In this document: positions 1 through 64,000 of the stretch, piece after piece
How positions within the stretch are numbered: the stretch's first letter is position 1
How the letters are laid out: each line of letters starts with the position of its first letter
Assembly (NCBI GenBank): GCA_949130485.1
Contig: OX422184.1
Coordinates: 15,164,405 to 15,228,404, forward strand
DNA length: 64,000 bases
Direction: 5' to 3'
DNA from: Agelas oroides
Lineage: Eukaryota > Porifera > Demospongiae > Agelasida > Agelasidae
Program-made: the position numbers and the translations under genes
Notes under the pieces: generated by a model
Told to the model about the DNA's origin: nothing
Databases searched by the model: none
The model's input: the letters and a program-made list of their open reading frames with translations, nothing else

Positions 1-1238
1 TGCTAAACTAGCAGCTTAAAACTTGGAACATCTAACCGGCTTTTCTAAAAGCCACAAAACTTACAAAAGAAGTTCACTGACTACTATAGTCTTACTGAAC
101 GCACTTGCAACGTATAGTAAGCACGTGTAGTTTTGATGTTCCAGAAGACGCTCACGGGGGGGCGTTATAACGAGTCAAACTACCCTGTGCAGGAACTTTG
201 GCGGAAAAGAGGGGGGGGGGGCGTATTTTCGAAGGGGGCATATTAGCGGGACACTACGGTACTAGTTTTTAAGAAAAGAATATTGTTGGAGCATGTGAGT
301 TGTTTTTATGGAGAGAAAAATTCAAATACTGTGTAGCTGATTGCTATAACAACCAAAAGACTGTAAATGCTCTGACTGCAATCGAGCGCACATTAAATAG
401 CAGCAAACTTGCTTTGGAACTATTTTTTCTGAGCTTGGACCCACTTTATAAAGATGACACTTGAACGTCAAAGCATCATCAAAGCACCGTCCTACATGGC
501 AAAGCGCAGCGACATACAACAGCCTTCACATGTGGTTCAAAATTTTGCTTTTTAAGGGTTAAACTTTCACAGTCTGAGACATATCCATCAAATTTCTTGC
601 CATACAATATGTCTTCACCCTACATGTAGCTGAGTTCAGGCATTGTTACTAAAGGTTGGTAAGACAAATCTCCTTTCCTCTGAAAGTATTCGGAAGAGTC
701 TAGTGAAGCTTAAATAGGATACAACTGTGAAGTGTGGGCAGCTGATAATTACTGAAGGTAGGTTTTCACTGGCAATGAGATGACTAGCTATATAAAACAA
801 GTATATAGTGGGTGGAATAAATGTTGTATAATGTGATCGTCAACAAAACTTCTATTGCAATTTGGTGAAAAGTCAGGACAATGGTATAAAAATACAAACA
901 AACATTTTCACTGTGGTGATAAGTAGCTGAAAGCTAACGCAGGTCCGTATGGGTACTGTACGACTCATAGTGTTATTTGTCTAAATTAGGGCAGCTTGCA
1001 CCATTTGTTGTGCAGATTATGAAGGTGTATCTGCATTCTGAAAGTTGTAAAGCGTTACATGTCATGAAGATTTTAAAATCACGACTAAATACTTCGTCTG
1101 ATTTTGATGGGACGTTGTCTGTAGAGATTCTTCTGTAATACCCAGGCCTACAAATATTACAGCTTGTATACAAAGCAACACTATACCAGTGAGCAGCACC
1201 AACACATTATTGCTGATGTTTATAAATTTTCTCTACAG
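1..1238. other. Upstream flank or intron, no gene recognised
   Basis: AT-rich sequence without a supported exon. It holds a G-run near 210-221 and a stretch near 222-245 (gggcgtattttcgaa) that resembles the arms of the foldback at 1648-1853, so a decayed relative of that element may lie here. Confidence 0.5.
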
Positions 1239-1529
1239 CTCTCGCTCTTGACTCAGTTCAAAACCTGACAGCAACTATTGATGAACGTGCACATTCAATG
1301 ATACTGAAGTGGGACCCACCATCCAATGCCGGAGATGTTGTAGTGTATGATATTCGTTATAGAGAATCTTGTATCACACCCTACTGTAAGACAAGTGTGA
1401 ATGCTCCAGCAACAAGTGTTCTCCTTACAAGGAAATCTAGCCTTAATTCACCAGCAAAATATGACTTTGAGGTCAGAGCACAAGATCCCAATTGTGAAGG
1501 ACAGTGGAGTGGAATTTCAGTGTATAATG
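1239..1529 (+). CDS. FN3 domain exon 1 (type B)
   Basis: Exon of 291 bases (97 codons) between acceptor ttttctctacag and donor gtatgt, phase 1 at both ends. The translation shows the FN3 landmarks: QNL near the start, strand-B tryptophan in LKWDPP, YDIRY in strand C, the tyrosine-corner strand YDFEVRAQ, and CEGQWS before the end. Cysteines in RESC, PYC and NCEG could form a disulfide, which would suit an extracellular protein. It is the partner of the exon at 18013 in the duplicated block. Confidence 0.85.
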
Positions 1530-1647
1530 GTATGTATTGTATGTTTTGTTCCTTGTTATACAGTTGTCAAAATTATTTTATTTACGGGTGTAAGAGGGTA
1601 AGCAGAAATGTCCAAATGCTTCTATACTTTGTAACAACTTTACCGTA

Positions 1648-1853
1648 ATCTCTCGAAAATAGGCTCACCATCACCATGCCCACCTCTTTTTTGAATGTAG
1701 TTATCGCGAAGGGTAATACACCCTCCTGTTTATGCAGTAGTACAAGCGGCATGTGGGATGTGAAACAGGAAATTAAACCTTGTTTGGCCTAAATGGGAAA
1801 TGTGTGCAATCAAAATTCTACCAATTTAGGTGGGCATATTTTCGAGAGTTGAT
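1648..1853. mobile_element. Small foldback MITE-like element
   Basis: Imperfect inverted repeats of about 25 bases (ctctcgaaaata...cccacc near 1650-1690 and aggtgggcatattttcgaga near 1827-1848), with a second gcccacct end at about 1875. Too short to code; lies in the intron after exon 1. Confidence 0.5.
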
Positions 1854-1907
1854 ATTTTTTCTTGAAAATGCGTATGCCCACCTCACACACAGGTAGTCTA
1901 GCTCTTT

Positions 1908-2505
1908 TTAACCCTTTAACACCGATTATATAGTGCACAATAGTGACAATTTCTACTGCTTCTTTCTCCCTGGACATGAGGTGAGAGAGATTGATACTAC
2001 TCTAGGTGGTAGGTAAGTATCCCCACATCCTATAACTACGGTGGTGAAGGCGGGCTATGTTGCTAAGCAGCATGGCGGGTAGCTCTTCGGGCAGCAACGA
2101 GTCTGCCATTGCTGGCCATTCGAACGGTATGACTAAAAAGGCTTATGCTACCTTCGTTCTAAGCTTACCTGAAATAGTGCTTCAGTTACGAGTCCCTGTT
2201 GGTCCCCTCTCCATCAGCCAAGTAAAAATCAATGAACTTTTGTATCCTTTGAGAGAATGAGCGCTTTTGTACAGCTGTTCGAATGGCGTCCTCGCACTCG
2301 GCTATGTCCGTAATTGGCCCCGCCTCGTCCATCCGCACCCTTTCCTGTTTAGATAAGTGCGTGTTCGGGATTGCTGATAACTGTGGGGGGAGTCCCCCAA
2401 GTTTTAGTTGACCACGGAAAGTGCTTAGCGCAGTGTATTGCCATATACTAGGAAGCTGGTGAGGAACATTGAATGAGAATTTTATTTTCGGTATTAAAGG
2501 GTTAA
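1908..2505. mobile_element. TTAA-flanked MITE (piggyBac-type ends), family 1
   Basis: Bounded by TTAA on both sides. Terminal inverted repeats read CCCTTTAACACCG on the left and CGGTATTAAAGGG on the right. TTAA duplication with CCCTTT-like ends is typical of piggyBac superfamily elements; no transposase is present, so it is non-autonomous. The interior has a 67-codon open frame (2057-2260) that I cannot link to any family. Confidence 0.65.
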
Positions 2506-2539
2506 GTACTCATGCAAGATAATAAAGTTTTGTAGCTTA

Positions 2540-3215
2540 ACTTCTAGCTAAGGCAAATCTATACCACTAATCTCTAGGTTCTCTGAGCATCATGAGGTGT
2601 GGTTTAAACTTGAAACTGTTACACATCATGGGGATTCAGTTGGGACCATGTATTTGTCAGTTTGTAACAAGGTGTTCACTGTGAAGATGTTCATCAACAG
2701 TAGTTCCAATCATTATAATACTTAAGATATAATCTGTTCAACAACATTTCATTCGTATTTATTCTTTCCATATATTAGCTCTTGCTCTTGAACCAGTTCA
2801 AAATCTGATGGTTGCTGTGGATACACACAACCTTTCTGTGACACTGAATTGGAATCCACCAGTCAATGCTGGAGATGTTACAGCATATGACATTTCTTAC
2901 AGAGCATCCAATGGTTGGTGGAATCACACAACTACTGTAAAGGCTCCCAACACAAGTGTTGTTCTTACAAGGGAAGACTGCATCTTTCCATTTTCAACAT
3001 ATGAGATTATGGTCAGAGCACGAGAGACTGATTGTGAAGGACAATGGAGCAAAATATCCGTTTATACAGGTACGTACATGTAATTCATTAGCTCATAACA
3101 AAAGTGTTGCTGTAGAGGTGCTGATTAGGGTACTCACACCACACTTTATGTGCAGTCTACATTATGTCATTATTTTCACACTAACTTGGTAAAGTCAAGT
3201 AGACCAGGATCAAAG
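2540..3215 (+). repeat. Segmental duplicate, copy 1 (partner 19900-20570)
   Basis: Exon 2 and both flanking intron stretches match 19900-20570 almost base for base, starting at cttctagctaaggcaaatc and continuing past the donor site. The match in introns as well as exon shows a recent duplication or a gene-conversion tract. Confidence 0.85.
2779..3069 (+). CDS. FN3 domain exon 2 (type A)
   Basis: Exon of 291 bases (97 codons) between acceptor ccatatattag and donor gtacgt, phase 1 on both sides. Landmarks are VTLNWNPP (strand B), AYDISYR (strand C), NTSVVLTRED, STYEIMVRARE (strand F) and CEGQWSK. Two cysteines (after RED and after RETD) could pair; both are replaced in the near-identical copy at 20126. 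Confidence 0.88.
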
Positions 3216-3847
3216 TTGAAGACAAGCGTGTGCCCATGTAGCTCAGAGCTGGTGACTTTTGCAAGTATACGCCAAAACATTTTGCCGTGGCAATCCTAAA
3301 TCACAGTCCATGCAAACTAGTTAAATTCACATTATTGGAATACCCCGAGTTTCAAAGCCTGTGGTAGCCTCATTCCCTGGCTCTTCCCACAACAAGGAGT
3401 GGTAGAGCCTGGTAAATTCTCTTAAGTACATACATCAAGAGACAATTAACAACTTAATCTCGCTGAGAATTGATTGCACTAGGAAAGGTGCCAGATATAC
3501 AAATCAAGTGTCATCATTTTGATAATCTTCCAGAACTTTTGTTGCAGCAATTCTAAAACAAACTACACATGCATTTTCAATTCAAATATATTTTACCTCA
3601 CTTGAAGATATTCTTTCACATGAGAGAAGTGTAGATACTTTTGAAGGTTATAATTTATGTTGATTCCTTGAGTCAACACATTAACAAGAAAATAAAAACG
3701 TTATTACATGCATCCCAAGTGGAAGGGAAAAAAATCTGGGATAAAAAAGCGATAAGAGTGCTTGTACATACCTACTATTTTAGTGTTTCTGTATGAGCTT
3801 GAAAAGCTAGAAGCAGTATAATCATTGAAGCATCTACAGTACATGCG

Positions 3848-3945
3848 CTAAGGCTGAGAGCGAATCCATGATGCCAATTGGCGTCTACCGCATTTTGTGA
3901 CGTATGATGCCAATTGGCGTCTACGGCGTATAATATATACTGAGT
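3848..3945. repeat. Solo end of TTAA family 2 with two 16-bp palindromes
   Basis: Contains gatgccaattggcgtc twice (3870-3885 and 3906-3921) followed by ggcgtataat, the same layout as the ends of the elements at 5188 and 21400. Looks like a truncated terminus of that family. Confidence 0.5.
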
Positions 3946-4109
3946 TCATGATGTCTGTGTAGTGCTAGCTAGCATAGAGGTAGATATAGTGTTACACCTG
4001 AGCCTGGGCCATTGTAAAACTTTGGCACCAGTCAGACAGGTGTGTCAACGGAGTGGCTGATTTCAAATGGCACGTGACACAACCTTTGTCATTTATATGA
4101 TTATGCCTA

Positions 4110-4200
4110 GCATCAAACCCAGGCTTTCCATTTCCAGATTTTGTTCTGACTTTTCTTCAAAGCTGTTAGACAAAATCTGGAATGAAAGCCTGGGTTCAAG
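4110..4200. repeat. Inverted-repeat hairpin
   Basis: Arms aacccaggctttcc...ccagattttgt and acaaaatctgg...aaagcctgggtt flank a loop of about 25 bases. A long hairpin of this kind is probably a tiny MITE. Confidence 0.55.
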
Positions 4201-4556
4201 GCTAGATCATGTCTTCCTTCTGCCCTACGTATATGAGCTAGACTAATACACTATGTGTAATGGGCTAGTTTACACATACCAGTTACAATATAGCCAATCA
4301 GGGCAAGATTACTACTCAACAGGCATGGATTTACCCTAAAAGCTTGCTTGGCCTTGCTACTTACCTAATGCTCTCCCACACCAATATATTGGGGCTTCGC
4401 ATTTTAAGTGTTAATATTTTTTATATTCTTGTTTCTGTACTTTTTTGACGATAATCTTAGTTACAGTTAGACCTAATAAATCTTTCAAGTCTAACCACAA
4501 TCTGAGAACATGAAATGGCATTGACAGTTCAGTAGTGGTTCCAAACTTGCAATAAT

Positions 4557-4815
4557 TATCTCAGGTCGGTTAAGGTGGCCTCCAAATGTATTATTTGTAA
4601 CACGAAGTATGCGAAAGTATTGCAATAATTCGCAAACGTATTGCCATAGTTTGTGGAGATTGAATGGCTACTGCGTGTAAGCTTCTTAGCTTTGCTACTG
4701 TTACTCTGGCTGTTAGTCCGTATTGTGTAATCCATGGTTGTGAAGTATGTAGGTCTGACTTACCGAAGGGCTGCCATGAGACCAAGTGCTGCATCTTTCT
4801 AGGGGCAGTAGAGGG
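4557..4815 (-). repeat. Interspersed repeat R2 (inverted copy)
   Basis: The reverse complement matches 9345-9705: the part reading ctacacgcagtagccattca, one unit-like stretch of the 21-bp minisatellite (tattgccatagttt here), and the segment near ggggacatt. The minisatellite that is expanded at 9497 is represented here by about two degenerate units. Confidence 0.6.
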
Positions 4816-5187
4816 GAATGTGGCTTGAGCTACTCGAGCGATGATGACCTGTCATTATTTGGCGGTTGATGCGGAAGGTCAGATGGCTAAATTTGTGGCT
4901 GAAACTTTGAGAGTGTGTAGAGGACTAGTTTTACTAATGCACTGGACCTAGTACCTAGGGACAGAGGCTGTTGTTGCTGTCGCTGGAGAGGTGAGCTTTG
5001 ATAATCAAAATAAACGCGGTTATGAGGCGTAAAAACACCTATATTTACTTCTTGGAGCTTCATGTTGTATCTGGTACCGTGTCCCCAGGGTCAAATAGCT
5101 AAAGCAAAGAGCTTTCGCTCAACATCCATTACATCGGGATAGAAAGGCGTTTGACGTTCCGCATTTAGCAAAATATAATTAAGGCAA

Positions 5188-5836
5188 TTAACCGATTATA
5201 CGCGATAGACGCTTATAAGCGTCAATACGTCAAAGCGCGATAGACGCTTATAAGCGTCACGGATGCACTTAAGCTTTATTATGGCCGTGGGCTCTTAGCA
5301 ACAAGCTTTGTATCCGGTCTGTGGTTAGAGTAGGGCCTCCCCTAGTATTATGTAAGGTTTCATTCAGAAGCCTTCAAGGGGCGCAGCGTAGTAAGCGTGA
5401 GAAGCCATGATGGTTGTCGATCGACTCGATCGCAAAACTGACTTATTGGCCACGTTTTCTTCTCAACGCCTATGAAGACAGACACAACGCTAGCTACAGA
5501 GGTACAGCGGACCTCAGGCTTCAAACCTATCAAGACAGTTCCGAGGCTACACCTCGCTGTCAACGAGAAAAGCCAAAGATGGTACAGACAGCAAGCAACA
5601 AACAAGCGCTCCGCGAAAAGCAGCTGCCGTGTGCTTCACAAACACTTACCTAGGTACAAATTAAGCGATAGGAAGCTTTTTCAATCCATTTTTTAACTCT
5701 GGAGAGCTTTGTTCAACTTCTCTGGTGCTTATATTTTCAGATAAAAGCTTTTATAATTCTTGACCTCACGTGACATTAAAAGCTTCCGCGTTTGGGGATA
5801 ATTAAATTCCAATAAACATAGCGTATAATCGGTTAA
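5188..5836. mobile_element. TTAA-flanked MITE, family 2
   Basis: Terminal inverted repeats TTAACCGATTATACGC and GCGTATAATCGGTTAA. Just inside the left end lie two perfect 16-bp palindromes gacgcttataagcgtc (5208-5223, 5243-5258), 35 bases apart. The interior is related, in opposite orientation, to about 20960-21400. No transposase; non-autonomous. Confidence 0.65.
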
Positions 5837-6714
5837 ACTTTTACCCCTCCGATTTTGGGATTGTTAGTGTGTTCCCATGGTAGCATTTGTTTATAATAAA
5901 CTACAATCTTTTTGCTATTTGTTTAATCAATGATTGTTAAGTTAGAACATGTACTTTGTCTTCAGTACTTGCTCAAATTACAAAGGGTAAAGCAAAAATT
6001 GAGCTAAAATCAAAATTGGGGTATCCCTTAACCACCCTGAGATAATGTGAATGGCTTTTATTGACCAGCGTGAATTTATAGCCTTACAAACACTGAGTGG
6101 TTGTAGAGCTCCACGCTGTGATAAGCATAAGTTTCATACTAAAATGATAAACCGTTTTTTAGATGTCATGGTTGAACATAGTGGCTCAACAAGAAAGACG
6201 GAAATAATAACAAAAATCGCACTTTGTCTTCCGCAAGGCTTTCGGGCAACTATTTGGGTGTTGCTGATCATAAAGGCACTTAAAGAGAAGGCATTGGTGG
6301 CGTGAGATACACGTACCTCATGTTAGGGAGAGGTGGGGGGGGGCTAAATGATGAATGTGTGCGTAACCAGGCATGATCTAGCAGTCATTTTTTACCATGC
6401 ATTCCATAGCTATTGTTACTGAAATAACAGACCTCCCCTCCCGAAAAATCTTATGTAAACATTTTACTAATCTGTGTATTCACTTAGTGTCCATAAGCAA
6501 GCATGAGCCAACAGTTCTAAAAAGAAGATGAAAGAAGATGAGAAACAACTCACCTCAAGGTAGAAGGCCACCAGACATGTTTTGAAGTTTAGTCTGCAAG
6601 CATTTGTGCATGCACTTCATAACATACACAACAAAACAATAACATAGATAAGAAAACGATGGATACCATGTATGGTACCATTCACTGCAAGAATGAAAAG
6701 ATAAGCACATTATC

Positions 6715-7600
6715 TGTCTGGTTCTGTTCATATTTCATCCTCTGTAGTTGCGCGGCATCACCCTAATCCATATCAATTGGCTGTTTTTCCTGTAAATCCT
6801 GAATTGGTATAACCCCTGTTTCTAGTAATAGTTGGTCATTTACATACTCTAATCAGTTTATAAAGAATTATTAGATATGGAAATTATATGGTATATTCAA
6901 CTTACTGTGTGAAAGAATTGTGTGGCGATCAGGGAGAGATATCTTTTCTGCTATTTCAATGTGGTGTAACATGGATATCCAAATACATAGGTATTTGGAT
7001 TTCCCTTGTACTGAGCATGTAGCAGACTTAAAATGGCATTACTAGAGGTGTAAACTTTCTTGGGTTGCTGTATAAACACATTTAGCTGTATGGCATGCAT
7101 CTTAGAGTGGTAAATGGTTCATGATATTCCTTTCTTCAATAGCTCTGATTCCTGGAAAAGTACAGAACCTGAGAGGATCTCAAAGTGCTGACAGATCTAC
7201 TGTGACCCTGCACTGGGAAAAGCCGAGTAATGCCAAACTTCCTGCAGAAGTGACAGCATATGAAGTTTCATATGGTTTACTTTCAAAAATGATTACTGTT
7301 AATGCTCCAACAACAAGTGTTGATCTTACTGGTTTACATTCAGTTGCAAGACATCATTTTGGAGTAAGAGCACGAAATGCTGACTATGCAGGAGAATGGA
7401 CCACACCATCAGAATGCATAGGTATGTGGTACACTTTTCATTCATAGCCATCAAAGTTATTGTCATTTAGGTAATGGATTATGTCAACTTGGTTCTGTAG
7501 AATACACCAAAAAAATACAATTTCAAGGTACTGTCCTGTGTAAGAAACATACCAGCTTTGCACAAGCGCCTGCACTAATAATGTAAATGATGTCAGTAAT
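6715..7600 (+). repeat. Duplicated segment around exon 3 (partner 25885-26728)
   Basis: Upstream intron (ggttctgttcatatttcatc onward), the FN3 exon and the downstream intron all align with 25885-26728. Similarity is clearly lower than for the exon 2/exon 5 pair. The partner copy is cut at about 26729 where the gypsy fossil begins. Confidence 0.75.
7143..7421 (+). CDS. FN3 domain exon 3 (type C)
   Basis: Exon of 279 bases (93 codons) between acceptor ttcttcaatag and donor gtatgt, phase 1 on both sides. It reads LIPGKVQNLRGS, VTLHWEKP (strand B), TAYEVSYG (strand C), NAPTTSVDLTGL, FGVRARNADYAGEW. The strand-F tyrosine found in sister exons is replaced here (HHFGVRA), so this copy is slightly degenerate though open throughout. 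Confidence 0.85.
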
Positions 7601-7723
7601 ATGTTACATATATAAAACAAGCATTACATAGTCTCAATTATTGAAGAGTCACACTATTAGATGGAAAGACAGAACATGGCCAATTACTCGAGCGGAATAA
7701 CAGAATGTTGAAGGCTGCTGCTA

Positions 7724-8471
7724 GTAGAGTAAGTTAGCAATCATCGGACGACAGGTATATTCGGACACTCAAACGCGGAGGGAAAACTGCGTAAACATTC
7801 GGTGATACCACAAGACTGTAGCTGAGGTACGTGGTACCTGGTGTACCAAAAATGACGCCCGCGCATTGTTTCCTGTTGGCGCTAGAAGCGATAAAATGGC
7901 TGTCCGAAAAACATCAATATTCGGAAAAGTGTATGTATTTTCAGACACTGTTGAACTACTCAACGCACAAACTCCGGACAAGTACCAGCATGTAGCCAAG
8001 AGCCTGTAGATTCTACTGATGCTAATATGGTGGAGACTTCAACTTGTTTGGAGACAACACAGCAAGAAATGACAAATTTCACCGTCCGATTATCGATCGA
8101 ATCAGACTGGTCCATGTTCAGGTGCGCCCCTGAGTGTTCAAAGCAGCTACCGCTACCAAAATATATTGCGAATTGGGGAGGTCTTGGGGCATCGTATCGA
8201 TGCTAAAATCTCTCCAAAAGCAGCTTCAGAGAAGGCACAAACAACAGTGTCTGAAAATACATACACTTTTCCGAATATTGATGTTTTTCAGACGGCCATT
8301 TTATCGCTTCTAGCGCCAACAGGAAACAATGCGCGGGCGTCATTTTTGGTACACCAGGTACCACGTACCTCAGCTACAGTCTTGTGGTATCGCCGAATGT
8401 TTACGCAGTTTTCCCTCCGCGTTTCAGTGTCCGAATATACCTGTCGTCCGATGATTGCTAACTTACTCTAC
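7724..8471. mobile_element. Foldback element with 230-bp inverted arms
   Basis: Left arm 7724-7953 and right arm 8242-8471 are reverse complements with only about two mismatches noticed. The middle (7954-8241) codes for nothing recognisable. The same peptide appears in open frames of both arms simply because of the inversion. The left arm is preceded by cagaatg, which also occurs in inverse next to the right arm, so the arms may once have been longer. Likely a non-autonomous DNA transposon; superfamily not determined. Confidence 0.75.
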
Positions 8472-8875
8472 ATTCTGAATTGCAGAAAACCATGAACTCT
8501 GACTCTGAGTTCTGCAAGTTAACTCAACATTCGTTAAGGGCTGTTTCTGATCTCCTGGTGTAGTGCACGCTTTTGTTTTGTTGACAGTCTTTCAAAGAAA
8601 ACTTAAGCCCTTACCTGTTTGTGTTAGAACCCTGCTGCTAGGATATCCTCTAATCGGCAGAAAACAGTAAACTACAACTCTAACAGTTCCTGAAAGTTAC
8701 TAAGTATTCATAAAATACCATTTCTAATCACTTGGCATAACACGTGCAACCATGCTGTCATTTGCCCACTTTAGTTGACATTCACAATTAAACCATAACC
8801 ATTGGTACAAGGTGAAGAAAATATGTTGCAGTGAATCTTTTCACAAGGAAAGGTAGCCACATGAAAAGTGGTATA

Positions 8876-9190
8876 CAGTGGAACCCCTCTAATATGAACA
8901 CCTTTGGACTGTAATATCTGTAATTCAGGGGCTTCTGGTATACTTCCAGTAGGCATGGCAATGCACACTCAGACCGTTGAGTACAAAGAGGCTGCACTTC
9001 CTGACCTCTCCCTTGCTGTATGCTGACGAGCAAGGCTAGTATGATGAGCAACAGTTCTAATATAATGCCTGGTCTTTGATTCCAGCAACAGTGGCTGACA
9101 ATCTTACAAAAGCGTAGATGAGCGTCCTCGTTATAAAATTTTCTACAGTTCAGGTACTGATGGAACTGTGGAATCTCTCTGCTTTACAAA
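8876..9190 (+). mobile_element. pogo/Tc1-like relic, left part only
   Basis: Begins TA-CAGTGGAACCCCTCTAA, and the interior (tgctgtatgctgac, gattccagcaacagtggctg) matches elements at 29591-30082 and 54878-55519. The right end is lost where repeat R1 starts. No transposase left. Confidence 0.5.
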
Positions 9191-9345
9191 TTGTATATAA
9201 ACCCGAGAGTGATTTGTGTACAGGTTTATACAGGCATGCATTTGGCATCATGCTCATTTGTGCACAAAGCCCACAATTCAGTGAGTGTGGTATAGGGTGT
9301 TCCACTTAGTTTCAAAAAAAGCTGCTTGGAGGAGAAAAAGCCTAA
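9190..9345 (+). repeat. Interspersed repeat R1, copy 1
   Basis: Shares gtgatttgt..., atcatgctc..., cacaattcagtgagtgtgg and aaaaaagctgcttggaggag with 9694-9800 and 29160-29345. Two copies in direct orientation bracket repeat R2. Confidence 0.6.
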
Positions 9346-9496
9346 TGTCCCCTCTACTGCTCCTAGAAACACACCGAGCTCAGTCTCAATGGCAATCCTT
9401 TGTTAAGTCAGACCTACCTACTTTGCAACCAGCAATAATACAATACGACACTAACTATGCTAAGACGCCTACACGCAGTAGCCATTCAATCTCTGC

Positions 9497-9644
9497 GAAC
9501 TATGGCAATACTTTTGTGAACTATGGCAATACTTTTGTGAACTATGGCAATACTTTTGTGAACTATGGCAATACTTTTGTGAACTATGGCAATACTTTTG
9601 TGAACTATGGCAATACTTTTGTGAACTATGGCAATACTTTTGCA
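9497..9644. repeat. 21-bp minisatellite, seven units
   Basis: Seven near-perfect tandem copies of gaactatggcaatacttttgt. Since 21 is a multiple of three and no frame has a stop, it makes long open frames on both strands (VNYGNTF and HKSIAIV repeats); these are artefacts. It sits inside repeat R2 (9345-9690). Confidence 0.9.
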
Positions 9645-9693
9645 TACTTCCATGTCACAAATATGCATTTGGGGACCGCCTTAACTGACCTGA

Positions 9694-9800
9694 GTTTGGG
9701 ATCATGCTCGTTTGTGCGTTAAGTCCACAATTCAGGGAGTACGGAATAGGATGTTCCGTTGTAGTTCAAAAAAGCTGCTTGGAGGAGAAAAAAGGAGGAT
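9694..9800 (+). repeat. Interspersed repeat R1, copy 2
   Basis: Direct repeat of 9240-9345, with gggatcatgctcgtttgtg, cacaattcagggagtacgg and aaaagctgcttggaggag. Confidence 0.6.
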
Positions 9801-9861
9801 GGTGATGAGATTAAACACCAGACTGCTCAGCAGCATTAAGGCATGGGCAGCTTACGTAATA

Positions 9862-9974
9862 GATAAACCACAGTAGACAGGGATTTATGGTCCATAAACC
9901 ACCCGAGCCCAAGGGCGCAGCCCGAGGGCGAGGGTTGTTTATGGACCATAAATCCCTGTCTACTGTGGTTTATC
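9862..9974. mobile_element. Perfect 38-bp inverted repeat (MITE or hairpin)
   Basis: Arms 9862-9899 and 9937-9974 are exact reverse complements (gataaaccacagtagacagg outermost) around a 37-base GC-rich loop (gcccaagggcgcagcccgag). Perfect arms imply a recent element or ongoing correction. The DNA or an RNA from it would fold very stably. Confidence 0.8.
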
Positions 9975-10047
9975 CTCCACTCTGATTGGTCCTTGTTGTT
10001 ATTAGTAAATACACATGGTAGTTTTCATTGTAAACGAGGTATGTTAT

Positions 10048-10259
10048 TGTTTGGGATTCTCGGCTGGATCAGTAAGTAGCAAATTGGCTAGTACTGTGAA
10101 TCATGCAGCTATACACTTTCTCTCATTAGAAACATGTGGCAGACTGAAATCGCATGACATGCACGGGACACAATAATTGCACAAATGGAAAATACGTGAT
10201 CAGATATGGATGCTAATAACAGCGATAATAATAACAATAAGTTGCATAGGTCCAATACA
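10048..10259 (-). repeat. BEL/Pao 3' LTR
   Basis: 212 bases starting TG and ending CA on both strands. Matches 16710-16921 at all but about one position. Flanked outside by gttat. Confidence 0.92.
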
Positions 10260-10272
10260 CTCCCCCTGTTGA
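10260..10272 (-). other. Polypurine tract of the BEL/Pao element
   Basis: On the - strand the sequence immediately before the 3' LTR is cagggggagtg, the place and composition expected for the plus-strand primer. Confidence 0.7.
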
Positions 10273-10307
10273 ACAGGGTACTGGTTAACACTAACGCACA
10301 GTTTCAG

Positions 10308-13300
10308 TTAATCATCTAGTTCATCTTCCATCATCACTCCGAGAATTCGGTCCCGCGCACGTGCAGCAGATTTCCAAGTGGATCGAGGCCGAATGGGATC
10401 AGAACTCTCTACTACAGGTGTACTGCGAGATTCCTCAACTCCAACTTCCTCACCAGTAGATTTGGATCGGACCTCCAGAGGATAAATGTGTTGAATCGGT
10501 CTCCGAATGATCTTGACTTGTCCTCCCTTGGATACTACCTTCACACGTACTCCACGAATCTTGCCATCAGCACCTGGGATAAGCTCCTCAATTCTACCCA
10601 GTCTCCATAGACCTCGTGGGTGGCCTTCATCGTACACCGTCACGACTTCGCCTGTCCGCAGAGAACTTGAGCTCTCTTCTTGTTGGCCGGTACGATGAAA
10701 TTCCCTAAGCTCCAGCAGGTATTCCTGCTTCCAACGTTTCCAAAAATTCGTCAAGGTCTTCACTAGATGAGCTGCCTTTCGTGTGAGGTTCCCAGGAGTA
10801 TACTCATCATCCGCGTCTTGAGGGACGGTGTCATCAGGTAAGGTCAGAATTCTATATCCGACCAAGAGATGGGACGGGGTTAAGGGCTCTGTGATGTCAT
10901 CAGAGTACACATAGGTGAGGGGTCTCGAGTTCAGGACACCTTCCACCTCAGTTACCAGGGTCAGTAACTCATCAAAAGTCAGACAGTTCTTGCCAATAGC
11001 CTTTCTCAGGCATCGTTTTGCTGACTTGATCATACGCTCGAAAACACCTCCTTGCCACGGAGCCTTCTCCAGATTGAATCGCCACTCTACATGAATGTCA
11101 CTCAGAAACTTCTTCACCTCGGGGCTCTCAAGAGTATTGGTTATTGAGACTGCAACGGACTTAAATGTCTTGGCGTTATCCGAGATCATCCTGGCAGGAG
11201 TCCCTCGTCTAGCAACAAAACGTCTGAAGCTTCTCAGAAAGGTTTCAGCTGTCATATCCCGGACTAAATCAAGATGGACTGCTCGTGTCGAGTAACAAGT
11301 GTACAAAACCATCCACGTCTTGGCTGTCCTTGACTGGTCAGATGTCCTGACATACAGAGGCCCAGCGAAATCAACTCCGGTAGTTTGGAAAGGTCTTGAT
11401 TCCTGGACACGGAACTCAGGTAGAGGTGGGGCTGATACACCCTTACAGGGTGCTCCCTCAAACCTTCGACAGACAACACAGCCACGAAGTATCTTCTTCA
11501 CAATCTGTCTCCCCCGTATGACCCAGTAGGTGGATCGCAACTCTGAAAGTGTCTCCCTCACTCCATTGTGTAAAACACGCTTGTGAGCATCCAAGATCAG
11601 GAGCGTTGTCAGGCAATGTTCCTTGCTCAACAGTATCGGGTTCTGAGCTGAAGGGGGCAATGAGGAGTGAGACATTCTGCCTCCACATCTCCACAAGCCT
11701 TGTTCGTCTTGAAAAAGGCCAAACTGGCGCTTCCAGGTGGGAAAGTTCCTGTCCTCGGTCATATGAGTCTGCATATCCCGAATCCATCTTAACCTTGCTT
11801 GGTTGATCTCTTCTGCTGAGACTTCTTGGTTTGTTGGATCACTCGAGTGGGACGATTTCTGAAGCTGTGCTATGAATCTAAATACCAAGGCTGTGACTCT
11901 GAAGAGACGACTGGAGGAACTGTAACGCTCTGGACAAATAACTTGGCTTATGCTCTCAGATGGTTTGGTAGTTCCCGTCGCAACTAGTGAACATGTGAGG
12001 TCCTTGCGCTTCATTTCACTTTGGCACTCTTCTGGAACTCCGATCTCAGACACATCTCGTAACGCCACTTCTTCAGTCCGGTGCCAGAGCCAGTCAGGGC
12101 CAGATAACCAAATCGAGGATTCAGATAGGGCAGATGCATTCATTCCCCTAGAGGGGATGTCGGCGGGGTTCTCCTTCCCGGGGCAGTGTCTCCAAAACTC
12201 CAGAGGAACTAGGTTCCTGATGGCAGTGACACGGTTCTCCACAAACTGCTTCCATTCATGATGGACTCCCTGGATCCAGTACAGAGATGCCTTTGAATCT
12301 GTGAAGCACACAGGGTCAGCCAAGGTCAGTTCTGAATGCAATGCATCTCGAATGCTGGTGAGCAGTTTTGACAGAAGGAGAGCTGACAACAATTCAAGCC
12401 GTGGTATCGTGATACCATGGACCGGTGCGACTCTTGTCTTTGCAGCCAGAAACTTGACGTCCACACTGTCTCCATCCTCGAGTCTGAGGTATACAACGGC
12501 TGCATAAGCCTTGCTCGAAGCATCACAGAATCCGACCAACTGTGCAACATTGGGATTCGCAAGTTGGTGGACACATCGTGTAATACTGATGAGTCTGGCC
12601 CCCTTGATCATTGAGAGAAGTTGGCTCCATCTCTCCAGGAACTCATCTGATAGAGGGTCATCCCAACCCACTTTGGCCTCACAGAGCTGCTGACAGAACA
12701 TCTTGAATAGTACCGTGACAGGACACACAACACCAAGGGGATCGAAGAACTTAGCGGTAATGCTAACCAAGTTCCTTTTAGTGGGTTCCAGAGGTTCCAT
12801 CGCTTCGGTCACCTCTCCAATGTCAAACAGCAGCTCGTCTCGCAAAACGTCCCAAAGGACACCGAGTACCTTGGTACTTCCTCGATCATCGCTCATCTTC
12901 ACACCGAGTGAAGTCTTTGCATAGGATTGGTCCTCCTGAGAATCGGTTTGCTTCTCTACAGGCACCTCATCCTCCAGTATGCGACAACGCAATTCCTCTG
13001 AATTGGTGACAAACTTCCTCAACTTGAAGCCAGCGGATGCAAGCCTGACTCTCGACTTCAGGTAGAACTCGTAAGTGGACTGTGTGTCATTGCATCCTGA
13101 CACAAGGTCATCTACGTAGACAGATGAGAGGAACTTGTCGACAAACACTGGGTCAGTCTCACAGAAAGTCTCTATGTGGTGATTGATAGTCGCGTTAAGT
13201 AAAAAAGGGCTGGAGGACACGCCAAAGACGACTCGAGTGAATCTGAATGAAGTTGGTTCAATCTTATCTGAGTTGAGGTCAGTCGTCCACAGGAAACGTA

Positions 13301-16300
13301 GTGAATCCCTGTCTCTGTCCTGTACTGATATCATCAGAAAGGCCTTCTCAATATCTCCGATAAGAGCTGTTCGCTGGAGCCGAAACCTCACAAGGATGTC
13401 AAAGATTGACTGACCAAACTTTGGTCCCGCGTATAGGCAATCATTAAGAGAAGGTCCAGTGGATCGGGCCGAGGCATCATAGACGATTCGTAATTTAGAA
13501 GTTGTCTTGTCCTGCCTGACAACGCCATGATGCGGAAGGTAGTGGACTCTGTCTGTAGTTGTGCTTGATGGAGAGACCTTCTCAACAATCCCCTTTTCTA
13601 GTTGGTCACGGATGATGCTGTTGTACTCCTTAAGCAGGTGGGGTGTCCGCCTGAGTTTCCTCAAAAGAGCTTCAAGCCTCTTGTGACACAACTCATAGTG
13701 GTCTGGGAGTGATGGATGATGCTCCTTCCACGGTAAGCTCACTTCGTATCTGTGTCCGTCAAAACGGATCTGTTGCAAAAACTTCTCATATACAGGAGTC
13801 TCATTTGTGGGAATGCCGAGGGATTCTAGCTCCCAGAATTGCTTCAGCTGATCATCCAGGTTTGGTTCCACCTTGAAAGTGTCAATCTTCAGAGTGTGAG
13901 TCAGTGAGGAGAGAGTGAGGTTAACTGTGGTCGGATTGGTCGCTGGCCCCGATAGTATCCGTCCGACCTTGGTGTGAATGGCCGTTGGCCCACTGTTGCC
14001 TCGAATCACTCTTCCTGTGACCAGACTCCAGTACCAATCTGATCCTATGAGCACATCCACCTCTAGTATGTCATCGCTGTCAGCAGAATCGGCCAGCTCC
14101 AAGCCCAGCAAGTGTTCATGACACTCTCCTGAAGTGGTGATTGGCTGTGAGGTCAATGGGCTGCTGATCAGTGGTACTACAAGGGCTGCTATCTCCAACG
14201 TTTCCCCGCCATTGACCCTCACTCCAAAGTTAACAACGTCACATGTCTTGTCGGCGCCCTCAGAATTGCCAAAGGTCTTTATCTGAATGGTCTCCGTAGC
14301 GACAGCGGGCAACATGAGTCTCTCCCTGACATGACTCGTGACATACGTTCTTTGACTGCCACTATCCAGAATGGCTCTAGCTGAGGTTGTGGGATTCTCA
14401 CCATTCGGGTTCACTAATCGCAATTTTGCGGTCTGAAGTAGAATCGGGGTTTGAGAGCCAACATAACATGTGGTCGTATGAACAGCAGAATTGTCACCAC
14501 CTTGTGATTTCTCACCACCTCCCTGAGTTGTAGGGGTTTTACCACCACTCTTGTTTGTAGTCCGCACACAAATTGAAACGTGGTGACGTCCACGACACTT
14601 CTTGCAATTGAAGCTGGAGTGGCAATCTCTGCTAAGGTGATGCCTCTTCAAACAGACAAAGCATCGACCAAACTTGCGTAGCAACTCCTTGCGGGCAGCT
14701 GCATCAGTTATGGTGTCGCAGGAACTGGACACGTGGTCTTTCTCACAGTAGACACAGACAAATCGGTTACCATTAGATCCTGGGCTGTTCGCTAATAGTG
14801 TAGAGGCGGTAGGTACTCTTGGCCTGCGGACATTACCTTGGCTAGTGGGAATGAAGGCTCGTTCTCTTGCATCAATCTCTCGCTCAAATATCCTCATTAG
14901 TCGTTCAAGGTCCCAAGCCTCTCCGGTCATCTCGCGAGTGACAATGAGCCTGAGCTCAGGGGGTAACTTGTTAACAAGGACAGATATCAATAATCCGCCG
15001 TAGGTCTGGGCTGGGACTCGCAAGGCCTTCAGTCCTCGAATATGAGCCTCCACTGAATCGTGTAACTTCCGTAGGCCCCTGATGTCATGATGGGATGATA
15101 CACCAGGCACATGCAATAGTGCCTCCATGTGGCGGTTGATGATGAGTTGAGGATTACCAAACCTCTTCTTCAAGGTAGCCACTGCCTCTTCATAGTTAGC
15201 ATCCGTGGGGGTCAGGCCAGCGATGGCTTCAGCCGCAGTCGACTCCAACAGGGAGATCAGGTAGTTAAATTTATCGATGCCAGAGAGGGCTGGATTAGCA
15301 TCTATGGAGGACGAAAATGAGTCCCAAAATGTCATCCACTTCGTCAAATCACCATTAAACTTCTTCATCGACAACTTCGGAAGTTTGACATAGGGAGTAA
15401 CCGTATGGGCAGGAGCAGGAGGTGTTACCGCGGGCAGCACTGGTGGAGTAGGTGTTGGGCAAACGGGTGTGACGTATGGGTGTGAAACTACGCTCGGCAT
15501 CGAAGAGGGATCGGCTATCTGGACACGTGTTCCAACACTAGAGACTGACGGTGGAGTGGTCCCACAAGCAGAGCTACCGGGATCGAATCCAAAGCTAGAG
15601 TATGGGTATAAGCTTGGGGCAGGCCTGGTATAGTCGGTAGCTTGCACGTGAGCGTTATGCTCGGTGTGGGTAGACGACCATGCTGCATCGTGAACCATCG
15701 AAGGAATGAGTGGGGGTGGACTACGAGACGCTACTATGGTTGGGATCTCGGGAAACATCACACATGAAGGTACACTTGGGACTGTCCTAGGTGTGCAAAT
15801 TCCACTTGTATCATGGGTAAGGTGAGCTCTAGAGCGCTCCGTTATCTGAGGGCTTGGTACTGTGCTTACAGTATGGCTAATGCGCGCTCTCGTCATATTA
15901 GTAGTACACACAGACAACACAGGCTCACCACCACATTGTTCTGATGCACGAGGGAGCAGTCCAATCGATGAGGGAGGAAAGTGGCTACCCGAGACCGACG
16001 ACACTGTAGTACAGGTAGGTAGGGCTTCACGAACAGTAGACATGCTCGGGAACGTGAATGTCCATGATGGGGAGTGTGAGAACGGTGTCACCGATGTAGA
16101 GGTACAAGCGCCAAATTGGGGAGGGGTGGACAGTGGCTCCGAAGTGGTCCTGTGTGGTTGACACGAGGGGAGCATGTCTGGTTCATCACCATTTGTTGCC
16201 AGAGAGGGGCGTGATAGTCCAGGGTGTTCCTCTCCTTCAGAGCTTGAAGATGAAGGTGACTTTCGACGAAGAGGAGATCTCTTCTCAGAGCGCTTGCTGA

Positions 16301-16601
16301 TCTTGGTAAGTGCTTCCTCAAGTCCAATTATGGCGAGCTCTGCCCTCTCTCTCACAACGTCAGCTTGCTCAATTTCATAGTCCAATTCCTCTTCCTCAAC
16401 TGACAGTAACAGTTCCTCATCTAACTTCGATAATACATCAATCTTGTTCTTAAGAGACTGTCTCAGCTGCTTGAGCCTGCCAACATCTGCTGCAAGTAAA
16501 GCTTCATCCATCTGGTTTATCAGTCTTGTCACAGCACCCCGGTGTGCTGCGCGAATCCGTTTTGTACGGGTCGTCGAAGCTACTCGCTCGTCATCGCACA
16601 T
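10308..16601 (-). CDS. BEL/Pao gag-pol polyprotein (2097 aa)
   Basis: One continuous frame encodes all parts of the element. Approximate residue positions: coiled-coil-like charged N-terminus 1-110; Ser/Pro-rich linker 115-395; DUF1759-type gag region from 402 (VKLPKLSMKKFNGD) to about 500; zinc-knuckle cysteines about 613-680; retropepsin-like protease with LDSGSQRTYVTS near 743; reverse transcriptase about 915-1260 with YVDDL near 1160; RNase H about 1350-1450 (VGFCDAS, TDSKASLYW); integrase zinc-binding HNG...CVVC about 1676-1712; integrase core from about 1735 (TTGVDFAGPL, SDNAKTF); DUF5641-type C-terminus about 1945-2000. The start is the first ATG, 91 bases inside the primer site. Domain order is diagnostic for BEL/Pao. 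Confidence 0.93.
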   Translation of the reverse strand: MCDDERVASTTRTKRIRAAHRGAVTRLINQMDEALLAADVGRLKQLRQSLKNKIDVLSKLDEELLLSVEEEELDYEIEQADVVRERAELAIIGLEEALTKISKRSEKRSPLRRKSPSSSSSEGEEHPGLSRPSLATNGDEPDMLPSCQPHRTTSEPLSTPPQFGACTSTSVTPFSHSPSWTFTFPSMSTVREALPTCTTVSSVSGSHFPPSSIGLLPRASEQCGGEPVLSVCTTNMTRARISHTVSTVPSPQITERSRAHLTHDTSGICTPRTVPSVPSCVMFPEIPTIVASRSPPPLIPSMVHDAAWSSTHTEHNAHVQATDYTRPAPSLYPYSSFGFDPGSSACGTTPPSVSSVGTRVQIADPSSMPSVVSHPYVTPVCPTPTPPVLPAVTPPAPAHTVTPYVKLPKLSMKKFNGDLTKWMTFWDSFSSSIDANPALSGIDKFNYLISLLESTAAEAIAGLTPTDANYEEAVATLKKRFGNPQLIINRHMEALLHVPGVSSHHDIRGLRKLHDSVEAHIRGLKALRVPAQTYGGLLISVLVNKLPPELRLIVTREMTGEAWDLERLMRIFEREIDARERAFIPTSQGNVRRPRVPTASTLLANSPGSNGNRFVCVYCEKDHVSSSCDTITDAAARKELLRKFGRCFVCLKRHHLSRDCHSSFNCKKCRGRHHVSICVRTTNKSGGKTPTTQGGGEKSQGGDNSAVHTTTCYVGSQTPILLQTAKLRLVNPNGENPTTSARAILDSGSQRTYVTSHVRERLMLPAVATETIQIKTFGNSEGADKTCDVVNFGVRVNGGETLEIAALVVPLISSPLTSQPITTSGECHEHLLGLELADSADSDDILEVDVLIGSDWYWSLVTGRVIRGNSGPTAIHTKVGRILSGPATNPTTVNLTLSSLTHTLKIDTFKVEPNLDDQLKQFWELESLGIPTNETPVYEKFLQQIRFDGHRYEVSLPWKEHHPSLPDHYELCHKRLEALLRKLRRTPHLLKEYNSIIRDQLEKGIVEKVSPSSTTTDRVHYLPHHGVVRQDKTTSKLRIVYDASARSTGPSLNDCLYAGPKFGQSIFDILVRFRLQRTALIGDIEKAFLMISVQDRDRDSLRFLWTTDLNSDKIEPTSFRFTRVVFGVSSSPFLLNATINHHIETFCETDPVFVDKFLSSVYVDDLVSGCNDTQSTYEFYLKSRVRLASAGFKLRKFVTNSEELRCRILEDEVPVEKQTDSQEDQSYAKTSLGVKMSDDRGSTKVLGVLWDVLRDELLFDIGEVTEAMEPLEPTKRNLVSITAKFFDPLGVVCPVTVLFKMFCQQLCEAKVGWDDPLSDEFLERWSQLLSMIKGARLISITRCVHQLANPNVAQLVGFCDASSKAYAAVVYLRLEDGDSVDVKFLAAKTRVAPVHGITIPRLELLSALLLSKLLTSIRDALHSELTLADPVCFTDSKASLYWIQGVHHEWKQFVENRVTAIRNLVPLEFWRHCPGKENPADIPSRGMNASALSESSIWLSGPDWLWHRTEEVALRDVSEIGVPEECQSEMKRKDLTCSLVATGTTKPSESISQVICPERYSSSSRLFRVTALVFRFIAQLQKSSHSSDPTNQEVSAEEINQARLRWIRDMQTHMTEDRNFPTWKRQFGLFQDEQGLWRCGGRMSHSSLPPSAQNPILLSKEHCLTTLLILDAHKRVLHNGVRETLSELRSTYWVIRGRQIVKKILRGCVVCRRFEGAPCKGVSAPPLPEFRVQESRPFQTTGVDFAGPLYVRTSDQSRTAKTWMVLYTCYSTRAVHLDLVRDMTAETFLRSFRRFVARRGTPARMISDNAKTFKSVAVSITNTLESPEVKKFLSDIHVEWRFNLEKAPWQGGVFERMIKSAKRCLRKAIGKNCLTFDELLTLVTEVEGVLNSRPLTYVYSDDITEPLTPSHLLVGYRILTLPDDTVPQDADDEYTPGNLTRKAAHLVKTLTNFWKRWKQEYLLELREFHRTGQQEESSSSLRTGEVVTVYDEGHPRGLWRLGRIEELIPGADGKIRGVRVKVVSKGGQVKIIRRPIQHIYPLEVRSKSTGEEVGVEESRSTPVVESSDPIRPRSTWKSAARARDRILGVMMEDELDD

Positions 16602-16692
16602 GGCTAATCAAGGGCACAGTCCAAAGAGCTAATCCTTGCCAATCACTTCGTAGTTTGTACTTCCAGCTAAGTCCCGTCGTCTCTGGGGTCTA

Positions 16693-16709
16693 TCCGGCTC
16701 GAAGGACCA
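16693..16709 (-). other. Primer-binding site, tRNA-Tyr type
   Basis: The + strand reads tccggctcgaaggacca directly beside the 5' LTR. These 17 bases equal the 3' end of metazoan tRNA-Tyr including CCA, so the - strand copy would pair with that tRNA. Recognised from memory of the tRNA-Tyr acceptor stem and T arm. Confidence 0.8.
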
Positions 16710-16921
16710 TGTTTGGGATTCTCGGCTGGATCAGTAAGTAGCAAATTGGCTAGTACTGTGAATCATGCAGCTATACACTTTCTCTCATTAGAAACATGTG
16801 GCAGACTGAAATCGCATGACATGCACGGGACACAATAATTGCGCAAATGGAAAATACGTGATCAGATATGGATGCTAATAACAGCGATAATAATAACAAT
16901 AAGTTGCATAGGTCCAATACA
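16710..16921 (-). repeat. BEL/Pao 5' LTR
   Basis: 212 bases, the partner of 10048-10259, lying upstream of the gag-pol frame on the - strand. Expected to hold the element's promoter and polyadenylation signals; none could be pinpointed by eye. Confidence 0.92.
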
Positions 16922-17228
16922 GTTATTAGTAAACATGTAAAGTAGTTTACACTGTAAACAAAGTAGCTTATAGGCAACATCATTTTACGACTTCTGGGGT
17001 ATATGGAACAGAATGTACAGAATCTACAACTTCCTGTCAGTATATGGAAAATAATACCCACCTGTTGCCACAGAAACAAGGGTGAAGTGGAGTATATAGT
17101 GCCTTTGAATACAAAATGTGAAGTATAATCACAATGGGCACCAAACTTCACAATGCACTAGAACTAATGGAATTACAATTACATCACACGACTTATATTG
17201 GAGCCACTTAACTCTTTAGGGCCCAGAT

Positions 17229-17864
17229 TTAACTCTTTACCGACCGTAACGTGTTATTGCAATATTACGTGGATGACCGTAGTAGTCACGAACGAAGCGG
17301 TCAAGACTATGTGTTGTGAATTCCGTTTTATATCTCCAGTTGTAAACCAGCTACAGACTTCTAGTAAAAAGCAATGGATAGCCTTAGGCTTTGCCTAGCT
17401 ACGTTGTAGTTTTGAAGCTTACCACTGAAGTACAAGCTTGCAGATAAACGTGAACTTTTCAAACTGGAAGTCGCTATCTTCGGTATGTTCTGATACTTAA
17501 TTGTAGCTTTGCTGTTACACCCCTGTTTCCTTTGGAATCTGCAGTGAGGTTACAGCTTTCTTTTAGCTTTTTGTTTCATCTCTACAGCTTGTTTACTTCT
17601 TGAGATCAGTCCCGATAAAGATGGCCTCTTCGTCTGCGATAGCATCACACGCTTCACTACGTTCAACTTCCGGCTCATACGTACACTATCACACCTCAAG
17701 TATGCACAATTTAGCTTCCGGTGGGTGTAATGAATACAGTTACCAAAGAAGGATGTCCGTAATTCACCGCTACCTTTGGGAAAAGACTTGCAAACGGAAA
17801 AGGACTTGCAAACGCCGGCTAATTTCATGACGGTAAAACGCGTCATTGGTCGGTAAAGAGTTAA
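17229..17864. mobile_element. TTAA-flanked MITE, family 3
   Basis: TTAA on both sides with terminal repeats CTCTTTACCGACC and GGTCGGTAAAGAG. Non-autonomous. A second, interrupted copy starts at 18446. The ends resemble family 1 (CCCTTTAACACCG), so the two may share one piggyBac-type transposase. Confidence 0.65.
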
Positions 17865-18012
17865 ATGCATCTGCACTTAATTTTGTTGTAAAAAGAATTT
17901 TTGGGAATAAATGTCTTCAAAACTTTAGCTTAAGTAGTTTGAAGTCGCTATGTAGCATCTTCAATACAGCATACTAGTGGTCAGTGCAAATGGTTATTAT
18001 TTCTTTCTATAG

Positions 18013-18312
18013 CTCTTGCTATCCAGCCAGTGGAGAACCTGAGACTAGTTGTAGACAAACATAAACCTTCAATGATTCTGAAGTGGGACCGACCATCCTG
18101 TGGTGGAGATGTGACAGCATATGATGTTCGCTACCAGCCATCTAACAGTTGGTGGATAACACCATATCACAGGATGACTGTAAAGGCTCCAGCAACAAGT
18201 GTTCTCCTTGCAAGAAAGTCTGGCCTCCACTTACCAGCAATATATGTCTTTGAAGTCAGAGCACGAGATGCCAATTGTGAAGGGCAATGGAGCAAAGTTT
18301 CAGAGTATAATG
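18013..18312 (+). CDS. FN3 domain exon 4 (type B)
   Basis: Exon of 300 bases (100 codons) between acceptor ttctttctatag and donor gtacgt, phase 1 on both sides. Reads VENLRLVVD, ILKWDRPS (strand B), TAYDVRYQ (strand C), MTVKAPATSVLLARK, YVFEVRARDANCEGQWSK. Clearly homologous to exon 1 but about a third of residues differ, so this pair is much older than the exon 2/exon 5 pair or has escaped conversion. Confidence 0.87.
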
Positions 18313-18445
18313 GTACGTATCGTATGTTTGATTTAATTTACGGATGTTAGAGGATGACCAAAAATGCTTCTATGTTTCATAACAATTTTACTTTTCCTAC
18401 AAGCTTTGCACACACCTTGTAATGTCGGTGACCTGTATTGTGCTG

Positions 18446-18985
18446 TTAACTCTTTGCTGACCATTGGAATATTACATAAATGACCACACAGGAAGCAGCC
18501 TAGACGACGTGTTGTGTACTCTGTGTTATATCACCAGTTGCAAACCAGCTACAGACCTTTGGTAAAAAGAAGTGGAGAGCCTTAGGCTTTGCCTAGCTTT
18601 GCTGTAGTTTTAAAGAACACGCTTGGGGATAAACCCAAACTTTTTGTACCAGAAGTTGTCACCTTCAGTATGTTTTGGTGCCTGTAACTTGGCTGTTACA
18701 GTTCTGCTTTTGAAATCTGTCGCACACCCTGAATTCACCAACTGCAAGTTGATCGCTAGGCATTCTTTGTCAATTGTGGAGTATCATCGTTCCCAAGGTA
18801 GAAGTTTCCTACTGATCTGGATGTTCAAAGGGACCGAAACCCATGGTCATGCGAGGACCAGAAAGGGTACTCCCCTGAAGACCAGTATTTTTTGAGCAGT
18901 ACTAAAGATAGAGCTTTCATTTACCTATATCTTGCTTTTGATTGCATCTTCGTAGCTTGTATACTTCTTGAGATCGGTCAAAAGG
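18446..18985. mobile_element. TTAA family 3, second copy split by another insert
   Basis: Begins ttaactctttgctgacc and follows 17229-17520 to about 18720 (shared gccttaggctttgcctagct). It resumes near 18948 (agcttgtatacttcttgaga, compare 17586). The segment between includes a stretch (18815-18900) whose reverse complement is found at 62325-62405. The right end is not found. Confidence 0.5.
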
Positions 18986-19899
18986 GAAAGGAAAAAAAGG
19001 GAGCCACTGGGTGCAGGTTGTGTAAACAGTGGTTGTATAATGAATATCGGGTTTGTATTATTCAGGGTTTATACATAGTCAATGAAACTGACCTGCACTT
19101 GTCTTGCATTGTTAAATCCTTCATCCTGTCAAAACACATTCTCTTTCTTACCATCCCATTCTCTTTTGCAAAAATTTATAGATATTTTTGCTCTAGATTT
19201 TCTTCAAATTTGTTAAAATCTTTAACATGGTTGCCTAAACTTATATAGATATTTTTGTATGTTATGCCTGACTCTGGGCACCTGTTGTGTAATTTGTGTC
19301 TTGAATGTGCCTAAGCATATCTGTCAACTTTGAGCAAACGGGAGCAATTTACAGGCTTTTATTGATGAATGAAAAGTAAATGTGCTGCCATAATTTTAGG
19401 CAGTTCACTAAGTATTTATAGGATTTATTTGACATTCTGTACTGTGAAGATTTTGCACAAATTATTAAAAATCATGCAAAAGAGAATGGGACGGTACAAA
19501 AAAATGATGTGTTTTAGCTAGGATTTACTGTATTCAACACAAATATTTAGCACTTGAACTTGCCACAGATGTTTATATATAAATACGTATTGTGATGACT
19601 ATTTGAGTATGAGTATATATGTACACTCACTGTTGCTATTGTTCACATGCAAGTGGGACCGCTTGCGATACAGAATAGTGTCAGCATTTTGAAATAATTT
19701 ACACCCCAAGATGTGAAACAAAGGACCAATGCAATATTATAATATAATTCACAGGCCACAGGAAGCAATGGACATCCAGATAAACTCATGTGGCTCCACC
19801 CTTAAATGTAAAGTTTTGTTTTGAAGAAGCCTTGTGATAAGCCTTTTCATGCACTGCATGAACTTTGTTTTGATAAAGCTTTTTAATAAGTTTTGGCAC
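18986..19899. other. Intron sequence, nothing recognised
   Basis: AT-rich, no splice-flanked open segment and no repeat ends seen. Confidence 0.4.
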
Positions 19900-20570
19900 T
19901 GAACTTCTAGCTAAGGCAAATCTATACCACTAAACTCTAGGTTCTCTGAGCATCTTGGGGTGTGGTTTAGACTTGAAACTGTTACACATCATGGGGATTC
20001 AGTTGGGACCACATATTTGTCAGTTTGTAACAAGGTGTTCACTGTGAACAGTAGTTCCATAACTATTATTTAAGATATAATCTGTTCTGTAAATTTCATT
20101 CGTATTTATTCTTTCCATATATTAGCTCTTGCTCTTGAACCAGTTCAAAATCTGATGGTTGCTGTGGACACACACAACCTTTCTGTGACACTGAATTGGA
20201 ATCCACCAGTCAATGCTGGAGATGTTACAGCATATGACATTTCTTACAGAGCATCCAATGGTTGGTGGAATCACACAACTACTGTAAAGGCTCCCAACAC
20301 AAGTGTTGTTCTTACAAGGGAAGACTACATCTTTCCATTTTCAACATATGAGATTATGGTCAGAGCACGAGAGACTGATTTTGAAGGACAATGGAGCAAA
20401 ATATCCGTTTATACAGGTACGTACATGTAATTCATTAACTCATAACAAAAGTGTTGGTGTAGAGGTGCTGAGTGGGGTACTCACACCACACCATATGTGC
20501 AGTCTACATTATGTCATTCTTTTCACACTAACATGGTAAAGTCAAGTAGACCAGGATCAAAATTGAAGAC
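19900..20570 (+). repeat. Segmental duplicate, copy 2 (partner 2540-3215)
   Basis: Near-identical to 2540-3215 through intron, exon 5 and the following intron. The match ends soon after gtcaagtagaccaggatcaaa. Confidence 0.85.
20126..20416 (+). CDS. FN3 domain exon 5 (type A)
   Basis: Exon of 291 bases, same splice sites and phase as exon 2. Only two residues differ from exon 2, and both are the cysteines of that domain: RED-C becomes RED-Y and RETD-C becomes RETD-F. All FN3 landmarks (VTLNWNPP, AYDISYR, STYEIMVRARE, EGQWSK) are kept. Confidence 0.88.
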
Positions 20571-20959
20571 AAATACTTCCCAACTGAAGATCTAGGCTCA
20601 TGCTTAGCAGATGGTACTCCCAAAATGTGTTTCTTGTACTTTTCTCTTGCTTCACTTTTGAACACACAAGCCTAGGATTGGTGATCTGTGTTACAACTAC
20701 ATTCATTTGCCATCTGTCATCTTTAAAAGACTGAATTACGAGAGGCTGACTGACGTCAGCACAATCTCATTTGTGCCTACGTCGGTCCAACAGTTACGCT
20801 GCACTTGTATCATACCAGTGTAGTGACACCGTTGAGCAGAGGATGATTCCTGGAGACAGCAACGACGAAAGGCTGACCGACATAGACACACGTAACTCTT
20901 ACATAAAAAAATTATGCAAAGTGCATAATTACCTCGCTTTCCACGATGCTCTCCTACAT

Positions 20960-21400
20960 GCATTCACATATGCCCTAGTATGCAACCAGTTTACGGAGGA
21001 TGTTTACCTGCCGTCTTTGGCTTGCTCTTTGATGAACAAGCCACAGCTCAACATCTGTCTTGATATTTATGAAGCACAGGAGACGCTGTACCTCCATAGT
21101 TAGTGCTGTGCTTCTGCTTATAGGTGTTGGAAAAAAACGTGGCCAATAAGTCGTTTTCTCAATCAAGGAAATCAACAACCACCGGGCATCTACCACTCAC
21201 TATGCTCCACCCCTTGAGGGGTTTGGAATCAACCCACTAACAATAGTAGACCGAATACAAAGCTTGGAGCTATTCACCCTCAGCGGTGATAACGCTTAAC
21301 CCTATTGTGACACCAATTGGTGTCCATTGCATTTTGTGACACATGTACGCATGACACCAATTCCCATCTTCCGAGTATAATCAGTGGGGCTAACCTTTAC
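20960..21400 (-). mobile_element. TTAA family 2, inverted decayed copy
   Basis: Its reverse complement is related to 5260-5620: the stretches encoding a TYWPRF-like peptide and the acaaagctt region correspond. Near its right end lies the perfect 16-bp palindrome gacaccaattggtgtc (21309-21324), a degenerate second one (21353-21368), and gagtataatc, the family terminus. Confidence 0.5.
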
Positions 21401-22160
21401 CCCTTTCTGTACTCACACTAATCTCATACCAAGACCAAATTTTGAGCATGTAACCTGTGGATCACACCTGAGAATACAGTCTTGACACAGAATTAGGGCC
21501 AGTTGACATATGACAGTCAGTAGTTCTAGATGCTAATTACAAACTTTATCAGTTAGACTAATAGCAATATCCAAAACTCTGCACGCTGGCTACCTGTCAT
21601 GATTGTAATTTACCTCCCCAAGTAATCAGATTGGTCCAGATGTGCTTTACAATTGAAACCCAGTTTCCTGCGGAAAGTATCCAGACCCTACGTTTTAACA
21701 AGTTTGCAGGGCAAGCCCTCTCCTAGTTGCAACTTTTCTTATGATTACAAGGCATACCCGTGTTTATAACATATATGTGACTGGCTTTGAGAACAGGATA
21801 CACTTTACGTTTAGCACTCTTCCACAGCAACACAGAAAGCTGATAATTTCAAACAGAACTTGTTATTTATGCAATGTAATGATTAGCCTTTCCCCAGGCA
21901 CAGTTGGAGACATGGCCCATGGTCAGTTGCTAAGTAAAAAAGTTATATTTGTGAGCAAAGAAGGTAGAGGTAGACACTCAGAGTACTTAAGGTCTGTGTC
22001 ATGTTATTCTGGTGAAAACAAATGATATACTGCACTTAGCAGCATTTCTCAAACACCTAAGAGTGTAATGACAACAGAAATGTGACAGGCTCTGAGAAAA
22101 GGATGTTAAGAAAATTTGCACTTCACAGCCTGCAATGGTGCTCTTCTGGATGTACTTGGA
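21401..22160. other. Intron sequence, nothing recognised
   Basis: Only short open frames; the 94-codon frame at 21741-22025 has no recognisable motif and no convincing splice sites. Confidence 0.4.
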
Positions 22161-22167
22161 ATGGTAT

Positions 22168-22300
22168 CTTCCCACTTTGTCAATTCCCACTTCATCGATT
22201 CCCACTTTGTCAAGTCCCACTTCGTCAATTCCCCCACTTTGTCACATTCCTGCTTTGTCAATTCCCACTTTGGGAATTGACAAAGTGGGAATTGATAAAG
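22168..22300. repeat. 15-bp minisatellite with an inverted end
   Basis: About six degenerate copies of tcaattcccactttg, followed by two copies in inverse orientation (gggaattgacaaagtggga), so the array can fold back on itself. Open frames across it (QFPL repeats) are artefacts. Confidence 0.75.
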
Positions 22301-22381
22301 TACACTTCAAAAAAATTTGATAGGTTTAAATGTGATGCTGTCAATATGAAGTAGAAAGGTGAATACACTTGAATATTTATA

Positions 22382-23014
22382 TACGGTGGATTCCGCTTAA
22401 CTGGGCCACTTCAGTTCCTGGGCATTTTGGCCCAATAAAGCAGCTGAACCGAATAGGTGAACTTCCGGTATGACATCACAAACATTAACTGGTTATAACC
22501 ACAAACGAGAATGCTCAACCTACGATGGACAACAAAAAACTATCTAGAGTAGTCTGCTTAAAGCTAGTGTTAGCTCTGCTGTAGATGAGGTCAGCACAGG
22601 CATCAAAGGAAGCATCAGCGTCGTCACTGAAGCCCTGGTCGACAAAGTAGCACTGGAGAAGATGCACTTTGTGCCTGGCTGCAGTGTGAGTTACCACCGG
22701 TTCGCCATCTTCATCATTGCCCTCGGCGGCCGGACTCTCTTCCACCCGAGTCGTCTTGCTGGCAATTTTTTCCACGATGCCATCGTCATCATAGCTGTCT
22801 TTGTCAACAAAGCACAGCACATCATCATCATTGTGGAGGTAGCTGTCCCTGCGTTGGTGACCCAATAAAGTGAAATCTTGGCCCAATTAACCGGCAACGT
22901 TTTATATGCACTGCTATTGGAGTGATTCAAAATGGCCCAATAAAACGGCTGCCCCGCTTAACCGGCGACCCAATAACCCAATAAAGTGGCATTCACTCTA
23001 CCTCTACTGTACAG
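22382..23014 (-). mobile_element. pogo/Tigger-like DNA transposon, deleted
   Basis: Ends resemble pogo-type termini: ggtggattccgcttaactgg on the left and, in inverse, cagtagaggtagagtgaatg on the right. Both ends are followed by gcccaataaa-like stretches. The interior keeps the C-terminal part of a transposase on the - strand (next entry), while the DNA-binding and catalytic parts are gone. Confidence 0.6.
22515..22886 (-). pseudogene. C-terminal fragment of pogo-like transposase
   Basis: Open frame of 123 codons, very acidic (DDDDV, DEDGEP) and ending in KQTTLDSFLL. Acidic tails followed by a KQTTLDSF-like end are typical of CENP-B/jerky/pogo transposases, where this short motif resembles a PCNA-binding peptide. 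Neither the DDE core nor the helix-turn-helix is present, so it is a remnant. Confidence 0.55.
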
Positions 23015-23139
23015 GTACAAAGCTAGATAAGTTGTATGCAACACCGACAATGTATCCGTCAATAATCTTTTCACCACCAATATATGCTTCTTTAAGAAAT
23101 TTCAAACGCTAGTCTACAGCAATTTCTTTTCTCCTTTGT

Positions 23140-23490
23140 CTGGGTGGCTACGATCCAGCATCAACTTTGACTGCTGCAAGATCAGTTAGGGCTTGCTCTC
23201 TTCTGATGACATCACCAGTTGGTAGATGTTGGGTTGTGGTCAACTGATGACTGCATTGAACCTCCTGTGCCCCATCCCTCCAAGTGATTATTTGTTCTGT
23301 TTCCACCCTGCTCAAAGACACTCCACATTGCAGGAGAAAACTGCCCACCATCCAACCAGGTGTTCTCAAAATAGCTCAGAAAACTATCCAACTCAGGGAG
23401 TGTGCTGGGCTTCTGTTGCTTCAGTTCAGTATAGTGGATTGAGATCTCCCACTCTGGTAAGAATGCTAGAGCCATCAGTTGGCTGATGAA
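23140..23490 (-). pseudogene. MULE-like transposase fragment
   Basis: On the - strand the frame 23212-23475 reads LDSFLSYFENTWLDGG and then NRTNNHLEGW. This matches the C-terminal pattern YFE.TW....RTNN..EGWH of Mutator-like transposases and related proteins. Similarity continues in another frame (RREQALTDLAAVK), showing a frameshift. A short relic with no ends recognised. Confidence 0.5.
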
Positions 23491-24255
23491 GAATCAAAGT
23501 TCATCGTTGCAAGCCTCACTCACTCACAAGTCAACAATGCACTAAACAAATCAAACTCAGATCAAATATACAGCCATCAATAGAGCTATGACATCTTGAT
23601 GGACAGTTCTTTGTGTATTTTTGTTCACCCATGTTCAATAAATTAGTGAATGGGAAGTAAGGATTTGTGCTATGAATAAACCATCTCAGTGTACTTACCA
23701 ATTAACCACGAAAATCCATTCTCTAAAAGCCTTTTTTAGACAATGGATACCTTTCTTGATTCACATTACTACTTCTGCCTAAGTTTCTTTCAGACAATTG
23801 GTGTGGGTTCACAACCTTTACCAGTAAATGCTCCTCCCAATTGAAAACTGCCTACAGTGTCACTAATGGAGTCCCAACAGGGGCAGATGAGCGGTTTCTA
23901 CACTCATTAAGTTTGTGCTAAAAAGGAGATAAATTACCCAGCAATTCCCAACGAAGGCCTTTTATAGCCAGCCCAGCCAGCCGCCATGTGCAAAGCACCT
24001 CGTTCCTAACCTGTCAACCTCACCTATCCAACCCTTGCTAGTGCAAAACCTGGTTATTAAGCATATACCTTGGTAGTAGGCACATATTATTTATGGTTCT
24101 TGGTACATGGCATCATTTATTAAGCACATTAAATACACAATGTTCAGTGAGAAATCGAGTGAAAGCCATGGCATCATGATGACCATACACAACAGCATGC
24201 ACTACACACCCAGTACTGCTCATTCCACAGCCTTCCATGCCCAAGACAACCCTTC
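23491..24255. other. Intron sequence, nothing recognised
   Basis: No splice-flanked open segment or repeat end was found here. Confidence 0.35.
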
Positions 24256-24260
24256 TATGC

Positions 24261-24336
24261 ACACAAGTAACAAACACAAGGCATAGTTGGCAAAATGGCA
24301 CACAAGTAACACAAGGCATAGTTGGCAAAATGGCAC
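24261..24336. repeat. Two-copy tandem repeat (about 37 bp)
   Basis: The unit acacaagtaa...ggcatagttggcaaaatggc occurs twice in direct succession. Confidence 0.75.
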
Positions 24337-24700
24337 AAGATGTAGGTCATCCTGTTATCAAACAAAGAAGAGCAACATGGGTTTTCCCCTAACACAAAGC
24401 TTGCAAGCTACACCCTTCACCGGTTGGAAGACTAGAATTTCTATGTATGAAGCCCCGCATATCTCCTTGAATACATTGTGGCTGTGAATCACACTCCCTT
24501 TGAGAAGGATGGAATCTTCTGATTTTATGTTGATACTCGCCAGCTGAGTGCGTCTAACAATCTACTGTACAGCACTGGATATCTACTCTCGCAAGTGAGA
24601 CCCATTCCATTTTGCAGCACTGATCGATCTCAGTATGCAGCACTTGGCGTGTCATCGATTGAAAGTGATAGGCACTGCAGAACGGAAAGGGTCTACCGTA

Positions 24701-25242
24701 TAGCCGGAAAATTTGGCGGGAATTAAATTTGGCGGATTGAACAAAAATATTGGCTGATTTTAATTTGGCGGATGACCAAGCTCGACCTAGGCACGCCCCC
24801 GCCCTTGGCGCTTACGCACGCGCTCTAGCTCGATACGACGAGTACGAGCAACATGGAGTGTGAACTAGCCGTGGACAGCTGCATTCGAGGGCATCACGTT
24901 TTCAAGAACATTTGGACTCCAACCATGGGCGAGAGTATCCTGCAAGAGAGAAATTGGCAACAATAAGGATCGGTACGCAGTATCAGTACTTCAAGACCGC
25001 ACCACACTCAGTGATGGTACTCGCGTTGGCATGCCAGCTTTCGCGAAGAAACGATACAGTGACATGTCATCCACCTTCCGCACAAGCACAAATCGCCGGG
25101 AACAGCTGCTACAACCCAGAGACCACACCCACTAATATCCAATAATTATGAATGACTTTATATCGGTGGATTTTAATTTGGCGGTAGGCTGGTCGATCCG
25201 CCAAACCGCCAAATTTAATTCCCCGCCAAATTTTCCCGCTTG
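24701..25242. mobile_element. MITE with GGCGG-rich inverted ends carrying a HIRAN-like fragment
   Basis: Left end agccggaaaatttggcggga and right end, in inverse, agcgggaaaatttggcgggg, each continuing aattaaatttggcgg. About 540 bases in all. The middle carries a short protein-coding relic (next entry), so the element has captured foreign sequence or is the shell of a larger element. Confidence 0.65.
24853..24966 (+). pseudogene. HIRAN-like domain fragment inside a MITE
   Basis: 37 codons from an ATG reading CIRGHHVFKNIWTPTMGE and then SILQERN before a stop. This resembles the HIRAN-like pattern RG.HVYK..W.P..GE.L..eRE, common in uncharacterised proteins of cnidarians and sponges. Similarity appears to go on in another frame (TRVGMPAFAKKRYSDM). 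Function is not inferable; HIRAN domains proper bind DNA 3' ends. Identification is from memory of the motif. Confidence 0.4.
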
Positions 25243-25884
25243 TGAGAGTACTGCATACCTGTTAACGCTTCAAACCCTTTTGGTTATATCATACTGCGCA
25301 CTGTGCAGAAAAGATAGTCTCTGCACACTTGCGCGCCAGTTCTGCATCAGCAGAAAGGGTGGGACAGGGGGAGGTGGGTGGGGTCACCCGCAGGGTGACA
25401 TGCACATGGTGACTGCTAGGCTTGGCTGTCAAAGCGCCATGGTTGGGACCGGGTGGGCCAATTCTTGCCCTGGCTGCATGGGCAGGCTTAGAAAATGCTA
25501 CTCTCACTTTGTAGGGGGTTCATTTCTGGCAGGGAAGGCTGCTTGGGCTCTGAGTGGGTGTTTGACAACCGAGAGTGCTGACTGTTGCATGCTCGTTAAT
25601 GAGTGGGCATGGTCAAGGTCACGAGCCTGCTTGTTAAGGCTGAAAGTGGACTTGGGTTCAGTTTTGGAGTCAGAGCTTGGACAGAAATGGAGATATGGTG
25701 CGTTAAAGGCATGTATAGGCTAAAACTAGTCTCAAGTGAAAAAAATTCAGTGTTTAAAGGGTCCAGAGTCTATGGTATCTTCAAAATGCATTGTTTCAAC
25801 CGATAACATGCAGCCAGAGGCCCATGAGGAATTTTCAAGTCGTCTGTCGTTATAGACTGCAAGATGGATGCCATGTAAATGTAA
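25243..25884. other. Intron sequence with a long spurious frame
   Basis: The 191-codon frame at 25148-25723 begins inside the MITE and has no recognisable domain; it is probably chance in GC-richer DNA. Nothing else supported. Confidence 0.4.
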
Positions 25885-26306
25885 ATCTCTTTGGTTCTGT
25901 ACATACTTCATCCTTTGTAGTTGCACGGCAACACCTTAATCTGTATCAGTAGGCTGTTTTCCTGTGAATCCTCTATTGGTATACCCCTGTTTCTAGTAAC
26001 AGTTGGTCATTTACATACTCTAATCAGTTTATACAGCTAAAATGAAAATTAATTATTTGAAATTGAAATTATACAGTGTAACTTACTGTGTGAAAGGATT
26101 GTGCGGCGTGCAGGGGAGAGATGTTATTTCTGCCATTTCCAAATGGTGCAGCTCCCTTGTACTGTACATGTAGCAGATTTATTCTCTTAAAATGGCATTA
26201 CTAGAGGTTTAAACATCACTTGGGTTGTTGTATAAAAAATATTACAATGATGCTGTATGACATCTTAAGGTGGCAAATGGTTCATGATATTCATTTCTTT
26301 CCATAG

Positions 26307-26600
26307 CTCTGATTCCTGGAAAAGTACAAAACCTGAGAGGAACTCGAAGTGCTGACAAATGTACTGTGACCCTGAACTGGGACAAACCGGATAATGCGAA
26401 ACTTCCTGAAGAAGTGACAGCGTATGACATTTCTTGCAAATCATCAAGTCTTTTCCTGTTGCATAGCAATACAGTTGTTAATGCTCCGACAACAAGTGCT
26501 CGTCTTACTGACCTAAGTTCATATACAACATATGAGTTTTCAGTAAGAGCACGTAATGCTCACTTTGCAGGAGAATGGACCACACTGTCTGAATACATAG
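26307..26600 (+). CDS. FN3 domain exon 6 (type C)
   Basis: Exon of 294 bases (98 codons) between acceptor tttctttccatag and donor gtatgt, phase 1 on both sides. Reads LIPGKVQNLRGT, VTLNWDKPDNAKL (strand B), TAYDISCK (strand C), NAPTTSARLTDL, TTYEFSVRARNAHFAGEW. Partner of exon 3, with the tyrosine corner intact. The last + strand FN3 exon in the window; its downstream intron is interrupted about 130 bases later by the gypsy fossil. Confidence 0.87.
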
Positions 26601-26729
26601 GTATGTGCTACGTACACTTTTCATTCATAGCCATCTAAGTTGTTTTGTTGTCATTTAGGTATAAGGGGTTATGTCAACTTAGTTCTGTAGAGCACAACAA
26701 AAATATACAATTTCAAGCTACTGTAATGT

Positions 26730-28960
26730 GTCAACCCTCGAGAAAGTGGCAAAACTGTCGAATAGCGAGATACACGGCTAGCAATTCTCTGTCGAAGGTA
26801 TTGTAGCGTGTCTTGGCAGGTTTCATCTTCCTAGAGAAGAAGGAAATGGGATGCCAAGTGCCATTAATTTACTGCTGTAGGACACCTCCCACGGCCATGT
26901 CGGATGCATCGACAGGTTGGGGCATCGGACTTGAGGTAGCAGGCGTTGGCCAAGGCTTCCTTCGTGGCATTGAAGGCAGCCTTTCATTCCAGGCAAGCGT
27001 CTGAGACTTCGGCTTTGAAAAGGTGAGGAGGGCATGTGGTGGTTGCATCAGCTCGGCGCAGTCAGGAAGGAACCAATGGTAAAAGTTCACCAGACCGATA
27101 AATCGCCTTAGCTTGTGCTGGGAGTCTGGCTGTGGAAAATCTCGAATGGCTTGGACCTTATCCTGGAGAGGGGTAATGCCATTACGGTTGATGTGATGGC
27201 CAAGAAAGTCCAGCTCACTGACACCAAAGAGACTTTTGTTGGGGTTGATGACAATCCCATATTCGGTGAGGCGTTCGAATACAATTCGTAGATGCCTGAG
27301 GTGTTCTTCAGGAGTGGTACTGGCGATGAGTAGTCATCAATGTACGCGTAGGAAAAAATACCACGGAGGACTTGTTCCATGAAATGCTGAAACATCTGAG
27401 TGGCATTCCTCAGGCTGAAAGGCATTCGTACAAACTCGAATAAGCCAAATGGAGTTGTGACAGCAGTTTTGTGGACATCTGCAGGGGCTACTGGATTTTT
27501 GGTGGTACGCATGCACTAAGTCCAATTTCAAGAAGATGGTGGTGCCTTGCAGGAAAAGTCATGGATGTGGGGGACAGGGTAGCGGTCGGGGACAGTAGGT
27601 GCGGTTCAGGGCACAATAGTCCCCACATGGATGCCAATCACCAGCAGTCTTTTTGGGCACCATGTGTAGCGGAGAGGACCAGGCACTGGATGAAGGACAT
27701 ATGATCCCAAGCTGCAGCATGCTCGAACTCTTGCTTGGCCACACGGAGACTCCCGGTGCGAAGTGACTGGGGCGGGCCAAGACTGGAGAGCCTGTGATCT
27801 GGATGTGGTGAGTGACATCATGCATGACAGCGCTGTCTGGGAAACAGACTTGAGTGAGAGCTGGGAACTCCGACAACAGGTTGAGGTAAGGGTTGCTAGC
27901 GTCCTTGGGGCAAATAGACGGGCTAGGAGAAGAGTCAGAAGAGAGAACACCTTGGATATGCAGGTGAGTAGCTGCATCCACCAACTGGTGTTGCTTCATA
28001 TCGACCAGTAGTCCAAAATGTAGGAGAAAATCGGCATCAAGAATGGGTTTCTACACATCGGCGATGATGAAAATCCAAGAAAAGGATTGGCGGAGGCCAA
28101 GGTTAAGGGTGAGTGATTGTTTGCCGTACGTACGGATGGGAGTGTTGTTCACTGCCATAAGGGTGAGCTTGTCTGGTGAGTGCCTGCAATCAGGGGGAGA
28201 AGGAGGTATGGTGCTCACTTCGGACCCTGTGTCCATCAGAAAGCGCGTCCCTGTGTGAGTGTCACTTGCGTAAAAGAGACGACTGAGATTTGGGGTGGCA
28301 ACACCTGTCGCCGCTAGTGTCCGGCCTGGGAGTTTCCCCAGCTACAAGGGTCCTTGCATTTCTTGGCAGCTTCACCAAATTTAGTGTGGTACCAGCAGAG
28401 CGAGTCCTGGGGTGGGATTGTCGGGGCTGGGCTAGCAGCACGGCGGGGCTTAGAAAAACTGTGACAGCGAGATCAGGTGGTCAGGGATGCAACGAGGTCA
28501 GCTAGGCATGCTACCTCTTCCCGGAGCTGCTTGACTTCGGAGTTGTCTGTGCGGTTGGAACAGGTGTCAAAGACTGCTGCGACAGTGGGTGCAGCTACCT
28601 CCATCGCCTTGTCTGCCATGTCCGCAAGCTTGCCCAGGTCCATGGATGAGTCAGCAGAGGCCAGAACCATCCTGACGTTGTCAGGGAGCCTCTGGAGGAA
28701 AAGCTCACGGAGAAAGGAGTTGGCATCGGCTGATGTGCCAAGCTTATCACCAAGGAGCTGCTCCTTGTGTCTGAGTAACTGCGTAGGCTTTCTGTCACCA
28801 AGATCCTCGCCAGTTATCAATTGGTGGAGTTTTCTCTGCTCTGAGGCAGCAGTACGCTTAATCAGTTGAGCTTTGAGAGTATCATAATGTTGTCAGTGGG
28901 TGACTTCAAGAGGAAGTCTTGGACTTTCATGGCGAATTCGGGGCTAATGGAACTAATTAC
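26730..28960 (-). mobile_element. Ty3/gypsy retroelement fossil, broken
   Basis: On the - strand, pieces occur in the normal order: a gag-like piece (28473-28820), a protease piece with a DTGS motif (28051-28236), reverse transcriptase (27108-27999) and the start of RNase H (26823-27090). The frame is broken in many places (roughly six or more), and no LTRs or target duplication were found. An old copy. It starts exactly where the intron homology between 7143-7600 and 26307-26728 stops, so it inserted after that duplication. Confidence 0.75.
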
Positions 28961-29159
28961 ACAGCCAAACCTTGTCTTTTGAGTGGAGACGATTATATGA
29001 ATGATGGCAACGAACTTTCAGTGGGATAACAGAAAATGAGAGAGATAGATAGTTGCAGAATTTTCATGCCATGTGCTACAAAATAAAGGTGAAAGGTTAA
29101 TAAATGATGAAATAAGATCAAAGTTCAGTCAGTTCACCACAATGGCATTCTCTCCAGCT
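28961..29159. other. Spacer, possibly the gypsy fossil's end
   Basis: No coding or repeat signal. It could hold leader or LTR remains of the adjoining fossil, but no repeat partner was seen. Confidence 0.3.
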
Positions 29160-29345
29160 TTAGAGAGTATCGAAGTGTCTCTAAACCAGAGGGTGATTTG
29201 TATATTGGTTTATACTGGCAAGCGTTAGGGATTGTGCTCGTTCGTGCATTAAGTTAACAATTCAGGGAGTGTGGAATAGGGCATTCCACTGTAGTTCAAA
29301 AAAAGCGGCTTGGAGAGAAAAAATGAGGACTGTAATGAGATTAAA
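29160..29345 (+). repeat. Interspersed repeat R1, copy 3
   Basis: Matches 9190-9345 and 9694-9800 (gagggtgatttgtatattgg, acaattcagggagtgtggaa, agcggcttggag). Confidence 0.6.
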
Positions 29346-29590
29346 CTCATCTTAATTCTAGAGGTAGAAACCTTAGCCACTAGTCCAGAATGCACTGCTT
29401 TATTAAACATGGATCTACTAAGTCCAAAAAGGATTTGCCTTCTAGTAGCGTTTTTCCATGCTTGATTCATTCATGGGGTAGGTCCACTATGATGCTAGCA
29501 AATTAACATGCACTCACATTGGATGTCCAACACTTCATGTGGCCTGTGTTTTATTAGTTATTGTGAACCTTTAATTTACATTTTTAAATA

Positions 29591-30082
29591 CAGTGGAATC
29601 CTTATGTGGACACCACAGGGATTATTGCTGCATGTCTGCAATGTAGAGGCGTTCATGTTTCGGAAGCTTTCCGTAGATTTCAGGTAGGTGTATCAATGCA
29701 TATTCTTGCTGTTGAGCACAGCAAATATGCATTCCAGAGCTCTCTCTTGCTGCATGCTGATAAGAAATGCTAACCAGAGGCTAGTACTATGCATACAAGT
29801 GCTATTATAAAATCTAGTTGTTGGATCAATCAGTGGTTGCAGATAATTTTGCATGGGAGGCATGCGAGTGTCTATATTATTGAGTGAATTTTGTACAGTC
29901 CAGATACTAGTGGGACTGAAAAACCTGTCCACTTTACGGAATACGAGGTTTCTGCATTTCAGGGATTTAGATTATACACAAACATAATTTTTCTTATGTA
30001 ATCACATTCGGGATTTAACCAAGTGTCCACAATATCCTAGTTAGCTGCTTTTCATTGGTGTCTGGAGAGCAAGATTCCACTG
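29591..30082. mobile_element. pogo/Tc1-like MITE with TA duplication
   Basis: Starts CAGTGGAATCCTTATGTGGA and ends, in inverse, CAGTGGAATCTTGCTCTCCA, with TA on both sides. The interior is related to 8876-9190 and 54878-55519. No transposase. Confidence 0.7.
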
Positions 30083-32305
30083 TATTTAGGAAATGTAGTG
30101 TTTTTATAGTGTGGCTATGTAACTTGAGGTGTGTACATCCACTTCACTCCTAACCTTCTGACATACAAGATGTATTATATGCATGTGTGTGCTTGTCTCT
30201 CCCTGTGGGAAGCATATACAAAGCTATCTTGTGGTATATAGCGCGCAAAAGTATATGATTGACAAGGCATGTGGGTGGGCCTCATACCTTTTCAACACAT
30301 CCCATCAATTTGGCCAAGAAGCACCAAAATTAAAAGCTTGTTTTAGTAAACACCCTCCATCGTTGTGCTAAGGCTATAATGTTTTAACTTCACACAACAT
30401 GGAAATTCAAGTGGTACCATTTTATTTCCCTGTGGCTACACATTGCAAATTATACTCCAGCTAGTTGCATACTGTCTGCACAAATTATGTCACTGGTTCT
30501 ACTTGGGTCATGATAGCATTCATCACTTCGTGACCTCAACACTGATATAGCTGTTGGGGCTGTTGGGCTACTTTTTTGATAAAAGTACGTATGTACATAA
30601 TAATGCTGAAATTATTCATTTTCCAAGTGTGTATAAGCTTTCAACAGTGGGAATTCATATTTGTGCATGATCATCTTCCTAAGTGTTGTATTTTTACAAA
30701 AGATGGTCCTTTCTTCTTTTCAGGGTTTCTAGCTGTTGTCACAATTCAATATTAGAGGCAATTGTCAACATTGTGAGATAATTATATATTTTTTTGCTGA
30801 ACTTAGTAAAATTTCTGTAAAGGAATTAACAACTGTAGTTGTGTATTATTTACTTTTTGTTACTAGCTTTAAACATTGTTTATTGTGTCTTTGCTTATGT
30901 AGCATAATGAACTTTTCTAAATAAAAGATAGTCAAGCAGCATAATAATAAGCTTCTAAACAAAGTGATGAGAAACGTTGCTATGTAATTAATTACATAAT
31001 TGCATAAGGTCTGTACATCTCACATAACAATAGTCTCATTCCCAGGTCTTCCCCACCTCCAACTGTAGCCTGTAAAACTACAGGTAGAGAATGCCTGGGG
31101 AAGTGGCTAGGCTATCAAATGTATGCCGGTGTTTGTGGAGCAATATAACTTGAGTATGTGCTAATCTTGGGTTCACTCTGTGTCATTACTGTGAAATGGT
31201 AGCTACTGCTGCAGGCAACAAGGTCTCTAAGCATTTGGAGGCGGCTTAGAGAGTTGTTAAGGATGAGGATTCAACATCTTGGTACTGCTCAACAGGTATA
31301 TTCCGTTGGTTTCCTGTGACTCCAACTTGTTCACATCTTGGCACTGTCTTTAAGTCACGGTCTATAGTGGGTATTTGCTGAGCATATACAGCTGTGGAAC
31401 CAGGGTTCTCTCAGCTATGAGATATGGAGTCAGGCCTTTTTTGGTTTAGACTATATTGTCAGCCCTTCCCTGAGCACAATTACTGTAGTTGTGGTATGGA
31501 GTTTCAGAAGCTCTTCTCTAGTTGTTGCTCAGCAAGAATTATTTGATCGAGTCACACAGACCTCTCTGGTTCGGGTCCTCACAAGCTACTCGCTCTGTCT
31601 TACACTACTGTGAGCACTCCCGGTTGGCGGCAGTGTCACGTAGTATGTTAATAATGAATCGCGTTATGCACACGAAACCTGAATTGCATTGCTAGGCAAC
31701 AGAAGATATATTATAATTATCCCTCTCTCTACGTGATTTTACTTAGCGCATTCAGAGAGTAGTATGGAGAGTGTCAAGGCAAGAAGTAAGCATGAGATCA
31801 GCATGGTATTCAATATACAGTAATGGATAAGGTATGTATGCTGATAGCTATGGAGACATTGGAGGGGGAATAAGCTGTACAGGTCAGAGACCTCCATACA
31901 GCAAGTGAAATGAGTAAAGTACAGTTCGTTTTGAGGCCAAAATTTGTGTCCTCTTCAGTAGGACATGTCCAGTTTGAATGGTACCCTGGGTATTGATGTC
32001 ATCTCACTACAGGGTTTTGTTCAAGTGTTTATGTGCATCATTTGTTGGTTCCATGGCAAATTGATCGTGCATAGTGAGCTGTGTAGCTTTGATCTAACTG
32101 TGCACTGCAAGCACATACTCAAACTATAGCCTTGTTCCCAGGCCTCCCCTCTTACTAGTTACTGTAGGCCTCTCAAAACCACCCCCCTCCCCTCCCCCCA
32201 CTTTTTTGTCATTTATACACTCGGTTGAGACATACACAAAAGCATCTTTTCTTGTCTACACATTCTTTTACATGTAGAGGCAAAAATTTTTTTCTCAGAC
32301 TGATA
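30083..32305. other. Anonymous sequence
   Basis: No supported gene. Near 31028-31110 and at 32127 it carries members of the short cattcccagg/ttcccaggc hairpin family (separate finding). The region has short open frames only. Confidence 0.4.
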
Positions 32306-35300
32306 CATTCTCAGACCACAGACTTCAAAGGTCTAAGCGCGGTAACAACAGTGCCATCAGAGCAACAAGATATGCAGGCGCTGGGATAGTTTATTATACC
32401 CGAGACTATTGTAGTATGCGAGGATAAAAAATCACGTCCGAAAATACACCTCCTCCGGAAAAGGAAAGACACTAGTTCTTGCCCTTCCATTGGCTTTGCA
32501 TAGGAGCCCATACCATACTGCAGCAGTTACAAAATTTGGCCAGTGAAGATAGAATGCATCAAATTTTGCATTTAAGGCACTGTTAATGAGCTGCCCATGC
32601 CTTAATGCTGCTGAGTAGGATAGGTGCATTAATGTTTGATAATCAACATACCTGAAATTCAACTCCAAACAGTATTCTACCCGGGATTCAGCAAACAAAG
32701 CATTACACTTGTTCAAGCACCCGTTCTCGGAAAAAAGATTCTACTAGCTGACAACTCCAATAACTCAAAAGGTATGATCACATTGGCCACCAAACTTTAC
32801 AGTGCACTGAACTAATGAAATTATGAGGCCACGCCCACTATGGTGATCACGTGACTTTCATATTGGAGCCAGTGATGGCCAAGCACCTTTCAGCCAAAAA
32901 CCATTTCTAGTACATTAGCCACCAATTTTTTTTGCTGCTAATGTGATGAAGTACATCCTCTTCACTAAGAATCTTGGATGGGAAAATATGAATCCATTTG
33001 CTTTTGGAGAAAACAGTGACTTTCTAATTAGTGCACACCAAATAAATGACGTTATTGGCCATAATTTGTTTTGTATAGAATGGTTTCGATCCCCATGCAG
33101 GATCTTGGTGATATCAACCATTTACTTTTGCCTCATACCATTTTTAAACTTACATCTAAAGGAAAAGAAATGGTATTTTGGCGATGTATTTTTAGGTCCG
33201 TTTTGGAAATAGTGACATCATAATTGGTCACGTAGTTACCAGAGTGGGTGTGGCAATTCCTGTTAATAAGCTACATATTCTCTCTAAATTTGGACAACGT
33301 GTGCTAAGCAGAAAGAAAGTTATGGAAACCTCCTACTTTTGTTTTCCACCCGTGCCTTAATACACCTGAGTACAGTTCTTGTGTCTGCTGGATCTCTGTG
33401 CGCGCAACAAGAGCGCAACGTTTCTTAAGTGTCCGAGTATCAATTAATGCCTCTACTTCCCAGTTCTCAGCAGAAGAACATGGCCACATTTTTTGGAGGG
33501 GTCAAAGATTGATAAAGTAGTTGTTCTGAGGCTAGGCATGCACTATATGTACATTTTTGAGGAGACAGCCTGGCTATAGTGTAGTCTCGTTCTCAAGTCA
33601 TTCCATTCTTCATATCTATTTCTTTCCATTGGGATGTAATTTTTAGTTGTTTTTTTTTGTGGTGTTTGGCAGATCAAGTTGCTACAGCACAGCAGCCAAC
33701 ATTGCTCTCACTTGTTCTGTCAGTATATAGTGTTAGGTTTGAGGCCAGTTGGATGGCTAGGTAGCAGGCAGGCATTTGCTATAATATACAAGGTAATGTC
33801 CCTCTACAGTCCATATAATAATGAATGAATTAATGTTGAGAAATGCCACACAAATGCTTGCAACGCTAACTCTCCCAGGCTAACATAGCCTACTCAACTT
33901 TGACCAGGCAGCTGGAAGCAGTTATTGTTGAAGTATCCATGGTTCAAGCGCTATGGCTGAGAACTAATCCATGGTGAGTGCATGAAGCGAAATATTTGCC
34001 ACCACTAAAGGGCCCTACAGTTAGCTACACAGGATTTTACAATGGCCGTGCTAGCTATTTTTACAAGAAGGTACTTGAATTTGCAGAATCTAGGCATATG
34101 TAAGTTTTTTTTTAAACCACTGCTAACCTGAGTTATGATCAAAAGTGTTGTCCCTTCAGTGACCACACCAACTTCATTCACTGCAGTGTAGCAAACCAGT
34201 AGCAAACTGTGCACTAGCTTCATCGAACTGTCAGTGATTTATAGCTCAGTGTAGATGTGCTGGATTGAGAATACGCTACCAGAAATGTGTAGCTAATAGA
34301 TGTATGAATGGTGTACATAGCTTAGTCTTTGTACAAGGCTCAAGAGCTGCAAGTAGCACATCCCGTGCATCAACATCGCTTTTGCTAGCAACAACCTTCT
34401 TTAGAAAACTGACCGACATCTATCAAAGGCTTATGTTTGCGTGGTGTTCTTAGCTCTTACACAACTGAGATGGAGACTGACAGCAGTAGGTTTTCTGCCC
34501 AGTCTGTCAAATAATGCTATAGAAGTTGGTGTGTATTCCCAAAGGCATCCTGAGTAGGGGAGACTATAAAAACCCCGGCCGGGATATGGGACCCGAGGAC
34601 CCAAAGTCTTGGGGCCACAACTATACTGCCAATCTCTGCCAATCTCTGCCAATGCTACGAGCCCAAACTCGCGATTGTCTTGTAGCTATATACGTCATCA
34701 TTATGCGCGCACCGAAGGTGATGCTTATAACAAATAACGCTATTTCAAACTATCCTCTGACATCCTTGATCCTCAGAGTAGTCGACTGTCAGTCTTGCAA
34801 AGCCAGATTTGCACACACAAAAGCGAGAGAATGTGCTACCTGTTTGCATGTGACCTTTGACCCTGGGGCTTGTGCGTGCATCTAGCTAGTCATGCAGTGA
34901 CATGCGAGTAGCGTTGCATGCAATAAAGGAGACTATTCTAAGTTTTTACAGAGTGAAGAAAGGACGAAAGAAGCTAGTAGATGTTAATGTGAAATAGCAC
35001 AATCTGGCATGAAGAACTTTTTGTGAGTACAGCAATGCGGACTGTACAATGACACAGCCCCCACTGCCGTACGTTTGAGCTTAGAACATTGACCCAAGTT
35101 GAATTGTAGTTGCATTTCTGTCTTGTAAAAGCTAAGTGCAACATAGCCCTAAAGACTCTAAAGACTCGAGGTCCTCGGGTCCTTCGGGGTCAGTTCTCAT
35201 AATGCCCTCCTGAGTAGGCATTTAGCATCACTCTATACACACAATTTCTATGCTTTTTTGGTAAGAGCTGGATTGTGCATCTAGATCTGGTTCCCAGTTC

Positions 35301-35315
35301 TCCTGTGTAATTACA

Positions 35316-35318
<3 letters not shown>
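32306..35318. other. Anonymous sequence with shared short repeats
   Basis: About 32580-32620 matches the inverse of 9820-9852 (cagcagcattaaggcatggg). About 32780-32880 matches 17105-17215 (ccaaactttacagtgcact / tatattggagcc). Segments near 34549-34613 and 35150-35215 are inverse relatives (gacccgaggac). No gene supported. Confidence 0.45.

Positions 35319-35389
<71 letters not shown>
35319..35389. repeat. (CA)n microsatellite
   Basis: About 35 uninterrupted CA units. Confidence 0.95.
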
Positions 35390-37502
35390 AGCTGATCAAC
35401 TGGATTTGATTCCCTGTTCCACAATTGCCCTAGGCTTCCACACGTGGTACCTTAACTAGAAAATGTAGAACATTGTAGGGGCGAGCCTGAGCAAGCTGAT
35501 ACACTACAGGATATTATGTCATGCATCAAGTCAATCATCCTCCTACATGCATTTACCATTCACAGGGGGCTTTGAAGTGTTTTTGCTTGCTGGTTTACTA
35601 ACTTGTCATGGCATATAGCAGGATATGTCACTATAGCCAAATTTCAAAACGCACAAGTAGCTAAGTCCTCACCCGAGGTAGCCAAGTATCACATATGCCA
35701 GCCATTTCTCCAGCCAGGGCAGCTAATGAAGCTACACATGCATGGGCTAAGCTTTACGATGAAATCATTAGCTGGATTTCTGGCGTTTATGAGTGGGTTC
35801 ATGCCATGCATGACCGCTGACTTGAAGCGACTTCAACCACTGTCCAACGGCAGGCCGCTCACAGGCGGTACAAAATATGGCAGTCCCGCTAGTGTGGGGC
35901 TCGCTCAGGATCGCCCCAACTAGTGTGGACTGAATCTGAACATATTCTTTCTCCCAAGATAGATCATATGACTCATTCATGCAAATTGCAGAGTGCAAAG
36001 TCAAGTATGTACAGTTTCTTCCCTTCATGATTTTGAAGGTCAAATGGACAAGATTCTACCTCCATGTTCCTACCTTTTAAGTATCAACGGGTGTTGAGCT
36101 GCAAACCTTGAAGCCTCTAGACCAATCCTTCACACATAGTCTGCTTACTAATTTCTATATCTTACTCACACGTATTCAACCGACAGCACCACGGTTGAAC
36201 ATATAAACACAGGTATAGGCACTAGTTCAGCAAGTCACTCAGTGTTCACACTGTGAAAGATTTCTGTTCTCAAGGCTCTGCACTTGGGATAATGGAGAAT
36301 GGGGATGTTGCTGAGCAGACTATTGAGTTGGATATCTGATACTGCAAAACGTTTTGGACCAAGATCCTTTCTCAGCTGTACAAATACATGACACTGACCT
36401 TCACTTAATACTTGGTATAGAAGATGAAAATAGAATGATGTCACACGTAGCTATACTGACTGTGATCAGAAATGTTCAGGTGATCTCACGAGTGTGTTCT
36501 GAATGCACGGGGTTCAGATGCAGTCCCTGATCCACCAACCACTAGCACATCATGTGGCTTTCTATTTAGGCACTCTGGGAGGAGCAACCAGCTTACGTTT
36601 AAGCAGGGAGATTGAATCAGTACATCTCTGTAATAGTTAGTATAAACTCTGTTAGTCTGTAACACTATGAACTGTAATGTGGGTTCCTTTGGTACAAATT
36701 TCCAGTTTCATGTTTTGCAGAAAAGATTGTAAATGATCATGTGGCATACATGCATAGGCAAACCTATAATGGATAATGAAAAGAACTTGAAATGGACTTG
36801 GTTCACCAAACCATTTTTCCTCTTGAGAGGGTTGGGCATGAAACTGACTCAACATTCCATTCTTTGGGGGGTAGTGCAATATTGCGCTTCATATTTAGTG
36901 TGACCTAGCAATATTGTTCTGAGTTGAAAGGCAAAATTTACTACCATAAGGTACGTACTAATTAACAATCACGCAATCTCATTGGTCATTGCCACATTTG
37001 CGAAGAGGCTCCAAGAAATTCAACTTCATTTACGAAATCTCACGACTGCCGAACTTAAACAAACATAACACTCTGTGCCTGGCCTCGTTCCCAGACTCTC
37101 ACGCTTCCAGATTTCATTGCTTGCAGTTTGCAGTGAGTGTGAAGTAGTGTCTACATTACCATGCATTCAAAAAATGTGTATTACTGAAATGGCAGCTACT
37201 GCACTAACTTCGATAAGGAAGTATCACCCCGAAACAACATCATATTATATAATAATTTTTCCCTACATGTGAAGACAAGTAGACTACTGGAGTAAGAATA
37301 TGCATGACACAAAAAGCAAATAGTAATTAGAGCCATAGGACATGTATGCATGTAACAAACATAGTAGAAAAATACATGAGATAATACAACTACTTTAGCA
37401 CAACTTCAGAAAGTTCTAATATGGCAATAGCTACATTCATTGACAAGCTTGTGTAATCTACAGCTACAATAATACTACAAGCGTTTAGAAAATTTGACAA
37501 TT
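35390..37502. other. Anonymous sequence downstream of the PARP exon
   Basis: No gene recognised. On the - strand just after the PARP stop I found no clear AATAAA or ATTAAA signal within about 250 bases, so the 3' end of that gene is not placed. A hairpin-family motif (cctcgttcccagactctc) lies near 37083. Confidence 0.4.
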
Positions 37503-38125
37503 TTATAATTGGCAAAATATGATATATTGTGGGCAGATGGCATGAGAATTGTAGACAACAATTTCATCATAGTTGAGGTCTTTTCCATGTTCTCCATGTA
37601 CTGAGTTGTAGCCTTTTGGTGGTCCAACTAGGTTTGGGCTGTTGAACTTAGTGGTATACTTTACACCAGGAGCAATATCACACAAAATGATTGCACTGCA
37701 TCTAGTGTTCCTGGTTGCGATTCTGTTGGCACCAAATCTATTTCCTACTGCATAGTCATAAGCCTTTGATGAGTTTGGAGCAAAGTAGAAGCCTTTGCCA
37801 AATCTTTGCCATGCGCTACTGCCAATCCTTAAGGGATCAAATCCTCTCCTGGTAATTCCACAAGCTCCACAGTTGGGATCATTGCAAAGATTGGCAGAAT
37901 TCACAAGGTCACAGCACAGAGTGGTACCATGGTAGTGCTGTTCAGTACCATAACGTTTGAAAGGATAGTCCTTAAACCTCAGGAATACAGTAGAGTTGAC
38001 AATCTTAACAATTGCAATGACAGAAGGACATCGACCCTTCTTCGTAGCCCAATCTTTTTGAAACTTATCATAAAGGTTCCTATACTCTTGGGATTGGTAA
38101 TGAAGCTTTACAACACCTGTACATC
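37503..38125 (-). CDS. PARP catalytic domain, terminal exon
   Basis: Exon of 623 bases after acceptor cttacttttcag, entering in phase 1 and running to a TAA at 37505-37503, giving about 206 residues. All PARP landmarks are visible in order: EQHYHGTT supplies the NAD-binding histidine-glycine; FGKGFYFAPNSSKAYDY matches the GKGIYFAD..SKSANY segment with its tyrosine; LCDIAPGVKY is the central strand; YNSVHG and YDEIVVYN supply the glutamate of an H-Y-E triad, which predicts transferase or polymer-forming activity. A cysteine cluster CNDPNCGACGITRRGF precedes the tyrosine segment, as in a PARP subfamily found in plants, fungi and invertebrates. The first ATG in the frame is internal (37904); the true reading starts at the splice site. 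No PARP regulatory, WWE or macro domain is seen. Confidence 0.85.
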
Positions 38126-38215
38126 CTGAAAAGTAAGAGAAAATAGTTTCTCAATATTTATGATTCCTCAAGAATACACTTGATTAGTTTGCCAACTACC
38201 ATTTATGCGACTCAC

Positions 38216-38530
38216 CAATGAACGCTGAGACTACTTTCCACACTCCAAAGTCATCACCACTCTGTGCTCTCACTTCAAAAGTGACAGTGGTATGTAGCGA
38301 AAGCCCAGAATCCTCACTGAGGACTATGCTAGTTGTAGAGCCATTCACATAAACCTCACTGTAGTGCTGTCTTTCTTGTGGCTTGAAGCGAATGTGGTAG
38401 CGGCTAACATCTGAGCAGGTGTGTTGAGTTCCATCAACAACATTGCGTGGAGGGTCCCAAGTTAGGGTTGCAGATGGGATATTTGAATCTACCTGAACTT
38501 TTAAGTTCTCAACTGAGTCTGGAACTATTG
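38216..38530 (-). CDS. FN3 domain exon X4, last before PARP
   Basis: Exon of 315 bases (105 codons) between acceptor ccttccctgcag and donor gtgagt, phase 1 on both sides, separated from the PARP exon by an intron of only 90 bases. It has no in-frame ATG and is recognised by splice sites and similarity to the X exons at 41446, 45312 and 52434. Reads VENLKVQVD, ATLTWDPP (strand B), RYHIRFKPQE (strand C), NGSTTSIVLSED, FEVRAQSGDDFGVWK. Confidence 0.85.
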
Positions 38531-39019
38531 CTGCAGGGAAGGTGAATCACAGTGAAACTCTTAATACAGACATTCACTATAGTGGACACTTTGGTAAAAT
38601 GAATTCCAATCCAGATTGCATCCTCATTGAGTGTAATACTGTACAGCTCTCCAAAATGTGGACTTTCATATTCCCCGTGGTACTGAAAGCTGTCCTATAA
38701 TTCTTTGCAAGCCATACTTAAACAATCTCCATGGGGTAGATGCTTCTCAGCAACTGCTGCAAGATATAATGACTGGACCGTATAAAAAGAGCCTCTCTTT
38801 TAGTGTTTCTCACACATGTACACGCCATAAAGCAAGAGAGAGCTTTGATAATGTAGCCTTGTAGCCTAAGTACACAAAGGCACACCTACTGGATATATAC
38901 CGGAACTCCTGGAAATACGAACTCCTTCTAACAAGTGGCGTGGTTCCTTAGAGAGGTTTACCACTCAACCCCAGTGATGCTACCTTGTTTAAAGATACAC
39001 TACAATGTTTAAAACCTAC
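38531..39019. other. Intron, nothing recognised
   Basis: About 490 bases without repeat ends; the 68-codon frame on the other strand has no motif. Confidence 0.4.
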
Positions 39020-39322
39020 CAACAAATGTTGACACAGTCCTCCATTCTTGGCTTTCATCAATACCACTGCAGGCCCTCACTTCAAATGTGGTCTCAGTCA
39101 GTGGTCTGAGTCCTGTCTCTCTTGTGATGACAGTGGTAGTGGTGGAACCATTCACAAACTTCCCTTTGTAGCAACCTTCCTGCTTGTCCCAGAAACGAAC
39201 CTGATAGTCAGTGACATCTCCTGTGCGTTCAGCATTAGCTGGTGGATCCCATTTCAGTGTCACAGTGGGCTTGCACGAGTCTACGGCTGCTTTCAGGTTT
39301 TGAACTAGGTCAGGTGTGAGAG
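39020..39322 (-). CDS. FN3 domain exon Z5
   Basis: Exon of 303 bases (101 codons) between acceptor ttgctacag and donor gtaggt, phase 1 on both sides. Reads LVQNLKAAVD, VTLKWDPPANAE (strand B), YQVRFWDKQEGC (strand C), GSTTTTVITRE, FEVRACSG. Two cysteines (EGC, RAC) recur in all Z exons. Lies next to another Z exon, so one Z was duplicated alone. Confidence 0.86.
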
Positions 39323-40314
39323 CTGTAGCAATTAAGTAAATATCAGTGTGATTGATTGTAATACATGAAGGGATAAAGAAGACTCCTATTTTGCACTGCC
39401 CACCAATTTGCCAATTGTCTCAGGCTTATTCAATTATCTTTACTACTTCCAGTACCACTGGTGTTTCTATACATACATGTATTTGATAAATCATGAAATC
39501 AATTACTTGTAGCAACAGTTTCGAGGATAGCTGCATGAACAGGTGCTACCTTGAAGCCATTGCTACTTCACTTTGTGGTTAAAGCCATCCACATTCTGTA
39601 TTTCTTCCATTAGGTAACATTTCCAGCTAGGTCACTCTAGCAGAGCCAATGAGGCTGACATAGTTGTTCCGCCAGTGAAACGGAAAGTGTATACGTACAA
39701 AAATTCCACTGTTTAAAAAAAAAATTAACGGCACCTTGTCTTCCGGTAAGTTTCCAAAGTCTCTTGACAACAAACGAGAAGCTGCATGTACCTACCTTGC
39801 CAGCGGTTTTTTAGACCAGTCAGTCTACTATCGAAATCCAATGTTTCAAGCTTCAGACTCTTACCGCTTTGTGTAGGGAACCTGTTCTTTATGGACAGTT
39901 CGATCGTACCTCGTGAGAGCGGGGTGTGATTTAGCTTGGCACATTTCCTTTCACCCCCCCTGAGCTACATGAAACAGGTACCATTCGAAAGCACTGGAAT
40001 CAGGCTACAAAATATGCATGCATCTACATTCTTTTCCAAGGGGTGCAATGTAGTACCCCATTTTATTAGAGCAGACAGGGAATAAGGGTAGGCAAAGCGT
40101 ACATCTGATTTAAACTACTCAGTGTATATATACTACTAGAGTATCACACACATTGGTAATGCAGGTGTATGCTACAGTACAAAATTTCTCCCCTTTTTAA
40201 CTTGTGCTCTAAAGACAAAAATACTAACAATGCTATATGGGCTGTCTGTGGTGGAGCTGTGCAACCTGCATCAAAAATCCTTCAATCACAATCAACTAAA
40301 TGTCTTTAACCTAC
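39323..40314. other. Intron, nothing recognised
   Basis: About 990 bases. A somewhat GC-richer stretch near 39640-39960 may be an inserted element, but no terminal repeats were found. Confidence 0.4.
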
Positions 40315-40608
40315 CAACAAATGTTGACACAGTCTTCCTCTCTTGGCTAACATCATCACCACTGCAGGCTCTGACTTCAAAAGTGGACATAGTCAGTGGT
40401 CTAAGCCCCAAATCTCTTGTGATGATGGTGGTAGTGGTAGACCCATCCACAAACACCTCATTGTAGCAACTCTTCTCCTTGTCCCAGAAACGAACCTGAT
40501 ATTTAGTGATATCTCCTGCATTTTCAGCATTAGCTGGTGGGGCCCAGTTCAGTGTCACAGAAGGTTTGTGTGTGTCTGCAGCAGCTGTCAGGTTTTGAAC
40601 AGTTAGAG
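40315..40608 (-). CDS. FN3 domain exon Z4
   Basis: Exon of 294 bases (98 codons) between acceptor ctttttctatag and donor gtaggt, phase 1. Reads VQNLTAAADTHKP, VTLNWAPPANAE, YQVRFWDKEKSC, STTTTIITRDLG, FEVRACSGDDVS. A three-residue shorter start than the other Z exons. Confidence 0.86.
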
Positions 40609-40918
40609 CTATAGAAAAAGATTACATCATTTTTTATTTTTTATTTTTTTGAGGCTAACCGCACCCCAAGTGGAAAAAAATTTCACATATGTAATTGCTC
40701 ATCCAAGCATGTACAGAAGCCAGAGTATGGTGAAGCCACTCAGTGCAGTGGGCAAACACTGTCGTTACATGCTGAATACAGAGTTTACACAAGTCATGCC
40801 ACTGTGTACACTGAACTTGTATGGCCTTTTCTTTCTTCCCTTGGCTTTTTTTCCCCACTTGGGGCGTAATACATGCATACAGGCCTAAACATACTCAAAA
40901 ATACACATATAGACATAC

Positions 40919-41227
40919 CGATGTGTTCTAATATTCCACTCCAATTTCCTTCATACCCAGTGTTTCGTGCCCTAACTTCAAACTCATAATTCTTTAGTGG
41001 TTTAAGACCGGATTCCCTTGTCAGAAGAATGTTCCTTGCTGGTGCTTTCACTGTCATCATACAATAGCCTTTTTTCTCCAAACATGTGCATGGCTTAAAC
41101 CGAATGTCATATGCTGTCACATCTTGACCAGTTTCACAATTCATTGGCCTGTCCCACTCCAAGATCAGAGAACCTGTGCTCGGGTCCATGGTTGATCTCA
41201 GGTTCTGAACCTCTCCAGGAAACAGAT
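40919..41227 (-). CDS. FN3 domain exon Y3
   Basis: Exon of 309 bases (103 codons) between acceptor catttcctag and donor gtatgt, phase 1. Reads LFPGEVQNLRSTMDP, LILEWDRPMNCE (strand B), AYDIRFKPCTC (strand C), VKAPARNILLTRE, YEFEVRARNTGYEGNW. Four cysteines lie around strands B-C (NCE, PCTC, GYC). The Y type is the one most like + strand type B (DRP, TAYD, VKAPA). Confidence 0.86.
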
Positions 41228-41445
41228 CTAGGAAATGATGCAAGGGTGATATTGTGAAATGTAACTTCCTGATATTAACAAGTACAGAACGGCTTTCTTC
41301 AAATTTTTCTCACAGATGTACTTACCATTTACGAAAAAATTAACATGATGCTAGTGAATCAAGCAGCTTTCTCTACCAAATTATACAGTCACAAAACATT
41401 CAAGTCCACTTTATTGCTTGGCCAAGAAACTCTTGTCCAACTCAC

Positions 41446-41760
41446 CAACAAAAGCAGAGACTGTTTTCCATTGTCCTACGTTGTCACCACTCTCTGCTCT
41501 AACTTCAAAGATGGAGGTAGTATGTGGTGTCAGCCCAGAATCCCTTTTGAGAACTAGGCTGGTTGTAGATCCATCCACAGTGTTGTCTTTGTAATGCCGT
41601 GTTCCTCTTGGTTTGAAGCGAATGTGGTACCTGCTGACATCCAAGCAGGATTCTGGTGATCCAACCCCAGAATTTTGTGGAGGAGCCCAAGTCAGGGTGA
41701 CGGATGGCATACATGGGTCCACGTGAATTTTCAAGTTCTCAACCGGATTTGGATTCAGTG
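41446..41760 (-). CDS. FN3 domain exon X3
   Basis: Exon of 315 bases (105 codons) between acceptor ttgccattcag and donor gtgagt, phase 1. Reads VENLKIHVDPC, VTLTWAPPQNSG, DVSRYHIRFKPRG, GSTTSLVLKRDSG, FEVRAESGDNVGQWK. Differs at only about four residues from the X exon at 45312, while neighbouring Y and Z exons of the same triplets are much less alike. Confidence 0.87.
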
Positions 41761-42620
41761 CTGAATGGCAAAATATGTACATTAAAGGAGGGTCTATACA
41801 GCACAATTCATAGATCGTGGGAGTAAGCCCAAGCAAGTAGTGTTTGCAGAGCTGCTTTTCTGCAGGCTGATCATAAAACAGCATCTAGCTAGCAACAGAG
41901 TTTGTCATTTCCTACTGTCTGTGAGCACCGACTTGCCTAATGCAACTTGTATACAAGTCCTTACATTTGTGAAAAATGTATTGCATTTGGAGTGATGGCT
42001 GTAAATGGAAGGCAGTTCTTGACAGAGGCACACAATGCAGCTACCACAATGCAGATGAAGACCAGCATTTTTGAGCATTTCAAAATATCCTGATAACTCA
42101 TAATTGTAGCTGTATAATCACAACACCTGTTTAGATACAATTGTCCCACCCAATTTATTCGTACCCAACCCACCCATTTAGCTACAATGCCACCAATTTA
42201 GCCGTAACTATCCCGCTCTTTTAGCTGCAAATGCCACACCCGATTACCTGTAACTTCCCCAGCATTGTCTGGCACATTCGTACACTTGTATGTATACTGT
42301 AGTATGACTGTAGACCTTTTGTTCGTATCACCACATGGTGGTACCAATACTTGTTTGTACTTAAGGTGGCACGGTACCCTGTATTTTCAAGGTCAACAAA
42401 CCTGGAATCCAAGTTGATAGTCTTCTTTGTCTTGTTAAAATTTTAGCGCACAGTCCGTTTTGGGAGTCTCAAACCGTTCACGGTCCGTAAAATTGGGGAT
42501 TTTCCCCATTTCCTGTCGGCATTGCCATCCAATAATCAGTTTATAATTAAGTTAGTTAAGATGTGGCCTGGCGGCACCCTTCATGTGGTGCTCGGAACTT
42601 TGAAGATAAGCTTAGATCGA

Positions 42621-42655
<35 letters not shown>

Positions 42656-43935
42656 AGGAGTTTAGTAGAGTGCTGTAGTGTCAGTAGCTGTGAGTAGTGC
42701 GTGATGCCTGCTTGTGAAAGCAAGCTTGTGTCTAGAAGCAGCAGAAAGGCCACAGTGGCCAAGACTGTATTTGTTGAGTAGGCCCAGGTCTCGCGGCCGT
42801 ATGCCTAGTCTAGTTGGTGACCGTGGCCAGGTGCTTCGAGTGCTGGGCTGGGCTTTAACTAGAATACGCAATTTATCGTTTGTGCTACAGTCTGACAGAC
42901 AAGGGAGCTGAACGGTGGCTGTGTGTGGAACAGAGCCGTGAGTTGTTTAGCGACATAAGGGGGAGAGGTGGGGCTAGTAATGCTTGCTTCCACTCGTGAA
43001 TGAGCCCCTCCCGTAGACAAGCTGTGAATTTTTCGAAATGTGCATTCATTTTGGTGCAGTCAAAGTTGTCCATTCCAAGAGTAGTGACAAACATGAGTCT
43101 AGCCTGACTTTGAGAGTAGCTTTGAACAAAAGCTGGCATAGATTGATTTGAGATACATTGGTGGTTGGGACGCTACCTACAGTGAGCGTGTAGATGCGTC
43201 CATCGAGTGGCAATTTTGGGTTCATGAATATATTAATGAGCTACTAAAACCCTTTTTAAAATTAGGCAAAGCAAGATTGCCCTAAACCAAACCCTAACCC
43301 TGAAACTAGGAGTAACCCTGGTCCTGACTGTAACCCAAGTTTATGTTTTCGTTAACCTCCGCCGAGGGACGACCGTGCCACCTTAAGTTAATTGTCATGT
43401 GTAAGATGTCTCACTTATCTGAACATATTGACAAATGTCTGTTACCTACCGACAAATGTCTATTAGTGTATTTTTTCAAATAAAACGCATGATCCAATCT
43501 AGTGCAAGATATTCAATTCTGGGAATTTATAGGTGGATCCAACTTAGAGCAAGCTGCCGCTAATTAATTTTGGGTTGATCCAATTTAGCGCAATACCAGG
43601 AATGAAGCCTCTCAGTTGTCCCAGTCAGTTTATTTTGTGGCAACAAAGGGCGGTCAAGAACAAAAAGAGCTATCCTATAAATTTTCTACTTCGGCGCTTG
43701 TAAGACGTTTCGTTGCTGCAGCTGCTACTGTCTACCAAGAACCTCATTTCTGGAGAACCGAAGGCCAGGAACTCTTGCATCTCTGTGTGACCAAAAATTT
43801 TCCACGTTTTAATCCATTGCAACGCATGATCTAATCTAATGCAAGAAATTAAATTCTTGGAATTTATGGGTGGATCTAACTTAACGCATGCCCACTCAAA
43901 TTATTTAATTTGCATGCGTTTTATTCAGTACCTAC
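41761..43935. other. Intron with a TTAA-type repeat insertion
   Basis: Holds the repeat element 42361-43386 and, after it, direct repeats of about 60 bases (43484-43545 and 43822-43880, cgcatgat-c-aatctagtgc-like). Near 43442 the text ttacctaccgacaaatgtct resembles a Z-exon end with its donor, possibly a vanished exon. Confidence 0.5.
42361..43386 (-). mobile_element. TTAA-flanked GGTGGCACGGT family, full copy
   Basis: TTAA on both sides, left end GGTGGCACGGT and right end its inverse ACCGTGCCACC. An A-run of about 30 bases lies at 42626-42655. Two partial copies occur at 48737-49568 and 60592-61204. Peptides are shared between copies (SQARLMFVTTLGMDNFDC here and at 60784; RHLGL/RDLGL..KYSL..CGLSAASRHKLAF here and at 49216), but the frames are short and no transposase was recognised. 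Confidence 0.7.
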
Positions 43936-44238
43936 CAACAAATGTTGACGCAGTCCTCCACACTGGGCTTACATCATCACCACTGCAGGCTCTCACTTCA
44001 AAAGTGGTCTCAGTCAGTGGTCTAAGTCCTGACTCTCTTATGATGACAGTGGTAGTAGTAGAGGCATTCACAGTCTTCTCATTGTAGCAACAGTTCTTCT
44101 TATCCCAGAAACGAATCTGATATGTGGTGACATCTCCTGCACATCCAGCATTGGCTGGTGGGTCCCATTTCAGTGTCACGGAAGGCTTGTGTGAGTCTAC
44201 AGCTGCTGTCAAGTTTTGAACTGGTTCAGGTGTGAGAG
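43936..44238 (-). CDS. FN3 domain exon Z3
   Basis: Exon of 303 bases (101 codons) between acceptor gatgtttacag and donor gtaggt, phase 1. Reads VQNLTAAVDSHKP, VTLKWDPPANAG, YQIRFWDKKNCC, ASTTTTVIIRESG, FEVRACSGDDVSPVW. Confidence 0.87.
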
Positions 44239-44319
44239 CTGTAAACATCAAATAGATTTTTTTTACTGGTAACTGATCACAGAAGCAGTATCCCAAATAC
44301 TTATATGATGTGTAGCTAT

Positions 44320-44463
44320 ACATCCAACCATCAAAACAAATCTGATATGTCGTGATATATTGTGCATATATACAATTGGCTGGTGGGTCCCATTTCAGTG
44401 TCACAGAAGGGTTATGTGTGTCTACAGCTGCTTTCTGGTTTTGAACTGGGTCAAGTGTAAGAG
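44320..44463 (-). pseudogene. Half FN3 exon (Z type, N-terminal half)
   Basis: After acceptor gcattatatag the frame reads LTLDPVQNQKAAVDTHNP, VTLKWDPPANC and TYQICF, then leaves the family with no strands D-G and no matching donor. It is the remnant of a Z exon beside the intact Z at 43936, 80 bases away. It stays open into the intron toward the next exon but is unlikely to fold as FN3. Confidence 0.7.
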
Positions 44464-44568
44464 CTATATAATGCACCACAAGGCAGGTTCTGCTTAAATT
44501 GTTACACTATGTTAGTAGCTTGAAGCTTACCTTCCTTAGCAAACATGCATGACATTGTGTATACTTAC

Positions 44569-44877
44569 CAACATATTTTACTATTCTGCTCCAATTTCCA
44601 TCATGGCCAGCATTTCGTGCCCTGATTTTAAATTCATACTTCATCAATGGTTTAAGGCCAGATTCTCTAGTTAGTTGAATACTGGTTGCTGAGGCTTTCA
44701 CCGTTATCTTACAATAGCCTTCTCCTTCCAAACTTGCACATGGCTTAAACCAAACGTCGTATACAGTCACATCTTTGGCAGTTTCACAATTCAATGGTCT
44801 GTCCCAATCCAGGGTCAGAGAAACAGTGCTGGGGTCCATGGTTGATCTCAGGTTCTGAACCTCTCCGGGAAACAGAT
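44569..44877 (-). CDS. FN3 domain exon Y2
   Basis: Exon of 309 bases (103 codons) between acceptor tgtaatttttcag and donor gtaagt, phase 1. Reads LFPGEVQNLRSTMDP, LTLDWDRPLNCE, VYDVWFKPCAS, GYCKITVKASATS, YEFKIRARNAGHDGNW. Keeps the Y-type cysteines. Confidence 0.87.
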
Positions 44878-45311
44878 CTGAAAAATTACACAAGAACTGT
44901 TGCTAATGCTGGAGATATGCATGTCCTGAGTGCAATGACAAAATATGAAACCAGAAATATGCTGCTTGTTCAGGCTCATCCCATGATGATCAAGCACTAG
45001 CACTACAATAGTACAGAAGAGTTTGTAAATTACTGATTTCTGTCTTAAAACGTATCACAACAAGGGCATGGCAAAAGGGAGTACTACTAGGCCTACGGTT
45101 AGGCACAGTGGGCATGAGAAAAATCAGTCTCATTACACATTGGACTCCAGAGTTGCTTTGTACAAATACCATTGTTCGGTCTCAACATTGGTGCTATCTT
45201 GCTCACACTGCCTGAGTGACCATAGGGAGTGTCGATGGCTGACAATATTTGTACAGCACACTCATGCAAGTCAACTTTATTGCTTGGCCAAGAAACTCTT
45301 GTCCAACTCAC

Positions 45312-45626
45312 CAACAAAAGCAGAGACTGTTTTCCATTGTCCTATGTTGTCACCACTCTCTGCTCTAACTTCAAAGATGGAGGTAGTATGTGGTGTCAGC
45401 CCAGAATCCCTTTTGAGAACTAGGCTGGTTGTAGATCCATCCACAGTGTTGTCTTTGTAATGCCGTGTTCCTCTTGGTTTGAAGCGAATGTGGTACCTGC
45501 TGACATCCAAGCAGGATTCTGGTGATCCAACACCAGAATTTTGTGGAGGAGCCCAAGTCAGGGTGATGGATGGGATACATGGGTCCACATGAATTTTCAA
45601 GTTCTCAACCGGATCTGGATTCAGTG
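45312..45626 (-). CDS. FN3 domain exon X2
   Basis: Exon of 315 bases (105 codons) between acceptor tttggcctttcag and donor gtgagt, phase 1. Nearly identical to exon X3 at 41446 (IPSI for MPSV and few other changes), including about 45 bases of the following intron (gagtttcttggccaagcaat). Confidence 0.88.
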
Positions 45627-45781
45627 CTGAAAGGCCAAACATTTATATATATAGCTTCCATTTGCTGTGTTTACAGTACTGTTTGTGAACTTTGCAGCAT
45701 TACCAAATGTGCAAAAAGATTAGTAGGAATGCATGAAAATAAATTAAATGCAAAAAAAATACACAATAAAGTTCTACATAC

Positions 45782-46084
45782 CAACAAATGCTGACACAGT
45801 CCTCCACTTCTGGCTTACATCATCACCACTGCAGGCTCTCACTTCAAAAGTGGTCTCAGTCAGTGGTCTGAGCCCTGACTCTCTTGTGATGACAGTGGTA
45901 GTGGTAGACCCATTTACAGTGCTCTCATTGTAGCAACATTTTTCCTTGTCCCAGAAACGAACCTGATACTTAGTGATATCTCCTGGGTATCCAGCATTGG
46001 CTGGTGGGTCCCAGTTCAGTGTCACTGCAGGCTTGTGTGTGTCTACAGATGCTGTCAGGTTTTGAACTGAGTCAGGGGTAAGTG
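45782..46084 (-). CDS. FN3 domain exon Z1
   Basis: Exon of 303 bases (101 codons) between acceptor cttttgctacag and donor gtatgt, phase 1. Reads SVQNLTASVDTHKP, VTLNWDPPANAG, YQVRFWDKEKCC, GSTTTTVITRESG, FEVRACSGDDVSQKW. Followed upstream (higher coordinates) by a 4.2-kb intron full of insertions. Confidence 0.87.
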
Positions 46085-46845
46085 CTGTAGCAAAAGATAA
46101 CATAAACATAAAAACGCTTTTAACCATACAGTAGATGTTGCAATTTTGAAGTTGCAGCAATTTCAAATGTGTTTTGCTAGAATTAAAATTAAATAATTGC
46201 ACATTCATGTTCAGGGCGTAGATACACTGTGTCTTCAGGAATACCAGTTGGTTGGCTTCCAAGCATGGCGTAATATAAGTGCTGTTGTACTACGAAGACT
46301 TACCTCCCTTGGAAATAGCAGAAAGTGTAAGTGTTCTGAAATACCCCTTGTTCCAAAGTAACCACAATTTCTTACTTTGATTAGAAAATTGATAACAGGA
46401 CTGTCTGAAACCAATGATACTGTTAAAATGTATTATTAGGTAGTGGCTAGAAAGCCGCTAGTGGAAATTAAATTGTAGGGTCGATAACTTCTGATAGCAA
46501 ACTCCAATTTTAATGAAACTAGTATCAGTAGATTGAGCTTTAAAAGAGCTACAAAATGGTACCCATTTTGTCGGCAAGCTGTTTAGTACAGGTGGCGTAC
46601 CTAGTAAAATTCACTTCGCATAATCTTAAAGTACCAGTACCGGTACTTTAAGCTTTTGTATTTGTATTTACAACAATACAAGGCACAGCCTAACGAAATG
46701 GGTACCATTTTGTAGCTCTTTTAAAGCTTTATCTACTGATACTAGTTTCATTAAAATTGGAGTTTGCTATCAGAAGTTATCGACCCTAGAATTTAATGTC
46801 CACTACCGGCTCTAGCCACTACCTAATTATAAATTTTAACAGTAT

Positions 46846-47110
46846 TGTAATGTTCGGCGCGGCTGCGGCGTGAGTCAGCGGCTTCAACCAGAAGAATGGC
46901 AAAAATGACAGTATTTGCCAGGACAACTTGTGCATACAGACTCACTTCTTTATAGCCAGGTACAAAATCAGGGCCAATATCAAATCAGGGCTAGACTCAT
47001 AAAATCAGGTGACTAACCATGTACAGATATGACAGATAAGACAATACATCATTGTCCAGTTCGTTGCATTTCAAGACAATACATCAGGTTTCATTGTCCA
47101 GTTCGTTACA
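46846..47110 (-). repeat. Gypsy fossil LTR (left)
   Basis: 265 bases beginning tgtaatgttcgg and ending gttcgttaca. Shares gtcagcggcttcaaccagaa and gtgactaaccatgtacagat with the right LTR. Confidence 0.8.
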
Positions 47111-48365
47111 TTATTCCCCTCTGAAAAGAAGTGTGTCCTCACACTTAGTTCTCCAACTCGGAGTCAGAATCTCTGAAGCTGACAACTGTTCCGTACCTTT
47201 CTGGAGGCCTCCTTAATCTCGTGGACCGTCTCAAAGCCGGTGGACTAGGGCTCTGTGTCTCTTCCGATTCACCCATTGCCTGCTCGGTTGGTATGTCCTC
47301 CTGGGCAGTTTGTAATGGAGAAACAGTTTCATCGACTTGCACCCAGTCCTCTTGAGAGTGTTCATCCTCTCTCTGACAGTGGTATCTCTTGAGTCTGTTG
47401 GCATGTACAACAACTCGTTTCCTCGGGTTTTGCACATGTTGGATGCGGTATACCACACTCCCAATTTTCTTGACAACTTTGAATGGGCCTTGCCAAGGGC
47501 GATAAAACTTTCGACTTTTTCCTCGGGGAACAGCTGGACAGTGTAGCCAGACCAGGCTACCATTCTGAAATGTATTCTCCTGGGTGAATCAGTCATAGTT
47601 TGCTTTCTGTTTCTTTTGTTCAACCGCCGAGTGGTCTCTTACTCTTTGATAGACATCATCATCTTCAGTCAGATCATTTCAGACCACCTACAGAAGCTAC
47701 GAGAAGTATTGGCTAGACTTCAGAAAGCAGGCCTAAAAATCAAACCAAACAAGTGCTTTCTGATGCAACAAAGTGTTCACTACCTTGGCCATGTGGTGTC
47801 AGCAAAAGGAGTGGAAACAGATCCAAAGAAAGTAAGCTGTGTCCGGGAATGGCCAATTCCTACAGATGTCAAGGAGCTCCAGCAATTTCTAGGATTAGCC
47901 TCCTACTATAAGCGGTTTGTCAAGAATTTTGCTCACAAGGCCAGGCCACTATACCGGCTCACAGATAAGGGAAGAAGATGGAACTGGACCCATGAATGTG
48001 GTGAGGCTTTTGTCACACTGAAACATGCCCTAATCTCTGCCCCTATACTGACTTTCCCCGATTTTAACCATGATTTCATCTTGGATACAGATGCCAGCAC
48101 AGATGGTCTGGGGGCTGTTCTCTCTCAGCAGTCTGCGGAGGGGGAGAAGGTGATCGCTTATGCCAGCTGAACCCTCACTAAAGCGGAACGTCAGTACTGC
48201 ACTACCAGGAAAGAGATGTTGGCTCTGGTCTGGGGTATACGTCAATTTCGCCCCTACCTCTATGGACAAGCATTCCAGGCCACAACCAACATCTCTTTCC
48301 TGGTAGTGCAGTACTGACGTTCCGCTTTAGTGAGGGTTCGGCTGGCATAAGCGAGCACCTGCGAC

Positions 48366-48572
48366 ACAAGTCAGCGGCTTCAACCAGAAGAATGGCAAAA
48401 ATGACAGGACAACTTGTGCATACAGACTCACTACTTTATAGCCAGGTACAAAATCAGGGCCAATATCACTCATAAAATCAGGTGACTAACCATGTACAGA
48501 TATTACAAGACAGATAATACAAGACAGATATTACAAGACAATACATCAGCTTTCATTGTCCAGTTCGTTACA
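48366..48572 (-). repeat. Gypsy fossil LTR (right, partial)
   Basis: About 207 bases matching the left LTR from gtcagcggcttcaaccagaa to gttcgttaca. Internal short duplications (acaagacagata) distinguish it. Confidence 0.8.
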
Positions 48573-48736
48573 GTATCGTTGGTTTCAGACAGTCATGTTA
48601 TCAATTTTCTTTTTACATTACAGTTGCAAACTAATGTGAAAATGATGCAGGGATGAGGGTTTGTAAATTTACCTTCACTATTATATCATCCCTACCTTGT
48701 TTGCATACTTTTTGGCATGCCATCCCTACATCTTTT

Positions 48737-49568
48737 TTAAGGTGGCACGCCTGTCACTCAGCGGAGGTTAACGAAAACATAAACCTGGGTTATAGTCAGG
48801 ACCAGGGTTACTCCTAGTTTCAGGGTTAGGGTTTGCTTTAGGGCAATCTTGCTTTGCCAAATTTTTAATTAGTAGCTCATTAATATATTCATGAACCCAA
48901 AATTGGCACTGATGGATGCATCTACATGCTCACTGTAGGTAGCGTCCTAACCACCAACTTGTCTCAGATCAATCTATGCCAGCTTTTGTTCAAAGCTACT
49001 CTCAAAGTCAGGCTAGACTCATGTTTGTCACTACTCTTGGAATGGACATTTTTAAAAATTCACAGCTTGTCTACGGGAGGGGCTCATTCACGAGTGGAAG
49101 CAAGCATTACTAGCCCCACCTCTCCCCCTTATGTTGCTAAACAACTCACGGCTCTGTTCCACACACAACCACTCTTCAGCTCCTTTGGATACTGGAGCGT
49201 AGGACCAACGATATATTGCGTACTGTAGTTAAAGCCCAGCCCAGCACTCGAAGCACCTGGCGACGGTCACCAACTAGGCTAGGCATACGGCCACGACACC
49301 TGGGCCTATTCAACAAATACAGTCTTTGCCACTGTGGCCTTTCTGCTGCTTCTAGACACAAGCTTGCTTTCACAAGGAGGCATTATGCATTACTCACAGC
49401 AACTGACACTACAGCACTCTACTAAACACCTTTTTTTCTTTCTTTTTTTTTTCTTTTTTTCTTTTTTTTTTTAAAGTCGATCTAAGCTTATCTTCAAAGT
49501 TCCGACCACCACATGAGGTGTTCTGCCAGGCCACATCTTAACTAACTTAATTATAAACACATTATTGG
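48737..49568 (+). mobile_element. TTAA/GGTGGCACG family, copy 2 (one end)
   Basis: Starts TTAA-GGTGGCACG and follows the inverse of 43386-42530, with a T-rich run at 49431-49472 in place of the A-run. Ends inside the family near ccacatcttaactaactt/attattgga, so the far end is missing. Confidence 0.65.
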
Positions 49569-49829
49569 ATGGGGGTGGGCGCTTTTTCAAGGGTGGGCAC
49601 TCTATTTGCGAGACTATGGTATTAGCCATCTGACACGAACGATGGAATGTTGGAAATCATGAAAATTGGTAATAATATTCTGACTGGTGGGTCACAAAAT
49701 AACAGGGCAAGTTAGAAGTTAGAGTTATGTATCACTTTATAGTATAAGTAGTGTACAGATACAAATCGTAAGCCAAATGCCATTTCTCAAATCTGCTTAC
49801 CAATGGTCTTGCCATGCACCATTTCATAC

Positions 49830-50280
49830 TTGTGAGTTGCTAGCTGCAGAAGTTCTTACAAGTAGAGTAATCATCATTTATTCTTATATCTACCTGTATA
49901 TAATATCAGTGTTGATTTAGTAAAGGCTTACACTTTTTGTTTAGTTGTATTAAGCTTTTAGTTATCAAAAGCATAGTTTTAGTTTTCTGCTATTACTATG
50001 GAGGAGGGTGGAGGGAGTCCTACAACGTCTGGCTTGCTGGGTTCTGGACTACTGTTATTTCAGCTGAACATAGTATTTAGTAGTTGTAGTCCGAACTTCG
50101 CTGCAGATGTCTTCGGGGCAACAAATTTTTTTAATACACAACGTTTCGACCAAGGCGGTCTTCTTCAGGTGTACCTGAAGAAGACCGCTAGATAGGTAGA
50201 TATAAGAATAAACAGAGAGATGACAATTACTGTACTTGTAAGAACTTCTGCAGCTAGCAACTCACAAGTATGAAGTGAGT
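49830..50280. mobile_element. Penelope-like or foldback remnant with palindrome
   Basis: Outer inverse repeats: gagttgctagctgcagaagt near 49836 and acttctgcagctagcaactc near 50250. Inside is an exact palindrome gcggtcttcttcaggt-gt-acctgaagaagaccgc (about 50154-50187) preceded by aacgtttcgacc. On the - strand this gives ctgaaga...ggtcgaaacgtt, a combination typical of Penelope-like element ends and resembling half a hammerhead core. Confidence 0.4.
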
Positions 50281-50314
50281 TTGCTATAGTATCAAATAGT
50301 ACTGATACACATAC

Positions 50315-50623
50315 CGACATATTTCGACTCTCTGCTCCAATTTCCATCATAGCTGGCATTTCGTGCCCTGATTTCAAAGTCATACTTCATCAGTGGTCTA
50401 AGACCAGATTCTCTCGTTAGAAGAATGCTCCTTGTTGGTGCTTTCAACATCACCTTACAATAGCCTTCTTCAACTGAACTTTCAGATGGTCTAAACCGAA
50501 TGTCGTATGCTGTCACATCTTGATCAGTTTCACAGTTCGTTGGTCTGTCCCACTCCAAGAACATAGAACCTGTGCTGGTGTCCAAGGTTGATTTCAAGTT
50601 CTGAACCTCTCCTGGAAATAGAT
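50315..50623 (-). CDS. FN3 domain exon Y1
   Basis: Exon of 309 bases (103 codons) between acceptor catttcttag and donor gtatgt, phase 1. Reads PGEVQNLKSTLDT, MFLEWDRPTNCE, AYDIRFRPSES, GYCKVMLKAPTRS, YDFEIRARNASYDGNW. Only two of the Y-type cysteines remain. Confidence 0.87.
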
Positions 50624-50763
50624 CTAAGAAATGAGATGAAATTCGTGTACCTCAACATTCTTGAACTGGAGTCTACCGACAGTTGCAAGTAGGTTGTCCA
50701 GTCCAGTTAAATGTTCAAACCTCCATAGGACTGCCCATAAATGAGCTAAACTAATTTAGCTAA

Positions 50764-51560
50764 GTGCATGCAGCTGTGGAATTGTCAATGCAGCAAATAA
50801 TATTTCAAGCGATTACACGCTACCGTTCAGCAGCCAGGATGCCTAAAGCACTTTTTGAAGATTTGAGGTGGAGGATCGTATGGCAAATGTTATTAGGGAG
50901 AACAAGCACAACAGGTAGCAAGAAACTTGTATGTGAGTGTGAAAACAGTTCAGCGGATTACCAACTTGTTTAACAGAACGGGAAGTGTTTCCCCAGCCGT
51001 TCAAAGTCATGGTCCAGCCAGGAAACTTAGTGAGTTTGAGGAACTAACAGTTCTGGATTGTTTTTAACTAACCCTGGCATATATATGGATGAAATTCAAC
51101 AAGAACTATGTGATCAAACAGGCACATGGGTGAGCAAATCTTCAATTTGTCGTGAAGCCAAAAAGATGGGACTTACCAGAAAAAAGGTGAGGAGAATAGC
51201 CACTCAGAGGAGTGACATTGCTCGAGCTTACTTTATGGTTCAAGTGGAAAGTATGAGTGCTAATACCTTTATATGGGTTGATGAAACTGGTTCAGACAAG
51301 CAGAATGCTCTTAGAAAGTATGCTTACAGCCTGCAAGGTGTTACACCCATCAACTACTGCCTCTACACTTCAGGTAGGCAAATATCTGCAATTTCTGCTA
51401 TTTCAACCAGAGGGGTTGAAGATGTTTATCTTCCAGAAGGAGGTGTCAGTAATGATACGTTCTGCGATTTCATCGAGAAATGCTTGCTACCTGTTCTAAT
51501 GCCCTTCAATGGGTCTAACCCCCGTTCCATTGTTGTCATTGACACCAGAGCAGTATGAAG
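50764..51560 (+). pseudogene. Tc1/mariner-IS630-type transposase, broken
   Basis: The frame at 50764-50973 carries an N-terminal helix-turn-helix start (PKALFEDLRWRIVWQMLLG). Similarity continues in another frame (VSVKTVQRITNLFNRTGSV) and returns at 51058-51558 with GIYMDEIQQELCDQTG, TRKKVRRIATQRS and the first catalytic motif FIWVDETGSD. The stretch IVVID near 51530 holds the second acid; the sequence then departs from the family and the last part of the DDE triad is missing. At least two frameshifts and a 3' truncation. Lies antisense in the intron between FN3 exons Y1 and X1. Confidence 0.7.
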
Positions 51561-51739
51561 AGCAACGGGATTCTATCCTCCAACAGATGGACAAACTTAA
51601 CCCCCAGAAGTAGATTGTGACACACAACCATTGTATCACTTCCTCTAAGTGTTTAGCAACTTCATCTCTCTGCATACAAATCTGATTCAATGCGTTACAT
51701 GTAACCTCATTGTCCAAATACCATGCACACTACCTAATA

Positions 51740-52100
51740 CAAGGGTGTAGCTAGGATTTATTGAGTGAGGAGGCATTACCTTGCCGCGCGGCGAAAATGT
51801 AGCTAATTAATTATTCATAACTTAACTAATTACTAAGTTTCTAATTAAACAACATTAAAAGTACGTAAATGTACAAAAATATCTAAGTTACCTTTCCTTC
51901 CACGCTTTGTAAAGAAAGTTGTCAACGCTGCTGGTCTTTTCCCAGCCAGGAGGTCTTTATTTATAGTGCGGGTGAGTTCTGTCATAGTGATGTAACGTGC
52001 ACTAGATATCCATAGGACATCACCAATGCGTGCGTGCGTCCTTACACAGAAAAGTGAGGAGGCAACTGCCTCCTCTGCCTGATTGCTAGCTACGCCCCTG
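51740..52100. mobile_element. hAT-like MITE (GGGGCGTAGC ends)
   Basis: Left end caagggtgtagctagga and right end, in inverse, caggggcgtagctagcaa, each followed by a gcctcctc/gaggaggc block. The CAGGG(G)CGTAGC terminus is shared by many hAT MITEs. A clean 8-bp target duplication is not evident. Confidence 0.5.
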
Positions 52101-52433
52101 TAATATGGGTAGGCTCAATTACTGAACCCTCCTGTAGAGGAGGAGAATGTGTTTTCCCAGGCTCCCTCCCATCCTACAAAATGTAATAAGGACCTAGAAG
52201 CTGCAAAATTAGTTTAGCTCTAAGTATGCCTTGGACAACCGGTCACCCACTTACTAATTAAATTATGGGCAGCCTTAGAGGCTTCAACATTCAACTTGAA
52301 CTAGACAAGCTACTTGCAACTGTCTGTATGTATAAGAAATTATGGTTGTCATCCTCGAAAGCTGGCGTAAAATTAAAGGAAAGTGATCAGGACTGTTCTC
52401 AATACTTTGGCTATAAAATATTCTTCAACTCAC

Positions 52434-52748
52434 CAACAAAAGCTGAGATGGCTTTCCATTGTCCTATGTCATCTCCACTCTGTGCTCGTACTTCAAAAGT
52501 GAAAGTGGTGTGTGTAGTAAGACCTAATTCTCTGTTGAGGACTATGCTGGTTGTGGACCCATCCACAAAGGCTTCTTCATAGTGTCGTCCTCTATTTTTC
52601 TTGAAGCGTATGTGGTAACTGCTGACATCTGAAATTGTAGTTGCAATCTCCAGAATCAGGGGAGGAGCCCATGTCAGGGTTACAGATGGAATTTTTGGAT
52701 TTACAATAGTTTTCAAGTTCTCAACTGTGTCAGGAACCAGTCTGAAAG
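52434..52748 (-). CDS. FN3 domain exon X1 (most upstream seen)
   Basis: Exon of 315 bases (105 codons) between acceptor tcttacctccag and donor gtgagt, phase 1. Reads VENLKTIVNPKIP, VTLTWAPPLI, DVSSYHIRFKKNRG, GSTTSIVLNRELG, FEVRAQSGDDIGQWK. Nothing FN3-like was found upstream to the window end. Confidence 0.86.
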
Positions 52749-52768
52749 CTGGAGGTAAGATGAAGAAC

Positions 52769-52918
52769 ATGACCCCCCAGTCATTGATCCCTAGGGGTCA
52801 ATGACCCCAAGTTATGAATCAGTGACTCCCAGTCATTCTACCCTATGGCTCAGTAACTCCCCAGTCAATCAACACTAGTGCTAGATGACTCCCCCCTGTG
52901 GGTGAATGACTCCCCAGA
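52769..52918. repeat. Degenerate minisatellite (tgactccccagtca)
   Basis: About eight imperfect units of a 14-20 base motif such as gactcccagtcat and tgactccccag directly upstream of exon X1. Confidence 0.6.
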
Positions 52919-52954
52919 AATAAGTGAACCATGGTTCTACACCCGCCATCTGGA

Positions 52955-53126
52955 TAGGATGACGTAGGCAATCAGCAGTGAATACGCTTAGCAGGCACTT
53001 AACATGAAGCCATTCTATAGGTGCTAGTGTACATCAGCTATGTGAACAGTGTAGCAAAAGCCAGCCTCTTCACTGCTGTGTTTTCATAGCTTACAATATT
53101 CACTGCTAATTGCCTACGTCATCCTA
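52955..53126. mobile_element. Short MITE with 29-bp inverted ends
   Basis: Arms aggatgacgtaggcaatcag (52956 on) and its inverse ending at 53125, about 170 bases in all. Each arm includes gacgtaggcaat. No coding. Confidence 0.65.
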
Positions 53127-54180
53127 TCAACACAGCGGGCATGATATGATGCACAGGAGTTTAAAGCAGGTGCAGACATGCCTTGCTATACATGATAGAT
53201 GAACTGACATCTGGAAAAACAGGAAATGGAAATGAAATGGAAACTGGAAAGGCTGTCTATAATCACTGGACTGGACTACTGGAATGGACTACTGGACTGA
53301 CCTTTTTCGCACTAAAAATCATCCTATAACAAGATTTTCCTGCTGGTACATGCATTATATAGAAGCTTTCTGACATGGCCTCCTACCTCTCTTGCTATAT
53401 CTTGTCTTTTTTGACTATGTAAATAACAGTGTATTTCTGCAACATGTGCAATACAGCCAGTTCAACAACTGCCAGCATTTGTAGTGTATATACAGATTAG
53501 TGTCTTACTCAGTCGCTTGAGACGGTAGCACATAAGCTGGTGAAATACAGTTTAATGCAATTAGACGAAGTTAACATTGAGGGGCGCCCTCTGGGGAGTG
53601 TGTGGCCAGACAAGCACGCGGTCATTGCAACAGTCCAATCGTGCTGGTGTCAGGGATTTCTCTCCCCCCCTTCCCACCCTCTTCTAAAGGGCTCCTCCCT
53701 TAGTTCTTCTGCTTTTGACTCTCCATCATGAGAGGCATAGCCGACTATGCATCCATGATGTGATCAGTGCTGGGCCAGTGTGGAGAGTTTCTCTCCACAG
53801 CTCCCCCCCCCCCCCCCCCCGGCAACCAAACCTTCTTGGGTTTAAGTATTCCGGAAGGGAGGGGGAGGGAGTCGCTTGGTCCACACTTCCGCCACACTAC
53901 ACAGAAAGGGGGCCTCCTCCTCTTCTGTAGCTATTAGATGGTAGGGTGAGTGGTTCAGGTAAGCCCTGATAAGGTCAGCTCCTGCTAGGAAGAGTGATCA
54001 TGCTCACTGCTTGTAGGTACCATAGTCATGTCGATACTTTAAACGAGTATGTAGGCAGCTACTGGACAGACTGTATCCTGCAACTGTGATCTTTGATTCC
54101 TAGAACCAGAGTAAACCTATGTCGCACTACTCTACTATCTATGCTTTAGCCTTGTACTCACGACTTTTCCCCCTCTCAAG
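53127..54180. other. Anonymous sequence with a C-run
   Basis: A run of about 18 C near 53803-53820. No gene or complete element recognised. Confidence 0.4.
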
Positions 54181-54194
54181 AGGCTCAGGTATAT

Positions 54195-54563
54195 CACTGT
54201 AAAAAATTTTGCATTGTTTCAACCTGTTAAGGGTTGTCTGAGTTGCACACATCAACAAAATGTAAGAAATTAGCCTGCTTTGATGACCATGAACCAAATT
54301 GAGCAATTTGTTCAAGAAATTGGGACGTGACATTACAAATCTGTTCCTTACTATGTAATGTCACATCAAAGCATAGCTTGATTTCTTGAACAAATTGCTT
54401 AATTTGTCCTTACTATCTAGTATGTCATATCAAAGCAGGCTAATTACGCATAATTTGTTAAACAAATTTATCAGTGATATTTCAGCATTACTGCTACATA
54501 CATGTGTGCAACTCAGACAATCCTATAAACTGGTTGAAACAACCCAAAGTTCTTTTACAGTGT
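54195..54563. mobile_element. Foldback element
   Basis: Outer arms actgtaaaaaattttgcatt... and ...gttcttttacagtgta, then ggttgtctgagttgcacac and its inverse gtgtgcaactcagacaat, then ttcaagaaatt...tgacatta and its inverse at 54360-54400. About 370 bases. Confidence 0.6.
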
Positions 54564-54694
54564 ATGGAGCTATTCATGCTAGAACCTTCACACAGGTTGG
54601 ACACAGGCTGCCTTCTCTTGTAGCAATAACATCAACATCATCTGTTGTTTACCTTAAATATGTGTGCTTCTGTGACTGCCTGCTTTATAATTAA

Positions 54695-54722
54695 AGTCTA
54701 CTACTACATACTACTACTACTA
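54695..54722. repeat. (CTA)n microsatellite
   Basis: Short run of ctactactacatactactac. Confidence 0.7.
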
Positions 54723-54877
54723 CTGTGCAGTAAGATAGATGATTGTATTTAATACTGATTGGTCTAAAGCAGGATGCAAGAGCAATACCACTTGCATAAT
54801 AAAGTAGAATGATTGCAATTATGACAACAAAATAAACACTCCGATTGTTATTTGTACGTAACCACTTATTTGCGGTA

Positions 54878-55519
54878 CAGTTGAAAGGACAGCCGTTGCG
54901 TATCCGGAATATACGGAGGTATCCGTTATGGGCATTCGGGATACTTCCGGTATGCGTGGTAATGTGTGCTCCGGCTGTTGAAGTCGTTGCTGTACTATGG
55001 CGGGAAAGGCTAGCACGATAAGCTACAGCTATAATTCCCGGTCATTGAATCCAGCGATGGTGGCGCACAATCTTTAATACGAAAGCCGTCGACAAGCGTT
55101 CGCATTATCAGTGTCCGTTGTTCAGAGTTAAGAGGTGTCCGCTTCTCGGAGGTTCGAAATGTATAAGTTCTATGGTAAAATCAACCGGGAGCAGTGATCT
55201 GTCCGCTATACAGAGCAGTGGCGGTTCCAGACCCGGACAAGCCCGGGCATTCCCCGGATAAAATTCCGGTCAGTTGTGGTTATTGCTTACCACCATATTG
55301 TCTCGCGGGACGATGGGGCACTGGGGCAGAGCCGCCCGACATTAAGGACGACAGACCAGTCTAAGCTCGACGGTTAGGGCCAGGGGGACTGGGGGCCGGA
55401 GTTTTCAACACCCATAACCTTACCGCGCATGCGTGCCCGAGTAACCTGGCAGCTCTGAAACCGCCAATGGTACAGAGGTTGTCCGCTTTTCGGAGGGTCC
55501 GTTATTAGAGGTTTTACTG
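54878..55519. mobile_element. pogo-like MITE with TA duplication, host of a nested hAT
   Basis: TA-CAGTTGAAAGGACAGCC on the left and, in inverse, CAGTAAAACCTCTAATAACG-TA on the right. The interior (gattgaatccagcgatggtgg-like stretch) is related to 8876-9190 and 29591-30082. A hAT-type element sits inside at 55216-55469. Confidence 0.65.
55216..55469. mobile_element. hAT-type MITE nested in pogo-like MITE
   Basis: Ends CAGTGGCGGTTCCAGA and, in inverse, CATTGGCGGTTTCAGAG. The flanking 8-mers atacagag (55208-55215) and gtacagag (55470-55477) agree at seven of eight positions, as expected for an aged hAT target duplication. Confidence 0.7.
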
Positions 55520-55521
55520 TA

Positions 55522-56833
55522 CTCTTGTATTTTACTTACCAATGATTATATGCATGATTGACTTTATGAATATGTCCTTTGCCCTTAATTGTACTGTTCT
55601 TTGTGATTACTTAATCAGACTAGCACTCTTGTGGTGAGCGATGTTGCAATCTAGTCTGGTTCACTGTGAGAGGGTCTGGTCATGAGACCATGAGAGTAAT
55701 TTCACTTGGTCTTGGAACAAGGCAATTGTTCCCACTCTCACAGCCTCGTTCCTAGACCTTCGGCTTCCCCCACTTGGCCTTCCCATACCATTGCTACCGT
55801 TTGACTACAGAAGGGCCTCAGATGATCTTTCAATTCTTTGACTTTTACTTTCAGATCCAGACCATGGTCCCAATTGTTGTAGTATAGGTAAGTGTGCTTC
55901 CTCTAAGGAAGTGGATCTGTATAGATAGACTACTTAAATACAGCTTGCTTCTAGTTTTGTGCAATGCAAAGCAAATGTGTCTGTCCTGGCATTACCTTGC
56001 AGAAGAAATGGAGCACTAAGTGCTGACCGAGGGCTTCTACAGCCAAGTATGCAAATGGCCATGTGCTTTCTACTCTCCACCCACCTGCTCTTGTCCCACT
56101 GCAGAGCCTATCTCTTAAGCACATTGTGTAGCACTGACGCAACCAAAATCATAGTAATGCAACAAAAGTGTACTGGGAGTTAGAATGTCTACAATCTTTA
56201 TTCCATCAAGCTTCACCTGCACGAGGGCCACTGGAGTAGCTAATTTGCTGTCTAATAAATACCAACTTTCCAGTTAGTTATGCACTTGTTTCTAAACCAC
56301 ATTATTGCTACCAGACAAATGTTCATTCAAGCTTGAGAGGAAATACAAATAACAATGTATACCATCATGTTGGAAATCAAGTGACTGAAGTTTGTATGGT
56401 GAGACTATTCTTTGTACGGATCTGCCTTGGGCCATGAAGCATGCATTTATAGTTCAACTTTACACTACCAGCTAATGGAGATGGCCGGTAAGGAGTCTAA
56501 GAGCATTCTTGAGACTGGATCTAGCAAATTTATACTTATAGGCACTGAATAAAGTCAGTTCTACAGACCTTCGGCTTAGCTATTCCCAGTGGGGCGAAGC
56601 CAAACCCAAGCGCTAGCAAATTCATAGTCAGGCTTCGCCACATTATATCATAACAGCACCTTATCCAAATTCGAACTCTTCGTATTTATAATGGACTCAC
56701 CTTCTGGTCTTCCTACAGACTGCCCCATTTCCACCTACTAGAAACACAAATTTGCAGTGCTAGCGCTGGGAGGGGATGGTCCCTACTTACGTAAATTACG
56801 TTAGTGCGTACCTGGGAGTCAACATTGTAATTA
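55522..56833. other. Anonymous sequence
   Basis: A member of the cctcgttccnagg family at 55741. The frames near 55951-56183 have no recognisable motif. Nothing else. Confidence 0.4.
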
Positions 56834-56869
56834 TGACGTCACATGCTTAGTTAGCTGTGTGTGACGTCA
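56834..56869. promoter_or_regulatory. Two CRE palindromes
   Basis: TGACGTCA occurs exactly at 56834-56841 and 56862-56869. Such sites bind CREB/ATF factors in animals. They lie just upstream of a 75-codon open frame (56874-57101) without known motifs, so a promoter is possible; no TATA box or transcription start can be shown. Confidence 0.3.
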
Positions 56870-57101
56870 TACAATGCTTAGCCTCGCCTCTCGATCGGGT
56901 TTGTTGACCTCGCGCGTACAACGTCAACGCGCGTACATAGAGGTTCAGGTTCAGGAACAAAACATTATGGAGAAGGAAAGTTCAGGCCACAAAAGCCAAA
57001 ATGGAGACACTTGGACTGGTATAACTGAGTCTCGAGCACAGACTCTTCTCGTGCAGCGGCGTCAGTGTAGCCTCGATCCAACAACTAATCAGAGGTACTA
57101 A

Positions 57102-57699
57102 CTGTACCTCGCCCTGTACCCTCCCACGCAGGTTTCTGCTGGCGTTTCTGGAAATAAATCCCTGCCCGACCCTATATCCTACCTTTGTTTCCAGAAACAC
57201 CTAGAAGTCTTCAGTGAAGACATACCCCTCGCTATTTTCTGATTGGAACAAATTATGTGATCCTGAGGTGTTATTTAACGGTTTTCAGTAAAGGGTTATC
57301 GTGTTTGCTTTCACATATTCTGCTTATAGTGCATGATTTGCATGGTGTCTGGTGTTTGTTTCAGGGAAGCTGGTGCATGTTGTATCTACAGGTGGTGGTT
57401 TGTATGTCATCAGTGCTGTGTACGTAGTGATTTGTTTGTTTTTAAGTCTCAGCTTTGGTTTTTGTAAGAACTTTTCATTTCTCTTTTTCTAGATGAAAGA
57501 GGTACCAATGACTATTTGCTGCAGCTCACCAAAAGCAGGCCTTTTGTGTGTTTGTTGCAGTTATTTTAGTTAATTTTGTGTGAGTCTCTTGCAGTCCATG
57601 AGCATTTGGTTGCAATTTATCCCTGTATAGTCTTCTTTCTGATGATCTTCTGACACAGCTTGAGGATCGCCTTCTGGACTGTTGGTGTCAGAAGTCAGT
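57102..57699. other. Anonymous sequence
   Basis: A short inverse pair tttctggaaataaa / ctttgtttccagaaa near 57146-57200. No gene. Confidence 0.35.
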
Positions 57700-57880
57700 T
57701 ATGTCAGTGCTGCTAAACTAACTCTAGGGTGGTCAAACTTACCTAACACTAAGCTTATTTCATTGGTTGCAGTTGTGTGGATGATAGCTTCCACTGTGCC
57801 TCTGGCACCGTTCACTATTCCATCACTGAAAACAAAATTGACATTACTTTAGCACCAACTGCTAGATGAAGCTCACCAAC
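57700..57880 (-). pseudogene. Pif1-like helicase fragment
   Basis: The - strand encodes LHLAVGAKVM and, in a neighbouring frame, DGIVNGARGTVEAI and then LVLGKFDHPRV. This is the C-terminal VGAKVMLT.N.DV.DGLVNGARG...VLVKFD pattern of Pif1-type DNA helicases, which occur as host genes and in mobile elements such as Helitrons. Only about 60 residues are left, with the frame shifted, so it is a relic. A splice-like acceptor (ttttgttttcag) and donor (gtaagt) bracket the second part, so an exon reading cannot be excluded. Confidence 0.45.
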
Positions 57881-58994
57881 AAGGCCTCCAGTGTGTGCTT
57901 TAATAGTAGGTATGGACACACATCGAGTCTGCGTATATCCACCAGGGTTTCACGTCGTTTGATGTCCCCATGTCACATGACCAACCGAGAAGTTGGGGTC
58001 CGGGCATGAGCACATTTGTCCTTGCTACAAAACAGAGATGCAACCACCCTCAAACTTTGCTTTGAAACCAAAACCTGTAATGTCTGATTTCAGGTCAAGG
58101 ACAGCCTACACAATTGTGAAATTTATCTAGCTATGTGCTGCAGGACTGAGGCATTGGATCAGCACTGGACTTGCTGATGGAATTATCCTGATGCCAACCA
58201 GCCACGAGTCCACGACTGCATGTGAAGATGATGGGTGTGTAGCATAATAGGTAAATCCTGCAATGGTATAATTATTATGTGCATGCTTTTAGGACTTCAA
58301 TTGAAGTACACTGTAACTTCAATCGATAGAACTAAGGCACCTTTGACACATTGGAACCTTTAGTAGTACACAGATGTTCATACATATGAAGTATCGATCA
58401 GTACATGTGGAACTAGAGTGCCCTTAGCCTCATTGCCTGGCTCCTCTGGGCCCAGCTTTCATCTGCTGGGTGGGAGCTTGAGAATGAGGCTAAGTGCAGT
58501 GCATAGAGGGTGTGCAGTTCTTAATTCAGTGTGTCATTTATCACTGAAGACAATGACCTAGCTGTTAGCATGCACTCCAGCAATTACATTTAGAACTCCC
58601 CTAGATTGTGCATTATCAATGGATCTGCAACAGGTCACAATTATTGGGTATGCATGAGGGTTTTGAAATCTCAACTTTTCAGCAGAGGGGATTTGAAGCT
58701 ACAAGTAGTTGTGTACCCATCAGTAAAGGATACGTGGGATTACGTACATGTTAGCATACAAACACTGCTAGGTTTATGGGAATATCAGATTGTAGGATTT
58801 AAGCTAAAATTCCAGTGAACTGTGTATGGTAGCTAGCGTTGTTCCCAGGCTCTGAGGGAGAGAACCTGGGAATGATGCTAACTACCATATACACACTTGG
58901 AGAGCCTGCAAACGAGGCTATACGGTATTTGCAAACTCCTTGTACTTTATAATGGCTATATACTGTACATGTATTAGCACTGCAAAAACTACTT
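57881..58994. other. Anonymous sequence with hairpin-family copies
   Basis: Two members of the cctggctc / gttcccaggctc hairpin family at about 58425-58497 and 58838-58920. No gene. Confidence 0.4.
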
Positions 58995-59411
58995 AGTTAA
59001 AACAACCTCTGAGTGGTTACTCCAGTTTCAGGGTTCACTGAACAGGTAAGTACTAGCTATTAGGAGAATTCACTAACATTTCACCGTCCATTGTTCCCTA
59101 ACAATTCCGTCACGCTTCATTGGGAAGCAAAGATCTACCACAGACACTTGTCTGTGGTAGCTTGATGGAATTGTGAGGGGGTGATGGATAGTTTTTGAAC
59201 CGGATAATAGCCAGCAGATGGACCATAAGAAGTGGTATGCATGTGCATTAGCTAGCAGACAAGTGTCTGTGCTAGCTCTTAGCTTCTTAATAAAGCTTGA
59301 TGGAATTGTGGAGAGGATGGTGGAATGGTTGTAAATTCTCTTCATAGCAGATAGTCACGAGTTCAATGAACCTTGAAACTGGAGTAACCACTCTGTGAGG
59401 TTACTTTAACC
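58995..59411. mobile_element. MITE with about 45-bp inverted ends
   Basis: Left end gttaaaacaacctctgagtg and right end, in inverse, gttaaagtaacctcacagag, continuing gtggttactccagtttca on both sides. Inside is a perfect palindrome ctaccacagacacttgtctgtggtag-like hairpin (about 59136-59161). Confidence 0.65.
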
Positions 59412-60591
59412 AAGTAGCGTTTTCAGTGAGGGTACCACTATCTTAAGTTAATGAACTGAATGTATGTAAGTATGTATGATGTTCAATACAAATATCAACC
59501 AGAAACTGAGAAAGCAAAAGAATGCTAAACAAATGAACTACACACTCTGCTGTACAAAGGAGGTAGAGGCAAGCTCTTGAGAGGTATGATGCTGTCGTAG
59601 TGTGCTTCAAAGGTGGTAGTAGCAAGTATGGCTTGGATGTATGAATTACTCTTCCATTAGAGAAAACAGGCTCCACTGCCACTTCGTTGGCAAACACTGT
59701 CGTTTTTTGGTATAATCTTCATACAGTCTATGTACACTTGCACTTAGCACGTTAAGCACCTGCTAAGCATGCTGCCGATGTTAAGTAGGTCTGGCCTTAT
59801 TAATATTCATAATTACGCCCAGCTGTTCACTTTTGTATAGCTTAGTTTCGGTTTTTAATTTTCATGAACAGTTTCTCGGTTAGAAGGCCAGGTAAACATC
59901 CCGGTCCCTTATTTGGCGCCCATACTTGATCGACTACTGGACGCACAGTATTCCGGGGACGTAGCTTTTGCGTGCATAACTGGCAAAATATCTGCCCAAG
60001 AGATGCAGAAGAACCTATTACTCTTATCGTTACATATAATGTCATTCTAGCAAAACTAATGGGTGGGGTAATTGGACTAAGGAGCCTAAGAAACCTATTT
60101 ATTCGAAGTTCACCTAGGCCTAGCTCAAAAAAAAAGCAAGGTCTTGGCAAAAGGCTGGAGCGGGAGCACAGGCGGTGGAACCGTGGGGGGGGGTGGGGTG
60201 GGGGCACTGGGGGGCACGTGCCTCCACAAAGTTTTATGCCCCCACCAAATCTTACCGCGGCAGGCGGATTATTCATGCATTTGTGGTCGTCCAATCGGTG
60301 AAGATGCCACGTACGTGGCCTAGTCAGCTTCTCTAAGTCCACACCAGCCAGCAAGCAAACTCAAGATGAGTGAGTGTCCGTGTCTTTAGTCTAGATTCAG
60401 ACTGTGACAATATTGGCGAGGTGAGCGAGGACACTAGAAACCCAATCGATGCATCAAGCTATCAAGTGTGGTATGAACTAAATATGTTCTCATCAGAGTA
60501 GAGGCTAGTTTTGGTCCAAAAATTTCTCAGAAGCGATCTTAAAGCATCTAACTCTGAAAATTTTCTGGGGAAGCATGCCCCAAAACCCCCC
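59412..60591. other. Anonymous sequence with a G-rich block
   Basis: The 170-codon frame on the - strand (59842-60354) is proline-rich because of the G-run and has no recognisable domain. No gene supported. Confidence 0.4.
60185..60214 (+). other. Potential G-quadruplex
   Basis: Four G-runs of four or more bases separated by T, T and CACT within 30 bases fit the usual G4 pattern. Confidence 0.55.
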
Positions 60592-61204
60592 TAGTCAGGA
60601 CCAGGGTTACTCCTACTTTCAGTGTTAGGGTTTGCTTATCTTGCTTTGCCTAATTTTATAAAGGGTTGTAGTAGCTCATTAATATATTCATGAACCCAAA
60701 ATTGCCACTGATGAATGACATCTACATGCTCACTGTAGGTAGCGTCCTAACGACCAACGACCAACCCTATCTCAAACCAATCTATGTCAGCTTTTGTTCA
60801 GAGCTACTCTCAAAGTCAGGCTAGACTCATGTTTGTCACTACTCTTGGAATGGACAACTTTGACTGCACCAAAATGAATGCACATTTCAAAAAATTCACA
60901 GCTTGTCTACGGGAGGGGCTCATTCACGAGTTGAAGCAAGCATTACTAGCCCCACCTCCCCCCCCCCCCCCCCCCCCTTATGTCACTAAACAACTCATGG
61001 CTCTGTTCCACATACAACCACTGTTCAGCTTTGTTGTGTACTGCAGCGTAGTACCAACGATATATTGTGCATTCTAGTTAAAGCACAGCCCAGCACTCCA
61101 AGCACCGGGCCACGGTCACCTACTAGGCTTGGCATATGATCGCAAGACCTGGGCCTACCCAATGAGTACAGTCTTTGAAAATACTGGGCTCCGTGCCACC
61201 TTAA
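60592..61204 (+). mobile_element. TTAA/GGTGGCACG family, copy 3 (partial)
   Basis: Begins inside the family (gtcaggaccagggttactcc) and ends at the true terminus ccgtgccacc-TTAA (61201-61204). Carries the peptide SQARLMFVTTLGMDNFDC seen in copy 1 and a C-run at 60957-60977. Confidence 0.65.
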
Positions 61205-61467
61205 GTATGTGTCCACTGTCGAAGTGTTTGTGACTGGGATGAAAATGGATCAAGTGATCACATCCTTGAGCTGATCAAGGTGACCTCTGAACTGCAAAAA
61301 TCAACAGATCAATACTAACAACTCATGGCTGCCAATTTGACCTTTGAACTACTATAAATCAAGGAATTAAGATCGGAAGAGAACGATCAAGCAATCAAGC
61401 ACAAGTTTTGCCAATCAAAAATCTTATCCCAGTCATAAATGGTTCGGCAGGTAATGTATATGTGACT
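61205..61467. other. Spacer, nothing recognised
   Basis: No open frame or repeat end. Confidence 0.35.
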
Positions 61468-61624
61468 CAGTGGCGTAGCGAAGGCCGGGCCTGGCCGGGC
61501 ACGTGCCTGGCCAAAGCACCATGTTTGTCCCGCTCATGTAACGCGATCTCGCGCGAAGCCCGCACGAGCACTAGTGTTGTACTGCAGGTGCCCGACCAAC
61601 ACCAATGACCTGGCTACGCCACTG
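61468..61624. mobile_element. 157-bp hAT-type MITE with perfect target duplication
   Basis: Ends CAGTGGCGTAGC and GCTACGCCACTG, exactly inverse, flanked by identical 8-mers atgtgact (61460-61467, 61625-61632). Length, ends and 8-bp duplication define a hAT MITE. The intact duplication suggests it is young. Confidence 0.9.
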
Positions 61625-61973
61625 ATGTGACTACCCCACGTGACTAAGAGACTAGCATGAATATACTATAGCTACAGTCCCGCATGCAAAGTCTTATACT
61701 GGGGTATATATTTTAGTCCCTCATGATACAGTAAAAGAGTCTGTGAAGTGAGACTAACCCCAGAAGAAGTCAAGCATGGAACCTTCTGGTGGGAAAGAAC
61801 TGTACTGCCTCTATGGAGACGTTGTTTGACGCTGGCCTGGTAGCCTTTCAAAGTATCAGTCCCGTAAGCGAATTTTATCTGACGCACCCTTCATAAGAGG
61901 CTACTGAGGCAAAGAAGTTCACATTTTGTAAGACCAGAGGAAAAAAAAAAGAATTAGTGGCCCTAGCCATAAA

Positions 61974-62009
61974 CCTAACCCTAGCCCTAACCCTAACCCT
62001 AACCCTTAA
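61974..62009. repeat. Interstitial telomere-type repeat
   Basis: About five units of the C-strand telomere repeat (ctaaccctaaccctaaccct) with two altered units. Flanked by ordinary sequence, so not a chromosome end. Confidence 0.75.
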
Positions 62010-62324
62010 CCATTTAGCCAATGAGCTGCTTCAAACGGCCACCATGCTGTATGGTCTAATGTCTATGACAGCGTGACGGAACATAAAGGTGCACGACGGA
62101 TTATAAGAATTGATGTAACCAGCAACCATTTCAAACAGGGTGAACTTAGATGTTGTGTCGAGTGGGGGAGCACCAACACCGCTGGCACATCGATGTTCAA
62201 AATTTCACACATACATAAAGTGTGAAGTTAAAACATAAAGGGAGATGGGGTTGGGGCATTAATGGGTGGGGCATTTATGACTTAAATGGATGGGGCAGTT
62301 ACTGTTCTTGGGAGATATGCTCAA

Positions 62325-62405
62325 AAAACACTGGCCTTCAGGGGAGTACCCTTTCCGGTCCTCGCATGACCACGGGTTTCGGTCCCTTTGAACTCCCGAC
62401 CCGTG
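62325..62405 (-). repeat. Inverse copy of the 18815-18900 repeat
   Basis: aggggagtaccctttc, tcgcatgacca and ggtttcggtccctttgaac correspond to the inverse of 18815-18900. Confidence 0.6.
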
Positions 62406-62558
62406 GCCTACTACAGAAAGGACGGGACCACTCCCCACCTAAGGTTTGCTTTGAGGAGCCCAGCTTTTGGTTGGCACATAGTGCTATGGGCATTCACAGT
62501 GCTATGAATATTCAAATTACTAAACAAAATTGGGGGTGGGGCTAAATGGGTGGAGTTA

Positions 62559-63462
62559 TTCCGAGCGAAGCGAGGTTCTAATCAGGTTCAATTGAGATTT
62601 TGGTGGTGGTGGTGGTGGTAATGGCGGACACTTTTGGACTAGTGGCTGTAGTGGCTCTATAGTGCAACGGTTTGGCTTCAAACTCTTGGTACGTGCTAGT
62701 AGGGTAGCTAAAATACTTTAGCTCGTTCAATTGAGATTTTGGTGGTGGTCCATGGACACTTTTGGACTAGTGGCTCTAGTGGCTCTGTACTGCAACGGTT
62801 TGGCTTCAAACTCTTGGTACGTGCTAGTAGGGTAGGTAAATACTTTAGCTCTGCTTTGGCTCAGTGCTACAGCTCAGTAGGTGTTATTTTTCAAGTGCTC
62901 GTAGACTATAATAGGCCTAGATCTACATGTACTTGCCATGGTTGCCCATCCCATAGCACGTGCACACGACGTGTCATCGCAGTCACTTTGGAGCACAAGA
63001 TCAAGCTGAGCGAGGATTGACACCAAGTGTCACCCTAGTCATAATTCCGAGCGAAGCGAGGTTCTAATCGGGTTCAATTGAGATTTTGGTGGTGGTGGTA
63101 ATGGCGGACACTTTTGGACTAGTGGCTGTAGTGGCTCTATAGTGCAACGGTTTGGCTTCAAACTCTTGGTACGTGCTAGTAGGGTAGCTAAAATACTTTA
63201 GCTCGTTCAATTGAGATTTTGGTGGTGGTCCATGGACACTTTTGGACTAGTGGCTCTAGTGGCTCTGTACTGCAACGGTTTGGCTTCAAACTCTTGGTAC
63301 GTGCTAGTAGGGTAGGTAAATACTTTAGCTCTGCTTTGACTCAGTGCTACAGCTCAGTAGGTGTTATTTTTCAAGTGCTCGTAGACTATAATAGGCCTAG
63401 ATCTACATGTACTTGCCATGGTTGCCCATCCCATAGCACGTGCACACGACGTGTCATCGCAG
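62559..63462 (+). repeat. Tandem 486-bp repeat, two units
   Basis: Unit 1 is 62559-63044 and unit 2 is 63045-63462 (shorter at its 3' side). Both begin ttccgagcgaagcgaggttc and are almost identical. Each unit holds two subrepeats of about 139 bases starting gttcaattgagattttggtg, with a (ggt)n run that differs in length. The repeated open frames (LQRFGFKLLVRA) have no known domain. The units lie directly upstream of the LINE ORF and could be its 5' promoter monomers. Confidence 0.8.
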
Positions 63463-63673
63463 CGCAGCTGGCAGCTTCATGCATGCAACAAGGTATGGAA
63501 TTGAGTAGCCAAGCAATAAAGAAAAGCCTTCACTACCTTATTTCACGGTAAGATTTAATACCATTTCACTGGTAAATGTAAATAACTCTACATCTGTATC
63601 TGTCTTCACGGTAGGCTGGCTCTGTGATCACTCAACTGCTTGGAATCCTGAACCAATATTGGCAATAATGGCA
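63463..63673 (+). other. Presumed LINE 5' untranslated region
   Basis: Contains agccttcactaccttatttc, repeated in altered form at 63681 (agccttcactacttatatca), another small tandem duplication just at the ORF start. The main ORF frame is open through here too, so the start could be further upstream. Confidence 0.4.
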
Positions 63674-64000
63674 ATGAATAGCCTTCACTACTTATATCAC
63701 AGTGAGATTTACTATATTGACCATTTCTTGATCATTAATTTAACTCTGGATCGTGTCACTGTGGTGTGCGTGCTTTGTATGCTTTTGCTTTTGCTGTGTG
63801 GAGACATTGAAACTAATCCTGGACCAACAAGGTACCCGTGCAAATTGTGTCGGAAACCTGTAGCAAAAACACACCGTGCTTTATGTTGTGAAGGGTGTGA
63901 TCAGTGGGTACACATCTTGTGTGCAGGCATTCCAAAAACAGAGTATGAAAGACTCTGTGATGATTCAAATGAGGATCAATGGTTTTGCTCAATTTGTAGT
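63674..64000 (+). CDS. LINE ORF, 5' part: leader, 2A peptide and PHD finger
   Basis: 109 codons from an ATG to the window edge. Residues 1-42 form a hydrophobic leader (CVLCMLLLLLC at the end). Residues 43-51 are GDIETNPGP, a canonical 2A peptide at which ribosomes skip the last Gly-Pro bond, releasing the leader. Then YPCKLCRKP, CCEGCDQWVHILC and QWFCSIC give the C4-H-C3 metal ligands of a PHD finger. N-terminal 2A plus a PHD finger is known from non-LTR retrotransposons (CR1/L2-like) of sea urchins, molluscs and other invertebrates; endonuclease and reverse transcriptase would follow outside the window. A host gene with a 2A signal cannot be ruled out. Confidence 0.75.
   Translation, partial: MNSLHYLYHSEIYYIDHFLIINLTLDRVTVVCVLCMLLLLLCGDIETNPGPTRYPCKLCRKPVAKTHRALCCEGCDQWVHILCAGIPKTEYERLCDDSNEDQWFCSICS
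63800..63826 (+). other. 2A ribosome-skipping sequence
   Basis: Encodes GDIETNPGP, matching D(V/I)ExNPGP. Separation is expected between the final glycine and proline (residues 50/51). The preceding hydrophobic segment resembles 2A sequences that double as signal peptides. Confidence 0.85.

Follow-up and report, generated by a model that had tools for sequence, protein, structure and literature searches.

The window analyzed here, a 64,000-nucleotide stretch of the genome of the sponge Agelas oroides, very probably contains the 3' part of one gene that would encode at least 11 fibronectin type III (FN3) domains followed by a C-terminal PARP domain. An FN3 array joined to a PARP domain is a new architecture within the known PARP (ARTD) superfamily, of which no description was found in the literature searched. 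The earlier note on this DNA knew no named family with this layout, and our search likewise found no paper in which "PARP catalytic domain" occurs together with "fibronectin type III" in the mostly open-access literature, outside bioRxiv preprints. As a whole, the account that we judge moderately probable is that of an intracellular ADP-ribosyltransferase that would be aimed by its FN3 array. The features of the window gene are listed below from the 3' end; FN3 exons were scored with PF00041 and fall into types A, B and C.

37503-38125, minus strand: terminal PARP exon with the H-Y-E triad, stop codon at 37503-37505 (PF00644, 41.9 bits; phase-1 acceptor)
38126-38215, minus strand: 90-base phase-1 intron between the last FN3 exon and PARP (donor GTGAGT; CAG acceptor rich in pyrimidines)
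38216-38530, minus strand: FN3 exon, type A, the last before PARP (26.1 bits; splice sites)
39020-39322, minus strand: FN3 exon, type B (41.2 bits; splice sites)
40315-40608, minus strand: FN3 exon, type B (39.6 bits; splice sites)
40919-41227, minus strand: FN3 exon, type C (43.4 bits; splice sites)
41446-41760, minus strand: FN3 exon, type A (30.4 bits; splice sites; DNA 96% like exon 45312-45626)
43936-44238, minus strand: FN3 exon, type B (48.0 bits; splice sites)
44330-44464, minus strand: relic corresponding to the first half of an FN3 exon of type B, probably unused (local match, limited to positions 2-46 of the FN3 profile, E 9.3e-14)
44569-44877, minus strand: FN3 exon, type C (41.9 bits; splice sites)
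45312-45626, minus strand: FN3 exon, type A (31.8 bits; splice sites)
45782-46084, minus strand: FN3 exon, type B (41.9 bits; splice sites; model mean pLDDT 92.5)
50315-50623, minus strand: FN3 exon, type C (43.7 bits; splice sites)
52434-52748, minus strand: FN3 exon, type A, the most 5' found (30.2 bits; splice sites)

All 11 FN3 open reading frames exceed the Pfam cut-off of 25 bits, the lowest being the exon next to PARP. Each FN3 exon is 294-315 bases long, with a length divisible by 3, and is flanked by an AG acceptor, with pyrimidines at 9-12 of 14 positions, and a GT donor, each of phase 1; where several splice sites fitted, the one at the domain's edge was chosen. Joined, the 12 exons yield 1,336 amino acids, and the sole stop is the terminal one. 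Methionine is absent from the 215-residue PARP frame and from the two adjoining FN3 frames, so the PARP frame needs an upstream exon, and the 90-base intron is too small to hold either a first exon for PARP or a membrane exon. We infer from these features that the FN3 exons are spliced to PARP. The earlier note had described eleven FN3 exons and a complete-looking PARP exon of common strand and intron phase, 90 bases apart and bounded by 37503 and 52748; the Pfam scores, the phase-1 splice sites, the intron and the catalytic triad bear this out, and the gene model has the same limits.

Read from 5' to 3', the FN3 types form the series A C B / A C B / A C B / B A. Together with DNA self-matches, this series is consistent with tandem growth; the array appears to have expanded by duplication of a three-exon unit. 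A structural model of exon 45782-46084 showed seven strands, with FN3 folds as its nearest PDB neighbors. The introns of the gene also hold pieces of retroelements and transposases.

The Pfam match of the PARP exon (cut-off 26.7 bits) spans residues 20-208 of the frame. Among 17 genome matches, 12 near-full-length sequences were aligned and 5 fragments were left out; H66, Y114 and E188, which we take to be the H-Y-E triad, are invariant in all 12 rows, and the Tyr and Glu also align with those of tankyrase-2. Between the catalytic His and Tyr lie four cysteines by which this subfamily differs from the tankyrases: C72, C86 and C89 in 12/12 rows and C81 in at least 90%. The best PDB match by sequence profile is tankyrase (E 5.6e-17), as are the top Foldseek matches of the structural model (E 1.9e-8), whose mean pLDDT of only 67 gives them modest confidence. 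The window PARP is under purifying selection: its dN/dS against three copies at C10 is 0.17-0.27, a pairwise ratio that averages the whole history and could mask a recent loss of constraint. Five other PARP pairs gave 0.18-0.30 and 15 FN3 pairs gave 0.25-0.63. From its catalytic residues, the product is predicted to be an ADP-ribosyltransferase. Ecto-ADP-ribosyltransferases (ARTC) are defined by an R-S-E type motif, unlike the H-Y-E residues of the window PARP.

The same combination recurs in the genome. A type-B FN3 query against the 259-Mb genome gave at least 62 matches (E <= 1e-6), 62/62 inside three clusters, all of which also hold PARP exons of the window PARP's subfamily; a type-C query gave at least 54 matches, every one within two of these clusters. 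FN3 exons of the window subfamily also precede PARP at five more loci (C10:7884, 7910 and 7935 kb; C21:928 and 945 kb). Each of the five has, between FN3 and PARP, a pair of small Cys/His exons, which are putative zinc fingers and gave no Pfam match in the tested frames; a search of the window gene for such exons found none. An FN3 exon is interrupted by a stop at 2 of the 5 loci; part of the family is thus in decay. The genome contains 12 or more near-full-length PARP exons of the subfamily, which appears to be built from exchangeable phase-1 exons. FN3-free members at C21:954-957 kb and C2:25.47 Mb (47% and 40% identity to the window PARP, respectively) share the PARP subfamily and the Cys/His exons, but differ in carrying Cys-rich modules at both loci, where FN3 was not found. 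Upstream of PARP at C2:25.47 Mb, Pfam matched a WW domain (45.5 bits), for which a scripted expression gave none, and, weakly, a PDZ domain (14.3 bits against a cut-off of 27). WW and PDZ-like modules were observed only in FN3-free or possibly separate genes. The kinase and PDZ-like exons at C21 were dropped as parts of an FN3-PARP gene; the PDZ-like frame stops before FN3.

In a tree of the 12 PARPs, the FN3 carriers lie near each other and two changes are required; a single FN3 change occurred in 14% of 200 bootstrap trees, which does not settle whether FN3 was acquired once or more often. We propose that FN3 exons became positioned ahead of a unit of Cys/His exons and PARP and would then have multiplied in tandem, after which the window copy probably lost both Cys/His exons.

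Three other readings of the window were weighed. The first keeps the fusion and changes its location: a secreted or N-terminally membrane-anchored protein with FN3 and PARP outside the cell would be an extracellular ADP-ribosyltransferase, which we regard as rather unlikely, although not negligibly so. FN3 arrays are mostly extracellular, the PDB neighbors of the FN3 model are largely extracellular receptor domains (among the best 50), and types B and C keep pairs of cysteines as candidate disulfides. FN3-array receptors and matrix proteins share with the window gene the FN3 fold, the tandem array and phase-1 exons; the window array differs in terminating in a PARP enzyme, behind an intron without space for a membrane exon. 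PMC4245714 also reports a PARP of the sponge Amphimedon whose N terminus carries a transmembrane segment. Both C21 copies have a short hydrophobic open reading frame with a phase-1 donor about 300 bases upstream of FN3, a candidate first exon that could be a signal peptide; however, the DNA that holds it is a duplicate of 95% identity, which gives its conservation little weight, and our home-made signal-peptide score returned 0, 1, 1, 0, 0, 7, 1, 3 and 1 candidates in nine stretches, of which the fourth and sixth (0 and 7) were controls. Upstream of the window gene, the same score gave one weak candidate in 11 kb and none in the next 20 kb. Sequons number 12 in the FN3 part against 8.8 +/- 2.6 in shuffles, which is not a clear enrichment. 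PARP-type enzymes, moreover, are intracellular and NAD+-dependent. The paralogous Cys/His exons resemble zinc fingers, and the relative at C2:25.47 Mb has its Cys-rich modules near a Met in a frame that, by eye, lacks a hydrophobic leader. Taken together, the Cys/His exons, WW domain and Cys-rich modules of the FN3-free relatives point to an intracellular enzyme, and an intracellular location is likely for the FN3-PARP protein. The earlier note had left open an unusual intracellular protein or a receptor or secreted one; the relatives favor the former part of that alternative, and for the latter the leader scan upstream in the window offered its one weak candidate. Additional searches of the upstream region were negative: no further same-strand FN3 exons and no Cys/His or Cys-rich-module exons were found in the 31 kb upstream of 52748, of the 16 minus-strand open reading frames of at least 60 residues located at 52.8-64 kb, the 10 tested gave no Pfam match over the cut-off, and comparison of upstream frames between paralogues was fruitless.

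The remaining two readings concern the gene itself. An FN3 gene ending near 38196 beside a separate PARP gene is compatible with intron retention, by which the FN3 frame at 38216 meets a stop at 38196, and a distant first exon skipping every FN3 exon would still be compatible with the sequence alone. Nevertheless, the Met-free PARP frame with its phase-1 acceptor, the 90-base gap, the matched phases and the recurrence of FN3 upstream of PARP at five loci support the single gene that the earlier note had proposed, and the two-gene reading was rejected as highly improbable. Decay of the window copy is improbable to a lesser degree: the missing Cys/His exons, the transposon pieces, the half relic at 44330-44464 and the FN3 stops in two sister copies would suit a non-functional remnant, whereas 12/12 exons are open, the splice sites and the triad are kept, and the PARP dN/dS is low, with the caveat on pairwise averages given above. 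A pseudogene was therefore rejected as the main reading and kept as a minor rival.

In the preferred account of an intracellular fusion, the FN3 array would act as a binding rod that recognizes a partner, and the C-terminal PARP would consume NAD+ in ADP-ribosylating either this partner or the FN3-PARP protein itself. Because all FN3 exons are phase 1-1, exon duplication or skipping can yield many in-frame arrays with one C-terminal ADP-ribosyltransferase. Tandem FN3 growth and the large differences between copies suggest, tentatively, a role in defense or self/non-self recognition; a previously unrecognized, diversifying recognition system for either role, with a variable binding array that directs an NAD+-using effector to targets that change, is a more speculative and doubtful extension. 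The family extends the known partners of PARP by FN3 arrays and a Cys/His module, and exon duplication rebuilds its putative targeting part while the enzyme stays conserved. If cytosolic, the product would be an intracellular FN3 enzyme; if outside the cell, an extracellular PARP.

Tankyrases (PARP5a/b), whose catalytic domain is the best match both by profile and by fold, have a repeat-rich scaffold ahead of a C-terminal PARP. The window gene likewise places repeats before PARP, but these are FN3 rather than ankyrin repeats and SAM, neither of which matched in the 11 FN3 frames. The CCCH zinc-finger PARPs (PARP7/12/13) and PARP14-like macro-PARPs are also multi-domain proteins with lineage duplications, and PARP13 is antiviral, according to PMC4245714 and PMC2964712, in which the word "Fibronectin" does not occur. 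These proteins carry macro, WWE or CCCH (C3H1) domains, whereas the FN3 and PARP frames of the window gene and the 10 tested upstream frames gave no match to any of them. Scans with the PARP alignment found no relative by tblastn in viral contigs (49 pattern stretches) and none of prokaryotic kind in genome contigs (88 pattern stretches). In the literature searched, the sole match for PARP, FN3 and sponge together was a clinical titin study, and a paper on tankyrase-1 in muscle contains the term "fibronectin type III domain" a single time. PARP14-like types are present separately in the genome, at C19.

The FN3-PARP gene on the minus strand of the window (37503-52748) appears, from its sequence, to represent a recurrent architecture, one that adds a new variant to the PARP superfamily. 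The Agelas oroides genome comprises 259 Mb in 141 contigs (among them C2, C10, C19 and C21), in which the window occupies C2:15164405-15228404. Upstream of the PARP frame, all 11 minus-strand FN3 ORFs passed the Pfam FN3 cut-off. Each FN3 exon (294-315 bases, always divisible by three) is flanked by an AG acceptor, with pyrimidines at 9-12 of 14 positions, and a GT donor, in phase 1 on both sides; where several splice sites fitted, the site at the FN3 domain edge was chosen. The joined FN3 and PARP exons encode 1,336 residues with a single, terminal stop.

37503-38150, minus strand: PARP ORF (PF00644, 41.9 bits; cut-off 26.7)
44330-44464, minus strand: FN3 half exon, a relic matching the FN3 profile

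The earlier note had proposed that the FN3 array is fused to the PARP domain; alternatively, two adjacent genes could be involved. No methionine occurs in the 215 codons of the PARP frame or in the two FN3 frames closest to it. Translation of PARP from an in-frame ATG therefore needs an upstream exon, and a first exon for PARP cannot fit inside the 90-base intron that separates it from the last FN3 exon. Together with the phase-1 exons and the presence of FN3 upstream of PARP at five other loci, this argues for one gene and disfavors two, supporting the proposed fusion.

The FN3 exons fall into three sequence types, named A, B and C here. A genome search with one type-B FN3 sequence returned at least 62 matches at E ≤ 1e-6, distributed over C2:15.117-15.217 Mb (at least 35), C10:7.887-7.935 Mb (at least 25) and C21 (at least 2). 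A search with a type-C sequence yielded at least 54, restricted to the C2 and C10 clusters among the matches listed; all FN3 counts are lower bounds. Some of the 17 genomic PARP matches fall in each of these three places. FN3 frames ahead of PARP number 22 at C10:7910 kb (two of which match as two separate segments), two at C10:7884 kb, and one each at C10:7935, C21:928 and C21:945 kb in the stretches examined; the PARP-adjacent FN3 exons of C10:7935 and C21:928 kb carry one stop apiece. Read 5' to 3', the FN3 exons of the window gene are of types A C B, A C B, A C B, B, A; the relic adjoins the second type-B exon, and the DNA of two type-A exons is 96% alike. The FN3 model (pLDDT 92.5) has the FN3 fold, and dN/dS is 0.25-0.63 over fifteen same-type pairs. 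At C10:7897480-7905587, approximately 4.05 kb of FN3 array is repeated in tandem at 100% identity, the product of either very recent duplication or misassembly.

The direct FN3-PARP adjacency described in the earlier note holds for the window gene, whereas in 5/5 other loci FN3 and PARP are separated by a pair of short exons that fit C-x(3-6)-C ... F-C ... H. The first pattern expression matched nine of these ten Cys/His exons, the tenth being recognized outside it. The 12 examples hand-picked for alignment share the residues C, C, F, C and H without exception; further copies at FN3-free PARP loci have Y in place of F, or C in place of H. At the C10:7910 kb and C21:945 kb loci, visual reading of the splice sites gave phase 1 on either side. 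Pfam gave nothing above cut-off for the Cys/His part of the frames tested, and a PDB search gave nothing convincing (top E 0.037, HIV-1 protease constructs); these exons are putative zinc fingers. Since a search of the window gene found none, both have probably been lost from this copy.

The PARP enzyme is probably active, given an invariant triad (H66, Y114 and E188 over 12 aligned PARPs), tankyrase-like matches and low dN/dS. Tankyrases were the best PDB matches to the PARP profile (E 5.6e-17), and Foldseek ranked tankyrase 1 first (E 1.9e-8, TM 0.54) for a model with mean pLDDT 67. Between the window PARP and three C10 copies, dN/dS is 0.17-0.27, values that are rough at dS 0.9-1.4; five other paralogue pairs gave 0.18-0.30 at lower dS. 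In the same alignment, C72, C86 and C89 are invariant and C81 is at least 90% conserved. In basidiomycete PARPs, the catalytic His may be followed by a similar arrangement of Cys residues.

Intracellular proteins are where WW and PDZ domains typically occur, and it is mainly because of such matches at a relative's locus that we consider the family likely to be intracellular. From order and strand, the exons of each FN3-free locus would form a single gene. Upstream of the related PARP at C2:25.47 Mb lie:

Cys-rich module near a Met
second Cys-rich module (sub-threshold FAM221 match, 22.7 bits; cut-off 25)
WW domain (45.5 bits)
second WW, sub-threshold (22.6; cut-off 26.9)
PDZ, one weak match (14.3; cut-off 27)
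Cys/His exon

The second FN3-free locus comprises:

C21:954-957 kb: Cys-rich module, Cys/His exons, PARP

The Cys-rich module, RGxC..C.C..Y...C..C.H.P..H near a Met, occurs at C2:25475802-25477197 and C21:953734-953853. As for a secreted or membrane protein, approximately 300 bases ahead of the FN3 match in the C21 FN3-PARP copies lies a short hydrophobic ORF, which has a donor site in phase 1 and is part of a 95% identical duplicate. A simple-score scan for a leader exon of the window gene gave one weak candidate and no other (two control stretches gave 0 and 7), sequons showed no clear enrichment (12 vs 8.8 ± 2.6), and the 90-base intron is too short to accommodate a membrane exon separating FN3 from PARP. 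An intracellular location is favored. A role in defence is conjectured from tandem growth and copy-number differences.

Perina et al. 2014 (PMC4245714) recognize nine types of PARP among sponges; for Amphimedon they report six PARP14-like proteins, which carry macro and in some cases WWE or RRM domains, as well as a single PARP with a transmembrane segment at its N terminus. In Kaur et al. 2021 (PMC8195603), the TRADD-N proteins of Amphimedon show large sets of unique domain combinations, and PARP fusions are described from other marine animals. The terms 'fibronectin' and 'FN3' are absent from the text of the former, 'FN3' from that of the latter and 'fibronectin' from Citarelli et al. 2010 (PMC2964712); among the open-access papers searched, none combined 'PARP catalytic domain' with 'fibronectin type III'. 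Macro/WWE/PARP and RRM-like/WWE/PARP frames (RRM below cut-off) exist separately on C19 of A. oroides; therefore, the FN3 type is distinct from the PARP14-like type as described there, an addition rather than a renaming. At C19:6.05-6.22 Mb, PARP frames cluster, several exceeding 1,000 aa, and the two tested are PARP14-like.

Other elements of the window are as follows:

1238-3077, 7142-7432, 18012-20424 and 26306-26611, plus strand: six FN3 exons (FN3 profile)
10308-16607, minus strand: Pao-type retroelement, one open 2,099-aa frame (Peptidase_A17, DUF1759, DUF5641)
47547-48170, plus strand: reverse transcriptase/RNase H fragment in an FN3-PARP gene intron
51040-51558, plus strand: DDE_3 transposase fragment, just sub-threshold, in an FN3-PARP gene intron

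The plus-strand FN3 exons, for which no PARP exon was found in the window, look like two tandem copies of one FN3 gene and belong to an FN3 field extending back to C2:15.117 Mb. Upstream of the C21 FN3-PARP copies is a duplicated stretch (C21:923208-924333 and 934680-935820), in whose first copy lies a protein-kinase frame (PF00069, 137 bits) followed by PDZ-like frames.
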